From a virus: 57,833 nt of DNA. Both the position numbers and the translations under genes were made by a program. Where the stretch lies: positions 1-57,833 of the IMG/VR virus record IMGVR_UViG_3300033145_000723. The stretch is one strand, 5' to 3'. The notes below the pieces were generated by a model. The model was not told where the DNA came from. It made no database searches and saw only the letters and a list, made by a program, of their open reading frames with translations. Shown one piece after another: positions 1 to 57,833 of this stretch (its first letter is position 1; every line of letters starts with the position of its first letter).

Positions 1-294
1 TTGTACCCCTTAACTTTTTCAGACAAACCAAGCAAAGGAAGAATCGCTTGTTGAACTCTCGCCTGAAATCCGAGTGATTGCAATGCCGCTGTCCTCTCCT
101 CGACTCCCATTCCTTTGAGTGCTTTTGTGAGTTGCTTGATGATATTTGGAAAAGGAAGAAACCCTTTTGTTTGAGCATCGATGGTTTCAATATTCAGTTT
201 CTTGAAAGCATCTTTGTTATTTGTAACTGCTTTAGACATGAGTAGGAACATTCTACTGAGGGTATTACCAGCAAGCTCACCCTTTATACCTTGA
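1..294 (-). pseudogene. Tape measure protein, downstream part (out of frame, runs off window)
   Basis: Minus-strand reading frame open to the left edge. Read without the 44-bp duplication at 251-338, it continues the upstream tape measure fragment directly: the joined product reads LSRMFLLMSKAVTNNKDAFK, typical of TP901-type tape measure proteins. As sequenced, this part is shifted by two bases relative to the start-bearing fragment. It has no start codon of its own with a ribosome binding site. The protein would set tail length and be ejected through the tail tube. Either the duplication is a sequencing or assembly error and the gene is intact, or the gene is truly broken. Confidence 0.7.
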
Positions 295-338
295 TTCTAC
301 TGAGGGTATTACCAGCAAGCTCACCCTTTATACCTTGA
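251..338. repeat. Perfect 44-bp tandem duplication inside the tape measure gene
   Basis: Bases 251-294 and 295-338 are identical, each beginning TTCTACTGAGGG. Because 44 is not a multiple of three, the second copy shifts the minus-strand frame by two bases and brings a stop codon at 284-286 into frame. Removing one copy restores a continuous open frame to the left edge. Confidence 0.98.
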
Positions 339-1003
339 TCGGCGTAAGCGGCGAGAATTGCAATCCCCTCTTCAGCTTCAATGTTAAAAGACTTCATTGC
401 GGTTGCAGCTTTACTCGTAAGAGCCGTGGAGAATTGTTCAACAGATGCATTCGCAAGCGTATTAGCTCTCACGAGCATATCTGAAAGCTTGAGCATGTTC
501 GCTTGATTCTGAGCGGTGTCATCTACAGTCAATCCAAGAGCCGATTGAGCATCTGTCAAAAGATCAGTTGCTTTTGCCATATCAAAGTTACCGGCAACAG
601 AGAACTTTTCAACAGTTGCTAGAGCCGCAATCGATTGTTTGGCATCCATCCCTGCAGAAGCGAGAAAGAAATATGACTTCGCAAGGTCTTCCGCTGATGT
701 TACAGAATTGCGTGAGATGGAGTTTGCCATGTCCTCCATCTCACCACGCAATTCTTTCGTAACCCCTGACATGATTGCAGTTGATTTTGTCATCGCATCA
801 TCAAACGTTGCGAAAGACTTCACTGCTTTTCTGGCAATGAGGGCAAGAGGCAAAGTCAAAGCCAAGGACATTTTCATACCCATAGCAGAAACCGCCTGAG
901 ATGTTGCCATCATCTTGGCTTGCACTCGATTCATCGTACCTATGAACTGTACTGCATTCGCCATAAGACGAACCGAAAGCGTTCCGAGATTCAGAGCCAA
1001 CAT
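284..1003 (-). CDS. Phage tail tape measure protein, N-terminal part (TP901-type)
   Basis: The 239-residue fragment starts at ATG 1003 behind AGGAG. It has a hydrophobic stretch near residues 40-57 and a helical, Ala/Ser-rich sequence around FDDAMTKSTAIM, AKSYFFLASAGM and ANTLANASVEQFSTAL, typical of the conserved N-terminal region of TP901-family tape measure proteins. It lies directly after the G/GT tail chaperone pair, the usual position in lambda-like tails. The frame ends at a TAA created by the 44-bp tandem duplication (251-338). The intact protein would continue past position 1. The family assignment rests on sequence pattern and gene order. Confidence 0.88.
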   Translation of the reverse strand: MLALNLGTLSVRLMANAVQFIGTMNRVQAKMMATSQAVSAMGMKMSLALTLPLALIARKAVKSFATFDDAMTKSTAIMSGVTKELRGEMEDMANSISRNSVTSAEDLAKSYFFLASAGMDAKQSIAALATVEKFSVAGNFDMAKATDLLTDAQSALGLTVDDTAQNQANMLKLSDMLVRANTLANASVEQFSTALTSKAATAMKSFNIEAEEGIAILAAYADQGIKGELAGNTLSRIKV

Positions 1004-1006
1004 GAT

Positions 1007-1303
1007 TTACTCCTCTTTCCTTGAGAGTCCTACAGCAGCGAACCAAAAACTTTTGGACTCTTCCATTGTTGGTACAATTTTCTTCTTCGTTTTGAATCTA
1101 GGTTCAGTGAATTCAAGAAGCATTTGTTTCAACTTCACAGCGCGAGGATTCTTGACGTAACTTCTGCGAACCTCTGTAGCAATCTGAGCAAGGAAATAGT
1201 CTTGTCGATGAAACTCGTTTGCTTCCTTCTCAATGTAAACTTGCCACCTCGTAAATTCTGAGGAAGAGATTCGTTGCTTTATTTCCTCGACGGTGCAATG
1301 CAT
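1007..1303 (-). CDS. Tail assembly chaperone, frameshifted C-terminal part (lambda gpT-like, DUF4035 type)
   Basis: 98 residues if read from ATG 1303, but no good ribosome binding site precedes that codon. The frame is open upstream of it, with the segment GEELDWFKLATRM. It joins the preceding gene by a -1 shift at 1348-1354, so the natural product is probably a GT-type fusion starting at 1704. The motif SSSEFTRWQVYIEKEA resembles the conserved core of gpT/DUF4035 chaperones, which recruit tail tube subunits and the tape measure protein during tail assembly. The position between the tail tube and tape measure genes fits. Confidence 0.8.
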   Translation of the reverse strand: MHCTVEEIKQRISSSEFTRWQVYIEKEANEFHRQDYFLAQIATEVRRSYVKNPRAVKLKQMLLEFTEPRFKTKKKIVPTMEESKSFWFAAVGLSRKEE

Positions 1304-1341
1304 TCGGGTTGCAAGCTTGAACCAATCAAGCTCCTCTCCCG

Positions 1342-1704
1342 TTACTCGTTTTTTGCTTCTGCTTCACCAAGGTCTCCGAGACCATTCATTTCTTGAGCTT
1401 TTTCGAAAAGAGCATTCTGCACACGCGCGGGAAACTCTTGAAGGTCTTTGACAGAAATGATAGTGTCGTGCGGGTCTCTCAAAACAAGATTCAAGAGCAT
1501 TGCATGTAGTCCCTGGTAATCCTTCAGCCCAGAGGGATTTCCTTTTGCATCGAACTTCATTTTCGAGGACATTTTCGTGAGGTAGTTGTCACGTTCCTTG
1601 CCGGAAAGTTCACGGAGAGTATATGTCAACACCTCCCCATCCTGTTGCTCAATTTCAACCGGCTCTATGTTCAACTTCAGCGATAGATTCAGTGTCTCAC
1701 TCAT
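1342..1704 (-). CDS. Tail assembly chaperone, lambda gpG-like
   Basis: 120 residues from ATG 1704, chosen over the upstream in-frame ATG at 1770 because of the GGAAGGACC sequence just before it and the normal-looking N-terminus MSETLNLSLKLN. Family members bind the tape measure protein and are absent from the finished virion. The C-terminus (GEAEAKNE) overlaps the slippery heptamer, so a fraction of ribosomes should make the longer GT fusion. No enzymatic motif is seen. The assignment rests mainly on position, size and the frameshift. Confidence 0.75.
   Translation of the reverse strand: MSETLNLSLKLNIEPVEIEQQDGEVLTYTLRELSGKERDNYLTKMSSKMKFDAKGNPSGLKDYQGLHAMLLNLVLRDPHDTIISVKDLQEFPARVQNALFEKAQEMNGLGDLGEAEAKNE
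1348..1354 (-). other. Programmed -1 ribosomal frameshift site (A AAA AAC) of the G/GT pair
   Basis: On the minus strand the end of the upstream gene reads GCA AAA AAC GAG TAA. This places a canonical slippery heptamer A AAA AAC in the zero frame two codons before the stop. After a -1 slip, translation continues as R-V-T-G-E-E-L-D-W-F into the gpT-like frame without a stop. Gene order and heptamer match the lambda G/GT arrangement. Confidence 0.85.
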
Positions 1705-1794
1705 AACGGTCCTTCCCAGGACTTTGCAAGACAAACGCCTTGCGGTTTCGGAAGGGAGGGGTTGACCCATGCAACCCCTCCCACCGTTAAAGAA

Positions 1795-2220
1795 TTACGC
1801 AGCGGCATAAACCGGTGCAGTTTCCACGAGCGAATCATTCTGATTGCTGGCGATGATTGTAACGTCAACTGTGGGTTGCTCTCCCTCGACTGCAGCACCG
1901 GGAGTGAAGGAATCAATCCATCCCCAGAACGCGAGAGTAGAACCATCAGCAAACGTAACAGTAATCAGCTGATTCGTATTCAACATGGTGATAACCTCTT
2001 CGTAAACGGCGGGATCATATGCAGCCGTGAACGAACTTTCACCAAGCGTTTTCAATTTCTTCGGTGCCTTTGTTCTCCAGATCAAATTGTGCATCGTCGT
2101 GGTATCGTTCTCCCCACCACCTTCAACACTGGGGGGAGTAACTTCTTTCTCCCACATTGCTACGTCTGCATCTTCAGCGAACCCAATTTTCGTGGGGTGT
2201 CCATCGTCGATTCTCGGCAT
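1795..2220 (-). CDS. Major tail (tail tube) protein
   Basis: 141 residues, start at ATG 2220 behind AAGGAG. The sequence has a gpV-like tail tube look: a central part with a loop followed by beta strands (ITVTFADGSTLAFWGWIDSF, then VEGEQPTVDVTIIASN). It lies immediately upstream of the G/GT chaperone genes, where lambda-type siphoviruses carry the tube protein. Subunits would stack as hexameric rings around the tape measure. No fused Ig-like domain is present. The assignment uses size, pattern and synteny. Confidence 0.72.
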   Translation of the reverse strand: MPRIDDGHPTKIGFAEDADVAMWEKEVTPPSVEGGGENDTTTMHNLIWRTKAPKKLKTLGESSFTAAYDPAVYEEVITMLNTNQLITVTFADGSTLAFWGWIDSFTPGAAVEGEQPTVDVTIIASNQNDSLVETAPVYAAA

Positions 2221-2274
2221 TTCATTCTCCTTCGTTCCAGTTCGAAAACTTCAAATCAAAAAATTGAAAAGAAA

Positions 2275-2910
2275 CTATCCCGCTACATTGTTGTAGATAA
2301 TACCGAGACGGAAAAGAACACCCGCCGCTGCAGTATCCATATGAGAAACGTAAACTCTTCCAAGGTCTTCCCCTGCGAACGGGTTGTCATCGCCGTCTTC
2401 GTCATGCCACATTTTGACGGCACCTTCACCGATAGTCCAGTATGTAATCTCAACATCACTCACATCGATATCCAAGAAAACAACTTGACCATATTTCGCA
2501 AGAGATGCAAGACAAGCGTCAATGTTGTCACCGTCAACCACAACATCCAACTCCACAACGGCGCAACCGATGATCACAGCATCTTGCGTGGGAAGGTTGT
2601 CACCGTCTCCACCAGAGATAGGAACGGTAACACCCGAAACAGTTCCGGCGGTTACTCCGCGTCTTGCATACACGACTCCAGCAGTTGTCCAGTAGAGGTC
2701 AATGCGGTCACCGGTTTCGATGGTCTGTGTACTTTCATCCATCGTAATTTCGCCATCGGTGGCATCCGTGCGCGTGGTCAACGTTCCCGCGTTCGCTGCA
2801 GGAATTGTAACATCGTGGACAATTTGTCCATCACCTTCAATCGTTTTTGATTCTGCAAAACTCTTTCCACCAACCACAGAATTTTGCCGAATGGTTGCAG
2901 CTACACTCAT
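2275..2910 (-). CDS. Virion-associated protein of unknown function (tail region)
   Basis: 211 residues, beta-rich and acidic (many Asp, with segments like DGEITMDESTQ and HDEDGDDNPF). The start codon ATG 2910 lies behind GGAGGA and overlaps the stop of the upstream gene. It sits between the putative tail terminator and the tail tube gene. I do not recognise the family. It could be a second tube-like or tail decoration protein, because it shares the size range and Gly/Thr-rich strand pattern, but no motif proves it. Confidence 0.6.
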   Translation of the reverse strand: MSVAATIRQNSVVGGKSFAESKTIEGDGQIVHDVTIPAANAGTLTTRTDATDGEITMDESTQTIETGDRIDLYWTTAGVVYARRGVTAGTVSGVTVPISGGDGDNLPTQDAVIIGCAVVELDVVVDGDNIDACLASLAKYGQVVFLDIDVSDVEITYWTIGEGAVKMWHDEDGDDNPFAGEDLGRVYVSHMDTAAAGVLFRLGIIYNNVAG

Positions 2911-3350
2911 GATTCTTCCTCCAAAGTTATGGTCAACAGAAAATTACAAACCCAATCAACTTTCCTCCCTTTATCTTCAGTCATTCCTAACGGCAAAATT
3001 GGTGAAGTCTGCGACACGCTTTTAATTTCATAAGTGCTTGTGTCCACTTCCACCTCTTCATTCTGGAGTGAGGCGAGATTGGTTACAACGTCTTGAATCT
3101 TTTCTCGCACCACTTCATTGTCAAGACCTCGAACGCGCAGTTGTACCCCCTCATGGAAAATCGTTTCCCCAGATTCCATTAACCTTCCGTCTCTTGTTCC
3201 GGCGGTATCAAAGAGAGCGGCAATCTTCGTTGGCTGAGGTGGAAACGCATTCATGTACAAAGCATAATCTGCAGAGAGGGTGCCAGAGAATAATCCCTCT
3301 GCAACCAGATACGTTTGAAGAATCTTTGAAGTTGGATGGTTCTGATTCAT
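2907..3350 (-). CDS. Putative tail terminator / minor head-tail completion protein
   Basis: 147 residues with a mixed alpha/beta sequence. The centre has IFHEGVQLRVRGLDNEVVRE followed by VDTSTYEIKSVSQTSPI, a pattern seen in minor capsid/tail terminator proteins where a strand is followed by an inter-subunit helix. Its start overlaps the preceding gene by four bases (ATGA). It lies between the HK97 gp10-like gene and the tail tube region, the expected place for a protein that stops tube growth and joins tail to head. Confidence 0.6.
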   Translation of the reverse strand: MNQNHPTSKILQTYLVAEGLFSGTLSADYALYMNAFPPQPTKIAALFDTAGTRDGRLMESGETIFHEGVQLRVRGLDNEVVREKIQDVVTNLASLQNEEVEVDTSTYEIKSVSQTSPILPLGMTEDKGRKVDWVCNFLLTITLEEES

Positions 3351-3793
3351 TTCGCTATTGCCCTCGCAATCATTCCAAGAATCACTTCACGGTTTTTTCT
3401 CGCGGGTCTCTCAAGGAATTTCGCCTGTTGATTCTCTCCTCTTGTCTTAAACGGTTTACCATCTTTCGTTTTGTGTTTCGCAGCAATTTGCAGCGCATGC
3501 TTTTCGTTGTATTTCTTTCCATGCGCTGCAGTCAAATCCTCATGGACAAAGACTGCATACTCTGCGGTGTACCCCACGATCACAGAAGTGAAAAGTCCAA
3601 CTCCAGACGCGCGAGTAAACGCAGTATTTTTTAAGTTCCCCTCTTCAACAGGAACAATCTCTTGACTTTTCCTCTGGAGGTAAAGACCCGCCGCAATTAT
3701 CCCTTTCCGAAAACGCGATTCGATCAATTTGTTGGCTCTATTCAGATTCCCTAGAACCTGATTCAAACCAGTGATGTTATTCATAATCGGCAT
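3347..3793 (-). CDS. HK97 gp10-like head-tail joining (neck) protein
   Basis: 148 residues. An N-terminal helical part (LNRANKLIESRFRKGIIAAG) is followed by VPVEEGNLKNTAFTRAS, then AEYAVFVHED, and ends with a KFLERPARKN segment. The order PV-EEG-L, EYA-VHE and FLERP is characteristic of the gp10/minor capsid family that links connector to tail. It overlaps the downstream gene by four bases. Confidence is good because several family motifs appear in the right order. Confidence 0.8.
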   Translation of the reverse strand: MPIMNNITGLNQVLGNLNRANKLIESRFRKGIIAAGLYLQRKSQEIVPVEEGNLKNTAFTRASGVGLFTSVIVGYTAEYAVFVHEDLTAAHGKKYNEKHALQIAAKHKTKDGKPFKTRGENQQAKFLERPARKNREVILGMIARAIAK

Positions 3794-3802
3794 AGCTATT
3801 TC

Positions 3803-4588
3803 CTAGAGATACGCAATTCTCAAGTAACCAGTTTTCCTCAAGTTCGGCATCTCTTTGAATTCTAGAATCTCTTCAGCGTTCACGTTTTCATTTGGGTTGA
3901 CGTAATCTAAAACGTCATCCATAACCCCTTTCATCAAAACGCCAGCACGTTGGACAACTCTGTCGGTGTAAATTTGTGCCTTTGACATTTGTGTAGTTCC
4001 ATCTGAGTTAACAATTTCCATCAAATTGTCTTCCCATCTGCAAGCAATTTGTATCGGAGCATCGAATGTAGGATTCCCATATTCATCAAAGGTGCTTTGC
4101 GGTGCCCAATAAACTGCCGCTTGTCTCATAGCTCTTCTGACAAAAGGAATGTTTCCTGTATCATCGCCAACATCTGAAATCGGTGCACGAATCATAAGTG
4201 AATCAGTTGAACCGTCTCCACCAACTGAGCGACAAAAAACAAAATACGTTCCTAAATCAGTAATATCAAGAGCCATGTTATTTTCATCCCAAGTAAAACC
4301 GTAGGATGCAAAAATGTCACCACTCCCTGCCCTGGAAGCATAAATTGTATCGACCACACCACCAATTTCTTGATCGCGCGTGATAACGGTTCCAGTTCCA
4401 TCTTTGTTATCTTCTTCAGTTAACACTTTCGGTACTGGAGAGGAACCACTTGGACAGTAGAGACCGGTCTTTCCTCCAAGCGTATCAGTATCCAACACGT
4501 TTACAAGAGATGGTAAATCCATCCCGGTTTCTAAACCGAGAGTGACTACCCCTAAACCAGTTCCAATATAGTTAAAATTTTCTGGCAT
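3803..4588 (-). CDS. Putative head closure/stopper protein with extra N-terminal domain
   Basis: 261 residues. The C-terminal half resembles head closure proteins: PIQIACRWEDNLMEIVNSDG, then QIYTDRVVQRAGVLMKG, and a tail ending PNLRKTGYLRIAYL. The N-terminal ~140 residues form a separate Gly/Asp-rich beta domain that I do not recognise and that may project from the neck or act as decoration. It sits upstream of the gp10-like gene. The connector role is an inference from the C-terminal pattern and gene order. Confidence 0.55.
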   Translation of the reverse strand: MPENFNYIGTGLGVVTLGLETGMDLPSLVNVLDTDTLGGKTGLYCPSGSSPVPKVLTEEDNKDGTGTVITRDQEIGGVVDTIYASRAGSGDIFASYGFTWDENNMALDITDLGTYFVFCRSVGGDGSTDSLMIRAPISDVGDDTGNIPFVRRAMRQAAVYWAPQSTFDEYGNPTFDAPIQIACRWEDNLMEIVNSDGTTQMSKAQIYTDRVVQRAGVLMKGVMDDVLDYVNPNENVNAEEILEFKEMPNLRKTGYLRIAYL

Positions 4589-4591
4589 TAC

Positions 4592-6196
4592 TTACTCCCA
4601 TGAAGGTGTCCAGGTGTAAGGTCCAGGATCATCCCCAGAACGATTAAGAGTTGACATCAACACGTTGGATTCATTGTAGATTAGAACTTGTGTCCCTTCC
4701 GCATTGATCACCTTCTTTCCTGCAACGGCTCCAAGCACCTTACTCAATTCACTCGCTTGAGCATAAAGATTTGCTACAAGAGTTCGCGCATTCATCTGCA
4801 CGGTGGTTGGTTGTGTTCCGAGTGTCACAGCAAGAGCGTCATTTTGATCTGCAACATCCGAAATATCATCTTCGATATCTAAATGCTCACCTGAAAGAAC
4901 TGCATGTTCTGCGGTCATCTCTGCGTGAGTCGCTGCATCAATCTCTGCAGAAATTTGAGCAGGAGTTACCATCGCTTGCATCACATAAAGTTCTGCAGCG
5001 GTGTCTAAAGCAACTGGTGATGGTCTTCCAAGAATAACCGCCCCCGCATTATCCATACTCAAAATCCAAGAGCCATAGAATTGATCGTTATTCGTCACAT
5101 CATGAATAAGTACGCGGTGACCTTGATACATATTTGTTACAGCCGGAAGCGATGCACAAGTGACATGGGACGCATCGGCCACGGCTGTGATTCCATACTC
5201 GTCGATCAAAGAAAGCGAAGCACGAAAGCCGAAACTATTGTGATCGGTATGTTCAGACACGTTATGTTCCGCAACCGCTTGTGCATATTCTTCCAGAGTA
5301 GGACCGGCAACAACACTATCAACCTGGACCAACCCAAGATACAAACGTTTTGCGCCGTTAGTATTCGTAGAGGTATAACGGACTTTGACTTCGCCCGTAC
5401 CATCCTCTTGGTTCTGAGCATAAACGGTATAACTATGAGGCGTGTACGAATTCCCACTAATGGCAGATGAAGTCTCCGACACCTGCTCCCACGCAACAGT
5501 CATATAGTTCCACAGCCAAACATGAACGACACCAGCAATATCTTCTTTGGCTGTGATCCGAATAATGTTTGCAGACTTCCCCGGAAGCGTGAAGGTTTGA
5601 TCGACGTTCAAACCAAATCCACCCACGAGAGCGGTCGGTGCAATCGTCCAAGGAGAACCATCATTCAACCAAGTGTTATCACCATCCCCAGCGATGTTGG
5701 TGCCTGTCGTTATATTACCACCTCCAGGCTCCACGTCGGCATGATCGGAAGTAGGAACACCGGCAACAATTGCAGTCACCACTTCTGCTAAACTATCACC
5801 TTCAGCAAAAACAGAACCATCATTTGTATTGTCTGCCATTTTGGTAAGCATCCCTGAGAGCGTGGGTAACCCCCCATTCAATACAACAGGAAGTCCCTGC
5901 TTATCTGAGATAGAAAAACCATACCGTTTGTCTTCACATCCCGCGCATTCAACCTGGAAGTACAAACCTCCAAAGGTATCATTTCTGGCAGCAAGAAGAG
6001 TAAGTTTGTAAGCGCCTAGGCTCATCTCTGTGAGCGTGAAATGTGTAGTTGCTGTTTGTAATTCCCAATCTGCTGAATCTGCATTCATAAGGCGAAGGGT
6101 AATGTCACCAACAACCTTTCCGGTTACATCTGCTTGCTCAGATGTTTCAAGCCGAATTTGAAAAACAACATCTACACCTTTTGCAAAATCAAGCAT
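4592..6196 (-). CDS. Virion structural protein of unknown function, multi-domain
   Basis: 534 residues. Residues ~1-100 form a beta-rich domain (VDVVFQIRLETSEQ, TLRLMNADSADWELQ, GGLYFQVECAG) that loosely resembles N-terminal domains of baseplate upper-type proteins. Residues ~170-295 look like a beta sandwich (VVHVWLWNYMTVAWEQVSET). A second beta part follows, then an Ala/Glu-rich helical stretch at ~410-490 (EIDAATHAEMTAEHAVL). The C-terminus is again beta (TWTPSWE). It is encoded four bases before the putative head closure gene and after the 1008-residue lectin-like protein, suggesting a fibre or appendage. The function is not recognised. Confidence 0.65.
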   Translation of the reverse strand: MLDFAKGVDVVFQIRLETSEQADVTGKVVGDITLRLMNADSADWELQTATTHFTLTEMSLGAYKLTLLAARNDTFGGLYFQVECAGCEDKRYGFSISDKQGLPVVLNGGLPTLSGMLTKMADNTNDGSVFAEGDSLAEVVTAIVAGVPTSDHADVEPGGGNITTGTNIAGDGDNTWLNDGSPWTIAPTALVGGFGLNVDQTFTLPGKSANIIRITAKEDIAGVVHVWLWNYMTVAWEQVSETSSAISGNSYTPHSYTVYAQNQEDGTGEVKVRYTSTNTNGAKRLYLGLVQVDSVVAGPTLEEYAQAVAEHNVSEHTDHNSFGFRASLSLIDEYGITAVADASHVTCASLPAVTNMYQGHRVLIHDVTNNDQFYGSWILSMDNAGAVILGRPSPVALDTAAELYVMQAMVTPAQISAEIDAATHAEMTAEHAVLSGEHLDIEDDISDVADQNDALAVTLGTQPTTVQMNARTLVANLYAQASELSKVLGAVAGKKVINAEGTQVLIYNESNVLMSTLNRSGDDPGPYTWTPSWE

Positions 6197-6205
6197 TCGA
6201 CTCTC

Positions 6206-9200
6206 CTAGTTAAACGGCTGATTGAACGGTTCATTGACCGAGTTATTGAAAATCGTTTGCAAGACTTCTCCAGTCTCGCCTTCGATGATTTCAAGTTTCA
6301 TAATGATATTGCAAGGATCATCAGCAGTTACTGAAGAAGCGCCTGCAAGATTTTGTTGATCGTAACTATTCGCCGCTGTCTTATAGTAGTAGCCAAGACC
6401 ACCAAGATTGATACTGTAAGCGGTTCCAGCTTTTCCAGCAGTTCCGCCTACATCTGTAATGAGCAGATAATCCCTAGCAGGATTGATATTGAAATTCGTG
6501 GCATCACTTCTTTCCTGTTGATATGCTTCATGTATTTTCACACCGCTTCTGGTATCGAAAAGAATTTCAGTTGGAGTCGTTGTGCCGTTTGCCGTTTCTC
6601 CATCGCGTTCAACAATTGAAATGTTATCCGCATACAAACCTTCGTGACCACCACCACTGACCGTCACACGAACTTGCGTCCCTGCTGTCTCTAACCATTC
6701 TGCAGGTATGATTGTGCGGATAGTATAATTCGCCCACCCCCACGAAGCACCACCCGCCATGTACTTTTGAAATTGATTCAACCATCCATCTGGATCAACC
6801 GTTTCTTGAAGGTCAACTTTCTCAACCCAATAATCTATCGCCTCAGTTCCACCATCATTATAGATTTGTGGTGCCATCAAGTATTGATAAGACTTCACGC
6901 TTGAGTTGATCGGTATCGCAAGAAGATCAACTTGCGTTCGCATTTCTTCATCAGCAAAAATCTGGCAATAGAGAGTTCCATAGGTTCCGGCATCTGGGTC
7001 CATGCCAATTTTCAGATAGTAAATTTCATTCGCGACCATACTGTTCCATGAATCAACGGTAAGAGCGCCGCCATCGCATTCCGTAATTTCAATCCGTTCA
7101 GGAAAACTACCCGCACCGTCAAGAAGGAAATGCACCTCAAGAAAATCACCACTCGCATCGTCAATAGTTTTCAAATCACTTTCAACATTTGTCAGAGCAT
7201 AGATAGAAGCCCACCCCCACGTTCCGGTTGAAGTATGTTTACAGCAGCACGCCAACGTATGTTCCCACCTGCCGGTGAAATGGTCAACTCCATGATCCTT
7301 CACGGTCCAAGCGTCTTCATCTCTGGCGAAATCTTCCATCGTCAAGCGTGTGCGCTGTTCAGTTGAAATCGTATCGGACGGGTCTTCCTCAATGTAGTCA
7401 TTGAAGAAATCTTCATACGGCGCGACGGACAAACCGAGGTCATGGCATTCGGTGTAGCCGTAGCTAATATCTCCGACTGCTCCCGAATCATAGCCGCTTA
7501 AAGCGGAGTAATATCGAAGATCAAATTTCTCATGGAGGGTGACGGACATGGTATCTAATAAAACTGTCCGATCAAAATCGGAATAGATATACATGTACTG
7601 CGTTCCGTAAGTACCTACCGCTTCATCGCGAACGATTGTAGCAAAGTATTTCGTGTCATAACTGATGGTGTAAGAATCGCTATAGAAAGTTCCTTCAAAT
7701 AGTTCACGGCAATAAATAGACTTCGCTCCACCAGTCGAAAGGAAGGTATGAGCGCAAAGATAGCTTCCATCGTTATCGAAAGTCTCCCAAGGCTCTTCGT
7801 CTACTAAAGTCAACATCCAAACAAAAAGCACCGCACCATTTGCAGCCGCCGAACTTTCACTACCAAAATAGAAAGCAAACTTATGGGCAAAGTCACCGTC
7901 AAAATATCCCGCGCCGAAATCTTTATTAGTCCAAATGGTAGTCTCACGATTGACACCACTCGCAATCATTCGCGTCGCGGTATGGAATAGTCGCGGCTCT
8001 TCAAGGTTGAAGTTGTACGTCCGAAAATCTTCATACGGTTCGATCTTCACATCGCCAAGGTCAACGTCTGCCACCTCAAAAGTACAAGGAAGATTGCCAC
8101 CAGTGTTCCATGAATTCACCGGATAATAATAACGGAAATGATAGATCGCTGTAGAGAGCGTCACGACCAAAGTATCCGCGAGCGTTTGCATCGCTGCATC
8201 GGTGTAGATATAGGCATACAAATCACCGTTTGCAGAACCCGCGAGTTCACGCCACACCCTAATCCAATATCGCGTTCCAGCCGTATGCGTAAACGTATCA
8301 GTGCTCCCACCACCGCCGGGAGGATTTTCCCAAAGAATTGTCCTTTCATTTGAATCATAATAATAGAGATTGAAGAAAGCTCCACCAGCATCATAGAGTT
8401 CCTTGCTTCCCTGAAGTGTATCCGAAAGCATCCAAGCGAGAACTATTGCGCCATTGTTAGTGTCAGAGAGAGGTAAGTACGAAAACTTGTGGTCAATCTC
8501 CGTGAAGTATTCATCCCCGAAATCATAACCGAGATACGCCGTTTCGTTATTGTTGATTGCGGTCGCGACCACTTCAAACCGATCAAGGGCAATAGTCGAA
8601 TTTGGATCAAGCTCAATCGCTTGTGTCAAATCCTGGAGATAGTCGGGTTCTGCGCCAGCGATTTCAAAATGACTTACAGTAAAATCTATCTGAGCGCTAA
8701 GCCCACTGTTGTAAGTATTCACCGCAAAGAAAAATTCAAATTCGTAGACTTCATTCAGTGCAATGGTTACTGTATCGTAAAGTGTATTGTGACTCGCATC
8801 AGTATAGATGTAGCAATATCCATTTGTCCCGATCCGCTGAAAGATGCAATAGTATTTTGTTCCGACAACAACGGTCGATGGGGTACGATCTTGCGTCCAA
8901 GCCCCATCACGCATTTCAGAAATACGGAGATCGTTATCACCACCAGACCCATCCCAAAGCATAATAAAAAGGGTATTACCAGGATCGCCAGTATAGATAC
9001 TAGAGACATCATTCACAACGTCTTGCACTCCGCAGACAACAGCCAAGCCGCCTCCGTTTACGTCAACATCCAAAGACACATCGAATTCAATCGAAAAATC
9101 ACCAGCGAAGGACATACGCTCGTAGGCCCATGCATCTTCATCCCTCTGAAGACCATCAACGACAATGGTAGACTTCCCACGGTCGAACCGAGAGTTTACA

Positions 9201-9232
9201 TCCCACCATTTATATAGAGACAAGTCCTGCAT
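6206..9232 (-). CDS. Large virion appendage protein with four concanavalin A/LamG-like modules
   Basis: 1008 residues. Four similar modules of about 170-195 residues lie at roughly 20-192, 205-395, 410-605 and 625-815. Each contains a W-x-K/Y-DFG/HG-x-HF-type entry, a strand with an IYTDA- or IYSDF-like segment followed by LxDTVxVxL, and an exit ending in a D-LG or VDL strand. This is the layout of laminin G/concanavalin A-like jelly rolls, which bind glycans. The C-terminal ~190 residues are different and Gly-rich. Its place among neck and head genes suggests a head or neck fibre, or a tail fibre encoded upstream of the tail genes. Carbohydrate binding is inferred. Confidence 0.7.
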   Translation of the reverse strand: MQDLSLYKWWDVNSRFDRGKSTIVVDGLQRDEDAWAYERMSFAGDFSIEFDVSLDVDVNGGGLAVVCGVQDVVNDVSSIYTGDPGNTLFIMLWDGSGGDNDLRISEMRDGAWTQDRTPSTVVVGTKYYCIFQRIGTNGYCYIYTDASHNTLYDTVTIALNEVYEFEFFFAVNTYNSGLSAQIDFTVSHFEIAGAEPDYLQDLTQAIELDPNSTIALDRFEVVATAINNNETAYLGYDFGDEYFTEIDHKFSYLPLSDTNNGAIVLAWMLSDTLQGSKELYDAGGAFFNLYYYDSNERTILWENPPGGGGSTDTFTHTAGTRYWIRVWRELAGSANGDLYAYIYTDAAMQTLADTLVVTLSTAIYHFRYYYPVNSWNTGGNLPCTFEVADVDLGDVKIEPYEDFRTYNFNLEEPRLFHTATRMIASGVNRETTIWTNKDFGAGYFDGDFAHKFAFYFGSESSAAANGAVLFVWMLTLVDEEPWETFDNDGSYLCAHTFLSTGGAKSIYCRELFEGTFYSDSYTISYDTKYFATIVRDEAVGTYGTQYMYIYSDFDRTVLLDTMSVTLHEKFDLRYYSALSGYDSGAVGDISYGYTECHDLGLSVAPYEDFFNDYIEEDPSDTISTEQRTRLTMEDFARDEDAWTVKDHGVDHFTGRWEHTLACCCKHTSTGTWGWASIYALTNVESDLKTIDDASGDFLEVHFLLDGAGSFPERIEITECDGGALTVDSWNSMVANEIYYLKIGMDPDAGTYGTLYCQIFADEEMRTQVDLLAIPINSSVKSYQYLMAPQIYNDGGTEAIDYWVEKVDLQETVDPDGWLNQFQKYMAGGASWGWANYTIRTIIPAEWLETAGTQVRVTVSGGGHEGLYADNISIVERDGETANGTTTPTEILFDTRSGVKIHEAYQQERSDATNFNINPARDYLLITDVGGTAGKAGTAYSINLGGLGYYYKTAANSYDQQNLAGASSVTADDPCNIIMKLEIIEGETGEVLQTIFNNSVNEPFNQPFN

Positions 9233-9235
9233 GAA

Positions 9236-9616
9236 CTACTCCACGACCGGACCTTCAGTGGCGACGACTTTCGCGTCTTTCAAACCGCCGACGTAAACAA
9301 CCTTTGACTCAGGAGCATCGACCCACCGTTTTGATTTCAAGCCTGCCGTCTTCAAGAGTTCATCGGGTGTTGGTTCAACAGGAATTTCCTGTCCATCTTC
9401 TGTTCTTTCAGGAGGACCGACAGAAGATTGATCGCGCAACGGATTCAAGACCGCAAAGTATTCGCGCTGAATCGCAAGGCATTCCGCGCGCGCAGCATCG
9501 CCGCTGGAATTCTTTGCTTGCTTGTTATGCTCTTCCCTGTACTTCTCGATCATGCTCCACAGAAATTCCTTTTTCAATTCATCTGTGGTACAATCTTTCG
9601 GAATCACAACCGCCAT
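9236..9616 (-). CDS. Conserved-looking phage protein of unknown function
   Basis: 126 residues from ATG 9616 (a GTG directly upstream is less likely), behind AAGGAGG. The N-terminal half is helical and charged (LKKEFLWSMIEKYREEHNKQ). The C-terminal half is Pro/Glu-rich and looks disordered (EIPVEPTPDELL). It has no signal peptide or catalytic motif. The start codon overlaps the stop of the upstream membrane protein gene. It may be an adaptor for the large fibre encoded just downstream, but that is only position-based. Confidence 0.55.
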   Translation of the reverse strand: MAVVIPKDCTTDELKKEFLWSMIEKYREEHNKQAKNSSGDAARAECLAIQREYFAVLNPLRDQSSVGPPERTEDGQEIPVEPTPDELLKTAGLKSKRWVDAPESKVVYVGGLKDAKVVATEGPVVE

Positions 9617-9888
9617 CACGCTTCCTCCTTGAGATCAATAATCATTCGCTCTTTCAACCAGAGCAAAAACTTAACACAAGAGCCGCAAAGAACATCGGTT
9701 CGCTTGAATCCAAAAAATGTAATCAACGCTTCACATTCCTCTTCACTTCTTTGCCAAAGTGGAAGACCATCTTGCCGATTACAATGAGGAACCATACAAG
9801 AAGGCATTCGTTCCCCTCTTCTTTTCCCACCCGAAGTAAAAATTGCCAGCAAGATACCGATGACAATAATTGCAATCGCCCATTCCAT
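9616..9888 (-). CDS. Small membrane-anchored Cys-containing protein
   Basis: 90 residues from ATG 9888, preferred to the upstream in-frame start at 9954 because it lies two bases after the GDP-fucose synthase stop, with GAGGG before it. Residues 1-20 are a single hydrophobic segment (WAIAIIVIGILLAIF) followed by basic residues, indicating an N-in/C-out or signal-anchor topology. The rest has CMVPHC and CGSC pairs that could bind a metal or form disulfides, and ends in a charged helix. Function unknown. Confidence 0.6.
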   Translation of the reverse strand: MEWAIAIIVIGILLAIFTSGGKRRGERMPSCMVPHCNRQDGLPLWQRSEEECEALITFFGFKRTDVLCGSCVKFLLWLKERMIIDLKEEA

Positions 9889-9890
9889 CT

Positions 9891-10820
9891 TTAACCCTCG
9901 TAATTCTTGCAGACTTCTTTGAGACCTTCTGGGAGAGAGACACCCGCCGACCATCCGAGAGCGTTGATCTTCGAAACGTCCAATCGCTTCAGCGGCATCC
10001 CATCTGGCATTGAAGAATCGTAACGCAATTCTCCATAGTAATTCAAATTCATCGCAATCTTTTCTGCTAGCATTGCAATTGAAATATCTACGCCCGTTCC
10101 AACGTTAATGACCTCTTCAGAATCGTAATGTTCAGCAAGGAAAAGACATGCACTAGCCAAATCATCAACGTGCATAAACTCTCTACGCGGTTTTCCTGTT
10201 CCCCAAATCTGAACACATTCTTTCTTCGCCTCTCGCGCGGCATAAATCTTCGCAATGAGAGCAGGAAGAACATGACTATTTTCAAAATCGTAATTGTCAT
10301 TCGGTCCATATAGATTCGTGGGCAGAAGACAAATTCCAGGGAATCCAAATTGCTTTCGATAAGCCTGAACACCCATTATGCCAGCAAGCTTTGCGCAAGC
10401 GTATGGTGCGTTCGTAGGCTCTAGGGGTCCACTCCAAAGCGATTCCTCTTTTAAAGGCTGTGGTGCGTTGCGTGGGTATGCACAAGAGGAGCCTAGATAG
10501 ATAAACTTGGTAACTTTGAACTTCCATGCCGCTTTAACCGTGTTCATTGCCATCATTACGTTGTCGTACAAAAAGGTAGCAGGAAATGTATTGTTCGCGT
10601 GGATACCTCCCACCGTTCCCGCGCACATGAAAACGTAATCGGGTCTCTCTCTGAGGAAAAACTCATCAACCTTTTGCGGGTCTCTAAGGTCAAGCCAATC
10701 ATGTCCAGACCAAACTATATTTATTGGCGGGTGTCCTTGAGCAGTTAACGCACGAACCACAGCAGAACCAACCATTCCCCTGTGACCAGCTACATAAACT
10801 TTTGCTTCTTTGTCAATCAT
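9891..10820 (-). CDS. fcl: GDP-L-fucose synthase (GDP-4-keto-6-deoxymannose epimerase/reductase)
   Basis: 309 residues, the usual length for the family. Extended SDR features are visible: NADP-binding GHRGMVGS at residues 12-19, SSCAYP at 111-116 and the catalytic Y-x3-K (YACAK) at 140-144, plus the fucose-synthase-type AGTVGGIHAN. The enzyme makes GDP-L-fucose from GDP-4-dehydro-6-deoxy-D-mannose. The partner enzyme, GDP-mannose 4,6-dehydratase, is encoded at 47617-48645 on the other strand. It is embedded in the head/neck gene block and overlaps its upstream neighbour by four bases, so it should be expressed late with structural genes. Confidence 0.93.
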   Translation of the reverse strand: MIDKEAKVYVAGHRGMVGSAVVRALTAQGHPPINIVWSGHDWLDLRDPQKVDEFFLRERPDYVFMCAGTVGGIHANNTFPATFLYDNVMMAMNTVKAAWKFKVTKFIYLGSSCAYPRNAPQPLKEESLWSGPLEPTNAPYACAKLAGIMGVQAYRKQFGFPGICLLPTNLYGPNDNYDFENSHVLPALIAKIYAAREAKKECVQIWGTGKPRREFMHVDDLASACLFLAEHYDSEEVINVGTGVDISIAMLAEKIAMNLNYYGELRYDSSMPDGMPLKRLDVSKINALGWSAGVSLPEGLKEVCKNYEG

Positions 10821-11179
10821 GCTAAGAGTCTTTCCAAACCAAGTAGAATGAGGAGACCGATACCCGCCGCTTTAATAAAGAACTTGATGATTTCAGTTTT
10901 TCCAGTTTGTATAAGAGCCGCTTCTGCTTTCTTCTCTTCTGCTTTCTCTTCCTGGAGCGCAATCATTTCTGGACAAGGCTGAACGGGTACTTTCAAATGT
11001 CTCCGTTCATCTTCAAGGAAAGTCACACGCTTTGTAACGTCCTTATCAAATGCCTCTCGTTTTTCATCCTGCTTTTCCATTCGTTTGTAGACACCTTTGA
11101 AACCTTCGTTCATTGTTGTATGAAATGAATCTACAATGTTTACTAATTGCCCTTCGTTCTCATTGTTGTCTGGCATCAT
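10817..11179 (-). CDS. Coiled-coil protein with C-terminal membrane anchor
   Basis: 120 residues: a charged helical stretch (residues ~20-90, VYKRMEKQDEKREAFDKDVT) and a C-terminal hydrophobic segment of about 17 residues (FIKAAGIGLLILLGLERLL). This C-tail-anchored coiled-coil layout occurs in small phage membrane proteins near lysis or head genes. There is no lipobox or catalytic motif. It overlaps both neighbours by four bases. An accessory holin or antiholin-like role is possible but unproven. Confidence 0.6.
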   Translation of the reverse strand: MMPDNNENEGQLVNIVDSFHTTMNEGFKGVYKRMEKQDEKREAFDKDVTKRVTFLEDERRHLKVPVQPCPEMIALQEEKAEEKKAEAALIQTGKTEIIKFFIKAAGIGLLILLGLERLLA

Positions 11180-11589
11180 TCATCCTCTTCGGGGTACGGG
11201 TCTTTTCCCATCCAAACCATTCCAGCGGTACGTGATTTCTTTCCATCCTGAATCTGTTTATTCAAGAGCGCAAGATTCCCCGCAGAATCTAAACCCATTG
11301 CCATTTGACCATAATGCGTGACAGAAAAACCAATATCCACTTTCGATTGAAGACCTTGACCAACGCTACCCGCTTTTTCACTTTTCGCGCGAGGGTCTTT
11401 GACTGCATAGAAATGTGCCGACAACCACAACTCGATTTTTGCAAGCTTGGCATCTGAATAATCTGAGTCAGTACAATTTTCTGTGACAAGATCATTCGCG
11501 GCATCAATGAACACGGTAATATCTGGAGTCGTTTCAGTATCTAGTTCAATGATGACGGCAACTTCAGCTTGCGTTACACGATTCGCCAT
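11176..11589 (-). CDS. Head-tail adaptor/connector-like protein
   Basis: 137 residues. The N-terminal ~80 residues are a helical bundle (VTQAEVAVIIELD, FIDAANDLVTENC, LAKIELWLSAHFYAV) of the kind seen in gp6-type head-tail adaptors. The rest, AGSVGQGLQSKVDIGFSVTH then YGQMAMGLDSAGNLALLN, matches a pattern common in phage adaptor proteins, in which a helix-rich ring protein has a C-terminal extension. It would dock to the portal. Gene order downstream of the capsid gene is consistent. Confidence 0.68.
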   Translation of the reverse strand: MANRVTQAEVAVIIELDTETTPDITVFIDAANDLVTENCTDSDYSDAKLAKIELWLSAHFYAVKDPRAKSEKAGSVGQGLQSKVDIGFSVTHYGQMAMGLDSAGNLALLNKQIQDGKKSRTAGMVWMGKDPYPEEDE

Positions 11590-11592
11590 GAT

Positions 11593-11913
11593 CTATTCCC
11601 CTCTAGTCTTTTTCTTCAGAGCTTTGAATTCTTTTTCTACTTCTTCAAGCTCTTTGTATTTCAATTTGAGTGACTTCCAATGATCAGGATGCATCATAAT
11701 CCAACCGCCGATATCTTGTTGGCATACATCCACTTCTCCCATCCCAGTTTCTGTAAGCACTCGGCAATCAACTACAGTTTGCGTAAGAACTTCAATTGGT
11801 GTTCCCGCCTGAACAATAATCATTTTCTTTTCGACTCTGGGGCCAAGCGTAACATTGCAACCAGTGAGACAGATTACGAAGAGACTACAGACCCAAATCT
11901 TTGAGGTGTTCAT
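11593..11913 (-). CDS. Small outer-membrane-type lipoprotein
   Basis: 106 residues from ATG 11913 (upstream in-frame ATGs exist up to 11934). The N-terminus MNTSKIWVCSLFVICLTGC has a basic region, a hydrophobic core and an LTGC lipobox, so signal peptidase II processing and lipidation are predicted. The mature part ends in a charged helix (LKLKYKELEEVEKEFKALKK). It overlaps a 54-residue gene by 29 bases. An outer spanin-like role is conceivable from the lipobox plus small size, but no paired inner spanin is obvious. Confidence 0.65.
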   Translation of the reverse strand: MNTSKIWVCSLFVICLTGCNVTLGPRVEKKMIIVQAGTPIEVLTQTVVDCRVLTETGMGEVDVCQQDIGGWIMMHPDHWKSLKLKYKELEEVEKEFKALKKKTRGE

Positions 11914-12049
11914 CTTTGTCCTTTCCATCATCAACTTTCAAATCAGGTTCGGGATGGGACACGGTTGTCTTGAGCGGTTTCTTAGTTCCAAAAATTCCCT
12001 TGAAGAATTCTAGAACCACTTTGGCGATAACCGTGACCCATCCCATCAT
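11885..12049 (-). CDS. 54-residue protein, possible small amphipathic membrane peptide
   Basis: Runs from the tandem ATGs at 12047-12049 (behind AAAGGG) to TAG at 11885. The N-terminal half is amphipathic or hydrophobic (WVTVIAKVVLEFFKGIFG) and the rest is charged (DDGKDKDEHLKDLG). The 3' end overlaps the lipoprotein gene start in another frame. The codons fill the otherwise empty 125-bp gap between the flanking genes in the same orientation. Unknown function; a lysis accessory is possible. Confidence 0.5.
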   Translation of the reverse strand: MMGWVTVIAKVVLEFFKGIFGTKKPLKTTVSHPEPDLKVDDGKDKDEHLKDLGL

Positions 12050-12058
12050 CAACCCTTT

Positions 12059-12625
12059 CTACAAAGTCGAGTTCGAATCAGCTTCATCATGAACAACATT
12101 CAACGCCTGTCCAAGTGCATCTTTGTCAAGGACAGACGGATTTTTCTTCCCGGCTTGAATTACGCCCAGTGCATAGTTCAATGCAGCGGTTGCGCGTCTT
12201 TCAGCCGTAGTTGCATTATCTCCCTTCGGTACAGTTTTCTCAGCAAATTTGATTGCAGCAACCAAGTATCCTTGGTAGTCATCGTAATACTTTTTCCATT
12301 TTGGTTTCGTGAGGTAAATTTTTCCTGCAACGAAAGCACAAAATATGGCAACAAGTTCAAGACCTGCGGGGGTGTTCATTTTTTCCCAAAGAAAAGCCAT
12401 AACACTTTTCAAAGAGAATCCTTCTTCGTCACTAACGTTTGGTACATCTGCAGGTGATGTTTCTACTGCGGGTACTTCAACGACAGGCAATTCGGGTGCC
12501 CCCTCAGTAGGTTCAGAGGCCATACAAGTTTTTGTCATCAACGTACCGTCTTGGAATTGCATGCTCGTTGCCGACATGTAACAAACCATCAGCAAAAGTG
12601 TAGCCATGACTCTACCACATTTCAT
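12059..12625 (-). CDS. Holin-like membrane protein
   Basis: 188 residues. N-terminal signal-like segment (MATLLLMVCYMSATSM), an acidic Pro/Glu-rich linker, a central hydrophobic helix near residues 90-107 (LELVAIFCAFVAGKIYL), then a helical C-terminal domain with YLVAAIKFAEKTVPKG. The latter resembles the C-terminal part of LLH-type phage holins, in which a single membrane helix is followed by AIK-AE helices. It is four bases overlapped with the upstream gene. No endolysin is encoded nearby, so the holin call is tentative. Confidence 0.5.
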   Translation of the reverse strand: MKCGRVMATLLLMVCYMSATSMQFQDGTLMTKTCMASEPTEGAPELPVVEVPAVETSPADVPNVSDEEGFSLKSVMAFLWEKMNTPAGLELVAIFCAFVAGKIYLTKPKWKKYYDDYQGYLVAAIKFAEKTVPKGDNATTAERRATAALNYALGVIQAGKKNPSVLDKDALGQALNVVHDEADSNSTL

Positions 12626-13263
12626 GCCACTCTCCTTTCAGCCAAAAATTCCTCCATGGACATCATGGGGAAAAATTTCAATGCCGAGTCATCATTTACA
12701 TTGATGATTTCTCGGTCACTGAACTTTGCACGCCAATCTTGCGCAACAGTTTTGAACGAACGTAGAAATCTGGGGTAAGAGGAGTCGCGTTTCTTCTTGT
12801 CCTTTGCATACTCATCATGCCAATGGGTTCTAGAATCTACTCGTTTCATATCAAAACCCAAAAGGTAAACACGTTTGCAACCAAGAAGGAAAGCTAAGTT
12901 GATCGCACCCGCTCCCACATTTCCATTCCATCCGATTCCATCGGTGTACAATCCTTGAGGTCTCCGCGAGACTACATACAACCAATCCGCTGGAGGATCA
13001 TTCCAAAACTTTCTTGCATCAGAAAAGACAGGACCGCCATTCACATTAAATTCGCGCAGTCCATCGTGATGTTCCTTGAACGATTGTCGATCTGACCAAA
13101 GAACTGCAGTACAGATTTCATTCCCCAATTTGTACGCAACGTTGCAACCTATCGTCATCTCGCCGCGCAAAATATCCCATGGGAAATCATGCAGCGATTC
13201 TCCACCACCTATAATGATGGCATCAGAATCTAACCACAAAGTTTCAGGAGTCCAGCGTGGCAT
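12622..13263 (-). CDS. DUF115/MptE-like sugar transferase-type protein
   Basis: 213 residues. The N-terminal pattern IIIGGGESLHDFPWD, then TIGCNVAY, then VLWSDRQSF, is that of Rossmann-like DUF115/motility-accessory-factor and sialyltransferase-like proteins, where GGG-S binds a nucleotide and N/SD residues line the site. A C-terminal part, RVYLLGFDMKRVDSRTHWHD, continues the fold. Family members act on glycosyl or pyrophosphate substrates. Its position next to the capsid gene suggests modification of virion proteins, which is inference. Confidence 0.65.
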   Translation of the reverse strand: MPRWTPETLWLDSDAIIIGGGESLHDFPWDILRGEMTIGCNVAYKLGNEICTAVLWSDRQSFKEHHDGLREFNVNGGPVFSDARKFWNDPPADWLYVVSRRPQGLYTDGIGWNGNVGAGAINLAFLLGCKRVYLLGFDMKRVDSRTHWHDEYAKDKKKRDSSYPRFLRSFKTVAQDWRAKFSDREIINVNDDSALKFFPMMSMEEFLAERRVA

Positions 13264-13267
13264 TTGC

Positions 13268-13720
13268 CTAACCCCCCTGAGAATAACTTTCGAGGAGTTT
13301 GTTGATGCCGGTCACACCAAGAGGTGCTTTGTTGAGTGACTTGTCCATGTCTTCAGGATCGAAGAGATTGAAACGGTTCTTTGCTTTGGCTTTATGCACG
13401 ACAAGGAAAATTTTCGATGCAGTTGGAAAATCTTTTGTTACATCATTCGGGTTGACCTTTTCCTTTTCCGTGTCATCATCTTCCTTCGCCGCTTCATTTT
13501 TCGCTTCTGCTTCCTTTTTCTTTGAGAGAGCAGTAGGAATTGCAGCGGGTTTTGCTGTGTCGCGTTCTTCATCTTCATCTGGGGGAAGAACCCGTTCAAA
13601 CTTCTTACCGAAGAGCTTCACCAAATTCACATCGGTTTTGATAATTGATCCACGCGGATACGTGAGACCGTCTTGAACGTGACTCCCACCAACAACTCGA
13701 TACTCTTTTACTTTACCCAT
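13268..13720 (-). CDS. Hypothetical protein downstream of the major capsid gene
   Basis: 150 residues from ATG 13720, preferred over the in-frame upstream start because GGGAGA precedes it. N-terminal ~45 residues look folded (KEYRVVGGSHVQDGLTYPRG, a small beta domain). A Lys/Glu/Ala-rich linker at ~55-90 follows (SKKKEAEAKNEAAKEDDD), then a helical C-terminus ending INKLLESYSQGG. In many siphophages a small beta protein follows the capsid gene as a decoration or connector component. I do not recognise this one. Confidence 0.55.
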   Translation of the reverse strand: MGKVKEYRVVGGSHVQDGLTYPRGSIIKTDVNLVKLFGKKFERVLPPDEDEERDTAKPAAIPTALSKKKEAEAKNEAAKEDDDTEKEKVNPNDVTKDFPTASKIFLVVHKAKAKNRFNLFDPEDMDKSLNKAPLGVTGINKLLESYSQGG

Positions 13721-13781
13721 TTTCGTTTCTCCCTTCCCAGGACAGTACAAAAATTGTCAAAAAAGAAAAGTGGTAGAGGAA

Positions 13782-13797
13782 CGGGTTTTTACACCCG
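13782..13797 (-). terminator. Weak terminator-like hairpin after the major capsid gene
   Basis: On the minus strand CGGGT pairs with ACCCG around a six-base loop, about 20 bases after the capsid stop codon. A T-rich stretch follows about a dozen bases further on. The stem is short and the T-run is not adjacent, so this may only trim or attenuate transcripts. Confidence 0.3.
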
Positions 13798-13818
13798 CCC
13801 CCCTACTCGCTTCAAAAA

Positions 13819-14877
13819 CTACGAAGCGACAGAACCATGAACGATACCAGTATTCCCATTCTGGTCAGCGCGAAGCTGAGGAACGAGAATTGCCATGACC
13901 TTGAAGTTGACTTGCATGCCACCCTTTGATTCCCACTGCAAGGTTGTGATATCCATGCCAACCACTTCACGCACGACATCACTTGTCATCTGGACCAAGA
14001 TCATATCGTAATTCGTGAGGTAATCCAGCGTTTCAATGGATTGGATGTTGTTGATCTTCAAGATGCGGTCACGCAAAGTATTATCACCCTTTGCCGTGGA
14101 GAAATCGTCATCAAGATACAAATCCCAGTTCGGGGAAGTGTACAATTTCCAAGGACCGTAATGATACGCTCCCTGACTTGACGCACGCATGGTCAGAACT
14201 TCACCAAGAAGCGTGGCACCAGTCCAACCGCCTGTAGTCGGACTCGTAAGAACCTGAGTCAAGCGACTTGGGAAATTCGTGTAACCGTAAAGAGAACCGC
14301 CCCCGTAAGCATACGAGGAAGCAGTACCGATTAGAAGTTGCTCAGCCATTTCCGCGACACGCCGAGCCGCAAGCTCTGCGGACGTTGTATCAAGAGGACT
14401 CCCACCATTCCGACTTGCCATGAGTTGACGCGCGGAATAATTGAAATCCTTGTGGATAATGGGGAGAGGCAAGTTGTTCAGTTCGAAAACCGGACGATCT
14501 GCAACGCTCTCGCGCAATCCGTCCATGCTCACGATGGCATCAGAAATATCACTCTGCGTTTCCGTTTCCAGAACGGTCTTGCCCATACCATTCGGGATAA
14601 CAAACTGCAAACCACTTCCACGCAAATCAGCAACCGCGCGGAGTCTTGTCTTTGCAGCTTTGACAATCGCATCGTCAAGCAGCTTCCAGTCATCCTTGCG
14701 AAGTGTTGCCGTTGCATTCATGGTGGGCACCGCAACCGCCACACCATTTTGAATGACCGTTGTGTACGTTCGGCCATCTTCACCGCGATACGGACGCAAA
14801 CAATTTACGTCAAAGTTGTTCATGATGAGAGTTTCTGCCACGCTCCCATGCGCTTGACCATTGAGGATAAAATCCAT
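13819..14877 (-). CDS. Major capsid protein, encapsulin-like HK97 fold
   Basis: 352 residues, start behind AAGGAG. The pattern fits phage capsid proteins related to encapsulins (Linocin M18 type): LLDDAIVKAAKTRLRAVADL; LPLPIIHKDFNYSARQL followed by ASRNGGSPLDT and ELAARRVAEMAEQLLIG; then YGPWKLYTSPNWDLYLDDDF, LRDRILKINNIQSIETLDYL and DITTLQWESKGGMQVNFKV. The order E-loop, spine helix, P-domain and A-domain is recognisable. No N-terminal delta domain longer than ~50 residues is present, which agrees with a scaffold being fused to the protease gene upstream. It is the most abundant late product by inference. Confidence 0.88.
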   Translation of the reverse strand: MDFILNGQAHGSVAETLIMNNFDVNCLRPYRGEDGRTYTTVIQNGVAVAVPTMNATATLRKDDWKLLDDAIVKAAKTRLRAVADLRGSGLQFVIPNGMGKTVLETETQSDISDAIVSMDGLRESVADRPVFELNNLPLPIIHKDFNYSARQLMASRNGGSPLDTTSAELAARRVAEMAEQLLIGTASSYAYGGGSLYGYTNFPSRLTQVLTSPTTGGWTGATLLGEVLTMRASSQGAYHYGPWKLYTSPNWDLYLDDDFSTAKGDNTLRDRILKINNIQSIETLDYLTNYDMILVQMTSDVVREVVGMDITTLQWESKGGMQVNFKVMAILVPQLRADQNGNTGIVHGSVAS

Positions 14878-14916
14878 AACTCTTACTCCTTCACAAAAAC
14901 CATTCTCGTTTGTTCA

Positions 14917-14936
14917 CAAAAAGAGGTACATCCTCT
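14917..14936 (-). terminator. Small hairpin with T-run between decoration and capsid genes
   Basis: Minus-strand AGAGG and CCTCT enclose a five-base loop, followed immediately by TTTTT. It lies within the 67-base gap between the decoration-like gene and the major capsid gene. A five-pair stem is marginal. It might act as a partial terminator or as an mRNA 5'-end stabiliser for the capsid transcript. Confidence 0.3.
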
Positions 14937-14944
14937 CAGGTTGC

Positions 14945-15397
14945 TTAACCAGCACAAACTCGCACACGAATTCTTGAAACAACAGCCCCGCTCACAGAGA
15001 GGTCTTTTGCTTCACGCGCAATTGCAATAACTTCCACAACCGTAGTCGAGGAATCTTCATTACCGTTCTTGATGAGCGTACCGTCACCCGCGCTAATCAA
15101 CTCATCACCGATATCCACATCCTCACCGACCTTCAACCATGCCTGTGTTTCACTGCCGATGTATTCAATGTTCAGAGCAACCAAAGACTCCGCTGCATAA
15201 GCGGTGTCCTGATTCGCTCCCTGCAGACCATCTACCTCTGCAAACATTCTTTCCGCTCTCCCGCCTTCAGTGCTATGCGGTTGGACGTTACCACCTGCAA
15301 TCAACTCGCAAAGCATAGCAGGAGTAATTTCACTTTCAGCTCTCTCCTCTTCACGGTTGAACAAACCAAGCAAATGACTCTGATTTTCGGAACTCAT
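14945..15397 (-). CDS. Capsid decoration-like protein (DUF2190 type)
   Basis: 150 residues, ATG 15397 behind GGAGGG. The central region has YAAESLVALNIEYIGS, AWLKVGEDVDIGDELISAGD and TTVVEVIAIAREAKDL. The late segment VGEDVDIGDEL..AGDGTL plus a final valine-rich strand resembles DUF2190-like or gpD-type decoration proteins, which cap capsid threefold sites. The gene lies between the protease/scaffold and capsid genes, the standard location. Confidence is moderate. Confidence 0.68.
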   Translation of the reverse strand: MSSENQSHLLGLFNREEERAESEITPAMLCELIAGGNVQPHSTEGGRAERMFAEVDGLQGANQDTAYAAESLVALNIEYIGSETQAWLKVGEDVDIGDELISAGDGTLIKNGNEDSSTTVVEVIAIAREAKDLSVSGAVVSRIRVRVCAG

Positions 15398-15465
15398 ATC
15401 AACCCTCCATCGATAACCATTTCAATTCACGAACCCACCATCACAAGACAGGGGATTTTTGGTTC

Positions 15466-17205
15466 TTACTTCTCACCGAAATCCATGGTGGGTGCTTCAA
15501 GAGCCTCTTGCGGTTCAGCGTTTGTATCAATCGCACCAGCTTCACCACCTTGACCAAGATAATGACCAACGGAACCGATGGCTGATACCTCTTCAGGTTT
15601 CACAGCGAGTCTTGCAATGCTGTTCAACTGATCGAGAGGCATAGCAATCAAAGCTTCCTGCGTGAACGAATTAGCATCATTCGCCATGATCGCAGAAATG
15701 GTTTTCGCTTTCGCTTGATTATGAGTATTGATACCACTCACAACCATATCACGATACTCTGCGGGAGCATCTGCAAGAAACTCTTTCAGAGTCGGCTTCT
15801 TTTCTGAGGAGGAGTTGTCCTCGACTTTCGTCTTCTCTTCTTTCTTGACAGGAACTTCAACATTCTTTTCCGTTCCGTCTGCATTCTTTTCCGGTTCGTC
15901 CGGTTTGCGCTCAGCCGACAACTTTGTCAACTGCTCTTCGTTCATCTCCATCAAAAACTCGCGGTCATCCTCAGTCCACGCGGAATTCTTGATGATCTTA
16001 TCAACTACCTGCTTCTTGTCCATCGTGTTTCCTTTCGTGTCATCGTTACCCACAAAATTTCCGTCAAGCGTTCGGTATTCTGTAATCCGATCAACTTGAA
16101 CCGGTTCCCCAACAAACTCCGCTCCTGCAACTTCACCTTCAAGATAAGGTTGCTTGAAAAACTTCCCGCCGGTTTCATAAATGAAGAAACCGTCATAGAC
16201 ATCTTCCACCCATGCATTGCTGATGCCTTCACCATTTGAAAACTTGGTTTCAAGCAACCCTCTCAACACCTGTTTCAAATTTTCGTGGCTTTGCTTGTTG
16301 TCCGCAAAAACCGGTTCCTCAATTTCCTCCTCTCCATCGGCATCCTGGTTTCGTAAGAAACCTGCTCCGTCTTCTAAAGAGCAAGCACCTTTTTTATCTG
16401 GTAAAAGAGCCAAGTGATCTGGACGGTAATTCCGTGTGATACCATCATACGGTTCACCATTGAAATCACCTGACTCAAATTCTACATCAGTGAAGAGACC
16501 GGTGGAAAGTTCCATCATCTCTCCGTTATCAATTGCCTCCATCACTCGCGAGTCAACTTCCGCAATTCGATTCGTCTCTAACCATGCTTCAGCTTTCAGT
16601 TTCCCCTCTTCGAATTTGGTGTTCATAATCGTACCCACTTTTCGATTCGTTAGGATATCAGGATCGCAAGCAGAGACCCCGACTCCATTCATAGTGGGAT
16701 GGTAGACAACGACAGGTTTGTGATTCCAAACCATCGGAGTTTTACCAAGTTCATCAGCCGGATAATACAACCGACCATTCGACCCGTTCAAAACTCCCTC
16801 AGTAATCATTACCATGGGAGCAACCAAAAACTCACGCCCTTCCATATTATCAATGCGGGTTTCACCTGTGAAGTTGATTGAGATATTCTGGAGGAGAGTG
16901 GTCTTGCTTGGTGCTACCTTTTTCTTTGCAGACTTCAAAACTTTATGCGCCTTACTCATAATCTTTCTTTGGACACCTTTCGGCATACCGTTTGTTACTG
17001 GGATGTTTGCAATTGCGTTTTGAAGATGTGGAATGTCAACTTCGCCTTGGTCATTCTTGAAAGGGAATAGTCTCAGGTTCCGTGGAGTGGTCATACCATC
17101 TGAATCTTTCTTGCCCCCTTTTGCAACGTGAAGAAAATATGAATCAGGAAGATTGTTCACATATGCAGAGTTCCACTTGCCATTCGACTTCCCCACCATC
17201 GGCAT
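15466..17205 (-). CDS. DUF2213-type head maturation protease fused to scaffold
   Basis: 579 residues from ATG 17205, chosen over 17244 because GGAGG precedes it at good spacing. Residues ~1-90 form a small basic domain (NLPDSYFLHVAKGGKKD, TPRNLRLFPFKNDQG). Residues ~105-310 match DUF2213: ISINFTGETRIDNMEGREFL, VWNHKPVVVYHP, then MMELSTGLFTDVEFE and RPDHLALLPDKKGACSLEDG. The C-terminal ~180 residues are Lys/Glu-rich and helical, typical of a scaffolding segment cleaved from procapsids. This protease would process itself and the shell before packaging. The active-site residues (H and S in the motifs above) are inferred, not proven. Confidence 0.85.
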   Translation of the reverse strand: MPMVGKSNGKWNSAYVNNLPDSYFLHVAKGGKKDSDGMTTPRNLRLFPFKNDQGEVDIPHLQNAIANIPVTNGMPKGVQRKIMSKAHKVLKSAKKKVAPSKTTLLQNISINFTGETRIDNMEGREFLVAPMVMITEGVLNGSNGRLYYPADELGKTPMVWNHKPVVVYHPTMNGVGVSACDPDILTNRKVGTIMNTKFEEGKLKAEAWLETNRIAEVDSRVMEAIDNGEMMELSTGLFTDVEFESGDFNGEPYDGITRNYRPDHLALLPDKKGACSLEDGAGFLRNQDADGEEEIEEPVFADNKQSHENLKQVLRGLLETKFSNGEGISNAWVEDVYDGFFIYETGGKFFKQPYLEGEVAGAEFVGEPVQVDRITEYRTLDGNFVGNDDTKGNTMDKKQVVDKIIKNSAWTEDDREFLMEMNEEQLTKLSAERKPDEPEKNADGTEKNVEVPVKKEEKTKVEDNSSSEKKPTLKEFLADAPAEYRDMVVSGINTHNQAKAKTISAIMANDANSFTQEALIAMPLDQLNSIARLAVKPEEVSAIGSVGHYLGQGGEAGAIDTNAEPQEALEAPTMDFGEK

Positions 17206-17229
17206 TTCAAATCCTCCAACAAAAGAAAT

Positions 17230-17252
17230 GGGGCCACTAAACAAGTGGCCCC
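17230..17252 (-). terminator. Perfect 9-bp hairpin just upstream of the protease/scaffold gene
   Basis: GGGGCCACT and AGTGGCCCC form a perfect nine-pair stem with a five-base loop. On the minus strand it is followed by ATTTCTTTTG and, shortly after, by the GGAGG of the protease gene. The stem is strong but the T-run is interrupted, so partial termination/attenuation or 5' end protection of the late head transcript are both possible. Confidence 0.5.
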
Positions 17253-17311
17253 GTTCATCGGGTACGAACTAAATTGTACTTCAAACTACTTAACCAAAAA
17301 ACTACGTATCA

Positions 17312-17324
17312 CATATTCGATATG
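17312..17324. promoter_or_regulatory. 13-bp palindrome CATAT-TCG-ATATG in the intergenic gap
   Basis: A perfect inverted repeat with a three-base centre lies in the AT-rich 144-bp gap between the small DUF2292-like gene and the protease/scaffold gene. This is one of the longest gaps in the late module, so the gap probably holds a promoter or operator. A clear -35/-10 pair is not evident. TACAAT occurs about 45 bases nearer the gene on the minus strand. Confidence 0.25.
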
Positions 17325-17349
17325 CAATAACTATTTTCAAAATTCTTTT

Positions 17350-17529
17350 CTAGCGTGGAGGGAGGATGCTTTCACGCTTTACCAGTCGGCGTATTTCCCC
17401 ATTCTCCATTACTAAAGAAAGTTCCCCGTAGAAACCAGATGCTTGCGCTTCTGAAAGTTTCGCGAGTATCCACGCACGTTGCGCGTCTCGCTTTGAACTG
17501 GAGAGAACCCTCTTTTTGTCACCCGCCAT
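17350..17529 (-). CDS. Small DUF2292/YezD-like protein
   Basis: 59 residues from ATG 17529 (an upstream in-frame start at 17586 is less likely because GGAGATG lies before 17529). The C-terminal half, FYGELSLVMENGEIRRLVKR, resembles the short beta-hairpin pattern of DUF2292 (G-x-hydrophobic strand, then a GK/GE turn and a basic strand). Family members are small proteins of unknown function found in bacteria and phages. The start overlaps the end of the upstream gene by 11 bases. Confidence 0.5.
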   Translation of the reverse strand: MAGDKKRVLSSSKRDAQRAWILAKLSEAQASGFYGELSLVMENGEIRRLVKRESILPPR

Positions 17530-17737
17530 TATCATCTCCAGGTTCTTCTTGCGGTTTCGGTTGCGCTCTGAGCACCGGTTTTCCACCTAGTGCATCAATA
17601 GACGCTCCAAGGAATTTCAATTGCTCACCCATCTCTGCGTATTGTTTGCACATCAAGAAAAATGTACCTTTAACGTTTTGGAGTGCTGTCAATTTCCTTT
17701 CCTGTTGCCTTGCCTTCTGCTTCTTTGACACGTGCAT
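17519..17737 (-). CDS. Small basic protein of unknown function
   Basis: 72 residues, ATG 17737 with AAGGAGA before it. Basic N-terminus (HVSKKQKARQQERK), a helical middle, and a Pro-rich acidic end (PKPQEEPGDDNGG). It overlaps the upstream lipoprotein gene by 68 bases in another frame and the next gene by 11 bases, so the three genes form a nested, probably translationally coupled, group. No family recognised. Confidence 0.5.
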   Translation of the reverse strand: MHVSKKQKARQQERKLTALQNVKGTFFLMCKQYAEMGEQLKFLGASIDALGGKPVLRAQPKPQEEPGDDNGG

Positions 17738-17864
17738 TCTCCTTCATCTTATTCGCTCTTCTCTGATCCCACCGAATGGCAGCAGCTAACCCCAATAGGC
17801 AACCGCTCCCCCAAACCAACGTAGAAACGACAACACAAAACAGTAACACTTTCTGCAACTTCAT
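17670..17864 (-). CDS. Small lipoprotein or membrane protein
   Basis: 64 residues. N-terminus MKLQKVLLFCVVVSTLVWGS, then GCLLGLAAA, gives a strong signal with a GSGC lipobox-like site. The mature part is short, basic and highly charged (RANKMKENARVKEAEGKATG). Its 3' end is overlapped by the next gene in a different frame. Small lipoproteins nested with another gene are a hallmark of Rz/Rz1 spanins, but here the partner lacks a membrane segment, so a spanin assignment is not supported. Confidence 0.55.
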   Translation of the reverse strand: MKLQKVLLFCVVVSTLVWGSGCLLGLAAAIRWDQRRANKMKENARVKEAEGKATGKEIDSTPKR

Positions 17865-18094
17865 TCCTTTGCCCTTTCTGTAACCAGCGCAACAAATTCC
17901 TTCTCACCATCGTCAAGCTCTGCGGATTGTTTAAAAACTGTTCCCCCATCTCCCTTGACTGCTTCTAAATGATACTCACCTCCATAGACAAACTTTTCCG
18001 GGATGCCATTTGGAAATGCCGCGCATGTCCATGGCTCCTGATCCTGCCCAAAGAAATGCTCACAGAAATAGCAGAGTGGTGTACCCGAAGTCAT
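17861..18094 (-). CDS. Small Cys-containing phage protein
   Basis: 77 residues from ATG 18094, directly behind AAAGGAG and overlapping the metallopeptidase-fusion stop by four bases. It begins TSGTPLCYFCEHFFGQ and has a third Cys in PWTCAAFPNGIPEKF, then GGEYHLEAVKGDGG. The pattern C-x2-C ... W-x-C-x-AFP-x-GIP ... GD-G is one I associate with a small family near phage head genes that may bind zinc. Function unknown. Confidence 0.6.
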   Translation of the reverse strand: MTSGTPLCYFCEHFFGQDQEPWTCAAFPNGIPEKFVYGGEYHLEAVKGDGGTVFKQSAELDDGEKEFVALVTERAKE

Positions 18095-20151
18095 GATTCT
18101 CCTTTCCAAGCTTTCATTGCTCTCTCCCATGCTTTGTCAAATTTCATTCCATAGTTCGATGCTGCTTCTCCCGTTACTGTTTCTGAATATGCTTCTGCAA
18201 ATGTTTCTCCAGGAGTCTTTGCGGCATACTTACTTAAATTCTTTCGACCGAAAGCAATTTTATTTGCTCTCTTGTAATTTGTTATCCCACGAAAAGCAAC
18301 ATCCATGATTTTTTCTGCTTCTTTAATTCGTAATCCTTCAGACCCTCTAATCATCCAAGAGATTTTAAGTTGTGCATCAACCAAATGACCAAACTCATGC
18401 GTACCAATATCTTTAATCTTACTACAAACCGCCGGATGATAACCAGTCTTGGCTGAATAAAGTGCATCATGTTTGAGTTGTTGATACTCGTTAAATCGTT
18501 TTGGATTGATTCCAAGATACTGCCCGTTATGCGTACCCGCATGCGCCCACGTTCTTTCATCCCACTTGAAACCTCTGGGATACTGAGGACTTGCTTTTGC
18601 ATGCGTTCCGATGTACTTTAAACGGCGCAAAGGTTCAGGACAATTCTTTGCAGATATACGAATACCTTCCATAAAATCGCGTGCTGATCTTACATCCAAA
18701 CCTTTAAATTCAAATTCGACACGCGGAAAAACTTTCCTACAATAACTATCTAATCTCCCGGTTGTCTTGAACGTTGTAGGTATTGGCGTATCAATCAACT
18801 CAGGATTGAACATTGGCTTGACTTTGTTATCAGGATTCACAAGCCACCCATTATGCCTTACACCTTTCGCTTCTGCCTTTAACGCTGCAACTCTTGCTTC
18901 CACCGCTTTTAATTTCTCTCCTGCAGCCGCTGTACGTTTCTTTGCCTCTGCTAATTCCTTTTTTAATTGTGCCGTCTTCGAAAGTTTCTTCGGTGGCTTT
19001 GGCTTAGGTGTTGGCTTAGGTTTCGGTTTAGGTTTCGGTTTCGGCTTTGGCTTTGGTCTTGGTGTTGGTACTCGTGGAGGTGCTGGAGGTGTTGATACTT
19101 TCTTTGCTCTGAGCGCAAGTTTCTTTCCGGCTCCCAGTCGAGTATTTGATGGAGTGGTGAATGTCTTTTCCTTACCAAGCCAAGTTGACTTCGCTCTCGC
19201 AACTGCCCACGGTGAATTCGGTCTTTCATCTTTGATGGACTTCACCACGGCACTTTCCTTTTGTGATTTAGTCCATTTCCTGTTCTTCTTTTTCTCCCCA
19301 ACGTTTGCAGGTATCCAAGCACAACGGCAATTCGGATGACGGGGTATCAAACCCCTTGCCTCATCAATCGTCATCACCGTTCCCTCTAGGTCTTCACACA
19401 TCGCACACACACGGTCATCACCCGCTGTAGACCATTCTGCCATGAGTCCAACTTCTTCTACCCCTAAGTCGCGAAAAGCGTCTAGCTGTCCTTCTGCATG
19501 TGCGTGAATAACCTCTGTCCGCGCGAGTGCTCGCGCACGAGTGCGGCTGATAGTTCCGATTGTCTTTGCTAGAGCACTTGCAATTTTTCTGGGGTGGTGT
19601 CCTGCTGCCAATCCGTCCGCGAGAGTACGCGAAACCTGTTGAGCCATAACAGAATTGATACCCTTTAGCTCTTCGTAAGTTCTGGTGGAGAGGAGTTGCA
19701 GTTTGCTCAGTCGTTCAGGCGCTAGGAAAGATGACTCAAGGAATTCTTTCTTGCTACCCTGGAAGAAATCGTGGTTCCCTGATAACTCAGCCGCATGCGT
19801 ATCGGTGTACGCTCTAATCGTTCCTTTCTTGTATGCACTATCTACATATCTTGCAGTCCAGGGAGGGACCGTACCAGTTGACAGAATCCCCATGTTCGTT
19901 TGCTCTTGGAACCACGTATTGAACGCTCCAAGCTTTTGACCGTCTCGCATAAACCTGTACGCTTGCCGTGGAGGTACGTTCAGATTCATCGTGAATGGTT
20001 TCGGTGCAGTCAGTCCAAAAACGTCTTGCGTTACAACCGCTTCACGCACCAGTCGAATGATATCACGAAAGCGGCGGTTCATCTCAGAGACAAATTGCTT
20101 TCGCAAAGTGATTGTGCGCGTGGGGTCTAGCCTTAGAGTATTAGTTGCCAT
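18091..20151 (-). CDS. SPP1 gp7/Mu F-like minor head protein fused to a zincin-like metallopeptidase domain
   Basis: 686 residues. Residues ~1-300 form the minor head protein: the conserved RARALARTEVIHAHAEGQ is followed by VCAMCEDLEG and RHPNCRCAW, the Cys/His-bearing signature of the gp7/F family. A lysine-proline tract (KPKPKPKPKPKPKP) and a coiled-coil segment at ~360-430 link to a C-terminal domain with IGTHEFGHLVDA, where HEFGH is at 585-589, and GETFAEAYSE at ~648-656 supplying a likely third ligand. This resembles gluzincin/anthrax-lethal-factor-like peptidases. The N-terminal part would sit at the portal and may enter the cell with DNA, so the peptidase may act in the host or in maturation. 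That role is inferred. Confidence 0.85.
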   Translation of the reverse strand: MATNTLRLDPTRTITLRKQFVSEMNRRFRDIIRLVREAVVTQDVFGLTAPKPFTMNLNVPPRQAYRFMRDGQKLGAFNTWFQEQTNMGILSTGTVPPWTARYVDSAYKKGTIRAYTDTHAAELSGNHDFFQGSKKEFLESSFLAPERLSKLQLLSTRTYEELKGINSVMAQQVSRTLADGLAAGHHPRKIASALAKTIGTISRTRARALARTEVIHAHAEGQLDAFRDLGVEEVGLMAEWSTAGDDRVCAMCEDLEGTVMTIDEARGLIPRHPNCRCAWIPANVGEKKKNRKWTKSQKESAVVKSIKDERPNSPWAVARAKSTWLGKEKTFTTPSNTRLGAGKKLALRAKKVSTPPAPPRVPTPRPKPKPKPKPKPKPKPTPKPKPPKKLSKTAQLKKELAEAKKRTAAAGEKLKAVEARVAALKAEAKGVRHNGWLVNPDNKVKPMFNPELIDTPIPTTFKTTGRLDSYCRKVFPRVEFEFKGLDVRSARDFMEGIRISAKNCPEPLRRLKYIGTHAKASPQYPRGFKWDERTWAHAGTHNGQYLGINPKRFNEYQQLKHDALYSAKTGYHPAVCSKIKDIGTHEFGHLVDAQLKISWMIRGSEGLRIKEAEKIMDVAFRGITNYKRANKIAFGRKNLSKYAAKTPGETFAEAYSETVTGEAASNYGMKFDKAWERAMKAWKGES

Positions 20152-20154
20152 GCC

Positions 20155-20352
20155 TTACCCTTTTCGTACTTTTTGAATTCCTAAGTACAAACCATAGAAG
20201 AAACAGAACGTCCAGAAGATTGGCCAAAAGATACCAGCAAGAAAGCAAAAAACTATCAGCCACTTTCCATCCCCGTTATTTTCAAAGAGGAGAGAGGTAG
20301 CCGTACCGATAGCGATATACAAAATCACACCGATAATCGAAAGCGTTGACAT
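20155..20352 (-). CDS. Small two-helix membrane protein
   Basis: 65 residues from ATG 20352, whose start overlaps the upstream stop in TAATG. Two hydrophobic segments (STLSIIGVILYIAIGTA and WLIVFCFLAGIFWPIFW plus following residues) are separated by a short polar loop (FENNGDGK). It ends in basic residues (QKVRKG). No lipobox. Holin-like size and topology, but there is no adjacent lysis enzyme, so I leave the function open. Confidence 0.6.
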   Translation of the reverse strand: MSTLSIIGVILYIAIGTATSLLFENNGDGKWLIVFCFLAGIFWPIFWTFCFFYGLYLGIQKVRKG

Positions 20353-20585
20353 TATTCGTCCTCGACTTGATCCGATACGGTCAAAGAAAGCTTTGAAATT
20401 ATATCTGCACCTTGTGAGTAAGATACGGTACAAACTTTACCGATAACTTTTCCCGTACTCTTAACGATAGGAATGAGAACACCATTCTGATAGATATGCG
20501 AAATCGTATCCTCCCCACGCTCTTCGATAGCTGCTGTAATCTCCTTATAAAACTTTGCCATCTCTGCACTGGGATTCGCTGCCAT
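20352..20585 (-). CDS. Hypothetical protein between portal and minor head genes
   Basis: 77 residues from ATG 20585, preferred over an upstream start at 20636 because AGAGGAAG precedes it and because it overlaps the 31-residue peptide gene in TAATG. The sequence is helical at the start (AEMAKFYKEITAAIEER), then beta-like (GVLIPIVKSTGKVIGKV). Acidic C-terminus (VEDE). No family recognised. Confidence 0.5.
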   Translation of the reverse strand: MAANPSAEMAKFYKEITAAIEERGEDTISHIYQNGVLIPIVKSTGKVIGKVCTVSYSQGADIISKLSLTVSDQVEDE

Positions 20586-20680
20586 TATCTTCCTCTCAAA
20601 ATACAGTAGAGCCAACGAACGAACATCACGAACCAAACAGCACCAAACGAAATCATGATTCCAGGTTCAAGAAGTCTCAT
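20585..20680 (-). CDS. 31-residue membrane peptide
   Basis: Short reading frame from ATG 20680, behind GGAG with seven-base spacing, to TAA overlapping the next start. The product is mostly hydrophobic (MISFGAVWFVMFVRWLYCIL) with an arginine-rich C-terminus (RGR). It is 14 bases overlapped with the upstream gene. A single transmembrane helix with a positive tail is predicted. The evidence is RBS, spacing and coupled overlaps. Confidence 0.45.
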   Translation of the reverse strand: MRLLEPGIMISFGAVWFVMFVRWLYCILRGR

Positions 20681-20906
20681 TTGCCCACTCCTTATTCAAT
20701 TGATCGATGAAGTTACAAATATCACCAAGAATTGAACGCGCAATTGACCTTTCTGCAACTGGGATAAAAGCGTAACCTCTTGAGTACCATTGAACGAATC
20801 CAATCGGGTCTCCTGCCTCTTTCATATAGCAAGTGTAAATCCAAGTCTTGCCCGTTGGTGACTTACGCCGATCCTTAAACGTGATTAGTTCGTAACGGGT
20901 TTTCAT
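20667..20906 (-). CDS. Hypothetical small protein
   Basis: 79 residues. Start ATG 20906 overlaps the portal stop by four bases. A beta-like N-terminal half (TRYELITFKDRR, WIYTCYMKEAGDPIGFVQWY) is followed by a helical C-terminus (RSILGDICNFIDQLNKEWAN). No membrane segment and no known motif. It is probably soluble and co-expressed with the portal. Confidence 0.5.
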   Translation of the reverse strand: MKTRYELITFKDRRKSPTGKTWIYTCYMKEAGDPIGFVQWYSRGYAFIPVAERSIARSILGDICNFIDQLNKEWANETS

Positions 20907-22441
20907 TTTGTTCCCGCCAATCGTGCTTCCTCTTTCGCTGCATCCTCTTCCTCTCTCTGTAAGCGTTCTTCCTCTGCATCATCATCGTCATCAAGTTCTT
21001 TCTCTCGTACTACTGCAGCTTTACCAATCACATCAATTTCCTCTTGTGTCAATTCCATAAAGAGCTTGAGAAATTCGGCGGGAGGAATGAGAGCATCAAC
21101 TTGACCGGCAACATACTTTGAAAGTGCTTCCGTTCTCTTTGCAGCAACTTCAGCCTTGACGGTATCGGTAACCGTATTCAAATCAACCCATTCTGTTTTG
21201 TAAGTTCCGTCTGCAGGAGCAGGAATGATTTCGAGCACAATCAAACGATCAATGAACGGTCTCAGCACTAACGGCGAAAGGTATTTCGTTTGCCGTCTTG
21301 CTATGCGTTTGTTCCAAGTGATAACATCCTGTCCAGATGCAAGTTTCGCTTCTTCGGTCCCTAGGAAAATGCGATAGGGAATTGAAAGCGTGATGGCAAT
21401 GTAACGCATCTGAGATTCAAGATGGCTCTTCGGATCGGCAACTTGAACATCCAAGCTCTTCACTGAAACGCCAGTTGTGGCAATGTAACGCTGAAGACCA
21501 TTCATCCAGTCTTCCGCTTCATCTCGAATCGCATCGGTGTCAATCTCTGCACCCTCTGCAGCGGCATCAGGATCAACCTCAAAAGAGTACCCTGGAAATG
21601 CACCCTTCCAAAACATCTCACCCGAACCACTCAGCACTTTCCTGATATCCATGAGCCGATTGAACACAGGTTTCATTCTGGGGGTGCCGTAGGTCTCTGA
21701 CATCTTCCGATTGTCGGCAACATGCAACACCCGACTCCAATGCACTTCCAGTTCATTTGATTTGGTTTTGGTGGAGGTCTCTTTCGCGATACCTGAAACC
21801 TGTCCATCTGAAAGAGCTTCCACCGTCTCCTGGAATGTGATCTTGTACATGAGGGGGAGACCGTAACGCGGATTCGCTTGATCTTTCTCGCGCGTTGCAA
21901 TCTCTACCGCCGATTCATCGAACGCGCGAACGTACAAAAGTTTCATGTCTTTGTTTTGCGCTACCTTTTTCATTTCCCCGGTCTCAAGGTTCATCTCTGC
22001 AACTGGTTCGTTTAACTTCCCTCCATCATTCAGACCTAAGAGGAGCACACCGAATTTGCCAATCCCTGACAGTACATCGATTCGGTGGAGGTAGTGGTAA
22101 AGGTTTTTCGATTCCTGTAGCTTTCCCCATCCCTCTTCAAAATCAGTTTCATCCGCTTCTTCATCTTCGTAAACCAACGGATCAACACTCCATGAGTCTT
22201 CAGGCATAACGCCCACGACACGAGAGGCAACACCTTCCCTGTCATACATGTAGGAATACTGCTCCATCTTTATTTCTTTTGGATACCCACACTCAACATC
22301 AATATCGCGGCGGTCATCAAAAATTTTCGTGAGAAGACTACTCCTGACAAGAGAGGCATTCCCCGAAAAGACTTCTCGCATGTTCTCTGCGATTTGCTGA
22401 TTGTGTGTTAATGAATTCTGTGTCAATGTTTCCTTTGGCAT
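20903..22441 (-). CDS. Phage portal protein (DUF1073 type)
   Basis: 512 residues from ATG 22441, which overlaps the upstream stop and follows GGGAGAG. Recognisable portal segments: EQYSYMYDREGVASRVVGVM then PEDSWSVDPLVYEDE near residues ~60-90, KFGVLLLGLNDGG, VHWSRVLHVADN near the middle, and LASGQDVITWNKRIARRQTK with YLSPLVLRPFIDRLI in the C-terminal stem and wing region. It would form the dodecameric ring at one capsid vertex that receives terminase. The C-terminus is acidic (DDDDDAEEERLQREEE). Confidence 0.9.
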   Translation of the reverse strand: MPKETLTQNSLTHNQQIAENMREVFSGNASLVRSSLLTKIFDDRRDIDVECGYPKEIKMEQYSYMYDREGVASRVVGVMPEDSWSVDPLVYEDEEADETDFEEGWGKLQESKNLYHYLHRIDVLSGIGKFGVLLLGLNDGGKLNEPVAEMNLETGEMKKVAQNKDMKLLYVRAFDESAVEIATREKDQANPRYGLPLMYKITFQETVEALSDGQVSGIAKETSTKTKSNELEVHWSRVLHVADNRKMSETYGTPRMKPVFNRLMDIRKVLSGSGEMFWKGAFPGYSFEVDPDAAAEGAEIDTDAIRDEAEDWMNGLQRYIATTGVSVKSLDVQVADPKSHLESQMRYIAITLSIPYRIFLGTEEAKLASGQDVITWNKRIARRQTKYLSPLVLRPFIDRLIVLEIIPAPADGTYKTEWVDLNTVTDTVKAEVAAKRTEALSKYVAGQVDALIPPAEFLKLFMELTQEEIDVIGKAAVVREKELDDDDDAEEERLQREEEDAAKEEARLAGTK

Positions 22442-22758
22442 TACTCTCTCCCTTTTCTTTTTGGTGCAATGTAATCTCTCTCGAAATCCTGTTCCATTAA
22501 ATCCCAATCAACTGCATTGATATCATCTTGCGTGATAGGTGGCATCCACTTGAATTTTTTGAACTCCTTTGCTGTAAATTCGATGTATTCAAGGTGGGTG
22601 AATTGCGTGCGGTTATGGGCCATCTTGAATCTCCTTTCGATGATCGCAAACAATTGGTCTTGTACCTTTTTCATTGCAGCGTAAAAATGACTGGGGTTAG
22701 CAGTAATGCTGCAACGGCAATTCTTATTCAAAGTTCTAAATCCATTCTTTGGCGTCAT
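22441..22758 (-). CDS. Hypothetical protein upstream of the portal gene
   Basis: 105 residues from ATG 22758, which overlaps the upstream stop in ATGA. A second candidate start (ATG 22623, product begins MAHNRTQFTHLEYIEF) has a much better AAGGAG at normal spacing, so a 60-residue form is equally possible. The product is rich in aromatic and charged residues (KEFKKFKWMPPITQDDINAV) and ends basic (PKRKGRE). No family recognised. Confidence 0.5.
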   Translation of the reverse strand: MTPKNGFRTLNKNCRCSITANPSHFYAAMKKVQDQLFAIIERRFKMAHNRTQFTHLEYIEFTAKEFKKFKWMPPITQDDINAVDWDLMEQDFERDYIAPKRKGRE

Positions 22759-22991
22759 TCCTCTTGCCCTCCAAGTTTCTTCGTATCCACCACCTCTAGC
22801 ACAATTCGCTTTCCTTTTCCTCCACCAAACGAAATACTTTTAACGTTTTTATATCTAACAGTTGAATAACATTTTGGACAAACGTGAGTTGCAGCGCACT
22901 CCACCATTTCCTTGTGACCACATTTCCCACAAGTGAAAAGTCCTTCTGGTAACGGTATCTCTTTCTGGGGGTGAAGGTTGATCGCTTTCAT
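22755..22991 (-). CDS. Small zinc-ribbon protein
   Basis: 78 residues from ATG 22991 (a second ATG lies three bases upstream), behind TAGGAG. Residues ~20-45 contain CGKCGHKEMVECAATHVCPKC, a classical two-knuckle zinc ribbon. A Lys/Gly-rich part follows (ISFGGGKGKRIVLEVVDTKK). Such proteins are often DNA- or RNA-binding adaptors. Located between terminase and portal genes, it may help packaging or late gene control, which is inferred. Confidence 0.6.
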   Translation of the reverse strand: MKAINLHPQKEIPLPEGLFTCGKCGHKEMVECAATHVCPKCYSTVRYKNVKSISFGGGKGKRIVLEVVDTKKLGGQEE

Positions 22992-22998
22992 CATTCTC

Positions 22999-23247
22999 CT
23001 ACTCCAAATCCAAATCGTGCCAATCTCTGCACTTGTCGTGATCTTCACGGCTCAAAGTAAATGAATCCGAAAGCCCCTGCATGTATGAGGATACATCCGC
23101 CATCTCGTGACAGATAAAGAGAAAGTGAGTTCCAGGTCTGAAAATACGAAACGCACCTTCCTCTGCAACAAGATCAAACCCTGTTTGCTGAAGCTGCAAT
23201 CGAAGCCGAAGGAACATCTCAACGATTTTTGGTTGCTCAATGCTCAT
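22999..23247 (-). CDS. Hypothetical small protein
   Basis: 82 residues from ATG 23247 behind GGAG. Begins with a helix (IEQPKIVEMFLRLRLQLQQT), then mixed sequence with GAFRIFRPGTHFLFICHEMA and an acidic end (DWHDLDLE). It has no membrane or catalytic signature. Packed between the zinc-ribbon gene and the 38-residue Cys-rich gene in the same direction. Confidence 0.5.
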   Translation of the reverse strand: MSIEQPKIVEMFLRLRLQLQQTGFDLVAEEGAFRIFRPGTHFLFICHEMADVSSYMQGLSDSFTLSREDHDKCRDWHDLDLE

Positions 23248-23288
23248 CATTCTCCTTCCGGGTCTTGACCAACAAGTTCCCTCTTACG

Positions 23289-23405
23289 TCATTTAGGGCA
23301 AACGTATCCGCAAGCTTCCGCAGTATCGCCATTCACTTTCACTTTGCATTTATCGTTTACGCATACCCAAGTTTTAATATAACGAGTTTCTAAGAACGGT
23401 CTCAT
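23289..23405 (-). CDS. 38-residue Cys-rich microprotein coupled to large terminase
   Basis: From ATG 23405 to TGA at 23289. The start overlaps the large terminase stop by four bases (ATGA) and has GGAG before it. The product is basic and has two paired cysteines (WVCVNDKC and ACGYVCPK), fitting a single small zinc-binding knuckle. Coupling to the terminase suggests the two are made in fixed ratio, but the function is unknown. Confidence 0.5.
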   Translation of the reverse strand: MRPFLETRYIKTWVCVNDKCKVKVNGDTAEACGYVCPK

Positions 23406-24889
23406 CTTCTCCTACTCCTCTGCTTTCGAGGTGCGTTGCTCCTCTTCTTCAAACCGCCGATGACTTTACGCTTACCAAAGAGCTTTGCAAATGCTGCACT
23501 ACTCGCATCGATTTGATCTTTGAACTTTGCGAAGGGGAAGAACTGCATTTCGTTTATGTACTCAAGATTCCATGGAGCAATGAGGATGATTACATTCCCA
23601 CCGTTGACTTGAACTGCAAACGGGTCTGCTCTGAAAACCTTATCGCCTCTCGGAAGGTCTGCAACGATTGAGTATCCCGCAAGATTTCGTACCGTGTTCT
23701 GCGCCGATTCTTTTCCACCGCTTCCAGGTTCTTGCTCTACTCCAATTTCAACTTCAGGGCCATCCATCTTAGCTGTGTTCTTGATAATCTTCTCGCGCGT
23801 GAATGCTTCCCATTGTCCACGCACCACATCAAGAATCCAAAACCGTCCTCCTAAATCCCATCCCATTTTTATGCCAACAGTATAGGCACCATCTCCACCC
23901 GTTCCTGCCTTATCCCAAAAGCGTACCACTCGTTTAAACTTTCGTCTAGCGGGTGCTACCTTTTCGTACTGCAGATTCTCCACCTTGAACATACCACCTT
24001 CAAGCGGTACTGGGTTCTGTCCTGCTTGCCCCGCGTATCCAAACTCACCCAAATCAGCACGGAGAGATTTGAGTACAACTCTGTCCAGTCTCACCGGATC
24101 AAGTAGACCATCTTTGTAAAACCTTCTGACATGTCCAGGCTTTACATTGTCAGCCAACTCAGCAGGTAAACAGATATGCCGAATCTTACTTGCCTTTTTC
24201 TCAATCATGTTTCCGGTGGGATCATTCTGATGTAGTCGCTGCATGATTAAAATCGTTGGCGTGACTCGTTTGTTGACCTTTCGAGTTGGTAGTGTTTCAG
24301 ACATCCATGCGTTGACCTTTTTCAAATCTGCTTCCGACTTGGCACCTTGCGGGTCTAACGGATCATCGATGATAATTATATGAGCATGCATCCCAGTGAT
24401 CGTACCGCCAACCCCTACGCACATTCTTGAACCGCCTAGCGTGTTCATGAAGTGCTGCTTGCCAAACTGTTCTGGGGAGAGACGGACTTCAGGAAATGCC
24501 GCGCGGTATTTATCTGAGTTGATAACCTCTCTGGTTCTTCTGCTTAATTCCATCGCAAGGAAAAATGTGTAGCTCCCGCAAATGATTTTGTACTTTGGTT
24601 TAATAGTCCAGACCCACGCGGGAAACATCACGCTACAAATTGTGGACTTGGTTGAACCGGGAGGAACGTTGATAATCACATCATGTTTTTTCGGAAGACC
24701 TGCAAAGACACGTTCAGCAGTTTTTTGTAGTTCGTTACAAATAAATTCGATATGCCAATTCCAAACCGGATCATCTGGAATGATTGTATCCCAAAATTCC
24801 TTGACGAATTCATAGAACGATTCGCGACAAATAGATTGAATCAAATCGTCTTCACTGTAACTAGGTTGCGCTAGAGAGGCATCAACCAA
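23402..24889 (-). CDS. Terminase large subunit (ATPase and nuclease)
   Basis: 495 residues from an unusual TTG start at 24889 (preceded by GAGGGG; the next ATG is near residue 89). ATPase domain: Walker A-like NVPPGSTKST at ~74-83 and Walker B IIIIDDP at ~171-177, followed by MQRLHQNDPTGN. RNase H-like nuclease domain: RFWDKAGTGGDGAYT at ~323-337, GVEQEPGSGGK and FKDQIDASSAAFAKL supply the acidic residues. It packages DNA into proheads through the portal. The C-terminus is strongly basic (KKRSNAPRKQRSRRR). It overlaps the small terminase gene by eight bases. Confidence 0.93.
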   Translation of the reverse strand: MVDASLAQPSYSEDDLIQSICRESFYEFVKEFWDTIIPDDPVWNWHIEFICNELQKTAERVFAGLPKKHDVIINVPPGSTKSTICSVMFPAWVWTIKPKYKIICGSYTFFLAMELSRRTREVINSDKYRAAFPEVRLSPEQFGKQHFMNTLGGSRMCVGVGGTITGMHAHIIIIDDPLDPQGAKSEADLKKVNAWMSETLPTRKVNKRVTPTILIMQRLHQNDPTGNMIEKKASKIRHICLPAELADNVKPGHVRRFYKDGLLDPVRLDRVVLKSLRADLGEFGYAGQAGQNPVPLEGGMFKVENLQYEKVAPARRKFKRVVRFWDKAGTGGDGAYTVGIKMGWDLGGRFWILDVVRGQWEAFTREKIIKNTAKMDGPEVEIGVEQEPGSGGKESAQNTVRNLAGYSIVADLPRGDKVFRADPFAVQVNGGNVIILIAPWNLEYINEMQFFPFAKFKDQIDASSAAFAKLFGKRKVIGGLKKRSNAPRKQRSRRR

Positions 24890-25481
24890 CTTTATCCCCT
24901 CGCATTTTCTTGGAGTCGCGTACTGCCTTGAGTAGTTTCTTGCGAACGTCTAACGGAAGTTCAATATCATCCATGAGAACAATATGCTGAGCCACCATAG
25001 CACGAACATCAATTTCATTCTTCTGAACAGGTCTCCCGTCAATTCGATTCCAAAGATCGGCGGCATGGGTCGAGGAGCCGCGCAAAGTTTGTGCAATCTG
25101 GGCATGAACTACGCAATCAAAAACCGTAGAGGTTGCAGCGTTGATGTTTTCCTTTTCACAATATTGAATCGTCTCTTGAAGTTGGTTCGCTGGCATGCGC
25201 ATAATCTCACGCAAGCGCATGGTCAAACTTTCGACTCGTGGGGTGCGAGCAAAGTCACCACCTTTCCGCATCATCACAGACTTCGGAAGAACTGAGAGCG
25301 GACGTTTTGCAGCGGCATCAATTTCATTCGTTGCCATTACAGCGGCATCAAGTATGTCAACTTCCTTTGGCTTTCCCTTGCCTCTCCTTCTGGGGGGAGA
25401 GGTGGCTTTTGTTGACTTCTTCTTTGCCACTTTTTTCTTGGTGACTTTTTTCTTGGTTGTCTTCTTCTTTTTCTTTATCAT
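24882..25481 (-). CDS. Putative terminase small subunit with lysine-rich N-terminal tag
   Basis: 199 residues from ATG 25481 (ATG 25484 adjacent; an in-frame start at 25574 gives an unlikely N-terminus). Residues ~1-40 are a histone H1-like tract (KKKTTKKKVTKKKVAKKKS). The body is helical: LTMRLREIMRMPANQLQETI, then a segment ending in WNRIDGRPVQKNEIDVRA, a layout common in small terminase-like proteins that recognise packaging sites. It is immediately upstream of the large subunit. The tag matches those on several replication proteins in this window. Confidence 0.65.
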   Translation of the reverse strand: MIKKKKKTTKKKVTKKKVAKKKSTKATSPPRRRGKGKPKEVDILDAAVMATNEIDAAAKRPLSVLPKSVMMRKGGDFARTPRVESLTMRLREIMRMPANQLQETIQYCEKENINAATSTVFDCVVHAQIAQTLRGSSTHAADLWNRIDGRPVQKNEIDVRAMVAQHIVLMDDIELPLDVRKKLLKAVRDSKKMRGDKVG

Positions 25482-25692
25482 CATGCCTCTACCATGGAAT
25501 ACGAAATCTGAATAGCAAACCCTTAATCGGTGCCAGAACAGTATTGTCTCAAACTCCAAAACAACTGAACTCATAATGCCCTATGCCTAGCGTACTATAC
25601 CTATGCGTTGTATTCTTATAATTCTTTTTGTCATAAACCTATGAAACATATAATTACGTATGTCGTTCGTTTATCTCTGGAAAGGGGAAAGT
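25482..25692. promoter_or_regulatory. Divergent intergenic region between packaging and small early genes
   Basis: About 210 bases separate the minus-strand terminase operon from the first plus-strand gene, so at least two outward promoters are expected. On the plus strand TTGTCA (25628-25633) and TATAAT (25649-25654) are spaced by 15 bases, slightly short. A second TATAAT lies at 25617-25622 without a good -35. No clear minus-strand promoter was picked out by eye. Confidence 0.35.
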
Positions 25693-25899
25693 ATGAGTGA
25701 AGAGAATCCTGAATGGTGTCCAACGTGTGCAGAACCAATTGGAAATTTGAGTAGAGATGGCAAGAAGTGTAACAAGTGCGGCGCTATCGGTTGCTACCTT
25801 TGTATGCCAACTCCAAGCACTTGTCAAAACTGTTGGGATGCTGCAGTGTACCGCTACTCGAATGGTATCGTAGGAAAACCGAAAGGAAATGCTCAATGA
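25693..25899 (+). CDS. Small zinc-finger protein
   Basis: 68 residues from ATG 25693, behind GGAAAGGGG. Cysteines are arranged WCPTC, CNKCGAIGCYLC and STCQNCW, eight in all, consistent with two zinc sites (a treble-clef or RING-like small finger). The C-terminal end is Gly/Lys-rich (GIVGKPKGN). First gene of a four-gene plus-strand cluster. Probably nucleic-acid or protein binding, such as an early regulator. Confidence 0.6.
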   Translation: MSEENPEWCPTCAEPIGNLSRDGKKCNKCGAIGCYLCMPTPSTCQNCWDAAVYRYSNGIVGKPKGNAQ

Positions 25900-26129
25900 G
25901 TAAAGTCAGTCAAATTCGTTTGCGAATCCTAGCGCACTACCAAGAAGTTTTGTTCCGTCTCTGGTACAAGGTAGAGCTAGGCTTTTACGATAGCCGCTCC
26001 GAAATCGGTGACCTGGCCCTCGAAATGCGCGACACCTATTACAAACACGAAAGCATATTCAATGTTGAGTATGGTGCATGGAGAGAGCAGGAAATAGCAA
26101 AGAAAGGAAAAGCAAATGGTGGAACCTGA
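25896..26129 (+). CDS. Hypothetical helical protein
   Basis: 77 residues. ATG overlaps the preceding stop by four bases, so it is probably translationally coupled. Helical and amphipathic (VSQIRLRILAHYQEVLFRLW, EIGDLALEMRDTYYKHES), ending basic (AKKGKANGGT). No motif recognised. Part of the small plus-strand operon 25693-26578. Confidence 0.55.
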   Translation: MSKVSQIRLRILAHYQEVLFRLWYKVELGFYDSRSEIGDLALEMRDTYYKHESIFNVEYGAWREQEIAKKGKANGGT

Positions 26130-26355
26130 ACAGTATAACGATGCACGAAAGATATCAGCAGGACTCACTGAATATGACAGGAGGAAAAAGATAGTGGATA
26201 AGACAAAGCGAACAACAATTCAACTCTCTGCATTATTCCTTGCGGGTGCTATCAGTGAAATGTCTGAGTATATGCAGGACGTAACTACAGCCGACATATT
26301 CCTTGAGGCACTAATCAAAGGCTTAGAGAAAGAAAGGAAAGACCGCTATGCCTAA
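26116..26355 (+). CDS. Hypothetical helical protein
   Basis: 79 residues, start overlapped with the previous gene by 14 bases and preceded by GGAAAAG. Charged N-terminus (DARKISAGLTEYDRRKKI), then a helix with a hydrophobic face (TIQLSALFLAGAISEMSEYM), then LEALIKGLEKERKDR. No family recognised. Overlaps the next gene by eight bases. Confidence 0.55.
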   Translation: MVEPEQYNDARKISAGLTEYDRRKKIVDKTKRTTIQLSALFLAGAISEMSEYMQDVTTADIFLEALIKGLEKERKDRYA

Positions 26356-26578
26356 ACGATCAAAGAAGCAGGACAAACTTGGAGTCAGAGCACATACAAA
26401 AAAGGGTTGCAAGCATTTGTTCATCCCGAATATCTCAGAGGAAACTAAACGCCGGTTTAAATCTGCCTGTAGTGTGGCAGGGCATTCCATGACGCATGTC
26501 ATCACATCTTTCATGGTTAAGTATTCTGACCTCCAACTCATTCCCGGTAAAGGTGAACAGGAAGGAGAGGAACCATAG
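26348..26578 (+). CDS. Putative ribbon-helix-helix DNA-binding protein
   Basis: 76 residues, last gene of the small operon. After a basic arm (KRSKKQDKLGVRAHTKKG) comes KHLFIPNISEETKRRFKSAC, then SVAGHSMTHVITSFMVKYS. A strand followed by two helices with a G-x-S/T between them is the ribbon-helix-helix (Arc/MetJ/CopG) plan. Such proteins usually repress their own or neighbouring promoters. Confidence is moderate because the fold is inferred from pattern only. Confidence 0.55.
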   Translation: MPKRSKKQDKLGVRAHTKKGCKHLFIPNISEETKRRFKSACSVAGHSMTHVITSFMVKYSDLQLIPGKGEQEGEEP

Positions 26579-26694
26579 AAGCGCACAAGTATCATTCGTT
26601 CAATCGGTGCAACTTATGCTAACAAATATCATCGATGCTCTTCGATGTTATCTGTTCTACGTGATGCAACGCGATGCTCTCTCTTGTATTTCAA

Positions 26695-26717
26695 AACGCC
26701 CTGCTCTACCCCCCAAT
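26695..26717 (+). repeat. Direct repeat copy 1 with CCCCCCAAT
   Basis: AACGCCCTG followed by CTCTA and CCCCCCAAT. The same sequence with small differences recurs at 26841-26864. An inverted TATTGGGGGG lies between them at 26792-26801 and can pair with CCCCCCAATA of this copy across about 73 bases. Repeated G/C runs in a non-coding region suggest a protein-binding site, an origin iteron-like element or a structured transcript end. Confidence 0.7.
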
Positions 26718-26791
26718 AGGGTGTCTTATCTTACTCTCTTTACTACTTTATAGAATATAGAATATAGGTTATGCATAAGTAAGAGTATCTA

Positions 26792-26802
26792 TATTGGGGG
26801 GG
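26792..26802. repeat. Inverted copy (TATTG plus seven G) of the CCCCCCAAT element
   Basis: TATTGGGGGG is the exact reverse complement of CCCCCCAATA at 26709-26718, and its ATTGGGGGG part matches CCCCCCAAT of the second direct repeat as well. The element could therefore switch partners between the upstream and downstream copies. An AT-rich spacer with TATAGAATATAGAATATAGG lies between it and copy 1. Confidence 0.65.
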
Positions 26803-26840
26803 TGGAACCGGTCGTTTTCAAATACAAGTAGCGAGACAGA

Positions 26841-26864
26841 AACGCCCTGTTCTTGCCCCCCAAT
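26841..26864 (+). repeat. Direct repeat copy 2 with CCCCCCAAT
   Basis: AACGCCCTG, TTCTTG, CCCCCCAAT: near-copy of 26695-26717. It is followed within 40 bases by two copies of CCTGGGCGCA (26884-26904) and by the terminator-like hairpin. Confidence 0.7.
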
Positions 26865-26923
26865 GAAAAGGGGAATCGTGCTACCTGGGCGCACCCTGGG
26901 CGCAATTGTACTAAGGGGGTCCG

Positions 26924-26956
26924 AGGGGGGTCAAGACCGGAAACCCCCTATTTTTC
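26924..26956 (+). terminator. Intrinsic terminator-like hairpin after the small operon
   Basis: AGGGGG (26924-26929) can pair with CCCCCT (26944-26949), followed at once by ATTTTT. It lies about 350 bases after the last small plus-strand gene and before the next candidate promoter, so it could separate the two transcription units. The loop is long (14 bases), so strength is uncertain. Confidence 0.45.
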
Positions 26957-27109
26957 GGGTCTTTTCTCCCTCTCTTGTACGATTACTAAAATAATCGAAC
27001 GAATAATAACGCCTGTAACATAGGGCTTTCGTAACGACTTGCAAGACCGTCTCCACAACTCCTTTAATACCAGTCGGTTAAAATCCTCAGAATCTTTCAG
27101 AGAATTATC

Positions 27110-27137
27110 TTGCTATCGGTCGAGAATCGGCTATTAT
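27110..27137 (+). promoter_or_regulatory. Candidate sigma-70 promoter for the 27719 operon
   Basis: TTGCTA (27110-27115) and TATTAT (27132-27137) are separated by 16 bases. They match four and five of six consensus positions. A start near 27144 would leave a leader of about 575 bases before the first gene. The TTAATGTATTAA palindrome at 27141-27152 overlaps the predicted start site and could be an operator. Confidence 0.4.
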
Positions 27138-27194
27138 TGTTAATGTATTAAACGTTCATTGACAACCGGGTTTGGAACGCAGGAGGGCGGCAAA

Positions 27195-27223
27195 GCCAAA
27201 CAACCCCCATGAGAGGGTGAGGC
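27195..27223 (+). ncRNA. Structured RNA element, copy 1
   Basis: Stem 1 GCC/GGC, linker AAACA, stem 2 ACCC/GGGT, loop CCATGAGA, then GA. The same layout recurs at 27432-27465 with different but still complementary stem bases, so the structure rather than the sequence seems conserved. No gene follows this copy directly. Confidence 0.5.
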
Positions 27224-27431
27224 GTTGCAGTCATCTGCCAGACAAACTTTTATCTGCCTATGGTAAGACGAGAGAATTTCCAACCTCTCAACCAGTTACC
27301 TTGAATGGCTGCAAGCGAACCGCAGAGCGTTCGCAAAAATGGCTTTGGTCCTACGCCTAGCTTAACAGCAAAGACCGCCTATCTAAAATTCTGCACGAAA
27401 GCACTAACGAGAATTCAGTCAAACTTATCTG

Positions 27432-27465
27432 CCACCAAATAACTCCCTCTGAGAGAGTGAGGTGG
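27432..27465 (+). ncRNA. Structured RNA element, copy 2
   Basis: Stem 1 CCACC/GGTGG, linker AAATA, stem 2 ACTC/GAGT, loop CCTCTGAGA, then GA. Compared with copy 1 the linker, the TGAGA end of the loop and the GA are shared, while stem bases differ in a compensated way (ACCC/GGGT versus ACTC/GAGT). Located inside the long leader upstream of 27719. Confidence 0.5.
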
Positions 27466-27694
27466 TAATTCCTACAAACAGATAACGCAAGCGAAACTGT
27501 CACTTGCAAGACTGAATGAAACTCTATGACTTTCTGTTATCGTGAGGGACCGGGAACGGAGATCAGAACTCGGATAGGAATTTCGTTGAATCGAAACGCA
27601 CAAAATCGAACGCGCAAATCAAAAATAGATTCGGTTCGTGAGTGCGTCTCAGGAATTGGCAACCCTGACTGAAGAGATGCCAAACGGAAGTTAG

Positions 27695-27711
27695 TTCAGA
27701 ACCACAGGGAG
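27695..27711 (+). promoter_or_regulatory. Repeated leader motif with ribosome binding site, copy 1
   Basis: TTCAGAACCACAGGGAG directly before the gene at 27719. Related sequences precede the next three genes: TTCAGAAGCACAAAGGAG (27930-27947), TACAGAACCATAGAGGAG (28370-28387) and TTCAGAAACCCAAAGGAG (29045-29062). The constant CAGAA-box upstream of the Shine-Dalgarno suggests an extended ribosome or regulator contact. Confidence 0.6.
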
Positions 27712-27718
27712 ATGGAAA

Positions 27719-27889
27719 ATGGCAAAGAAAACAAAGAAACAAATACAAAAGCTTTGGGCTAAACAGGAAAAGGCATGGACAAAGTGGCGTGAGCAATTTA
27801 CTGAATTTGAAAAAGAACACCTTCGTGATTTAATTATCCGGGAGCATCATCAGGATATGACAAAGATTTACGATGAAAGAATCGGTTGA
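27719..27889 (+). CDS. 56-residue basic helical protein
   Basis: From ATG 27719 (behind GGGAG in the repeated leader) to TGA 27889. The product is helical, rich in Lys, Trp, Glu and His (KKTKKQIQKLWAKQEKAW, FTEFEKEHLRDLIIREHH). No family recognised. First gene after the long structured leader. Its short lysine-rich start is reminiscent of the tags on other proteins here. Confidence 0.6.
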   Translation: MAKKTKKQIQKLWAKQEKAWTKWREQFTEFEKEHLRDLIIREHHQDMTKIYDERIG

Positions 27890-27900
27890 AAACTTCACCC

Positions 27901-27914
27901 CACTCATTCGAGTG
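27901..27914 (+). ncRNA. Structured RNA element, copy 3 (hairpin before 27955)
   Basis: CACTC and GAGTG close a four-base ATTC loop, followed by AGG that can pair with upstream CC. It shares stem 2 (ACTC/GAGT) and the following GAGG with copy 2. It lies 12 bases after the preceding stop codon and 30 bases before the repeated ribosome-binding leader of the next gene. Confidence 0.5.
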
Positions 27915-27954
27915 AGGCTCTGCAGTTAATTCAGAAGCACAAAGGAGAAAGACC

Positions 27955-28308
27955 ATGTTCGTATCAAACGTATCGATGCAAGACATGCGCACCGCACTCG
28001 GCAACCTCGAAAGAAAGTACGGCGGGAACATTTTGTTTGCGAAGATCGAACAGAAATCAAAAGTCAGAATTCAGTTCACTCTGAAAGTTGACTGCGCGAG
28101 TGGACATGGTTCAGCGCGTTCGCGCTCTGGACGCAAAACTGGTTCGGCTTGCTGGCATGCTCATGGTCATTTCTTTGATGCTCTGATGAAAGTCAATACG
28201 CATGCAATCGTCACCACTCGCGACACGCAAAAGATTTCGATCTACGGTGGTAACTGGCAAGACAACAACAATATGAAAAGTCTCTGCGAGTGTGAAGCGA
28301 AGAACTAA
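27955..28308 (+). CDS. Hypothetical early protein
   Basis: 117 residues with AAAGGAG before the start. A helical start (QDMRTALGNLERKYGGNILF) is followed by beta-like sequence with many Ser/Gly/His (VDCASGHGSARSRS, CWHAHGHFFDAL), then the motif SIYGGNWQDNNNMKSLCECE. I have an impression that the GNLERKYG start and the GNWQDNN ending occur in phage proteins of unknown function, but I cannot name the family. Confidence 0.6.
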   Translation: MFVSNVSMQDMRTALGNLERKYGGNILFAKIEQKSKVRIQFTLKVDCASGHGSARSRSGRKTGSACWHAHGHFFDALMKVNTHAIVTTRDTQKISIYGGNWQDNNNMKSLCECEAKN

Positions 28309-28332
28309 TTCAAATCCAAAAAGCGAAAACGC

Positions 28333-28361
28333 AACCCTCCACCCATTCGGGTGGGGGTTTT
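28333..28361 (+). terminator. Strong hairpin with TTTT (RNA element copy 4)
   Basis: AACCC-CCACCC pairs with GGGTGG-GGG-TT around an ATTC loop with a single bulged T, eleven pairs in all, followed by further Ts. It can act as an intrinsic terminator after 27955-28308, or as an attenuator, and shares its ATTC loop and stem plan with copy 3. The leader motif of the next gene follows nine bases later. Confidence 0.55.
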
Positions 28362-28393
28362 GAAGTTGATACAGAACCATAGAGGAGAATCAA

Positions 28394-29023
28394 ATGCCTA
28401 AGCTCAGAAAGAAAAGCACACGCAAGTCAACATACAATCTCATTTGCACTCTGGAAGATATGGAAAATCGTTTGACCGAAAATGCCAAGCATGACGTTTT
28501 GGATTACGTCAAGCAACTTCAGAAGATCGTGAACGGGAGACGGAAGAAAGATATTACTCTGCGTCTCTGCAAAGCGCAAGACCGCCGCGCATACCTTCGG
28601 CTGAACGTTGGCGAAACTTATTTGAATGTCATCGTGGATACTTACGGCTACTCCTACTATGGAATTGGTTTTGGATCAAGCGAAACTGAAAAGCCCCGCA
28701 CGATCATCAGCGCAGTCCTACGCAAAGCCAAGAAAGAGCAAGCGAAGAGAGACAAAAATGCAAAGATGATCGCGGATGCAAAAGCGCGTACCGAAAAACA
28801 TCTGCTCCCCATCAAGAAACTAATGGAGATGCTTGTTCCAGGTGTCACGATCAAAGAATCATTCTCAGAGCGTTATGCAGAAATTACTGTATCGAAAAAG
28901 ATGAAGAACGGAAAGCTTGTTGAAGCTGAGATCAGTGTCAACTCGAAAGATGAACTTCAGATTCAATTGGACGCGCCAAACATCAGCGCGAATGAATTGA
29001 TCGCAATCTTTTCGGTCCTCTAG
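28394..29023 (+). CDS. Hypothetical early protein
   Basis: 209 residues, preceded by the repeated leader and GAGGAG. Basic N-terminus (KLRKKSTRKSTY), helical region with ENRLTENAKHDVLDYVKQLQ, a beta part around LNVIVDTYGYSYYGIGFG, a Lys-rich helix (RKAKKEQAKRDKNAKMIADA), and a C-terminal beta/alpha part with AEITVSKKMKNG. No catalytic motif. Possibly nucleic-acid associated by charge, function unknown. Confidence 0.6.
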   Translation: MPKLRKKSTRKSTYNLICTLEDMENRLTENAKHDVLDYVKQLQKIVNGRRKKDITLRLCKAQDRRAYLRLNVGETYLNVIVDTYGYSYYGIGFGSSETEKPRTIISAVLRKAKKEQAKRDKNAKMIADAKARTEKHLLPIKKLMEMLVPGVTIKESFSERYAEITVSKKMKNGKLVEAEISVNSKDELQIQLDAPNISANELIAIFSVL

Positions 29024-29069
29024 TCAGAACCCTTTTGCAACTCATTCAGAAACCCAAAGGAGATGAATC

Positions 29070-29297
29070 ATGGCAGCAAAGAAAAAGACTCTAAGCCAAA
29101 GACTCGCAGCAGAGATCAAACGTAATCCCATGCTTGCAGGATTTGTTGCACACGCGATTGTAGCTGAAGCAGATCGTGTAGCGAATGCATCTGAAGAGGC
29201 AAAGAAACAATTCGACAAGGGTCTTGTAACTTACGATTACTGGAACTCCCTTGGACAAGTTTGTAAAGGGATCGTGGGAGATAGCAGAGGAGAGTAG
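29070..29297 (+). CDS. Small basic early protein
   Basis: 75 residues, start in the fourth repeated leader (AAAGGAG). Begins MAAKKKTLSQRLAAEIKRNP, followed by an alanine-rich helix (GFVAHAIVAEADRVANAS) and ends DSRGE. No family recognised. Nearest in style to small regulatory or anti-host proteins of early operons. Confidence 0.6.
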   Translation: MAAKKKTLSQRLAAEIKRNPMLAGFVAHAIVAEADRVANASEEAKKQFDKGLVTYDYWNSLGQVCKGIVGDSRGE

Positions 29298-29301
29298 AAA
29301 G

Positions 29302-29547
29302 ATGGTTCAGTCAACTTACGTCAAGCAAGAATACCTGGACACGGCAACCGATATCCATAAGCTGAATGATTTATTCCTGGAAGGTCTTGCGAACCACGAG
29401 AAAGGAGCAGAGGAAAACCGCTATCACTTTAGCTATGCTTTCACTCTCGAACTCGTTCGCGATGCTCTCCGCGTCTGTGTCAAATGGCTCCTGACCATCA
29501 CCGACAAAGAATTGAATACCGTCCTTGAAAGGAATCGTCAAGAATAG
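29302..29547 (+). CDS. Hypothetical early protein
   Basis: 81 residues from ATG 29302, directly behind GGAGAGTAG, five bases after the preceding stop. Helical with conserved-looking FLEGLANHEKGAEENRYHFS and FTLELVRDALRVCVKWLL. No membrane anchor despite a hydrophobic helix. Ends basic (VLERNRQE). Unknown. Confidence 0.55.
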   Translation: MVQSTYVKQEYLDTATDIHKLNDLFLEGLANHEKGAEENRYHFSYAFTLELVRDALRVCVKWLLTITDKELNTVLERNRQE

Positions 29548-29603
29548 TGAGACCGGTTGTAACCGCTCTCGTTTTGAACCTGGATCAGAAAGGAATTCGC
29601 ACG

Positions 29604-30128
29604 ATGAAAATGTTCAGCGTACTAGACCCGCTAAAGGAAGCGCACGAAGTAGCTTTGGAAATGGCGAGAGCCACTGGTGGCTCTATGTTTTTTGTTGAAT
29701 CCATTAACGATGACAAAGTTGTTATCCGTGATGAATTCAGTGAAATGCTAACAACCTTTTGCAGAAAGCCTGACACACGAACGATCTTCGAAAAGGCTGA
29801 TGAAAGTTTCAAAGCACTCGTGAAGGACACAAGTTTTGAAGCGGTCTTAGTTGCTGCTTTGGAACATGCGAAAGGACAGGCGGTTGCTGCTGGCATCGGC
29901 TTTGTCGAATCGCAACCCCATTCCCAGATCGAACAGATGTATGAAGATGATGAACAACAATGGAAGAACATCTCAATTCTTTTAGATAACGCGAGACAGG
30001 AAATCCCAGTAAGACCCATTGGAGAGGAAAGCGAAAAACCTACTGCAGAAGATATGGTCGAGGAAGATGAAAGGGAAACTGATGGCAACGAAGAAGAAAA
30101 AGGTTTGGAAGTTCCTTCGGGCGGGTGA
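29604..30128 (+). CDS. Hypothetical early protein, acidic C-terminus
   Basis: 174 residues from ATG 29604, preceded by a degenerate leader GATCAGAAAGGA (an in-frame start upstream lacks a ribosome binding site). N-terminal alpha/beta part (FSVLDPLKEAHEVALEMARA), a central helix (SFEAVLVAALEHAKGQAVAA) and a Glu/Asp-rich tail (EEDERETDGNEEEKGLE). The 3' end overlaps the next gene by 47 bases. No family recognised. Confidence 0.55.
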   Translation: MKMFSVLDPLKEAHEVALEMARATGGSMFFVESINDDKVVIRDEFSEMLTTFCRKPDTRTIFEKADESFKALVKDTSFEAVLVAALEHAKGQAVAAGIGFVESQPHSQIEQMYEDDEQQWKNISILLDNARQEIPVRPIGEESEKPTAEDMVEEDERETDGNEEEKGLEVPSGG

Positions 30129-30348
30129 CCGTTTCAAGAATGTTCGTTCGAGACTTGTTTACCTTCTGGCAGTGATCCGATGCCAAGAACATGTCGAAGA
30201 GGTTGTCTTAATCTGCATGCAAACTGGCAACCGATTCTACATGCCTTATTGGGTGCGGGACTCAAAGACAATCACCGAAAAAGAATGGGAGATGGTTACA
30301 GATGGAATGGCTCACATCTTCAAGCACCTCCCACGGAAAGGGGAATGA
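30082..30348 (+). CDS. Small basic protein
   Basis: 88 residues from ATG 30082, which lies inside the acidic tail of the preceding gene in another frame. Starts MATKKKKVWKFLRAGDRFKN, then a hydrophobic strand (RLVYLLAVIRCQ) and VVLICMQTGNRFYMPYWV. It looks like a small SH3- or Tudor-like beta protein with a basic lead. Function unknown. Confidence 0.5.
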   Translation: MATKKKKVWKFLRAGDRFKNVRSRLVYLLAVIRCQEHVEEVVLICMQTGNRFYMPYWVRDSKTITEKEWEMVTDGMAHIFKHLPRKGE

Positions 30349-30572
30349 TGTTCAAGCTCTCTCGCCTTGAACAGATTGCATGTATTGTTTCTGCTATCTT
30401 TATTGCTTTGCTTATCATCTTTGATACTCCAGATGAAGAAAGTATTGCCCTGAAGAAAACGCATCAACTCCAAAGACAAAAGAAGCATTTGCAACTCGAA
30501 GTTGAAATTCAGGAACTACAAAAACGAAAGGAAAGTAATGAGCAAGAAGAAAAGAAAGATCAAGCGCAGTGA
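30345..30572 (+). CDS. Small membrane protein with coiled coil
   Basis: 75 residues, tandem ATG overlapping the preceding stop in ATGATG. One transmembrane helix (IACIVSAIFIALLIIF) is followed by a charged coiled coil (KKTHQLQRQKKHLQLEVEIQ). Typical single-pass phage inner-membrane protein with cytoplasmic or periplasmic helix. Function unknown. Confidence 0.6.
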   Translation: MMFKLSRLEQIACIVSAIFIALLIIFDTPDEESIALKKTHQLQRQKKHLQLEVEIQELQKRKESNEQEEKKDQAQ

Positions 30573-30801
30573 TTTGTTCATCAGTAAAGTTGATGGAGAG
30601 CTTTATATGATGACCGCCGAAAGTTACGGACACCGTGCGCGTCTCGTTTGTTTGAATGATGGTGAATTCTGGGGTGCTGGTGTAAACGTCAAAGATATCT
30701 TCGATATCTCCCAGAAAGAATTCCACGGCATCACCGTAGGCAGTGAAAAATCCTTCATGCGAGTTAGCAAGCACAAAAGCTTAGTCCTAACAAAAGACTG
30801 A
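30538..30801 (+). CDS. Small basic beta-rich protein
   Basis: 87 residues from ATG 30538, behind GAAAGGAAAG, within the coiled coil of the preceding gene. Basic lead MSKKKRKIKRSDLFISKVDG, then HRARLVCLNDGEFWGAGVNV and KDIFDISQKEFHGITVG. The pattern suggests a small SH3-like domain. No family recognised. Confidence 0.55.
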   Translation: MSKKKRKIKRSDLFISKVDGELYMMTAESYGHRARLVCLNDGEFWGAGVNVKDIFDISQKEFHGITVGSEKSFMRVSKHKSLVLTKD

Positions 30802-30805
30802 ATTG

Positions 30806-30901
30806 CAAAACCTCGCTCACGGCATTCCCGGACTCAGAAATTTCCGTCCCGTCAAAGAAGCGAAAACCTCACACCCTTCCGAACCCGTGAGCTTGGTTTT
30901 G
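30806..30901 (+). ncRNA. Long-range stem element in a 255-base gap
   Basis: CAAAACC (30806-30812) and GCTCACGG (30815-30822) are complementary to GGTTTTG (30895-30901) and CCGTGAGC (30885-30892), giving fifteen pairs with one 2x2 internal loop and a 62-base enclosed region. TTTTG and TTATT follow. There is no gene here, so a terminator, attenuator or small structured RNA is likely. Confidence 0.6.
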
Positions 30902-31056
30902 TTATTCACCCACAACGGATACGTTGTCAAAGGAGAGAACTATGTAACCTTTGGACTAAAGCCCAGAACGTTGCTCTCGCGTTGACGAGCGGAGAGAGTA
31001 GCGTTGTGTGTTTTGTCTTTGCAGTTTTTGCAGCATCACGAAAGGGAGGAAGAGTT

Positions 31057-31266
31057 ATGGTCACGAAGATGAAAACGGTTACGCATAATGGTACGAGCTA
31101 CGGTTTGGAAGTCATCGGAGACAAGAAGAGCCATTACAAGTATCGTACACCAGACGGCAAGAAACATCGAAGCGAAGTTGGTGCGGTGAGGCACATCGAA
31201 GAAAAGAAAATGGCAACATCCATGCTCAACCTCGAAAAAAGATGGGGTGTCACCCTGAGTGCCTGA
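31057..31266 (+). CDS. Small early protein
   Basis: 69 residues from ATG 31057, behind GGGAGG. Beta-like start (VTHNGTSYGLEVIGDKKSHY), then KYRTPDGKKHRSEVGAVRHI, and a helical basic end. No family recognised. First gene after the structured gap at 30802-31056. Confidence 0.5.
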   Translation: MVTKMKTVTHNGTSYGLEVIGDKKSHYKYRTPDGKKHRSEVGAVRHIEEKKMATSMLNLEKRWGVTLSA

Positions 31267-31280
31267 AGGAGAAAGGATCA

Positions 31281-31652
31281 ATGTTATACAACGGGGAGTA
31301 CAAAGTAATTGACACAGAGGGAAGGGAAAAGATTTTCACTATCAAACTCCAACCAAGCGATTCAACCTTCGCTCCTGGCATGAGAGTTGTTTCTGCCATT
31401 ACACAGAGAGGAGCACGAAAGTATGTAAATGGTTTTGCTTTCCTCTCTGGGAGCGATGACCCGCGAGTTGATCTATGGAGACGAAAGGACAACGAGCAGT
31501 ACAGACGGTATGCAAGACTCTTGGAGTCTATCGGGAGAATGGATATCCGAGAGGGTCAACCGAATTCAATTGCTGCCATGGACGGTATGCAATTCATTGT
31601 GAACGTCACTGAAAAGAAAGACAAAACAAATGGCAAAGAAAACTGTAGTTAA
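31281..31652 (+). CDS. Hypothetical protein
   Basis: 123 residues from ATG 31281 behind GGAGAAAGG. Beta-rich N-terminal half (YNGEYKVIDTEGREKIFTIK), a G-R-x-Y turn (GARKYVNGFAFLSG), a basic helix (RRKDNEQYRRYARLLESIG) and a strand near the end (MQFIVNVTEKKD). Overlaps the next gene by 23 bases. Not recognised. Confidence 0.5.
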   Translation: MLYNGEYKVIDTEGREKIFTIKLQPSDSTFAPGMRVVSAITQRGARKYVNGFAFLSGSDDPRVDLWRRKDNEQYRRYARLLESIGRMDIREGQPNSIAAMDGMQFIVNVTEKKDKTNGKENCS

Positions 31653-31923
31653 GGTTACAAAGATTCCATTATTCTATGAGGGCAAGAGTGATGTACTTCT
31701 GAAGCTGAAGAGCACCGAATTTCCCCAGACTGCAGCGGGTCAGAATGCGTACTGCGATTACATGATTCTGAAATGGTCCAAAAAGAAAAGTGGAGTCGCT
31801 GAAAAGTTTGATCCGAAGGCAAAGGAAAAGGGCAAACTCCAGCGGCGGTTGGAACGCATGAAGGCAAAGCAGGAAGAGCTTGAAGCAGAACTCGAGGAGA
31901 TGGGGGATGGCTCAGAGGAATAG
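31630..31923 (+). CDS. Small protein with basic lead and coiled coil
   Basis: 97 residues. Begins MAKKTVVKVTKIPLFYEGKS, then DYMILKWSKKKSGVAEKFDP and a C-terminal coiled coil (KLQRRLERMKAKQEELEAEL) ending acidic. The basic start resembles the shared lysine tag but lacks the full KKFxVKK motif. Function unknown. Overlapped on both sides. Confidence 0.5.
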   Translation: MAKKTVVKVTKIPLFYEGKSDVLLKLKSTEFPQTAAGQNAYCDYMILKWSKKKSGVAEKFDPKAKEKGKLQRRLERMKAKQEELEAELEEMGDGSEE

Positions 31924-32185
31924 GCACAAGAGACGCTTGCATGATCTTGAGCAAGAATTGATTCTAATACCAAACCTGTTAGAGCAAGCGGCGAAGCATT
32001 TAACTCATTTGGATAAGAGGTTGAGAGAACTTCCAGATGAAATTGACATGGCAAAAATGCTAGTGGACTTTCATTCAAAGGGCAAGACGGTCAACATGAC
32101 AAAGAAAAAACTAGCTGCATTGCGTAAACAAATCGCCGCTACGAAAAAGCGTATCATGGAACTCATGCGGGAGGGAGATTTATGA
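31907..32185 (+). CDS. Coiled-coil protein
   Basis: 92 residues from ATG 31907, with GAGGAG upstream. Almost entirely helical, charged (RLHDLEQELILIPNLLEQAA, then KKLAALRKQIAATKKRIMEL), as in small phage structural or scaffolding-like coiled coils. Overlaps the next gene by four bases. Not recognised. Confidence 0.55.
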   Translation: MAQRNRHKRRLHDLEQELILIPNLLEQAAKHLTHLDKRLRELPDEIDMAKMLVDFHSKGKTVNMTKKKLAALRKQIAATKKRIMELMREGDL

Positions 32186-32421
32186 AGTTTATCAAACTGG
32201 TGTCAAAGAGCAGAGCGACAACTGTCCTCTTCGTGAACCCTGAAACGATTACGCATATTGAGGGGTATGATGAAGGCACTTGCGTTTACACTTCAGACGG
32301 TTTTTTCACAAAGGTGGAAGATGCTCCTGAAACCGTTAAGCGTATGGCAGAGAACGCAACGAGTGACGTTGAAATTATGGATGTAGAAACGTTAAAAGAA
32401 CGAGTGAGGCAAAATGGCTAA
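32182..32421 (+). CDS. Small beta-alpha protein
   Basis: 79 residues. Starts KFIKLVSKSRATTVLFVNPE, then a strand region (ITHIEGYDEGTCVYTSDGFF) and an acidic helix (APETVKRMAENATSDVEIM). The layout resembles small phage proteins with LytTR- or PH-like mini domains (a short beta sheet followed by a helix), but nothing is specific. Overlaps the tagged gene by eight bases. Confidence 0.5.
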   Translation: MKFIKLVSKSRATTVLFVNPETITHIEGYDEGTCVYTSDGFFTKVEDAPETVKRMAENATSDVEIMDVETLKERVRQNG

Positions 32422-33280
32422 GAAGAAATTCAAAGTCGCAAAGAAAAAGTTCCAGGTAAAAAAGAACAAGAAGTTCGTGGTGAAGAAAAAGAAGTTCCAA
32501 GTGAAAAAGAATAACGCGCACCCGATTCCAATTGTTCCATTCCCCCCTGCAGAATTCAATTCAATCCTGATGGAGTCTGCGAAGCATTTCGGGTGGAGGT
32601 GCTTTTCACTTCGAACGCAAACGCGAAGTGGAGTTAGAGCAGAGAAACGATTTGTAATGGAGGAGTATGAAAGGTTCTTTGGTGAACCGCCTCCAGAAAA
32701 AATGCGTTGGCGTTTAGTCAAGACAAGAATCATCACCCATTGTCAATATCTCTTGGCTAGGCAAGATGGAAAGGAGAACGAACTCAAAGAGAAGTTTTGG
32801 AAAAGCTACTTTGCGGCATGGGGTCGCAAAGCAGAGAAGAATGATGTGCGGGATTTTGATGAACTTTCGAGATTTTTGTTTAACGTACTGGAGGAAAGTG
32901 ACATGGCGAAAAAGTCGAGCAAGAAAAAGGTTTCCAAGAAGGTCGCGAAGAAACAGTTGATCGTGAAGAAGAAGGTAGCCAAGAAAGCCACAAAGAAAAC
33001 CACAAAGAAAGTGGCGAAGAAGAAGACAACGAAAAAGGTTGCCAAGAAAAAGTCATCGAAAAAGGGCAACATCAGAACTCCCGCCGGTAGTCCTTTCAAG
33101 AAGGGCACCGCTGCTGGAATCGCGTGGGAGATTATCAAGCAGCAAAAGGCAAAGGGCAAAAAGGGTGACAAGATCAAAGAGATTCTTGATGCCGCGAGTG
33201 AATCAGGAAAGCTCCCTGCCCAGAATGGCAGTCGTTACTATGACTACATCATTGCGAAGTGCCCGAAGCTCAAGAGCTAG
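32414..33280 (+). CDS. Lysine-rich DNA-binding-type protein with quadruple KKFxVKK tag
   Basis: 288 residues. Residues 1-34 contain four variants of the motif KKF-x-V-K/A-K. Residues ~35-160 form a helical, folded middle (SILMESAKHFGWRCFSLRTQ, RWRLVKTRIITHCQYLLA). Residues ~164-216 are a second, histone H1-like tract (KKVAKKATKKTTKKVAKKKT). The C-terminal ~70 residues (TAAGIAWEIIKQQKAKGKKG, KIKEILDAASESGKLP) look like a small helical DNA-binding domain. A good internal start (ATG 32903 behind GGAGG) could give a 125-residue short form. It is followed by a strong terminator. Role inferred: genome compaction or replication scaffold. Confidence 0.7.
   Translation: MAKKKFKVAKKKFQVKKNKKFVVKKKKFQVKKNNAHPIPIVPFPPAEFNSILMESAKHFGWRCFSLRTQTRSGVRAEKRFVMEEYERFFGEPPPEKMRWRLVKTRIITHCQYLLARQDGKENELKEKFWKSYFAAWGRKAEKNDVRDFDELSRFLFNVLEESDMAKKSSKKKVSKKVAKKQLIVKKKVAKKATKKTTKKVAKKKTTKKVAKKKSSKKGNIRTPAGSPFKKGTAAGIAWEIIKQQKAKGKKGDKIKEILDAASESGKLPAQNGSRYYDYIIAKCPKLKS
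32903..33280 (+). CDS. Possible internal-start short form: histone H1-like protein plus C-terminal domain
   Basis: In frame within the preceding entry. ATG 32903 is preceded by GGAGGAAAGTGAC, a stronger ribosome binding site than most in this region. The 125-residue product would be a lysine tract plus the helical C-terminal domain, with composition like phage or bacterial histone H1 homologues. Whether the long form, the short form or both are made cannot be told from sequence. Confidence 0.4.
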   Translation: MAKKSSKKKVSKKVAKKQLIVKKKVAKKATKKTTKKVAKKKTTKKVAKKKSSKKGNIRTPAGSPFKKGTAAGIAWEIIKQQKAKGKKGDKIKEILDAASESGKLPAQNGSRYYDYIIAKCPKLKS

Positions 33281-33299
33281 AACAAGCGCACAATCTGAG

Positions 33300-33333
33300 G
33301 GGGTCTGGGGAGCTTTTCTCCAGACCCCTTTTT
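33300..33333 (+). terminator. Strong intrinsic terminator after the early gene block
   Basis: GGGGTCTGG (33300-33308) pairs with CCAGACCCC (33320-33328) with a short loop, followed by TTTTT at 33329-33333. It closes the 27719-33280 transcription unit. A second unit begins at the ParB-like gene about 140 bases later. Confidence 0.85.
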
Positions 33334-33471
33334 GCGTTGGCATATGTCCTCTCAGGAGCTTACATCGCCTCAGTCAGACCGATTTCCCGCCTCTGTGAGC
33401 GACTTTGATCAGAATCCCCGGTAACGAGACCCGCAAGCGGTTCCAAGACCGCCAGAAGGAGAGCAGGAGCC

Positions 33472-34182
33472 ATGGCACAACGGAAAAAGAAGTTCAAGGT
33501 AACGAAAAGGAAAACGGTTGTCAAAAAGAAACCGAAGAGCTTGAAAGAGCGACTAATCGAAATGAAGTTATCCTCTCTCAATTTCCATCCAAAGAATCCG
33601 CGAGACCACGATGAAGGAAATCTCAAGGATATCATGGAGAGCTATGAAAACTTTGGAGAGATGCAACCGGTTGTCGTTTGGGGAATGAAAAATTATGTCA
33701 TTGTTGGTAACGGTAGGCTAGAAGCTGCAACCCGCCTTGGTTTGAAAGTTCTTTCTATAGTTCGTGCGGATCATCTTACAAAAGATGAAGCCGAATCATA
33801 CATGATCGCAGATAACAAATCGAGTGATTCCAGTAAGTTCAATAAGGAATTGCTTGCTGATATGTTCCAAGGTCTTCATGGACGTGGAGCAGATTTATCT
33901 CAGACGGGTTTCAGCCGGTTTGAAATTGAACCGCTGATTACTCCTGATGATGGAAACCATGATTTTTCACAGTTCGAAGATGAGATTGAAAAACTCTCTG
34001 GGGAGGACAGAGTTATAATCGGCGTGGAGGTTCAAGTGAAATTTGTGGAGCGAGTCACTGAGTGGCTTGCAAATGGGGAAAAGAAAACGGCATCCGGTTT
34101 AGGAAAAGGAGTAATGAAAAGATGCGGATTGCGCTCATCGAAGTCAAAAGTAAAGGTGAACTCTTCCCGATCCAGTTCCTAA
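33472..34182 (+). CDS. ParB-like nuclease-domain protein with lysine-rich N-terminal tag
   Basis: 236 residues. Residues 1-26 are the basic tag (RKKKFKVTKRKTVVKKKP). The ParB/Srx core follows: LNFHPKNPRDHDEGNLKDIM, MQPVVVWGMKN, then IVGNGRLEAATRLGLKVL, where GNGR-x3-A is the typical nucleotide-binding signature, and LTKDEAESYMIADNKSSDSS. Phage ParB-like proteins act as CTP/DNA-dependent regulators or as partners in DNA modification. The 3' end overlaps the radical SAM gene by 61 bases, so expression is probably coupled. Confidence 0.85.
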   Translation: MAQRKKKFKVTKRKTVVKKKPKSLKERLIEMKLSSLNFHPKNPRDHDEGNLKDIMESYENFGEMQPVVVWGMKNYVIVGNGRLEAATRLGLKVLSIVRADHLTKDEAESYMIADNKSSDSSKFNKELLADMFQGLHGRGADLSQTGFSRFEIEPLITPDDGNHDFSQFEDEIEKLSGEDRVIIGVEVQVKFVERVTEWLANGEKKTASGLGKGVMKRCGLRSSKSKVKVNSSRSSS

Positions 34183-35279
34183 AGATTGGGGCAATGCTCA
34201 GAAAGAAAAAGCACAAGGTGACACTTTTCAAGAACAAGCCACCGAAAGAACCAAAACGCTACGATGAAATTTGGCTCAGTGTCATTTTTACTTATGACTA
34301 TGAGTTGACTCACAAAATCGTGAGTGCGATTCGTGCAATGACAAAAGGGAAGAAGGTCAAACTTAAACTTGGGGGAACCGCGCCATCAATTTTCCCAGAA
34401 CAATTCAAGCATCTCGGCATCCCAATTCATACCGGTCTCATTCCAGAAGCGGAAAAGTGTACCCCCGATTACAGTTTGTTGGAAGAGGACTATGATTATT
34501 CAATCGGGTGGACTTCTCGCGGGTGCGTTCGGAAGTGTAAGTTTTGCGCCGTGCCAGTTGTTGAACCAAAGTTTTATCATGTAGACTGGTTCAAGAATAT
34601 TAACAAAACGAAAAAGAAGATTCTGTTCTACGATAACAACTGGTTGGCAAAGTCAAAGAAAGTCTTGAAGAAAGATGTTGAGCAAATGGTGCAACTTCAA
34701 GAGGAGTTTGGAATCACAGAGATCGATTTCAATCAAGCTCTTGACGCGCGTCTAATGACTGAAGAGATTGCAGATATTATTGCACCGGTAAAGCTGAGTC
34801 CAGTTCGTTTTGCGTTCGATGGAATGTGGGAAGATGGTTTGTGGCAGAATGCAATTAAGATGATGATTGATCGGGGATTTCGCACTTACAATAGTTTGGT
34901 GCTGTACAATTTCAAAGACACGCCAGAAGATTTGTACTATCGAATTCGTGAGCATGCAAGAATGACAAAGTTGATGGGGGGTAGTGATCTTGTCAAAGCT
35001 TTCCCCATGCGCTACCAACCACTCAAGATGATCAAACGTGATTTTCTGGGTGAGAATTGGACACGAAAGGAACGCTCTGCATTCCTACGCATCGTTTCGA
35101 TCCATGGAAGTTCTGGAACTGTCTCTTGCAGGAATCTAAACGAATTTGAATATTGGTTTGGGAAAAACGACAAAGAATTTAAAGCTCTGCTTAACTACCC
35201 GAGACTAAATGAACTTTTATTAAAACGCAAAGGGTATCTCATGGCAAATCGTGCCAAGGTGATAGAGGCTAAGAGATGA
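34122..35279 (+). CDS. Radical SAM enzyme with N-terminal B12-binding-like region
   Basis: 385 residues from ATG 34122 (GGAG upstream). N-terminal ~110 residues look like a Rossmann or cobalamin-binding-like domain (IALIEVKSKGELFPIQFLK, KVKLKLGGTAPSIFPEQF). The radical SAM cluster motif C-x3-C-x2-C (CVRKCKFC) is at residues 135-142. The rest has the (beta/alpha) barrel with ITEIDFNQALDARLMTEEIA and FAFDGMWEDG. Substrate unknown. It is next to ParB-like and helicase genes, so DNA or small-molecule modification is possible. Ends overlapping the helicase by four bases. Confidence 0.85.
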   Translation: MRIALIEVKSKGELFPIQFLKIGAMLRKKKHKVTLFKNKPPKEPKRYDEIWLSVIFTYDYELTHKIVSAIRAMTKGKKVKLKLGGTAPSIFPEQFKHLGIPIHTGLIPEAEKCTPDYSLLEEDYDYSIGWTSRGCVRKCKFCAVPVVEPKFYHVDWFKNINKTKKKILFYDNNWLAKSKKVLKKDVEQMVQLQEEFGITEIDFNQALDARLMTEEIADIIAPVKLSPVRFAFDGMWEDGLWQNAIKMMIDRGFRTYNSLVLYNFKDTPEDLYYRIREHARMTKLMGGSDLVKAFPMRYQPLKMIKRDFLGENWTRKERSAFLRIVSIHGSSGTVSCRNLNEFEYWFGKNDKEFKALLNYPRLNELLLKRKGYLMANRAKVIEAKR

Positions 35280-36667
35280 AGAAGGAATTTTACCCGCATC
35301 AAAAGAAAGCGTTTCATTATTCTATGGTTACTCGGCACCCTGCATATTTCATGGAGATGCGTCTTGGCAAAACGCTACCTTGTATTCGACGCTGCAAGCT
35401 TTACAAGCCACGTACTCCAGAACTAGGATTGCGTGCGCTTGTTGCAGCACCGAATAGCGCACTCGGTTCGTGGGAGCGCGAGTGTAAGAGTGAAGGCGTT
35501 GATATCAAATGGCTCACTGGAACAAAACGCGCGAGACAAGATGAACTGAGAGATGCAATGACCTTCAGCGAAAATCCTACTCCCACTTTTTGTTTAATGA
35601 ACAAGGAAGGTTGGATGACCATCCCAGAGATAAAGGATTGTCCATGGGATGCTGTAGTTATAGACGAGAGTACAGGAATCAAAGAGCAAAGAGCAAAGAT
35701 TACAAAGTTCTTCATGAAATATTTTCGTGGGAGTCTCCCGCACCGTTGGATTCTAACAGGAACACCGGACCCCGAAGGAGCACAAAACTATTTCTGCCAG
35801 TTGAAATTTCTGGACGGTCGTGCGTTCGGTCGAAAAGATTACTGGGGATTTCGTCAAGCGTACATGGAACCGCCGTATATTGGGCACGATTGGGTTTTTC
35901 AACCTGGAGCCGTTGACCATATCCGCAGAGAGGTGGGGAGACGCGCGTTTGTTCTTCGCCGTAAAGATGTAGACCTGGAAGAGAACAAAGTTCGTGAGCG
36001 GCGGGAGTTTGAATTTCCAACGAAACTCCGCAAGGCTTATGACAAACTCGAAAGTGAATTCGTTTTAGATTATAAGGAAACTTCAAAGAAAACTATTTGG
36101 AGCGGTGCCCGTTATCAATGGATGCGTCAAATTTGTGGCGGGTGCATTGACATGGAAATGATTTGGGATGGAAAGCTCCAAGATATTATTGAACTTCTGG
36201 AGGGGGAGTTAGCAAAGCAGCAGGTTGTGATTTGGTGCGCGTACAATCCTGAGATCAAAGCGATATATGAAACCCTCTCTGCATTAAAAATCAGTGTTGC
36301 GTATATGATCGGTGCAACAAAACCTACAGTTCGTCGCCAGATGGAAGCTGCTTTTTTGAAAGGAAAGCCACGGGTAATGATTTTGCAAGTCGCGATTGGA
36401 AACTTTGGTCTGAATTTATCATCATCAGATGTTGTCATGTACCATAGTTCACCAGTTGCACATCTCATGCGAGTCCAGACAGAAGATAGAATTGTAACGG
36501 TTCAAAAAGCAAAGGACAAACGTCCGCTCCTCTACATAGATTTTGTTGTCAAAGATTCAATTGATGAAGATGCTCTGTTACTGTTAGCAGGGAAGAAGAA
36601 AAGTTCTGACTTGAATCATTCACGCGCTTTAGCTTGTGCAATCAGAGAAAGGAAATCATGGGTATGA
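35276..36667 (+). CDS. SNF2-like superfamily 2 helicase
   Basis: 463 residues. Motif I is MRLGKTLP (degenerate Walker A), motif Ia LVAAPNSALGSWERE, motif II VIDESTGIK with DEST instead of DEAH, motif III WILTGTPDPEG, motif V IGNFGLNLSSSD, and motif VI near AHLMRVQTEDRI. This is the order for SNF2-type DNA translocases of phages. It overlaps neighbours at both ends. Likely role: replication, recombination or transcription-linked remodelling of phage DNA. Confidence 0.88.
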   Translation: MKKEFYPHQKKAFHYSMVTRHPAYFMEMRLGKTLPCIRRCKLYKPRTPELGLRALVAAPNSALGSWERECKSEGVDIKWLTGTKRARQDELRDAMTFSENPTPTFCLMNKEGWMTIPEIKDCPWDAVVIDESTGIKEQRAKITKFFMKYFRGSLPHRWILTGTPDPEGAQNYFCQLKFLDGRAFGRKDYWGFRQAYMEPPYIGHDWVFQPGAVDHIRREVGRRAFVLRRKDVDLEENKVRERREFEFPTKLRKAYDKLESEFVLDYKETSKKTIWSGARYQWMRQICGGCIDMEMIWDGKLQDIIELLEGELAKQQVVIWCAYNPEIKAIYETLSALKISVAYMIGATKPTVRRQMEAAFLKGKPRVMILQVAIGNFGLNLSSSDVVMYHSSPVAHLMRVQTEDRIVTVQKAKDKRPLLYIDFVVKDSIDEDALLLLAGKKKSSDLNHSRALACAIRERKSWV

Positions 36668-37170
36668 TTCGAAAGTTGTTTGTTGATCCTGGCATCAGTG
36701 GTACCGGTTGGGCATTCTTTGAGTTACCGGAAGCACCTGGACGGAAACCGATTCCTCCCTCTGCAACTGGTGTACTCGTGGGTCCAAAAGGGGAGCGGTG
36801 GGATAACCGTGTATGGTCCATCTGCAGAGCGTTTGCAGGGACTCTCGCGGCGGTCAAACCTGAAGAGGTAGTTCTGGAGATGGGTGAGCTTTGGGGAGGT
36901 AGCGCACGAAGTCACGCAAGCGTAACCCACAAATCAAAAAAAGGTGAGCCATCTGATTTACATAAGCTCATTTATTTAATCGGTGGGCTTGCATCTGAGG
37001 CGAGAGAGAAAACAAATAAGATTCCAATTCTAATTCCTGTCCAGGGGTGGAAAGGACAACTTCCGAAAGAGGTTGTTATCAAACGACTCGAATCAGCTTT
37101 CGGAAAAACCTACAAAAACCATGAAGCTGATGCTGTAGGAATGGGTCTCTCGGATCAAGGGGGGTTATAG
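36658..37170 (+). CDS. RuvC-like Holliday junction resolvase
   Basis: 170 residues from ATG 36658 behind GAAAGGAAATC. The RNase H-type core is visible: KLFVDPGISGTGWAFFELP (first acidic residue in the first strand), VVLEMGELWGG (second) and NHEADAVGMGLSD (last acidic pair). An inserted basic segment (HASVTHKSKKGEPSD) may contact DNA. It would resolve branched intermediates before packaging. Overlaps the helicase by ten bases. Confidence 0.85.
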   Translation: MGMIRKLFVDPGISGTGWAFFELPEAPGRKPIPPSATGVLVGPKGERWDNRVWSICRAFAGTLAAVKPEEVVLEMGELWGGSARSHASVTHKSKKGEPSDLHKLIYLIGGLASEAREKTNKIPILIPVQGWKGQLPKEVVIKRLESAFGKTYKNHEADAVGMGLSDQGGL

Positions 37171-37710
37171 TTGCATGACTCTCTCACGAAATGGAGACGG
37201 TGCAAGCGTTGCGGATTATCCAAGACGCGCAAGAAAGTTGTCATGGGGAAAGGTTCCTTGCCATGTGATGTACTCTTCATCAGTGACGCGCCACACCGGT
37301 CTGATGACATGACAGGCTTACCATTTTCCGGTCCTGATGGAAGAGTTTTAAGAAGTGCTTTGAAAAGTGCTATCCTCTTAGCAAATATATCGAGTGATTA
37401 TATTACTTATTACATCACTCATTGCGTAGCTTGCCGTCCGTGTGATGATCGAACGGAACCAAATCGAGACCCGACAGGCGAAGAGATTTGGGCATGCTTC
37501 CAGAGGCTAGAGGAAGAGGCACTTTTAGCGGACCCGCAGCACGTTGTCTTTCTTGGAAAACTTGCAGAGAAAAGTTGCCGGCAATTATTTCCTGCAGGCA
37601 TTGCTCTTCAGCATCCGAGTTACGTTTATAGTCAAGGTGGTACAAATTGTGCTGCTTACACTCAGTTCATTCGGGAACTTTCGGAGGTCTTTAGAAAATG
37701 TACAAGATAA
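37171..37710 (+). CDS. Uracil-DNA glycosylase-like protein (family 4 type)
   Basis: 179 residues with a TTG start directly after the preceding stop codon; GGGGGG lies upstream. Fe-S cysteines fit the family: C11-x2-C14 (CKRC), a later ITHCVACRP and EIWACFQRL. Active-site motifs: SDAPHRSDDMTGLPFSGPDG near residues ~39-58 and LQHPSYV near the end. Family 4 enzymes remove uracil from DNA. A phage that modifies its own bases may use relatives with other functions. Overlaps the nuclease gene by 13 bases. Confidence 0.85.
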   Translation: MHDSLTKWRRCKRCGLSKTRKKVVMGKGSLPCDVLFISDAPHRSDDMTGLPFSGPDGRVLRSALKSAILLANISSDYITYYITHCVACRPCDDRTEPNRDPTGEEIWACFQRLEEEALLADPQHVVFLGKLAEKSCRQLFPAGIALQHPSYVYSQGGTNCAAYTQFIRELSEVFRKCTR

Positions 37711-38576
37711 CTGATGGAGTGACGCAGAGTTTACTTTCCGCATGGGTGAACTGCAGGCAGTACGCACGGTTTTATCTCCAGGGATGGGAGCAAGACTATC
37801 CGAAACGCGCTCTCCAGCTTGGAAGTCTCATGCATAACGCTCTGGAAGGTTGGCATGGAGAAAAGAAACAAAAGCTTCCTGCAAAATTGTGGAGAGCAAA
37901 AGCATTAAAAGATGGTGATGATGCACAAGCAATTGAAAATGATATCTCTACAGTTTCTGTTCTTCTGAAAGGCTACATTGACAAGTGGCAAAAGAAAGAT
38001 AAGAAGAAGAAGTTCAAAAGGGTGGAAGGACTCTTCGATGAAAAGTGGCGTGGCTTTCGTTTGAGAGGAAAGGTTGATGGAGTTTATGAAATCGGGAAAA
38101 AACTTTGGCTCCTCGAAACGAAAACAACTTCACGAATTGATGAAGCAGCACTCAAGACCTATCTCCAGATTGATTTCCAAAGTCTCTTTTACATTCTGGC
38201 AATGGAACAGGTTCTTGATCGACCGATTGCGGGAGTGATGTACAATCTCATTCGCAAACCACAATTGAAAATGGGGAACGCTCTTCCAAAGCTTCATTGG
38301 AATCGAGTTGCGGAAGATATTGCCTCTCGCCCAGCGTTTTATTATGTCAGACTTGAAACAAGAATGACTCGCTCTCGGATTGCAATGTTTGAAATGCAAC
38401 TCCATGAAAAGTTGCGGGACTTTCGATTTTGGGCTAATGATGCTCTTCCAACCTACCGAAATGAATCTGCGTGTCGGAGTCCCTGGACTTGTCGCTATCT
38501 AAAAGCATGCGGTGATAATTGTATGACCGGTTACAAGAAGACAGGAAAACTTTTCTCTGAGCTTGAAGATGAATAA
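37698..38576 (+). CDS. Cas4/RecB-like PD-(D/E)XK nuclease with C-terminal Cys cluster
   Basis: 292 residues. Starts SLLSAWVNCRQYARFYLQGW, then LGSLMHNALEGWHGEK (the RecB-type histidine motif), GKVDGVYEIGKKLWLLETKT (the D then E-x-K of PD-(D/E)XK) and, at the end, CRSPWTCRYLKACGDNC, the usual Fe-S cluster position of Cas4/AddB-like nucleases. Probable exonuclease providing single strands for the Sak4-like recombinase encoded downstream. Confidence 0.88.
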   Translation: MYKITDGVTQSLLSAWVNCRQYARFYLQGWEQDYPKRALQLGSLMHNALEGWHGEKKQKLPAKLWRAKALKDGDDAQAIENDISTVSVLLKGYIDKWQKKDKKKKFKRVEGLFDEKWRGFRLRGKVDGVYEIGKKLWLLETKTTSRIDEAALKTYLQIDFQSLFYILAMEQVLDRPIAGVMYNLIRKPQLKMGNALPKLHWNRVAEDIASRPAFYYVRLETRMTRSRIAMFEMQLHEKLRDFRFWANDALPTYRNESACRSPWTCRYLKACGDNCMTGYKKTGKLFSELEDE

Positions 38577-39167
38577 TGATGAGTTCAGTCAGTTAATTGC
38601 TGACAAAACATGTAAGATTTTTCAAGACGATTATGATTTGTACTGTTGTGGTTTACCCTCGAAATACTTTGGGAGACAAAGAAGCATGGACAAGCAGATG
38701 GATGCAGATATTATATTCAAGCAGCAATCAGAGCAAACCTCTCGGCTGAAGTCGGTGACGTTTTGCGTGAACGTCTTGCACAAATGGAAACGCTGGAAAA
38801 GACTCTGGAAAAGAAAGAGAAGTCACTTGCACTTTTCAGTGAAGCTTCTGTGGAGTTACATAGGACTCTTGACGCCCATGATAAACTTGGTAAGCGAAAG
38901 GAAGTGCTTGATAGAATCGAAACGGAACTTTGCGCGAGAGAGGAGCAGGTATACAAAGCAAACCTTGCTCTGCGTGCTGACATTGCTGAGATCAAAATGG
39001 TGGAAGCTGCAAAACGTGCGGCTGATGCTCTAAGCTTCCTTACACTCGTTTTTGGAACGCCGACCATTCGCAAACATGTCGAAATGAAAAGACGGGGGGA
39101 AGGTGATGACGGTTACATGACAGACAAGGAAGAAGTAGAAAGAGATGAAACGATTGTAACTGAATAG
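38569..39167 (+). pseudogene. Coiled-coil protein split by a frameshift near 38645
   Basis: The first ~28 residues (MNNDEFSQLIADKTCKIFQD, then DYDLYCCG) are in one frame starting at ATG 38569. The credible rest, LEILWETKKHGQADGCRYYI, QAAIRANLSAEVGDVLRERL and a long coiled coil ending at 39167, is in the -1 frame. That second frame opens only at 38637 and its only early start (TTG 38646) lacks a ribosome binding site. Either a base is missing, or a real frameshift or pseudogene is present. The 5' end overlaps the nuclease stop by eight bases. Function unknown. Confidence 0.55.
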
Positions 39168-39172
39168 TATTC

Positions 39173-39240
39173 GTCTGGGGGAGAGCATGAAGATTGGTAG
39201 GGACCAAATCTTTGCAGTTCGCTCTCACCCCAGACACTTT
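39173..39240 (+). terminator. Nested hairpin between coiled-coil and acidic-tail genes
   Basis: GTCTGGGG plus GAGAGC (39173-39186) pairs with GCTCTC plus CCCCAGAC (39221-39235) with one bulged A, fourteen pairs. Inside it, AAGATT-GGT (39190-39198) pairs with ACC-AATCTT (39203-39212) with one bulge. ACTTTT follows. Terminator or attenuator; it lies just before the GGAGGG of the next gene. Confidence 0.55.
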
Positions 39241-39250
39241 TGGAGGGATG

Positions 39251-39592
39251 ATGAAATCAAACTGCCCTAAAACTTGTACGGTTGGTTACACTCTTCTGTT
39301 CACTACGAATTTGAGACTCGTGAACAAACGTACAACTATCTCTGTAGCAGAAGCGGCTAAAGCTCTTGCAAAGATGACGGGAAAGATGATGAAAGCGGGT
39401 GACGTTTTCAAAAAGTTTGAAAGTTTGCTTGATGAAGAAAGGGAAAGGAGAGATGGCGAAAAAGAAAAAGAAAGTAGCGAAAAAGAAAGTGGCAAAGAAA
39501 AAGGTAGCGAAGAAAAAAGCCAAGAAGAAATCGAAAAAGAAAGTGGCGAAAAAGAAGCACCGTTCAGTAATGGATTTGTCCCTGCCGACTGA
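39251..39592 (+). CDS. Small helical protein with glutamate/lysine-rich tail overlapping the Sak4-like gene
   Basis: 113 residues from ATG 39251 (ATG 39248 adjacent). Body: CPKTCTVGYTLLFTTNLRLV, then TISVAEAAKALAKMTGKMMK (helical, basic). The last ~45 residues are an alternating E/K/S low-complexity tail (EKEKESSEKESGKEKGSEEK). These are read from the same 140 bases that encode the lysine-rich N-terminus of the next gene in another frame. Function unknown. Confidence 0.5.
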   Translation: MKSNCPKTCTVGYTLLFTTNLRLVNKRTTISVAEAAKALAKMTGKMMKAGDVFKKFESLLDEERERRDGEKEKESSEKESGKEKGSEEKSQEEIEKESGEKEAPFSNGFVPAD

Positions 39593-40424
39593 GGAGAAAA
39601 CACCAGAGGAAGATTTCTTCCTGTATGCAACTCTGATTTATGGCAGACCTGGAATCGGCAAGACTTCTTTCATTGCTGGATTCCCAGATGCAATTCTATT
39701 CTCATGTGAAAGGGTGAGCAAAGGAATCGTTGCATTTGATTTCAATACTGAAAACGGTGGTCCAGGTGTTAATACTTGGGAAGTGTTCAAGGCGGGTGTT
39801 AAGCTACTCGAAAAGTCGGATCGGTTTACAACCGTTGCGATTGATACAATCGATGCTGCATATTCTCACTGCATGGATTACGTTTGCAGAATGCGGGGGA
39901 TTGAACACCCGACCGATGAAGGTTATGGTAAAGCATGGAACGCAGTCAAGGATGAATTCTGTGGGGTCATGGATCGCTTGTGGTCAACGGGTAGAGGAAT
40001 CGTTTTCACAAGCCACGCAAAAGAGGTTCAAATCACAAGTCACTCTGGAGAGGAGTACACAAGAATCCAGCCGACCATGAGCGGTCAAGCGTATGCATTT
40101 ATCAAAGCGAAAAGCGACTTCGTTTTGTACGCTGAATATGTCAAGAATCAACAAGGGAAGTCTCAGAGGATTTTGATTACAACAGGTGATGAAGTGGTAG
40201 ACGCAAAACACGCTGGAAGTCTCCCACAATTTTTGCCCTTTAAGAAAGGAGAGGCAGGAGTCAAGGTTATTCAGGAAGCGTTCAATGGTGAAGATGTTGG
40301 TATTGCTCTCAGGGAATTTAAACCTGGAAAGAAAACGAGCAAGGCAGGTGGTAAGATGATCGCAATGGAAAAGGTGAAAGCAGTCAAGAAGGCTGCCGCC
40401 AAAAAGAAAACTGGAAGACGTTAA
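39453..40424 (+). CDS. Sak4-like RecA-fold ATPase (single-strand annealing or recombination) with lysine tags at both ends
   Basis: 323 residues from ATG 39453 behind GGAG. Residues 1-36 are a tract of AKKK repeats. Walker A GRPGIGKT is at 64-71, followed by ILFSCERVSKGIVAFDF, Walker B-like TTVAIDTIDAAY, then IVFTSHAKEVQ, typical of Sak4/AAA_24 phage recombination ATPases. The C-terminus is again basic (KVKAVKKAAAKKKTGRR). Acts with ssDNA-binding protein, which is encoded next, in replication-coupled recombination. Confidence 0.88.
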   Translation: MAKKKKKVAKKKVAKKKVAKKKAKKKSKKKVAKKKHRSVMDLSLPTEEKTPEEDFFLYATLIYGRPGIGKTSFIAGFPDAILFSCERVSKGIVAFDFNTENGGPGVNTWEVFKAGVKLLEKSDRFTTVAIDTIDAAYSHCMDYVCRMRGIEHPTDEGYGKAWNAVKDEFCGVMDRLWSTGRGIVFTSHAKEVQITSHSGEEYTRIQPTMSGQAYAFIKAKSDFVLYAEYVKNQQGKSQRILITTGDEVVDAKHAGSLPQFLPFKKGEAGVKVIQEAFNGEDVGIALREFKPGKKTSKAGGKMIAMEKVKAVKKAAAKKKTGRR

Positions 40425-40439
40425 CAGGAGAAAGTAACA

Positions 40440-41624
40440 ATGGCGAAAAAGAGTAAGTTTGCAGGCAAGCTAAAGAACATGGAAGGCGTTTGGGCTGATG
40501 CGCGTCCTGCTGGCGAGAGCTTGCCGGAAGGAACGTATGAACTTCAAGTCCAGAACATTGAACTGAAAGAGACGCAGAACAATGACCCGCGCGTTTCTAT
40601 CACCTATCTTGTTACGGATGGTGAATTCTCTGGAGAGATGGCCTTTGATGGATTCGTTCTGTCTGAGGAAAAGCCTTTCGGCATTCGTCTCTTTAAGGGT
40701 TGGCTGCAGAAGATGGGTTACGAAGTTCCTGAAACATTCCAAGAGATCGAAGACCTGCTTGCAGATATTGCCAAGGACAATCCTGTTGTCGTTGGTAAGG
40801 CAGTCAAGAGCGGAGACTTTACAAACATTCGTCTCCAGGAAGTTCTTGCCAAGTCGAGTGATGGTGAAGGAACTGCGGCGGGTGACGATTCGTGGGTAGG
40901 AAAATCAGTTCTCTACCAAGAGGAAGAGACTGCTTGTGAAGTAACGGTTGATGATGGTGGTGATGAAGTCACTATCACAGATGAAGCCGGAACAAATTAT
41001 GACGTTGCACGTTCCGATTGTGCTCTACAGGAAGAGGAAGAAGAAGAGGAAGAGGAAGAAGAGGAAACCGAAGAGGAAGAGGAAGAGGAAGAGGAGAGTG
41101 AAGAGGAAGAGGATGAATCCTGGAAGGACAAACAAATAACCTATCAGGAAGAAGAAGAACCGTGTACCGTTACGGTTGACGATGGTGGTGATGGTATCAC
41201 GATTCAGGATAGTGACGGAACGGATTATGAAGTTAAGCGTTCTGAATGTACTTTGGTTGAAACTGAAGAAGAAGAGGAGGAGGAAGAGGAAGAGGAAGAG
41301 GAGAGTAGTGGTGCTGCAGCACTCATTGAGTTTGCAGTTGGCTACGGTGTTGCTGAGGATGCACTGAATGATGAAATGTCCACGGAAGAAGTTGTCGCGG
41401 TACTTGACGGTTACGATTGGCCTGAAGACAAGTTCATGGAAGAAGAGGTTGCACTTCTGAAGGAGCATGGGGTCAAGATGATTAAGGCAAAGAAGAAACC
41501 CGCCGCCAAGAAACCCGCTGCAAAGAAAAAGACAACTACCAAGAAACCTGCAGCGAAAAAGAAAACCGCAACGAAGAAGAAGACAGCAACGAAAAAGAAA
41601 ACAAAGACTAAGGGCAAAAAGTAA
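40440..41624 (+). CDS. DUF669-type ssDNA-binding protein with repeated beta modules, poly-Glu tracts and lysine tail
   Basis: 394 residues. Residues ~1-140 match DUF669/SSB: LPEGTYELQVQNIELKETQ, ITYLVTDGEFSGEMAFDGF, then FGIRLFKGWLQKMGYEVPE. Two copies of a ~46-residue beta module follow at ~151-196 and ~227-273 (SWVGKSVLYQ, TVDDGGDEVTITDEAGTNYD and SWKDKQITYQ, TVDDGGDGITIQDSDGTDYE). They are separated and followed by poly-Glu stretches (~198-226 and ~274-289). A helical segment (AALIEFAVGYGVAEDALNDE) precedes a lysine/alanine/threonine tail (~348-394). Likely the phage SSB. The tail and acid tracts are an unusual addition. Confidence 0.85.
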   Translation: MAKKSKFAGKLKNMEGVWADARPAGESLPEGTYELQVQNIELKETQNNDPRVSITYLVTDGEFSGEMAFDGFVLSEEKPFGIRLFKGWLQKMGYEVPETFQEIEDLLADIAKDNPVVVGKAVKSGDFTNIRLQEVLAKSSDGEGTAAGDDSWVGKSVLYQEEETACEVTVDDGGDEVTITDEAGTNYDVARSDCALQEEEEEEEEEEEETEEEEEEEEESEEEEDESWKDKQITYQEEEEPCTVTVDDGGDGITIQDSDGTDYEVKRSECTLVETEEEEEEEEEEEEESSGAAALIEFAVGYGVAEDALNDEMSTEEVVAVLDGYDWPEDKFMEEEVALLKEHGVKMIKAKKKPAAKKPAAKKKTTTKKPAAKKKTATKKKTATKKKTKTKGKK

Positions 41625-41646
41625 ATCCCTGTTCTGGTGGACGGGG

Positions 41647-41689
41647 TTGCGGGTGGGAGGTTTGGACCACGACTCCCACCCGCAATTTT
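41647..41689 (+). terminator. Very strong intrinsic terminator
   Basis: TTGCGGGTGGGAG (41647-41659) pairs perfectly with CTCCCACCCGCAA (41673-41685) over a 13-base loop and is followed by TTTTC. It ends the recombination/SSB unit. The next gene has its own AGGAGG 18 bases downstream. Confidence 0.88.
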
Positions 41690-41707
41690 CTAATAGGAGG
41701 AAAGAGA

Positions 41708-41857
41708 ATGAAACACGATCAAGCAGAACCTATCAGTGGGGAAGCAACCCCAAAGAGAAAACGACACCTTTCAGATTATGCCGACTACCTTTTTTGGATG
41801 ATCGTTCCTGCTTTTTTTCTCTTTGGTTTATCTCTTCTTGTGATGCTATACAGTTAA
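41708..41857 (+). CDS. 49-residue single-pass membrane protein
   Basis: From ATG 41708 behind AGGAGGAAAGAG to TAA at 41857. Polar basic start (KHDQAEPISGEATPKRKRHL) followed by one transmembrane helix (WMIVPAFFLFGLSLLVMLY). Sits between the terminator and the DNA polymerase gene. Unknown role. Confidence 0.65.
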   Translation: MKHDQAEPISGEATPKRKRHLSDYADYLFWMIVPAFFLFGLSLLVMLYS

Positions 41858-41874
41858 CTGAGCAGGAGGTATCT

Positions 41875-43650
41875 ATGCAGTGCATCAGTTACGATACAGA
41901 GACAACTGGACTAAGCCCATACAAAGATGGGGAGATTTTTGCCTACAGCACTTGCGATTCAAATGGTGAAATCTACGTAGGAAGAACCGATGAAAAAAGT
42001 CGCGCACCAAATAAAGCAAGAAGAATCCTTCGTGAGCTTTGGGATAACGTAAAGATTGCGAAGGTCATGCACAATGCAAAATTTGATTTATCGATGACAG
42101 AGAAATACTTTGACCGCCGACTCGCTGAAGATCATCCGATTCATGACACCATGATTCAAAGTCACTTACTCCAGAACGATCATCATAATCATGCACTCAA
42201 GCAGGTGGCATGGGAACTAGCTGGAGTACCGCGAGATGATGAAGAAGCAATTAAACCGTATACAACTGGAGAGTTTGAAAACTACAGCACCGTTCCAAAT
42301 CGTTTGATGCGTGAGTACCAAAAACGTGACGCTGAAAGAACGATGCTTTTACATATGTTTTTCTATCCAAAGATCAAAGCGAATGCCGGTCTCCTGGATA
42401 CGTATGAAACTGAGATGGAATTGATTCGTACTACTCTGCGTATGGAAGGACGTGGAGTAATGGTCCACCGGGGGAACTGTATTAAGCTCAGAGAAAAACT
42501 CAAGGTTGATTGTGAAATTGTCCTTCAGGAATGTGAGCAACTTCTTGGAGAGAGGATCAATCTTGGAAATGACAATCGAATTCGAGCACTCCTTTACCAC
42601 GAATTGAATATGCCCAGACTAAAACTCACTCCGAAAGGTACTGGGGTAAGTGTAGCAAAAGAAGTGTTGATGGAACTGAGGGAACTGAAACCGCACCCTA
42701 TTATCAATATGATTTTGAAGTACAAGTCATGGAGAAGAGGAATCACAATTCTCAATGGCTACCTGGAGCTATGCGGTGAAGATGGTATTGTACACCCCCA
42801 GTTAAAAACATGCGGTGCAAAATCTGGGAGAGAGTCTTGCCGTAAACCTAACCTTCAGAACGTGGCGAAGGAAGAAGTTTTACTGAACCCCTATCCTATC
42901 GCTGCACGAAAAGCCTTTAGACCCAAACCTGGATTTGTGAATCTTCACTTTGACTATAAAGGGATTCAATTCAAGCTTGCCGTTTGGCTCACTGGTGACG
43001 AGAATCTTTTTGCGATGGTGAGGAAAGGAATTGATCTGCATGTTGTCGGTGCTGAAATCCTTTGCGGTAATCGCTGGATCAAAGCAACGAAGGATCAAAA
43101 GAAAATTCTGAGGAGTGCCTGTAAGAACGCGAACTTCGCAAAGATGTTTGGAGCGGGTCTCGCAAAGGTGAGTGCCACCCTTGGCTTTAGTGTTACCGCT
43201 GCAATCTTCCGCGCGTACAATCAAGTCTTTGGTAGTTTGGATGTGAGTGCCAAGAAAATCATTAGAGCCGCGAAAGAAGATGGGTACATCACAACGATTC
43301 TCGGAAGGCGTTTGCGGATTCCATCTTCGAAAGCGTACATCGCAACGAACTATATGATGCAAGGATCGGAAGCAGATATTCTCAAGAGAGCACAAAACAG
43401 AGTCCACCATTTTCTTGAGAAAGCTACTGGAGGGGAAGCGGGTTTGATTCTTCCAGTGCATGATGAAATTATTATTGAGTACCCCCGCAACCGTTTGGGA
43501 GACGTGGATGAAATTGTCACTGAGATCAAAAGATTGATGTCAGATTTTCCTCAGGTGGGAATTCCACTTGATGTAGATGTTGAGGTTACAACATTGAATT
43601 GGGCAAGCAAAAAGAAGTACAGAAAGGAGAGCTTCCACCATGCCGCTTAG
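41875..43650 (+). CDS. DNA polymerase, family A, with 3'-5' exonuclease domain
   Basis: 591 residues from ATG 41875 behind CAGGAGG. Residues ~1-190 hold the DnaQ-like exonuclease (YDTETTGLSPYKDGEIFAYS; later MHNAKFDLSMTEKYF and HDTMIQSHLLQNDHHNHALK). Polymerase motifs: A at ~360 (DYKGIQFKLAVWL), B with R413, K417 and F421 (RSACKNANFAKMFG) and C at ~529 (VHDE). In motif A the position of Klenow Glu710 (steric gate) is Gln. The length is shorter than bacterial Pol I because the 5' nuclease is absent. Main replicative polymerase of the phage. Confidence 0.92.
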   Translation: MQCISYDTETTGLSPYKDGEIFAYSTCDSNGEIYVGRTDEKSRAPNKARRILRELWDNVKIAKVMHNAKFDLSMTEKYFDRRLAEDHPIHDTMIQSHLLQNDHHNHALKQVAWELAGVPRDDEEAIKPYTTGEFENYSTVPNRLMREYQKRDAERTMLLHMFFYPKIKANAGLLDTYETEMELIRTTLRMEGRGVMVHRGNCIKLREKLKVDCEIVLQECEQLLGERINLGNDNRIRALLYHELNMPRLKLTPKGTGVSVAKEVLMELRELKPHPIINMILKYKSWRRGITILNGYLELCGEDGIVHPQLKTCGAKSGRESCRKPNLQNVAKEEVLLNPYPIAARKAFRPKPGFVNLHFDYKGIQFKLAVWLTGDENLFAMVRKGIDLHVVGAEILCGNRWIKATKDQKKILRSACKNANFAKMFGAGLAKVSATLGFSVTAAIFRAYNQVFGSLDVSAKKIIRAAKEDGYITTILGRRLRIPSSKAYIATNYMMQGSEADILKRAQNRVHHFLEKATGGEAGLILPVHDEIIIEYPRNRLGDVDEIVTEIKRLMSDFPQVGIPLDVDVEVTTLNWASKKKYRKESFHHAA

Positions 43651-43822
43651 TCTTGAACGTCATCCTGATATTGTCGATGAAATTTGTCGTCTGTCAGGGA
43701 TTAACGAAAGAAGAAATCCGAGTACAACTCTCACGAAAAAAGAAGCGCAACAAGTTCTAGCACATATTCGTGCAATGCATGAATTGGTAGGGGAGGGAAG
43801 CAATGAGCAAGGTGGTCAATGA
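43640..43822 (+). CDS. Small helical protein between polymerase and primase
   Basis: 60 residues, ATG 43640 behind AAAGGAG, overlapping the polymerase stop by 11 bases and the primase start by 20. Helical (LERHPDIVDEICRLSGINER, then KKEAQQVLAHIRAMHELVG). No family recognised; may be a replication accessory. Confidence 0.55.
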   Translation: MPLSLERHPDIVDEICRLSGINERRNPSTTLTKKEAQQVLAHIRAMHELVGEGSNEQGGQ

Positions 43823-45836
43823 CTATCCTGATTTGAAAGGCTTTGAACAACACGGTGTGCTTTTCACTTCTGTCCAGGGAGGTCAAGCAATTGGTTCATG
43901 CCCTCTATGCAGGAAAAGTGATAAGTTCTTCGTGAACGTAAAGAATAAATTATGGGATTGCAAACGTTGTGGGTTGAAAGGAAATCTCCAAAAGTTCTTT
44001 GCAGAAGTTCAAGCGCGTAAAGAAACAAAGAATGATATTGTGGTAAGAAAAAGGTTAGCTGCTGACAGAGGATTAAATTCTCTCACCCTAAAAAGGTGGG
44101 GGGTACGTTTCGATGGGAAGCAATTCACAATCCCTGTGACAGATGCAACCGGAAAAGTAATTGACCTTCGCCGGTATAAGATTGGTGGAAAAGCCATGGC
44201 TTCAAAAGGTGGGAAGTCTGGACTCCTTACACCAAAGGAAAAGTACAACTCGTCAACCGTTTGGATATGTGAAGGTGAATGGGATTCCATGGCACTTGAA
44301 GAAGCTCTACGAAAGATCAAAGTGAAACAAGATGTCTATGGAATTTGTGGAGCAGGGAATTTTCCAAAAGGAATGGCTGACCACTTTGCCAGGAAAAATG
44401 TCATCTTCGTTTTTGATAATGATGAACCTGGAAACAGAGGAATGACTCGCGCGTGGAATCTCTTAGAGGGATTCGCAGAGAAACGTCAATGCGTCAAATG
44501 GTCAGAGAGTTTACCAGAAGGATTCGACGTGCGAGACCTTTACCTTGAGGAAAAGCGTAGGGGCAAGACTACTCTCAATAAGCTAAAGAAGATGCTTGTT
44601 TCAACCCCTCCAGTAGACGCCACAGCAACCACACAAGCGACTTTAGACGAAAAAGAGCCTACCGGGAGGGGTAAGGGTCCAAAGTTCGCTGAGAAGGCGT
44701 TTTCTAAGTGGTTAGACATGCCAGGATATGAGGTTTTAGATGTATTATTCGGATCGATCTTTGCCAATCGAATTGATGCTGATCCTCTATGGATGTTTCT
44801 GGTTGCTCCTAGCGGTGGAATGAAAAGTGAATTGCTAATGAGTTTGTCAGAAGCTCCGAAGATTTTCTGTACCACAAGCATCACACCGCATGCACTTATC
44901 AGCGGCGCAAACTTTGGAGGGGGTGACCCTAGTCTGATTCCAAAACTTTTGGGGAAGTGTTTAATCATCAAAGATTTCACAGCAATCTTGACTTTGAATC
45001 AAATGGCACGAGATGAAATCCTTGGCATTCTCCGCGATGCTTATGATGGAAGAACAGAAAAGGTTTTTGGCAACAATGTCATTCGTCGTTATCGTGGAAA
45101 GTTTGGAATTGTTGCGGGAGTGACACCAAAGATCGATGACCCCATGCATCAAATGAGTATTCTGGGGGAGAGGTTTATTAAGTATCGGATTCGGCAAAGG
45201 GGAAAAATTAACGTAGGGAGGAACGCGATTCGAAGAGCGTTAGATAACATCACAAAAGAAAGTAATATGCGTCAAGACTTGATGGATGCTGCTGCACAAG
45301 TTCTTGATCGTTCAGTTACCGAAGAGGATACGCCAGACCTTCCAGACTGGTTCAAGGATAAAGCTCTTGAGCTTGGTCAATGGGTAAGTGCCATGAGAGG
45401 TTGTGTGAGTCGAGACCGATTCAGTCAACGAGTGATGTTCAAACCTACCGCTGAAATTGGAACACGACTTGCAAAGCAATTTTGCATTCTTGGTTTAGGA
45501 ATTGGTGTCTATCGCAGAAAGAAAGTGTTAGATGATGATATCTACAAAATCATTCGCCACGTTGCGAGAGACACGGCACCCGATCAAGTGGAAGAGATTA
45601 TCAAGCAGATGTATGTCAACCTGGATGACGAATATGGCACCACGGATGAAATCGCGCGGCTCACTCGTCAACCGGTTGAGACCTGCAGGTATCTCCTTCA
45701 GGATTTGAATTTGCTCCATGTGGTCACTGCAGGAAAGAGACGCAGAGGAACTTGGAAATTGCATAGCAGTTTGTTAAAGATGATGAAAAACATCGGTCTC
45801 TATGGAGAGGAGAAAGCGTGGAAGAAAGAGAAATGA
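43803..45836 (+). CDS. Primase-helicase: CHC2-type zinc finger, TOPRIM and AAA+-like ATPase
   Basis: 677 residues. Zinc finger CPLC (33-36) and CKRC (53-56). TOPRIM at ~155-215, with EGEWDSMA at ~157 and FDND at ~204-207. A linker rich in Thr/Pro follows. An ATPase domain has Walker A APSGGMKSEL at ~335-344 and IIKDFTAIL as Walker B-like. The C-terminal ~60 residues look like a winged helix (TTDEIARLTRQPVETCRYLL). Primes and unwinds DNA at the fork with the polymerase upstream. The ATPase type is closer to DUF3987/DUF927-like or MCM-like phage helicases than to DnaB. Confidence 0.88.
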   Translation: MSKVVNDYPDLKGFEQHGVLFTSVQGGQAIGSCPLCRKSDKFFVNVKNKLWDCKRCGLKGNLQKFFAEVQARKETKNDIVVRKRLAADRGLNSLTLKRWGVRFDGKQFTIPVTDATGKVIDLRRYKIGGKAMASKGGKSGLLTPKEKYNSSTVWICEGEWDSMALEEALRKIKVKQDVYGICGAGNFPKGMADHFARKNVIFVFDNDEPGNRGMTRAWNLLEGFAEKRQCVKWSESLPEGFDVRDLYLEEKRRGKTTLNKLKKMLVSTPPVDATATTQATLDEKEPTGRGKGPKFAEKAFSKWLDMPGYEVLDVLFGSIFANRIDADPLWMFLVAPSGGMKSELLMSLSEAPKIFCTTSITPHALISGANFGGGDPSLIPKLLGKCLIIKDFTAILTLNQMARDEILGILRDAYDGRTEKVFGNNVIRRYRGKFGIVAGVTPKIDDPMHQMSILGERFIKYRIRQRGKINVGRNAIRRALDNITKESNMRQDLMDAAAQVLDRSVTEEDTPDLPDWFKDKALELGQWVSAMRGCVSRDRFSQRVMFKPTAEIGTRLAKQFCILGLGIGVYRRKKVLDDDIYKIIRHVARDTAPDQVEEIIKQMYVNLDDEYGTTDEIARLTRQPVETCRYLLQDLNLLHVVTAGKRRRGTWKLHSSLLKMMKNIGLYGEEKAWKKEK

Positions 45837-46033
45837 TTATTTACACTCAAGATGGTTGTCGGAATTGCGATGAAGTCAAGAAACGATTTCCAAATGCAAC
45901 AGTGAAAATGGCAAGTGAACTTGCTGAGGAAGATCGGATCGAAATCATCATGGCTTCAAATGGTGTTCTGCCTATTCTAAAAGTTGATGGCATTTTCTGG
46001 GGTTACCTTGGTAGAGATTGGGGGGTTGAGTAA
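45818..46033 (+). CDS. Glutaredoxin-like protein
   Basis: 71 residues from GTG 45818 (GGAG before it); ATG 45833 is an alternative. Thioredoxin-fold core: IIYTQDGCRNCDEVKKRF with a C-x2-C (C14, C17), then ILKVDGIFWGYLGRDWG. The cis-Pro is in VLPILKV. Would reduce disulfides, for example of a ribonucleotide reductase, though none is encoded in this window. Confidence 0.8.
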   Translation: MEEREMIIYTQDGCRNCDEVKKRFPNATVKMASELAEEDRIEIIMASNGVLPILKVDGIFWGYLGRDWGVE

Positions 46034-46318
46034 ATGCGGGACAAATGGTACTTGAGCAAAGAAGATGTTTTAATCGGTTTCCGTTTCGATGCAATAAGAA
46101 ATGAATTGATGATGGGAGGGAAGGCAAGATTCGTTCCTCAGATGCGGGAGATCGCAAGACTCCTGGAGTTACCTGAAAGCATGGGTCTTCATACAAAGGA
46201 ATGCCAGAACCGTGTCAAAATGTTTTACGGTAGCGTCAAGGAAGTGGACATGGAAATTCTTCGGAAAGATGGTTGGCTCCTCACATCTACAAAAAGCTTT
46301 CGGAGACTCACGAGATGA
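46034..46318 (+). CDS. Hypothetical helical protein
   Basis: 94 residues, starting immediately after the glutaredoxin stop. Helical, basic (DKWYLSKEDVLIGFRFDAIR, MGGKARFVPQMREIARLLEL), with a C-terminal strand (RKDGWLLTSTKSFRRLTR). No motif recognised. Overlaps the next gene by four bases. Confidence 0.5.
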   Translation: MRDKWYLSKEDVLIGFRFDAIRNELMMGGKARFVPQMREIARLLELPESMGLHTKECQNRVKMFYGSVKEVDMEILRKDGWLLTSTKSFRRLTR

Positions 46319-46692
46319 AGAAGAAGTTTGTAGTCAAAAAGAAAAAGTTTCAGGTGAAGAGGAAAGAGAAAACTGATTCGTTACCCATGTCTTTTGAGTG
46401 GAAACATTGTGATCTCAAAGTACGAAGTGCTGATGATGGAAGCTTCTTCTTCAGCATTTGTGTAGATGGTCATATGTGGATCGATGGACGTTTACTCCGT
46501 GAGATGCCAGACGCTAACCGCATCCATTTATTTCCCCACCTCCAGAAAGAATTGGGGTGGCCCTATGACAAAAAGATTTTCAAGAAGCTTGAAGCATTCG
46601 ACAAGGCATGTAGGGAAAGAGAAAAAGCAAATAAGGATGGAGGAAAATGCCAAAGGTTAGGAAAAAGTATCAAGTCAAGAAAAAGAAAATGA
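46315..46692 (+). CDS. Small protein with N-terminal KKFxVKK tag
   Basis: 125 residues from ATG 46315 in ATGA overlap. Residues 2-17 carry two copies of the shared motif (KKKFVVKKKKFQVKRK). The body is compact and alpha/beta (WKHCDLKVRSADDGSFFFSI, HMWIDGRLLREMPDANRI), and the end is basic again (GKSIKSRKRK). Function unknown; grouped with the sliding clamp operon. Confidence 0.55.
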   Translation: MKKKFVVKKKKFQVKRKEKTDSLPMSFEWKHCDLKVRSADDGSFFFSICVDGHMWIDGRLLREMPDANRIHLFPHLQKELGWPYDKKIFKKLEAFDKACREREKANKDGGKCQRLGKSIKSRKRK

Positions 46693-46904
46693 AGAAGCAA
46701 TCAACTAAGAAAACTACCATCGGCGGGTGCATGCTCTCAATCATTACGCGTAAAGTTGCACCAGATAACCCTCAAATTATTCTGGAGAATGATAAAGGTG
46801 AAGCGTTACTAATATTGAATGGTAGAGGTTTAGTCGATGGGCAATGTACATGGGCAACCGCTGGAGTTGCACTCAGGAAAAAGCTAGAGAGGATTTACGG
46901 ATGA
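46647..46904 (+). CDS. Small protein with N-terminal lysine tag
   Basis: 85 residues. Begins PKVRKKYQVKKKKMKKQSTK, a tyrosine variant of KKFxVKK. The rest is a small alpha/beta domain (CMLSIITRKVAPDNPQIILE, ALLILNGRGLVDGQ). Overlaps the previous gene by 46 bases and the clamp by four. Not recognised. Confidence 0.5.
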   Translation: MPKVRKKYQVKKKKMKKQSTKKTTIGGCMLSIITRKVAPDNPQIILENDKGEALLILNGRGLVDGQCTWATAGVALRKKLERIYG

Positions 46905-47620
46905 CACTTTTTTCAAAAGCAAACCTTGTCGTGAGTCAAGTGGCAAGTAAAGACAAATTCGACAAGGGATTAAGTGGAGTGCAATTTGAACCAGATGGTT
47001 CCACCGTTGCAGGGAACGGTAGAGTCCTCATGGCAGTTGGACCCGCGAACGAAGACAAGATTCATTTTCCAGATGTAGGAGAGCGCGACTCTCCTGGAAA
47101 AAGTGGCGTGGTCCTGAGTGTTAATTTTGTCACTGAGGCGTTAAAGAATCTTCCAAAGGACAAACGAATTTCTCTTCAACATGTTGCTATGACAAAAGCA
47201 AAGAGTTCAGGAAAGAAAGAGTTCACTTGTATTACTGGGGGAGGGTTGGAGCGGAGAGTTGCCGATAAACCTATGCGGGAGGTGTACCCGAATTGGAAAG
47301 GTGTCATCAAAAAGGTTCGCGGTGATGATCCTGTCAAAGTTTGTGTTAATCGGCGTGACTTGATCGATCTTCTAAAAGCTCTTGAGTCTGCTTGCCCAGA
47401 TAAAGGAAATGAAAATCCACTCTTCCTTGAGATCAACAAAGGAATTGTTCTTCGATGCTTTAACCGGGAGACCGGTCAACATGCTATCGGCGCTATCAAT
47501 GCTTTCAACACTCAAGGGCATTGGATGGAACGCGACGAATGGGAGAAGAGTATTTTTCAAAAGAACATGTTACCAAAGCGGAAGAAATTCACCGTCAAGA
47601 AAAGGGGAGAGAAGAAATGA
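46901..47620 (+). CDS. Sliding clamp-like protein (short beta clamp)
   Basis: 239 residues from ATG 46901, overlapping the previous stop. DnaN-type features: VQFEPDGSTVAGNGRVLMAV near residue ~25-45, FVTEALKNLPKDKRISLQHV, a strand-turn-strand with EFTCITGGGLERRVADKP, VCVNRRDLIDLLKALESACP, and VLRCFNRETGQHAIGAINAF near the C-terminus. About two of the three bacterial domains by length, so a phage-type ring is likely. The C-terminus carries the shared tag (KRKKFTVKKRG). Processivity factor for the polymerase; identification is moderate. Confidence 0.7.
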   Translation: MTLFSKANLVVSQVASKDKFDKGLSGVQFEPDGSTVAGNGRVLMAVGPANEDKIHFPDVGERDSPGKSGVVLSVNFVTEALKNLPKDKRISLQHVAMTKAKSSGKKEFTCITGGGLERRVADKPMREVYPNWKGVIKKVRGDDPVKVCVNRRDLIDLLKALESACPDKGNENPLFLEINKGIVLRCFNRETGQHAIGAINAFNTQGHWMERDEWEKSIFQKNMLPKRKKFTVKKRGEKK

Positions 47621-48645
47621 AACGTGCACTCATTACTGGAATCACTGGACAAGATGGAAGCTATCTAACCGAATTACTTCTGGGGAAAGGGTACGAGGTT
47701 CACGGTATCATTCGCAGAGCGTCGAACTTTAATACGCAAAGAATTGAACACCTCTATGAAGACAGTCATGAAAAAGGTGTAAGACTTTTTCTTCACTTCG
47801 GTGACATGGCAGATGGAAACGGACTTCATAAAATTGTGAATGAAGTTGAACCACATGAAGTTTACAACCTTGCAGCGCAAAGTCATGTTGCAGTCAGTTT
47901 TAAGCAACCAGAATATACCGCTAACATTGTGGCAACAGGAACACTCAGGTTACTTGAAGCAGTTTGGCAATTTGAAAAAGCAAGAAAACAAGCAGTCAGA
48001 TTTTACCAAGCGGGAACGAGTGAGATGTTTGGTAACGGAACAACAGTTCAAAATGAATCCACTCGGTTCAATCCCTGCAGTCCCTACGCAATCAGTAAAG
48101 TTGCGGCGCATCATTATTGCGTGAACTACCGAGAGGCACACGGTATGTTTGTCTGTAATGGCATCCTCTTCAATCACGAGAGTCCAAGACGCGGTGAAAC
48201 TTTTCTTACCAGGAAAATCACTCGCGCAATGACTCGCATCCGTGTGGGAATCCAAGATGAAATTTACCTTGGAGATTTAACAACGGAACGCGATTGGGGT
48301 CATGCAAAAGATTACGTGCTGGCAATGTGGCTTATGCTACAGCAAGATTGTCCAAACGATTATGTTATTGCAACTGGAGAAGCGCATACCGGACAAGAGT
48401 TCTTAGAGTTTGTTTGTGATATTCTGGAGCTTAACTGGAGAAAGTACTTTCGGTTTGATGAACGGTACTGTAGACCTCGTGACGTTTACTCCCTCTGTGG
48501 TGACGCAGAGAAAGCACGAAGGTGCCTGAATTGGAAACCAGAAATTCCTTATGGAAACATGGTTGCTGAAATGGTTGCGCAGGATATGAAGCTTGCGCTT
48601 GAAGAAAAGTTGACTATTGAAAACTTTGGAGACGAAACGAAATGA
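47617..48645 (+). CDS. gmd: GDP-mannose 4,6-dehydratase
   Basis: 342 residues from ATG 47617, overlapping the clamp by four bases. NADP motif GITGQDGSY (8-16), RASNFNTQRIEHLYED, the T-S-E of catalysis at 135-137 (AGTSEMFG), Y-x3-K at 158-162 and NHESPRRGETFLTRKIT are diagnostic. Converts GDP-D-mannose to GDP-4-dehydro-6-deoxy-D-mannose, the substrate of the GDP-fucose synthase encoded at 9891-10820. Embedded in the replication operon, so it may be expressed earlier than its partner. Confidence 0.95.
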   Translation: MKRALITGITGQDGSYLTELLLGKGYEVHGIIRRASNFNTQRIEHLYEDSHEKGVRLFLHFGDMADGNGLHKIVNEVEPHEVYNLAAQSHVAVSFKQPEYTANIVATGTLRLLEAVWQFEKARKQAVRFYQAGTSEMFGNGTTVQNESTRFNPCSPYAISKVAAHHYCVNYREAHGMFVCNGILFNHESPRRGETFLTRKITRAMTRIRVGIQDEIYLGDLTTERDWGHAKDYVLAMWLMLQQDCPNDYVIATGEAHTGQEFLEFVCDILELNWRKYFRFDERYCRPRDVYSLCGDAEKARRCLNWKPEIPYGNMVAEMVAQDMKLALEEKLTIENFGDETK

Positions 48646-49124
48646 TTATTCCCAATGGCATCAAATTTTTTGACACAGAAGACGAAGCAGTAGAGGAAAG
48701 CCAACGCGCTGTTGCACTACTTCCTGATGACTGGAGGCATTCAACAGCACAAGCAGTCAATAAAAAAGGAGAGGTAGAACAAAGTTGGTCCTACTCCCTA
48801 CTGTCAAAAAATGGAAAGATTATGATCTATCCGCATATTGATGGTGGATGGATTGGAATGTTATGGAGAGCAGGGAGTCAATCCATCACTGGACCTATGG
48901 ACCATCCTGGGAAAGTGGCGATGGGTTGCGGGGTCAAACTTCGTGCCGCCGTTCAGAGCAATGTTATTTTCCTCCAGATTATTTGTGAAGAATTGCGAGG
49001 ATTAGAGAAATTTGAAAAGGAGATGCAAGCATGGTTGGAAACACCCGACGAAGACTTACCCCCAGACAACGAGCAGTCCAACGAGAACGATACAACCTCT
49101 TCGGAAGCGTCACCCTCCCTATAA
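48642..49124 (+). CDS. Hypothetical protein
   Basis: 160 residues, start overlaps the gmd stop by four bases. Alpha/beta (IPNGIKFFDTEDEAVEESQR, YSLLSKNGKIMIYPHIDGG) with an acidic Ser/Asn-rich C-terminus (EQSNENDTTSSEASPSL). No family recognised. The last 94 bases overlap the next gene in another frame. Confidence 0.5.
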   Translation: MIIPNGIKFFDTEDEAVEESQRAVALLPDDWRHSTAQAVNKKGEVEQSWSYSLLSKNGKIMIYPHIDGGWIGMLWRAGSQSITGPMDHPGKVAMGCGVKLRAAVQSNVIFLQIICEELRGLEKFEKEMQAWLETPDEDLPPDNEQSNENDTTSSEASPSL

Positions 49125-49240
49125 AGATGGAGCAACTGAGGAAAAGAGTAAAGCGGTACGATCCTGGAATAATGGTTGGAGTGGGTGATGTGGAAACGAA
49201 ACAGGTGTTAGAAAAGATGGAGGAAAGGAAAAAGGAATGA
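49031..49240 (+). CDS. Small basic protein overlapping its neighbours
   Basis: 69 residues, ATG 49031 behind AAGGAG. Basic start (NTRRRLTPRQRAVQRERYNL), then KMEQLRKRVKRYDPGIMVGV and a charged helix at the end. Overlaps the previous gene by 94 bases and the next by four (ATGA), which supports it being real. Could be nucleic-acid binding by charge. Confidence 0.45.
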   Translation: MVGNTRRRLTPRQRAVQRERYNLFGSVTLPIKMEQLRKRVKRYDPGIMVGVGDVETKQVLEKMEERKKE

Positions 49241-49752
49241 CGAAAGAATACCACGGCCACAAGTTGAGGTACGAGGGCTATATTTGTGGGGATGAGCGAG
49301 TTGACTTCCTGTCAAGAGATACGAGATTTGATTACGCACAAGACCTCACCCGCCAGCTTCTCCGCGACCTCGCGCCGCAGGGTTGGGTTAGCTACAGGAA
49401 ATACAATAGTGTATGGCATGTCGATTATTCTGGCATCACTTCTTGCGGAGTAATGGATGATGGGCATCCCTACAATGTTCGCATCAAGCTCGACGCAGAC
49501 GGCGAGGTGCCTGTGGTGGAGAAGGGAGATGGTACAACTTGGGGACCGATTGACGGAGTAAGATACAAACAACAATCACCCGTAGAGAAGCTGATAGCGC
49601 GTGGCTTAGGTGATTACAGCCAATTCACGCACAACACTCTTTTACAAAGGGACGTTGGAAAGCTTGCGCGGATCGTGGAGGTCTTACTTGTGGACACATA
49701 TCCAACAAGTGACACACACGAGAAGATCAACCGTATAGCAGAGGGAGAGTGA
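49237..49752 (+). CDS. Hypothetical protein
   Basis: 171 residues. Compact sequence with YHGHKLRYEGYICGDERVDF, LRDLAPQGWVSYRKYNSVWH and VRIKLDADGEVPVVEKGDGT, suggesting a beta-sandwich-like protein with a helical C-terminal half (LLQRDVGKLARIVEVLLVD). No recognised motif. Overlapped with neighbours by four bases or less. Confidence 0.5.
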   Translation: MTKEYHGHKLRYEGYICGDERVDFLSRDTRFDYAQDLTRQLLRDLAPQGWVSYRKYNSVWHVDYSGITSCGVMDDGHPYNVRIKLDADGEVPVVEKGDGTTWGPIDGVRYKQQSPVEKLIARGLGDYSQFTHNTLLQRDVGKLARIVEVLLVDTYPTSDTHEKINRIAEGE

Positions 49753-50126
49753 TGTTTGATGATCCTGCATTCTGGAACGAGGTTAAAGCAGATGAATCTA
49801 TGCTATTCCCAGAAGTGAAAAAAGAGAGTTGGAAAGAACGCTTGATAAGAATTATCTTCAAGCAACGCTACACTTTTATGAGTCCAATTCGGTACGTAGC
49901 TATCTGGTGGAAGAGTAGACAAGAACAGCCAAAGTATTACATGGATGCAAGGTTGCGCGTTGACAATTGGGGACGCAGTATTCAAACCACTTACATTTAT
50001 GCTGATAAGTGGCGTTTAATCCTTTTGGATGTTGTCTCAGTAACAATGACCGATGTGAACAGGGGAAAGCGTCCACCGTTTATTATTATTGATGATCCAA
50101 TGCCGGAGGAAAAGAAAGATGGGTGA
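49752..50126 (+). CDS. Hypothetical protein with amphipathic N-terminal region
   Basis: 124 residues from ATG 49752 (a GTG three bases earlier is possible). Helical, basic start (KKESWKERLIRIIFKQRYTF), then MSPIRYVAIWWKSRQEQPKY and a beta part (DARLRVDNWGRSIQTTYIYA), ending PPFIIIDDPMPEEKKDG. Possibly peripheral to the membrane. Not recognised. Confidence 0.5.
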   Translation: MFDDPAFWNEVKADESMLFPEVKKESWKERLIRIIFKQRYTFMSPIRYVAIWWKSRQEQPKYYMDARLRVDNWGRSIQTTYIYADKWRLILLDVVSVTMTDVNRGKRPPFIIIDDPMPEEKKDG

Positions 50127-50559
50127 AGCATGCAGCTTTTTGTATATCTCTGGATCGCCGGATGAAGTGTTGACTTTTGAGGTGAACGAAATTTGTAAGG
50201 CTGAAGCACTTCATTATTGTTTTGAATGTCAACAGCAGATTTTAGTCGGTCAAAGGTTTGAGTTCCATCGTGGCTACTACTTCGAGACAAAGAAAGGAGT
50301 ACGCGAAAAACGATACAAGCTCTATCGAACTTGTCTTCACTGTGTAAGTATCAAGAAAGTATTTTTCTGTGAAGACTATCGGTATGGGCGCGTCTTGTAT
50401 GACTTGCGAGAGCATCTTGAAAAAATCAACGGAAACGTATCAACGAAATGCATGAGTGGCTTAACAGCAAAAGCAAAACGGCGTGTTGTCGTTATGGTTC
50501 AAAATGTTTGGGATGCAATAGAAAAAGAAGAGAGGAGAGAACTTGCGGCGACAGTATGA
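50119..50559 (+). CDS. Cys-rich (zinc-binding-like) protein
   Basis: 146 residues from ATG 50119 behind GGAGG. It contains YCFECQQQILVGQRFEFHRG and RTCLHCVSIKKVFFCEDYRY, two C-x2-C pairs that could form one zinc site in a small HNH- or LIM-like knuckle, then a helical basic C-terminus (KAKRRVVVMVQNVWDAIEKE). Nuclease or regulator is possible, but catalytic histidines are not evident. Confidence 0.5.
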   Translation: MGEACSFLYISGSPDEVLTFEVNEICKAEALHYCFECQQQILVGQRFEFHRGYYFETKKGVREKRYKLYRTCLHCVSIKKVFFCEDYRYGRVLYDLREHLEKINGNVSTKCMSGLTAKAKRRVVVMVQNVWDAIEKEERRELAATV

Positions 50560-50965
50560 GGAAAGAATTGTACTCCATGGTGGTTTTGTTGCAATGCTCA
50601 CACCGGATGATGAAAATGAGTGGCGAGAGCATTTACTTGAGAACGTACCACAATTTGAACAGTGGATGCATCTCAGAACAGAATTAGATATGTTGAAACA
50701 CTCTCAAGGTCCAGAGGTAGTCGGTGAGATTCAAGTAATCAAAAACAACATGGAGGAAGCTACACAAATTTTGAATAGAACTATAGCAATTGAAAGAATT
50801 TTCTTTGAAGAGGCAAAGGTTTGGTGCTCTCGTTTGGAACAAAGAAAAGAAAAGGCAGACGCAGAGGCGAAAGAGGAGCGGCGCATTAAGCGACGGGAAG
50901 AGTTGAAGAAAGAAGCGGTTGACCTGGAAGAAAAGATATTGGATTTTGTTCCTGATGATGGCTAA
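50543..50965 (+). CDS. Coiled-coil protein at the end of the plus-strand block
   Basis: 140 residues from TTG 50543 (AGGAG upstream); ATG 50597 is a possible alternative. Helical with ENEWREHLLENVPQFEQWMH and a long charged coiled coil (RKEKADAEAKEERRIKRREE). The bidirectional terminator follows eight bases after the stop. Function unknown. Confidence 0.5.
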   Translation: MRRQYEERIVLHGGFVAMLTPDDENEWREHLLENVPQFEQWMHLRTELDMLKHSQGPEVVGEIQVIKNNMEEATQILNRTIAIERIFFEEAKVWCSRLEQRKEKADAEAKEERRIKRREELKKEAVDLEEKILDFVPDDG

Positions 50966-50972
50966 AAATGAA

Positions 50973-51030
50973 GAGAGGGAGTCGGTTTTTGTTGCGTGGG
51001 TGCCTGGGAAGGCCCGACTCCCTCTCAAAT
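50973..51030. terminator. Strong bidirectional terminator between convergent blocks
   Basis: GAGAGGGAGTCGG (50973-50985) pairs perfectly with CCGACTCCCTCTC (51014-51026). On the plus strand AAATTTTATA follows; on the minus strand TTCATTTTTA follows. It sits between the last plus-strand gene (ends 50965) and the first minus-strand gene end (51032), so it can stop transcription from both sides. Confidence 0.9.
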
Positions 51031-51031
51031 T

Positions 51032-51670
51032 TTATACCCAAACTGGTTTTCCGTTATCATCAAATTGCTGACCTACAAAACCTTCCCACGGTTCATGTTT
51101 AGGAAATGGTTGCGCGTCACCCCATGCCTTACGAATGGGTACAGACGAATGACGCAAGAGACTATTTTGAATCTGGGGTAAAACGATTCGCGCGAGTAAC
51201 TTCATATCACCAACTCGCGGAATCGGTCTCCTGAATCGCATCTTTAATGGGCAAGGTTGCGCGAGTACCTTCCCCATCACTCCCCACATCCCACCAAAAA
51301 TTGGAAGGCTTGCATGATGTACATGATCGTGCATGCAGTGAGCTTTCTTCCCTGATTGAATCCAATGTTCAACAGCTGCCGCCTCTCGCGGGTTAATGCG
51401 AGAGTCAGTATCACGGAAGATAACCCGCTCAACTTTCTCATCCCACGCTGGCAAAAACCTCCAAAGCATTCCAGAATGAAGATTACTCTTTCCCATCCTG
51501 TGAATCTCTACCCCTAACCTCTTCAATTTTGAAGTAGGAGTTCTGTCCTCACAATAGACAACCATTTTCCATCCTGGATAAACCGATGACATAAGTTTGG
51601 CGTTTTCGATAGCGCCTTGAACGTACATCGGTTTCTTGCCATAGACAGAAAAACTAACTACCTGTTTCAT
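51032..51670 (-). CDS. Glycosyltransferase-like protein, paralogue 1
   Basis: 212 residues from ATG 51670. The N-terminus VVSFSVYGKKPMYVQGAIEN begins a GT-A/Rossmann-like fold. VERVIFRDTDSRINPREA supplies a DxD-type metal site. A late HASLPIFGGMWGV and ending PWEGFVGQQFDDNGKPVWV match the paralogue at 52271-52912 almost block by block. Likely transfers a sugar from a nucleotide donor. The gene order transferase, sulfotransferase, transferase is notable. Confidence 0.7.
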   Translation of the reverse strand: MKQVVSFSVYGKKPMYVQGAIENAKLMSSVYPGWKMVVYCEDRTPTSKLKRLGVEIHRMGKSNLHSGMLWRFLPAWDEKVERVIFRDTDSRINPREAAAVEHWIQSGKKAHCMHDHVHHASLPIFGGMWGVMGKVLAQPCPLKMRFRRPIPRVGDMKLLARIVLPQIQNSLLRHSSVPIRKAWGDAQPFPKHEPWEGFVGQQFDDNGKPVWV

Positions 51671-52286
51671 ATCCCCATTCCTTTGCAACGGGTCCGCACT
51701 TCTCAGCCATCAATTCATATCCCCATGGAGGAATAATAGATCGCCAAAGACCAGGAGTTACGGTACCGATATGTCCTGGACCCATACGAAATCTATTCTC
51801 ACCTTTCACTACCGGTTGAGCACACCGCTTTCTATTCTTGTCCAAACTAAACTTATCCTTGATCGTGTCGCGTAAAGCCATCGGTACAATTTTGTTCAAT
51901 CGTTCCTCAATCAAATCGAAAATCAAATCGTAATTGTTGTAGAAATCCTCATAGCGTAGCAGAGCCATTTCAGGAAGTTCCTTAACCCATGCAGTAAGCG
52001 GAGCAAAATGTTTTATCATTTCATTTAACTCTGCATCAAGTCCTGCAAGATTCGCAATGTTGACAAGACCAGTTTGGTCTCTAAGTGTTCTATGTCTGAA
52101 TCGACTCGCACCAACATCGTAAGGATTTCGAATGGTCACAATAATGAAACTTCCATCCGGTTCCCATGCGGCGGGATGCGTCTTGCCAATTTTTACTTTT
52201 GGGAATACCTCACTGATTAACTGCCAAACCAACGTTGACCCTGAACGTGGAATTCCCCCTACTGTAATTTTCATATCTTCGGCCAT
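51654..52286 (-). CDS. Sulfotransferase-like protein
   Basis: 210 residues from ATG 52286 (ATG 52274 overlaps the upstream stop and is equally likely). PAPS-binding features: VGGIPRSGSTLVWQLISEV at ~9-27 (5'-phosphosulfate loop) and IIVTIRNPYDVGASRFR near ~48-65 (3'-phosphate loop). This is the standard order for P-loop sulfotransferases, which move sulfate from PAPS to a hydroxyl or amine of a glycan or small molecule. Rare in phages. It lies between two paralogous transferase genes. Confidence 0.85.
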   Translation of the reverse strand: MAEDMKITVGGIPRSGSTLVWQLISEVFPKVKIGKTHPAAWEPDGSFIIVTIRNPYDVGASRFRHRTLRDQTGLVNIANLAGLDAELNEMIKHFAPLTAWVKELPEMALLRYEDFYNNYDLIFDLIEERLNKIVPMALRDTIKDKFSLDKNRKRCAQPVVKGENRFRMGPGHIGTVTPGLWRSIIPPWGYELMAEKCGPVAKEWGYETGS

Positions 52287-52912
52287 ACTGCTTTCCCCCC
52301 ATCATCAAACTGCTGTCCAACGAAACCTCTCCATGACTTATGAGCAGGGAAAGGAAGATGTTCCCATTCAACGGGAACGGAACTATGCCGCATCAAACTA
52401 TTTTTTATGTGTGGCCAAATGTACAAACGCAAAAGATGCAAATCAGAAGTACCTCTTTCGAGGTGTGACATATAGCGAGTCCAAGGGTACATGATATTCG
52501 GGAGGATGTTCCCTTTCACTCCCATCATCCCACTCATCAAATACAAACTCTGGTGATGGGGATGGTCATGCATGCAATGTGCGTCTAGCCCAGAATTTTC
52601 CCATTCCATAACCGCCGCTGATTCTCGTGGTCCAATTCTGGAATCTGCATCTCGAAAAATAACTCTCTCCACCCCCTCCAGCCACGCCGGTAGAAATCGC
52701 CAAAGCATCCCAGAGTGAAGATGTGAAATTCCCATACGTTCGATAACACAACCTAACGCTTCAAGATCAGTTGTATCTACATCATCAGCAGCAAAAACTC
52801 GCATCTGCCACCCTGGATAAATTCGCGGCATGAGCTTTGCATTTTCTAATGCACCGTTAAGGTATCTTGGAGATTTCCCATAGAGAGGGAAACTCACAAT
52901 CTTCAAGCCCAT
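52271..52912 (-). CDS. Glycosyltransferase-like protein, paralogue 2
   Basis: 213 residues from ATG 52912. It shares with 51032-51670 the blocks KIVSFPLYGKSPRYLNGALE, MRVFAADDVDTTDLEALGC, HLHSGMLWRFLPAWLEGVER, VIFRDADSRIGPRESAAVME and the ending SWRGFVGQQFDDGGKAVWP. A DxD-like DADSR replaces DTDSR. Overlaps the sulfotransferase gene. A tandem duplication with diversification is likely. Confidence 0.7.
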   Translation of the reverse strand: MGLKIVSFPLYGKSPRYLNGALENAKLMPRIYPGWQMRVFAADDVDTTDLEALGCVIERMGISHLHSGMLWRFLPAWLEGVERVIFRDADSRIGPRESAAVMEWENSGLDAHCMHDHPHHQSLYLMSGMMGVKGNILPNIMYPWTRYMSHLERGTSDLHLLRLYIWPHIKNSLMRHSSVPVEWEHLPFPAHKSWRGFVGQQFDDGGKAVWPKI

Positions 52913-53676
52913 TCCAAAATCCTTTCTCTCCAATAACCCATGTCCAATTTTTTCATAGAGTCATGCGAGAATCTCTCGTGTAGTTTTGCGTGCTCATTCA
53001 TCAAAAGTCTTTCAGTTACTTGCGCCCAATGATCAATTCTGAGGCAAGGCATATCTGCAAGGATATCTGTAGCTCGTGAACGAATCACAATAGGAATGGA
53101 GCCTAGTGCAATCGCTTCCCAATGCCTATGGCAATCCGGTCCTGCTCCTGGAGGTGAGATCGTGAACGGATGGTGCCTCATGTCTTGATAGAAAATATCT
53201 GCAGGGATATGTTCAAAGCCTCCCTTTGCTGTGATCCAAGGTCCCCCACCAAGAAGTTCATAGATTCCCTCGCGCGGATTTGGATTGCAAGGAATGTTTC
53301 TCAAGAAACACATGGTGCAAGTATTCACAGGCGGTTGCACTCCCAGAGAAATTTGATCTGAAAGAATCTGTTCTTTCTCTACGCTCTGGAGCATTCCAAT
53401 TGGAATTGCAGTAACCTTCGGATGCGTGGTCTCTACGTTATTCGAAAACCAATGCTCTACATTTTTCGGGAGACGGTTTGCCATTCGAGTTGTTACGATA
53501 GCATCTGAGAATGATGTAAGCAAAACGCAAGGCCCAAACGTAGAGAGTTGTTTGAACTGCTTCCTTATGGAATGCGTTCTGCAATAAACGAATCGACCTG
53601 GAAGCGCAATCTCTTGAGCATAGTTTGCTCCAGCGATATCCGCAACTCTCTGGTTATTGACTGGTTGAAAATTCAT
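52903..53676 (-). CDS. Exostosin-like (GT47-type) glycosyltransferase
   Basis: 257 residues. The C-terminal half contains FTISPPGAGPDCHRHWEAIA, then LGSIPIVIRSRATDIL, the nucleotide-sugar-binding segment of exostosin-type enzymes, followed by a C-terminal helix (HDSMKKLDMGYWRERILEW). The N-terminal part has RFVYCRTHSIRKQFKQLSTF and VEHWFSNNVETTHPKVTAIP. Inferred to add a sugar to a glycan or protein. Overlaps its neighbours. Confidence 0.75.
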   Translation of the reverse strand: MNFQPVNNQRVADIAGANYAQEIALPGRFVYCRTHSIRKQFKQLSTFGPCVLLTSFSDAIVTTRMANRLPKNVEHWFSNNVETTHPKVTAIPIGMLQSVEKEQILSDQISLGVQPPVNTCTMCFLRNIPCNPNPREGIYELLGGGPWITAKGGFEHIPADIFYQDMRHHPFTISPPGAGPDCHRHWEAIALGSIPIVIRSRATDILADMPCLRIDHWAQVTERLLMNEHAKLHERFSHDSMKKLDMGYWRERILEWA

Positions 53677-54269
53677 TTCGTTTTCCTTCTAAACTCACCG
53701 AAGAAACGATTGTCAGAACGCACACCATTATTTACAGTTGGAGATGGAATCACACGAATGGTTTCAAAGTGTCGCTCAAATTCTTCTTGTAGTTTTGGAA
53801 ATTGATCGTTCGCATGAGACTCAAAGAAAAGCGTTCCTCCCTGGAAGAGAAGAGACGCAACCTTTGCAAGATAATGTTCAAAAGGAACCTGAGTATAGTA
53901 CCAAACGGCGAATGAAAATAAAACATCATACTTCACTTTGATACTCATAGTGACAAAGGAACCAACTTCAAAAGAGCAATTTGGAAAGGGGTAAAGATGC
54001 CGCGCGAGATCGATAGATTCAGGGTCTATATCAATCCCATGATAGCCACTACAAGACTTCGAACAGAAACGGGAGAATCCCCCGATATTGCATCCAACGT
54101 CCAGGATACTCTTGCTCTGGATGTTCTCAGGAGAGATATCGTAAAGCTTCCAACGTGTTTCCATATCACGAGTGGCACCCGCTACCCCCTCGACACTCTG
54201 GTAAAGCTCACCCGATTCTGAGAAGCGTAGTTTCTTCTTGAGATATTCCTGGATCTTACTATCCATCAT
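53673..54269 (-). CDS. Class I SAM-dependent methyltransferase
   Basis: 198 residues. Motif I is ILDVGCNIGGFSRFCSK, motif II-like YHGIDIDPESIDLARHL, and then DVLFSFAVWYYTQVPFEHYL gives the motif post-II region. Ends basic (FFGEFRRKTK). Typical of small methyltransferases acting on glycans or lipids in sugar clusters. Substrate unknown. Confidence 0.85.
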   Translation of the reverse strand: MMDSKIQEYLKKKLRFSESGELYQSVEGVAGATRDMETRWKLYDISPENIQSKSILDVGCNIGGFSRFCSKSCSGYHGIDIDPESIDLARHLYPFPNCSFEVGSFVTMSIKVKYDVLFSFAVWYYTQVPFEHYLAKVASLLFQGGTLFFESHANDQFPKLQEEFERHFETIRVIPSPTVNNGVRSDNRFFGEFRRKTK

Positions 54270-54717
54270 TTACCTTTCTGAATAAGGGAACTTGAGATGA
54301 AAGATTTAACAAAAGCTCAAAGAGAAACTTTGCCAAGGGGTCAAAAAGAATTTTGCATTTCTCGTCAAGCAAAAGACAAATATGATTCTCGCTTGACATA
54401 TAAAGTTGAGCTACCTTTCCAAATGGAAACTCTGCCATCTTTTCTTTGGTGAATCCTTCCGGTGTCTTTTGCAAAGGGTTGATGACACCATCTACAATCA
54501 CAGCTTCAATTGGAAAGTCAATTCTCTTTGCTGCACATAATCGATGCGTTCCATCAATCGCTTGATAATACTCACCGCAATCAACAAGTGGAATCGGACG
54601 AAAGCACCAACCATGTCTTTGCAATAACGATGCAAACAAACTAGCTTTATTCGGATAGGCTACATGATGCCCGCTCCAAATTGGCTTGCCTTTGTATTCG
54701 TAAGAAAAAAAGTCCAT
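54259..54717 (-). CDS. ParB/sulfiredoxin-fold protein
   Basis: 152 residues. The motif RPIPLVDCGEYYQAIDGTHR, then LCAAKRIDFPIEAVIVDG, fits the ParB/Srx core (DG-T-HR-x2-A). The N-terminal part is aromatic (FFSYEYKGKPIWSGHHVAYP), and the C-terminal part helical. Such domains occur in enzymes that use ATP or CTP, including serine kinase-like ones, and in phage modification clusters. Role here not known. Confidence 0.65.
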   Translation of the reverse strand: MDFFSYEYKGKPIWSGHHVAYPNKASLFASLLQRHGWCFRPIPLVDCGEYYQAIDGTHRLCAAKRIDFPIEAVIVDGVINPLQKTPEGFTKEKMAEFPFGKVAQLYMSSENHICLLLDEKCKILFDPLAKFLFELLLNLSSQVPLFRKVNDG

Positions 54718-54725
54718 GAGATTCC

Positions 54726-55478
54726 TTACAGATAATTTCTTTCCACGAGTGCCTTCAAATTTTCATGCCGATCCCATTGATGAATCACGGTAGGAACTTC
54801 ACCAGCTATATTCAAAATCTTTTCTTCGTCAACTCTAACTGTCTCTCGTGGCATATATCCCACGGTGTAAACTTCACTCTTCTCACTCTCATGAATTTCG
54901 CCAGAGAACTTTCTTTGCCGGATGATATGATTGTGACAAGATTGATCTTGTGGTTTCGTCGTGAGATGCTGCAGTCTTTTGAGTTCATGCACGAGCTTGA
55001 GTAAATGCGCCGCTACATGTTCCCGACTACCGCAGAACGTTCCAACACAAGAGATAGGGAAATTTCTCAACCGATCAAGTTCCGTTTCTCCATAACCAAT
55101 ATCAACCCAATCAGAATTGTACGGGCAAGTTCCAATTGTCATGCAACGATCTTCTTCATAAGCATGGAATCCATTCGACTTCATTAGATCAGGATTCTTT
55201 TGAAAAATTACATCTCTCGTATCGCAACAAAGAACACCGTTGCAAGATATCTGCGCAAGAGCTTCCTGAATCCAATAGAATCTTTCTGCATGCGGAAGCG
55301 TTTTTACTGGGGGAGGTGTCCGCACATCTGCATCCCAGTCTTGTGCTTCTTTCGCTGCTCCTTTCGTTGCAAAAAGAATGACGCGCTTTTGGTATCCTGT
55401 TGCACGGAGACTTTTCAAGAACGGTCTGATCTGTTCCCGATTGTAACCAACAGCCGCACCAATAATACAATCAATCAT
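54726..55478 (-). CDS. Glycosyltransferase-like protein with DTRD motif
   Basis: 250 residues. Starts IDCIIGAAVGYNREQIRPFL, then KRVILFATKGAAKEAQDWDA, and GVLCCDTRDVIFQKNPDLMK, a D-x-R-D/DxD-type metal site of GT-A proteins. The later EKILNIAGEVPTVIHQWDRH is a typical C-terminal acceptor/HxWD segment. It probably uses a nucleotide-sugar donor. Overlaps the FkbM gene by four bases. Confidence 0.72.
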   Translation of the reverse strand: MIDCIIGAAVGYNREQIRPFLKSLRATGYQKRVILFATKGAAKEAQDWDADVRTPPPVKTLPHAERFYWIQEALAQISCNGVLCCDTRDVIFQKNPDLMKSNGFHAYEEDRCMTIGTCPYNSDWVDIGYGETELDRLRNFPISCVGTFCGSREHVAAHLLKLVHELKRLQHLTTKPQDQSCHNHIIRQRKFSGEIHESEKSEVYTVGYMPRETVRVDEEKILNIAGEVPTVIHQWDRHENLKALVERNYL

Positions 55479-56122
55479 GCTCTCTCTTTCTTTACATAGA
55501 TTCCATTCCCGCCGATGGTCAAAAGTTTCTGAACGTACCCACGCTCCACAAGTAAGTTGTCAATTTCTTCTGAGGGCAACCAAATCCCTTTGTCATTCTT
55601 TCGATCCACGTTTGTCATGTCCAGTGTCTCAATGCAAACTAAATCAGGATCGAAACTCCAATCCATCCCTAGAAGAACTTTGAAATCATGTCCCTCAGTA
55701 TCAATCTGAAGGTAATCGATTTTCGGTGGCGCGTAACTTGCAAGCAATTCTTCAAGGGTAAACGTCTCTACTGTTAACGGCGGTTCATAATTGATATGCT
55801 CCCACCAATTTTCACAACTCTGCGCCCACGCTTTTTCCAAAGTGGAGACACCATCACAGGGATAAAGAGTTGCTTGACCTCTTACGTCTGAACATGCAGC
55901 TTGAATACAAGTTACACCTTTTTCATTCTGGTAAGCGGTCTGAAGAAGTGCGAACGCTTTTGGAAGTGGTTCCACTAGCATTCCGCGCCAACCCTTGACC
56001 ATTAACTCTCGTGACATACTCCCACGCTCTACTCCATCGTGTGCACCGATATCAACCAAGTAACCAATTCGGTCACCGAAAAAATCAATGATGTAGTCAA
56101 GACCTAAATCATCAGGAGCCAT
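55475..56122 (-). CDS. FkbM-family methyltransferase
   Basis: 215 residues from ATG 56122 behind GGAGGAAG (a TTG two codons earlier is possible). SAM motif I YLVDIGAHDGVERGSMSREL, then GMLVEPLPKAFALLQTAYQN, VTCIQAACSDVRGQATLYPC, and KIDYLQIDTEGHDFKVLLGM, the FkbM signature. Family members O-methylate sugars. Its cluster with transferases supports a glycan-tailoring role. Confidence 0.9.
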   Translation of the reverse strand: MAPDDLGLDYIIDFFGDRIGYLVDIGAHDGVERGSMSRELMVKGWRGMLVEPLPKAFALLQTAYQNEKGVTCIQAACSDVRGQATLYPCDGVSTLEKAWAQSCENWWEHINYEPPLTVETFTLEELLASYAPPKIDYLQIDTEGHDFKVLLGMDWSFDPDLVCIETLDMTNVDRKNDKGIWLPSEEIDNLLVERGYVQKLLTIGGNGIYVKKERA

Positions 56123-56786
56123 TTTCAACTTCCTCCAACTCTACAGTAAATCCCCAAAGCTTTTTTGCATGACAATCAACCACTCGCTGCAGTAACTCTA
56201 GGGGGAGAGGTCTATACGAAAATATATCAGTCCATGGAATACGATGAACTTTTGCAATGTATCCTTCTGGAGCAAAGCGATAATGGTACCAACCCACCAT
56301 GGCATCTTCAAGAAGTTCGTAGCAATAAAACTCTGGGCTATTCGGTTCAAGATCGTGGAGCACAACCAAATCTGCAAAAGGAGAAAGGTTGATAAATGCT
56401 GGCACTCGCGCGCAAGCAAATGTATCAACGAAAAGAAAATCAACGTGTGCAATCTTCAGTTCCTCTTCATACCAATGATCTACTTTCGCAAGTTCCTCAG
56501 GTGTTAAATCTGGGCGACGAATCCCATTGTGACAGGAACCGAAAGGATGGATGGTCCATTGATGCTTTTCCGTTGCGGGGAATTTCTTCTGCATCTTTCT
56601 TGCCCACGCAACATCATGCTCAATCGAATGCAGTTGCTCTGCGCAGTCATGAAGAATTGGGGTAGAGTATTCCCCACATCCACATTCAATCACACGTTCG
56701 GGCTTCATCACTTCAGCGATTGCATAGAGAACTGGTTTATGACTACCCCATGTCTGTTCAATTTCTTTCTTGGTACTGAGTGTCAT
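56112..56786 (-). CDS. Methyltransferase-like protein (class I fold)
   Basis: 224 residues. ERVIECGCGEYSTPILHDCA is motif I-like, HSIEHDVAWARKMQKKFPAT motif II-like, and VDFLFVDTFACARVPAFINL a later strand with the catalytic-region D. The rest has FADLVVLHDLEPNSPEFYCY. Related to small methyltransferases and to CmcI-like hydroxylase/methylases in sugar clusters. Substrate unknown. Overlaps both neighbours. Confidence 0.75.
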   Translation of the reverse strand: MTLSTKKEIEQTWGSHKPVLYAIAEVMKPERVIECGCGEYSTPILHDCAEQLHSIEHDVAWARKMQKKFPATEKHQWTIHPFGSCHNGIRRPDLTPEELAKVDHWYEEELKIAHVDFLFVDTFACARVPAFINLSPFADLVVLHDLEPNSPEFYCYELLEDAMVGWYHYRFAPEGYIAKVHRIPWTDIFSYRPLPLELLQRVVDCHAKKLWGFTVELEEVENGS

Positions 56787-57718
56787 TTTCTACTCCCTTG
56801 CATAACTCCACAACACCAAACTTCATTGCAGGGGCTTCCAATTTCTTTGAAGTGCCTACCCTCTAACCGATGGATCAAAAGATTTCTTGCCTCTTCTTTA
56901 TGCATTGTAACCAAAGATTTTTCCATGACGTTTCCATAAGCCTGTTCTTGATTGCTATCCATGCAACATGGATACCAATTTCCTCTTGGAGAAATGAACG
57001 CTTCATTTTTAACTCGTGGGAGCATAGGGCACTGATAATTTTTTGGATCGCGTTCGATGGAACCACGTTCAGCCCATGCGAATGGTTTTGCTTGATTCAC
57101 TCCCACGGTATACGGTAACCATTCCAAACTCTTTTCCACTTCCTCAAATGAACTACTCTCCAAAGGAACCACTTTCAATTTCTGGGGGAGCTTACCGAAG
57201 TGCTTCAAGACTGCTTCAGTATAATCGTCAAGAGTAAGAACAGAAACCGCAAGTTGCGTCTCCCCTCCAGTATGCTCTTTCTCTCCCAAAAAATCTTTGA
57301 TGTTGCAAAACACTCGCGCAAGATTCAATCCCTTCTGAACAAAGTTAGTCTCGCGGTTGTGTCCGTCAATGTTCGTATGGATCACATCAATCAATCCCTC
57401 TTTCAAAATCACTCGTGACATTCGTTTTTGGAGATGACTGAAATTCGTTGCCATACTCATGCGCACTTTTGGCATCTTCCCTCGAATGAATCTGAGGATG
57501 GAGAGGAAAGCAGGATTAAGTGGGGCATCACCATTTTCCCCTACCTGAATTGTGTGAACCTCCCACGGGAAATCCTCTTGCACTACTTCGTTAATGACTC
57601 GTTGCGCTACTGTCAGCGGCATGTCTTCGTATTCATTTTTCCCCCTGTCCTCTGGACAGAAGACGCAGCTTGCAGTACAACGATTTGAAAGTGAAAGGTT
57701 CAAGCTAGTTATCGGCAC
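56783..57718 (-). CDS. Radical SAM protein with SPASM-like C-terminal Cys cluster
   Basis: 311 residues from a GTG start (AAGGAT upstream). The Fe-S motif C14-x3-C18-x2-C21 is in SLSNRCTASCVFCPED. The barrel includes HTIQVGENGDAPLNPAFLSI and DVIHTNIDGHNRETNFVQKG. The C-terminal part has cysteines in YQCPML, YPCCMDSNQ and SPCNEVWCCGVM, as in SPASM auxiliary clusters. May modify a peptide or sugar. Overlaps the gene off the right edge by ten bases. Confidence 0.88.
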   Translation of the reverse strand: MPITSLNLSLSNRCTASCVFCPEDRGKNEYEDMPLTVAQRVINEVVQEDFPWEVHTIQVGENGDAPLNPAFLSILRFIRGKMPKVRMSMATNFSHLQKRMSRVILKEGLIDVIHTNIDGHNRETNFVQKGLNLARVFCNIKDFLGEKEHTGGETQLAVSVLTLDDYTEAVLKHFGKLPQKLKVVPLESSSFEEVEKSLEWLPYTVGVNQAKPFAWAERGSIERDPKNYQCPMLPRVKNEAFISPRGNWYPCCMDSNQEQAYGNVMEKSLVTMHKEEARNLLIHRLEGRHFKEIGSPCNEVWCCGVMQGSRK

Positions 57719-57833
57719 GAGATATCCTTTCCATGTCCAGGAAACTTCTTGTCTCTTCTCTCCTCAAAAAGTTTCTTACCAGCTTTCCATTTGTCGAGAG
57801 CTTGCATCAAGTGAGGGGGTCTCTTCCCTCCCT
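57709..57833 (-). CDS. 3' end of an unidentified gene (cut by the right edge)
   Basis: Forty codons of an open frame entering from the right edge and ending at TAA 57709, overlapping the radical SAM gene by ten bases. The visible part is basic and helical (LMQALDKWKAGKKLFEERRD, then KKFPGHGKDISCR). Too short to identify. The operon continues beyond the window. Confidence 0.6.
   Translation of the reverse strand, partial: GGKRPPHLMQALDKWKAGKKLFEERRDKKFPGHGKDISCR

Follow-up and report, generated by a model that had tools for sequence, protein, structure and literature searches.

Two matched hairpins in the noncoding control region of a 57.8-kb phage genome are candidate leader RNA elements

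The window, meaning the whole stretch of DNA analysed here, is the virus record IMGVR_UViG_3300033145_000723 of IMG/VR (positions 1–57,833; 57.8 kb). Its head and packaging genes (terminase, portal and head morphogenesis) occupy the minus strand up to about 25.6 kb, and from about 25.7 kb the plus strand carries small early genes followed by genes for ParB-like, radical SAM, helicase, Sak4-like, PolA-type polymerase and primase proteins, the labels "early" and "late" being inferred from gene content. A comparison of positions 20000–36000 with 50,697 phage records gave no near DNA match; the nearest terminases in them are about 39% identical, and a PolA search of the genome collection returned only relatives at 27–29%. 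A tRNA search of the window found none. The features discussed below lie at and just beyond the divergence of the late and early genes; element A denotes the hairpin present as copies 1 and 2, and repeat B a second, weaker repeat.

26580–27718, plus strand: noncoding control region, containing the largest inter-ORF gap of the window, at the late (minus)/early (plus) divergence
About 27143–27718, plus strand: presumed leader of the first early gene, the right part of the control region
27178–27237, plus strand: long hairpin topped by copy 1, GCAGG..GGC.GCAA.GCC / GGC.TTGC.GTC..TCTGC, from the MFE fold
27190–27228, plus strand: element A copy 1 (27195–27223 in the preliminary description), from direct reading, the MFE fold and the repeat with copy 2
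27239–27258, plus strand: repeat B copy 1, CAGACAAACTTTTATCTGCC, directly after element A copy 1
27411–27518, plus strand: three-helix domain carrying copy 2, from the fold and inverted repeats
27416–27433, plus strand: repeat B copy 2, CAGTCAAACTTATCTGCC, directly before element A copy 2
27429–27467, plus strand: element A copy 2 (27432–27465 in the preliminary description), from direct reading and the MFE fold
27901–27914, plus strand: copy 3 of the preliminary description, a small hairpin CACTC-ATTC-GAGTG between early genes, outside element A
28333–28361, plus strand: copy 4 of the preliminary description, a hairpin AACCC.CCACCC-ATTC-GGGTGG.GGGTT between early genes followed by a short T run, outside element A

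The control region includes the largest stretch of the window that is free of ORFs of at least 75 codons (809 nt; the next largest is 197 nt), and next on its right come early genes with starts at 27719, 27955, 28394 and 29070. Copies 1 and 2 share the strand of the first small early genes and lie in the 575 nt of noncoding sequence immediately upstream of them. A weak sigma70-like match is present at 27110–27137; promoter-like sites in the control region are no commoner than chance, and none is convincing. The leader (~590 nt) folds with a z-score of −2.64 against 100 shuffles (−4.38 in a run with only 30 shuffles), and since 589-nt windows elsewhere in the phage (mean z −0.47, sd 1.34) reach −3.0, it is only somewhat, not uniquely, structured. 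By our estimate, long inverted repeats in the leader are about as numerous as chance predicts. Folding is about equally good on the two strands and therefore cannot tell them apart; the plus strand is preferred from gene direction only. We infer that the leader is transcribed and that its plus strand is the active one. Further to the left, positions 26683–26864 hold three related blocks of ~24 nt (AAACGCCCTG.TCT..CCCCCCAAT type), one of them inverted relative to the other two. The outer blocks make arms of 32 nt that are 84% complementary and enclose 82 nt of AT-rich DNA; the arrangement looks origin-like or terminator-like.

The preliminary description had placed four hairpins in this part of the genome, and reading the DNA at its coordinates confirmed all of them (GCCAAACAACCCCCATGAGAGGGTGAGGC, CCACCAAATAACTCCCTCTGAGAGAGTGAGGTGG, CACTCATTCGAGTG and AACCCTCCACCCATTCGGGTGGGGGTTTT for copies 1 to 4). 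Copy 1 consists of an outer stem GCAA.GCC/GGC.TTGC, an internal loop AAACA/GA, an inner stem ACCC/GGGT and a loop CCATGAGA; the corresponding parts of copy 2 are TGCCACC/GGTGGTA, AAATA/GA, ACTC/GAGT and CCTCTGAGA. The two align as CCAAAYAACYCCC..TGAGAGRGTGAGG with one gap, and both the AAAYA linker and the loop end TGAGA, correctly described as common to them, are kept in the alignment. Conservation is concentrated in the loops and the inner stem; most of the letters that vary are paired. Because the loops are kept and the stem letters drift with pairing, copies 1 and 2 look more like a single strand that folds than like a binding site in double-stranded DNA.

Several comparisons with chance bear on this pair, all made on two sequences and on a feature picked after reading. 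The best gapped self-alignment within 27130–27718 is that of copies 1 and 2, with a score of 16 that was reached in 6 of 2000 dinucleotide shuffles, and their common fold (−10.65 kcal/mol) was matched by the top-ranked repeat pair in one of the 2000. Among the six bases outside each core, five pair in both copies though the letters differ, which happens at 3% of random places per copy and, if the copies are independent, in both with a probability of about 0.001. The stated structure pairs 95.5% of cells, compared with 26–44% when the 3′ strand is slid by 1–3 columns. The claim that stem bases change together thus stands for copies 1 and 2, where three outer-stem pairs have changed on both sides with pairing kept; it fails beyond the pair. 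By direct reading, the inner-stem change from ACCC/GGGT to ACTC/GAGT is a fourth compensated change, uncounted owing to the alignment gap. In a column-shuffle control the observed covariation was reached in 67 of 500 trials; such a control is weak with two sequences. Copies 1 and 2 are a genuine structured pair, beyond chance, in that both copies, their common predicted fold and their place are established; as leader RNA elements they are a modest candidate from a single genome.

Copies 3 and 4 do not belong with them. R1, a covariance model trained on copies 1 and 2, was run over the whole window with filters off; these two, being its own training set, scored 53.2 and 50.8 bits, the next best site being elsewhere at 15.1 bits. 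Neither copy 3 nor copy 4 was returned at E up to 10, which removes the idea of one family of four hairpins. The inner stem ACYC/GRGT, reported as the common feature, is indeed present in all four copies but does not serve as a family mark, as it occurs 26 times on the plus strand of the window with a loop of 3–12 nt. The description of copies 3 and 4 as sharing an ATTC loop and lying between genes was accurate; their common hairpin, CACYC-ATTC-GRGTG, is found in the window only at these two places, each shortly before a repeated leader GTTNATTCAGAANC..AGGAGA. Copy 4 folds strongly (−22.2 kcal/mol, z −3.6, equalled by none of 200 shuffles) and may be a weak terminator: it resembles intrinsic terminators in its G+C-rich stem followed by TTTT and differs from them in the shortness of the T run (28358–28361), which is partly paired in the stem. 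A terminator scan did not list it.

Each copy of element A sits within a larger fold. The long hairpin topped by copy 1 is the MFE fold of 74 nt and is by itself unexceptional (z −1.7). Copy 2 is carried by a domain with a closing helix ATTCAGTC/GACTGAAT, a TTATCTG/CAGATAA helix that copy 2 tops, and a GCAAG/CTTGC hairpin; positions 27405–27525, with boundaries picked afterwards, fold at −31.7 kcal/mol (z −4.17), and none of 200 shuffles was as good. The TTATCTG of this helix belongs to repeat B copy 2 and pairs with CAGATAA at 27479–27485. Repeat B, with the consensus CAGWCAAACTT(TT)ATCTGCC, is the second-best repeat of the leader and lies in mirrored order relative to element A (A1-B1...B2-A2); its score of 12, set against an average of about 11 for the best repeat of shuffled leaders, is not significant alone. 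TTATCTG occurs four times in the control region on both strands (Poisson p 1e-5, uncorrected for ~1000 7-mers tested). A switch of copy 1 through the long-range pairings CAAAGCCA/TGGCTTTG and TGAGAGGGTG/CAACCTCTCA was rejected, as repeats that long are expected by chance.

The pair corresponds to no named RNA family, as had been stated: Rfam gave no match at the gathering threshold over the window or at E up to 5 over 26300–29100. The further copies whose search had been proposed as a check were not found in the window, in Rfam, in two pattern scans of IMG/VR or in about 140 loci, and by the criterion set beforehand this outcome speaks against the proposed interpretation. DNA comparison with phages and plasmids gave no match, the strict IMG/VR pattern CCAAANAACNC..GAGANNGTGAGG returned none, and a looser pattern with the inner stem free returned 41 places, none with a 4-bp inner stem, which we attribute to chance. 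Relatives were collected by terminase (L002–L005 and L063–L139, the alignment bringing 80 loci, about 50 of them with 45–58% identity), by helicase (eight loci, L012–L019) and by the early protein encoded at 27955–28308 (L061 at 46% and L062 at 35%). Searches of all three sets with blastn, nhmmer and R1 revealed no leader homologue; R1 gave no match at E up to 1 when run on 42 complete records from the terminase set and 14 further ones, and none at E below 0.1 in the relatives' loci. No terminase relative has homologues of the small early genes adjoining the leader. The collections may omit records very near the window, so that the absence of close relatives is uninformative.

Control regions of other relatives often hold unrelated repeats of their own. 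Upstream of the early gene shared with the window, L061 has a noncoding stretch with repeated TTATCCACAG boxes, DnaA-box-like in look, and L062 has at 4837–5136, noncoding and between divergent genes, about ten iteron-like repeats of 26 nt, TAGCAAGGNCCGTGCCAGG. The shared gene itself defines a family with a CWHAHGHFF motif in three otherwise dissimilar phages (27955–28308 in the window, L061:5986–6363 and L062:6001–6465), and the window's member has no Pfam match. The search with the neighbouring protein at 28394–29023 found no relative. A member of the terminase set, L097, carries 1.6 kb without ORFs of 75 codons (309–1917), with tandem TTTGGCTTATACATTTGATTGC repeats.

How the pair might act admits several explanations. 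Copies 1 and 2 could be hairpins in single-stranded DNA, or binding repeats, for initiator, primase or packaging proteins at a replication origin, with no role as RNA. We consider this fairly unlikely but a serious rival, given the position and the repeats that relatives carry there. The cumulative GC skew does reach its minimum at 25–27 kb, G/C-run inverted repeats lie nearby at 26683–26864, and the iteron-like and DnaA-box-like repeats of L062 and L061 occupy the same place. However, the skew minimum coincides with the turn from minus- to plus-strand genes and so is no origin mark by itself, two copies 240 nt apart make no iteron array, and the hairpins are weak as DNA (−6 to −8.5 kcal/mol); moreover, a double-stranded site would be expected to keep its stem letters, whereas here it is the loops that are kept. 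A relic of a short duplication, or a lucky match, would need no present function at all, and would agree with the missing conservation in relatives, with the unrelated repeats that related phages often carry in their control regions, and with the rate of about one in 300 leaders of like composition that would give such a repeat, given that 58 kb had been scanned in preparing the preliminary description. Against it, repeat and common fold together arise in only about one in 2000, and decay after duplication would not preserve pairing in two differing outer stems. We regard this account as unlikely.

Quite unlikely, in our assessment, is that both elements are helices of a single noncoding RNA, large (about 0.5 kb) and structured, that is transcribed separately or as a leader and acts as a whole in the manner of the ornate phage RNAs. 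The noncoding stretch of about 590 nt with its z-score of −2.64, the three-helix domain around copy 2 and the mirrored, weaker repeat B would all accommodate it, and ROOL, whose env-120 member measures 659 nt, is present in phages (PMC12286853). The likeness to ROOL and GOLLD extends to a long noncoding structured stretch in a phage; these RNAs often adjoin tRNA islands (PMC12286853), whereas the window has no tRNA, and no Rfam family, ROOL and GOLLD included, matches 26300–29100 even at E up to 5. By our estimate long inverted repeats occur in the leader at about the chance rate, and there is no homologue on which the whole fold could be judged.

The reading that we favour, tentatively and as somewhat short of probable, places a pair of cis-acting RNA elements, copies 1 and 2, in the early-operon leader; antitermination or another leader function is their presumed role. 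A conserved RNA structure in the early leader had been proposed for all four hairpins; copies 1 and 2 are best read in this way, copies 3 and 4 do not fit it, and the protein-binding site or attenuator suggested along with it may apply to the pair. A structured repeat beyond chance, conserved loops, the place before early genes on the same strand, the leader z-score and the strongly folded domain of copy 2 argue for it. It is weakened by the searches that found no homologue, by there being only two copies, by the want of a convincing promoter, by the presence of both copies on one strand, unlike putL and putR, and by a minus strand that folds about as well. In each element an asymmetric internal loop, AAAYA/GA, would interrupt the helix, and the loop at its tip would end in UGAGA. 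Since unpaired letters stay constant and the outer stem drifts with pairing, the loops of the folded RNA may be read by a protein or the transcription complex. Placed at the start of the early operon, the elements would bind a phage or host protein or RNA polymerase, and binding would control early transcription (by antitermination, compare lambda nut and HK022 put) or transcript stability. A read-through element would have a target here, as the terminator-like hairpin at 28333–28361 lies within the early gene cluster.

A precedent comes from phage HK022, in which putL and putR, two RNAs of ~70 nt, lie downstream of the early promoters and are reported to act on RNA polymerase with no dedicated protein factor (PMC9378689). 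The likeness is that early phage transcripts carry two structured RNA elements related to each other; the put RNAs differ in having two stem-loops and one copy per early operon, compared with single hairpins of ~40 nt on one strand in the window. A put RNA by sequence was ruled out, as R1 found nothing significant in the HK022 early region (24000–36000, assumed to span both unannotated put sites; best score 10.6 bits, E 0.46). A further hallmark of put RNA is that it suppresses termination by way of the zinc-binding domain of the RNA polymerase beta' subunit. The lambda nut site comprises box A and box B, a short hairpin in early leaders that is read through its loop. Element A is likewise a short hairpin in an early leader, and by inspection the window differs in having no recognised box A, N-type gene or purine pentaloop. 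The asymmetric internal loop, AAA plus YA opposite GA with one possible A-G pair, recalls a kink-turn, whose consensus is a three-nucleotide bulge followed by tandem sheared G-A pairs. This candidate was discarded by inspection, because the first pair, normally G-A, would be C-A or U-A in each copy.

To our knowledge, few RNA elements controlling early transcription in phages have been described outside the lambdoid group. Least probable among the proposals made here is that the pair is the first of a new class of phage leader RNAs, which would modify RNA polymerase or bind a phage protein, in a lineage without a known RNA of this kind; a member of the class would be a hairpin of ~40 nt, with AAAYA/GA as internal loop and UGAGA as loop, used twice by a single early leader. 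Compact, duplicated and with a defined signature in its loops, the hairpin is a concrete motif to look for and lends itself to an easy mutational test.

A similar untranslated start GTTNATTCAGAANCNCARRGGAGA precedes four early genes (27690–27718, 27921–27957, 28361–28397 and 29036–29072), the first and third being less alike, and is possibly a duplicated translation-start module. Several proteins encoded at 39399–41624 and by other plus-strand genes have long lysine-rich tracts of KKKVAKKKVAKKK type at their start or end, and the product of 40440–41624 is SSB-like with long acidic runs.
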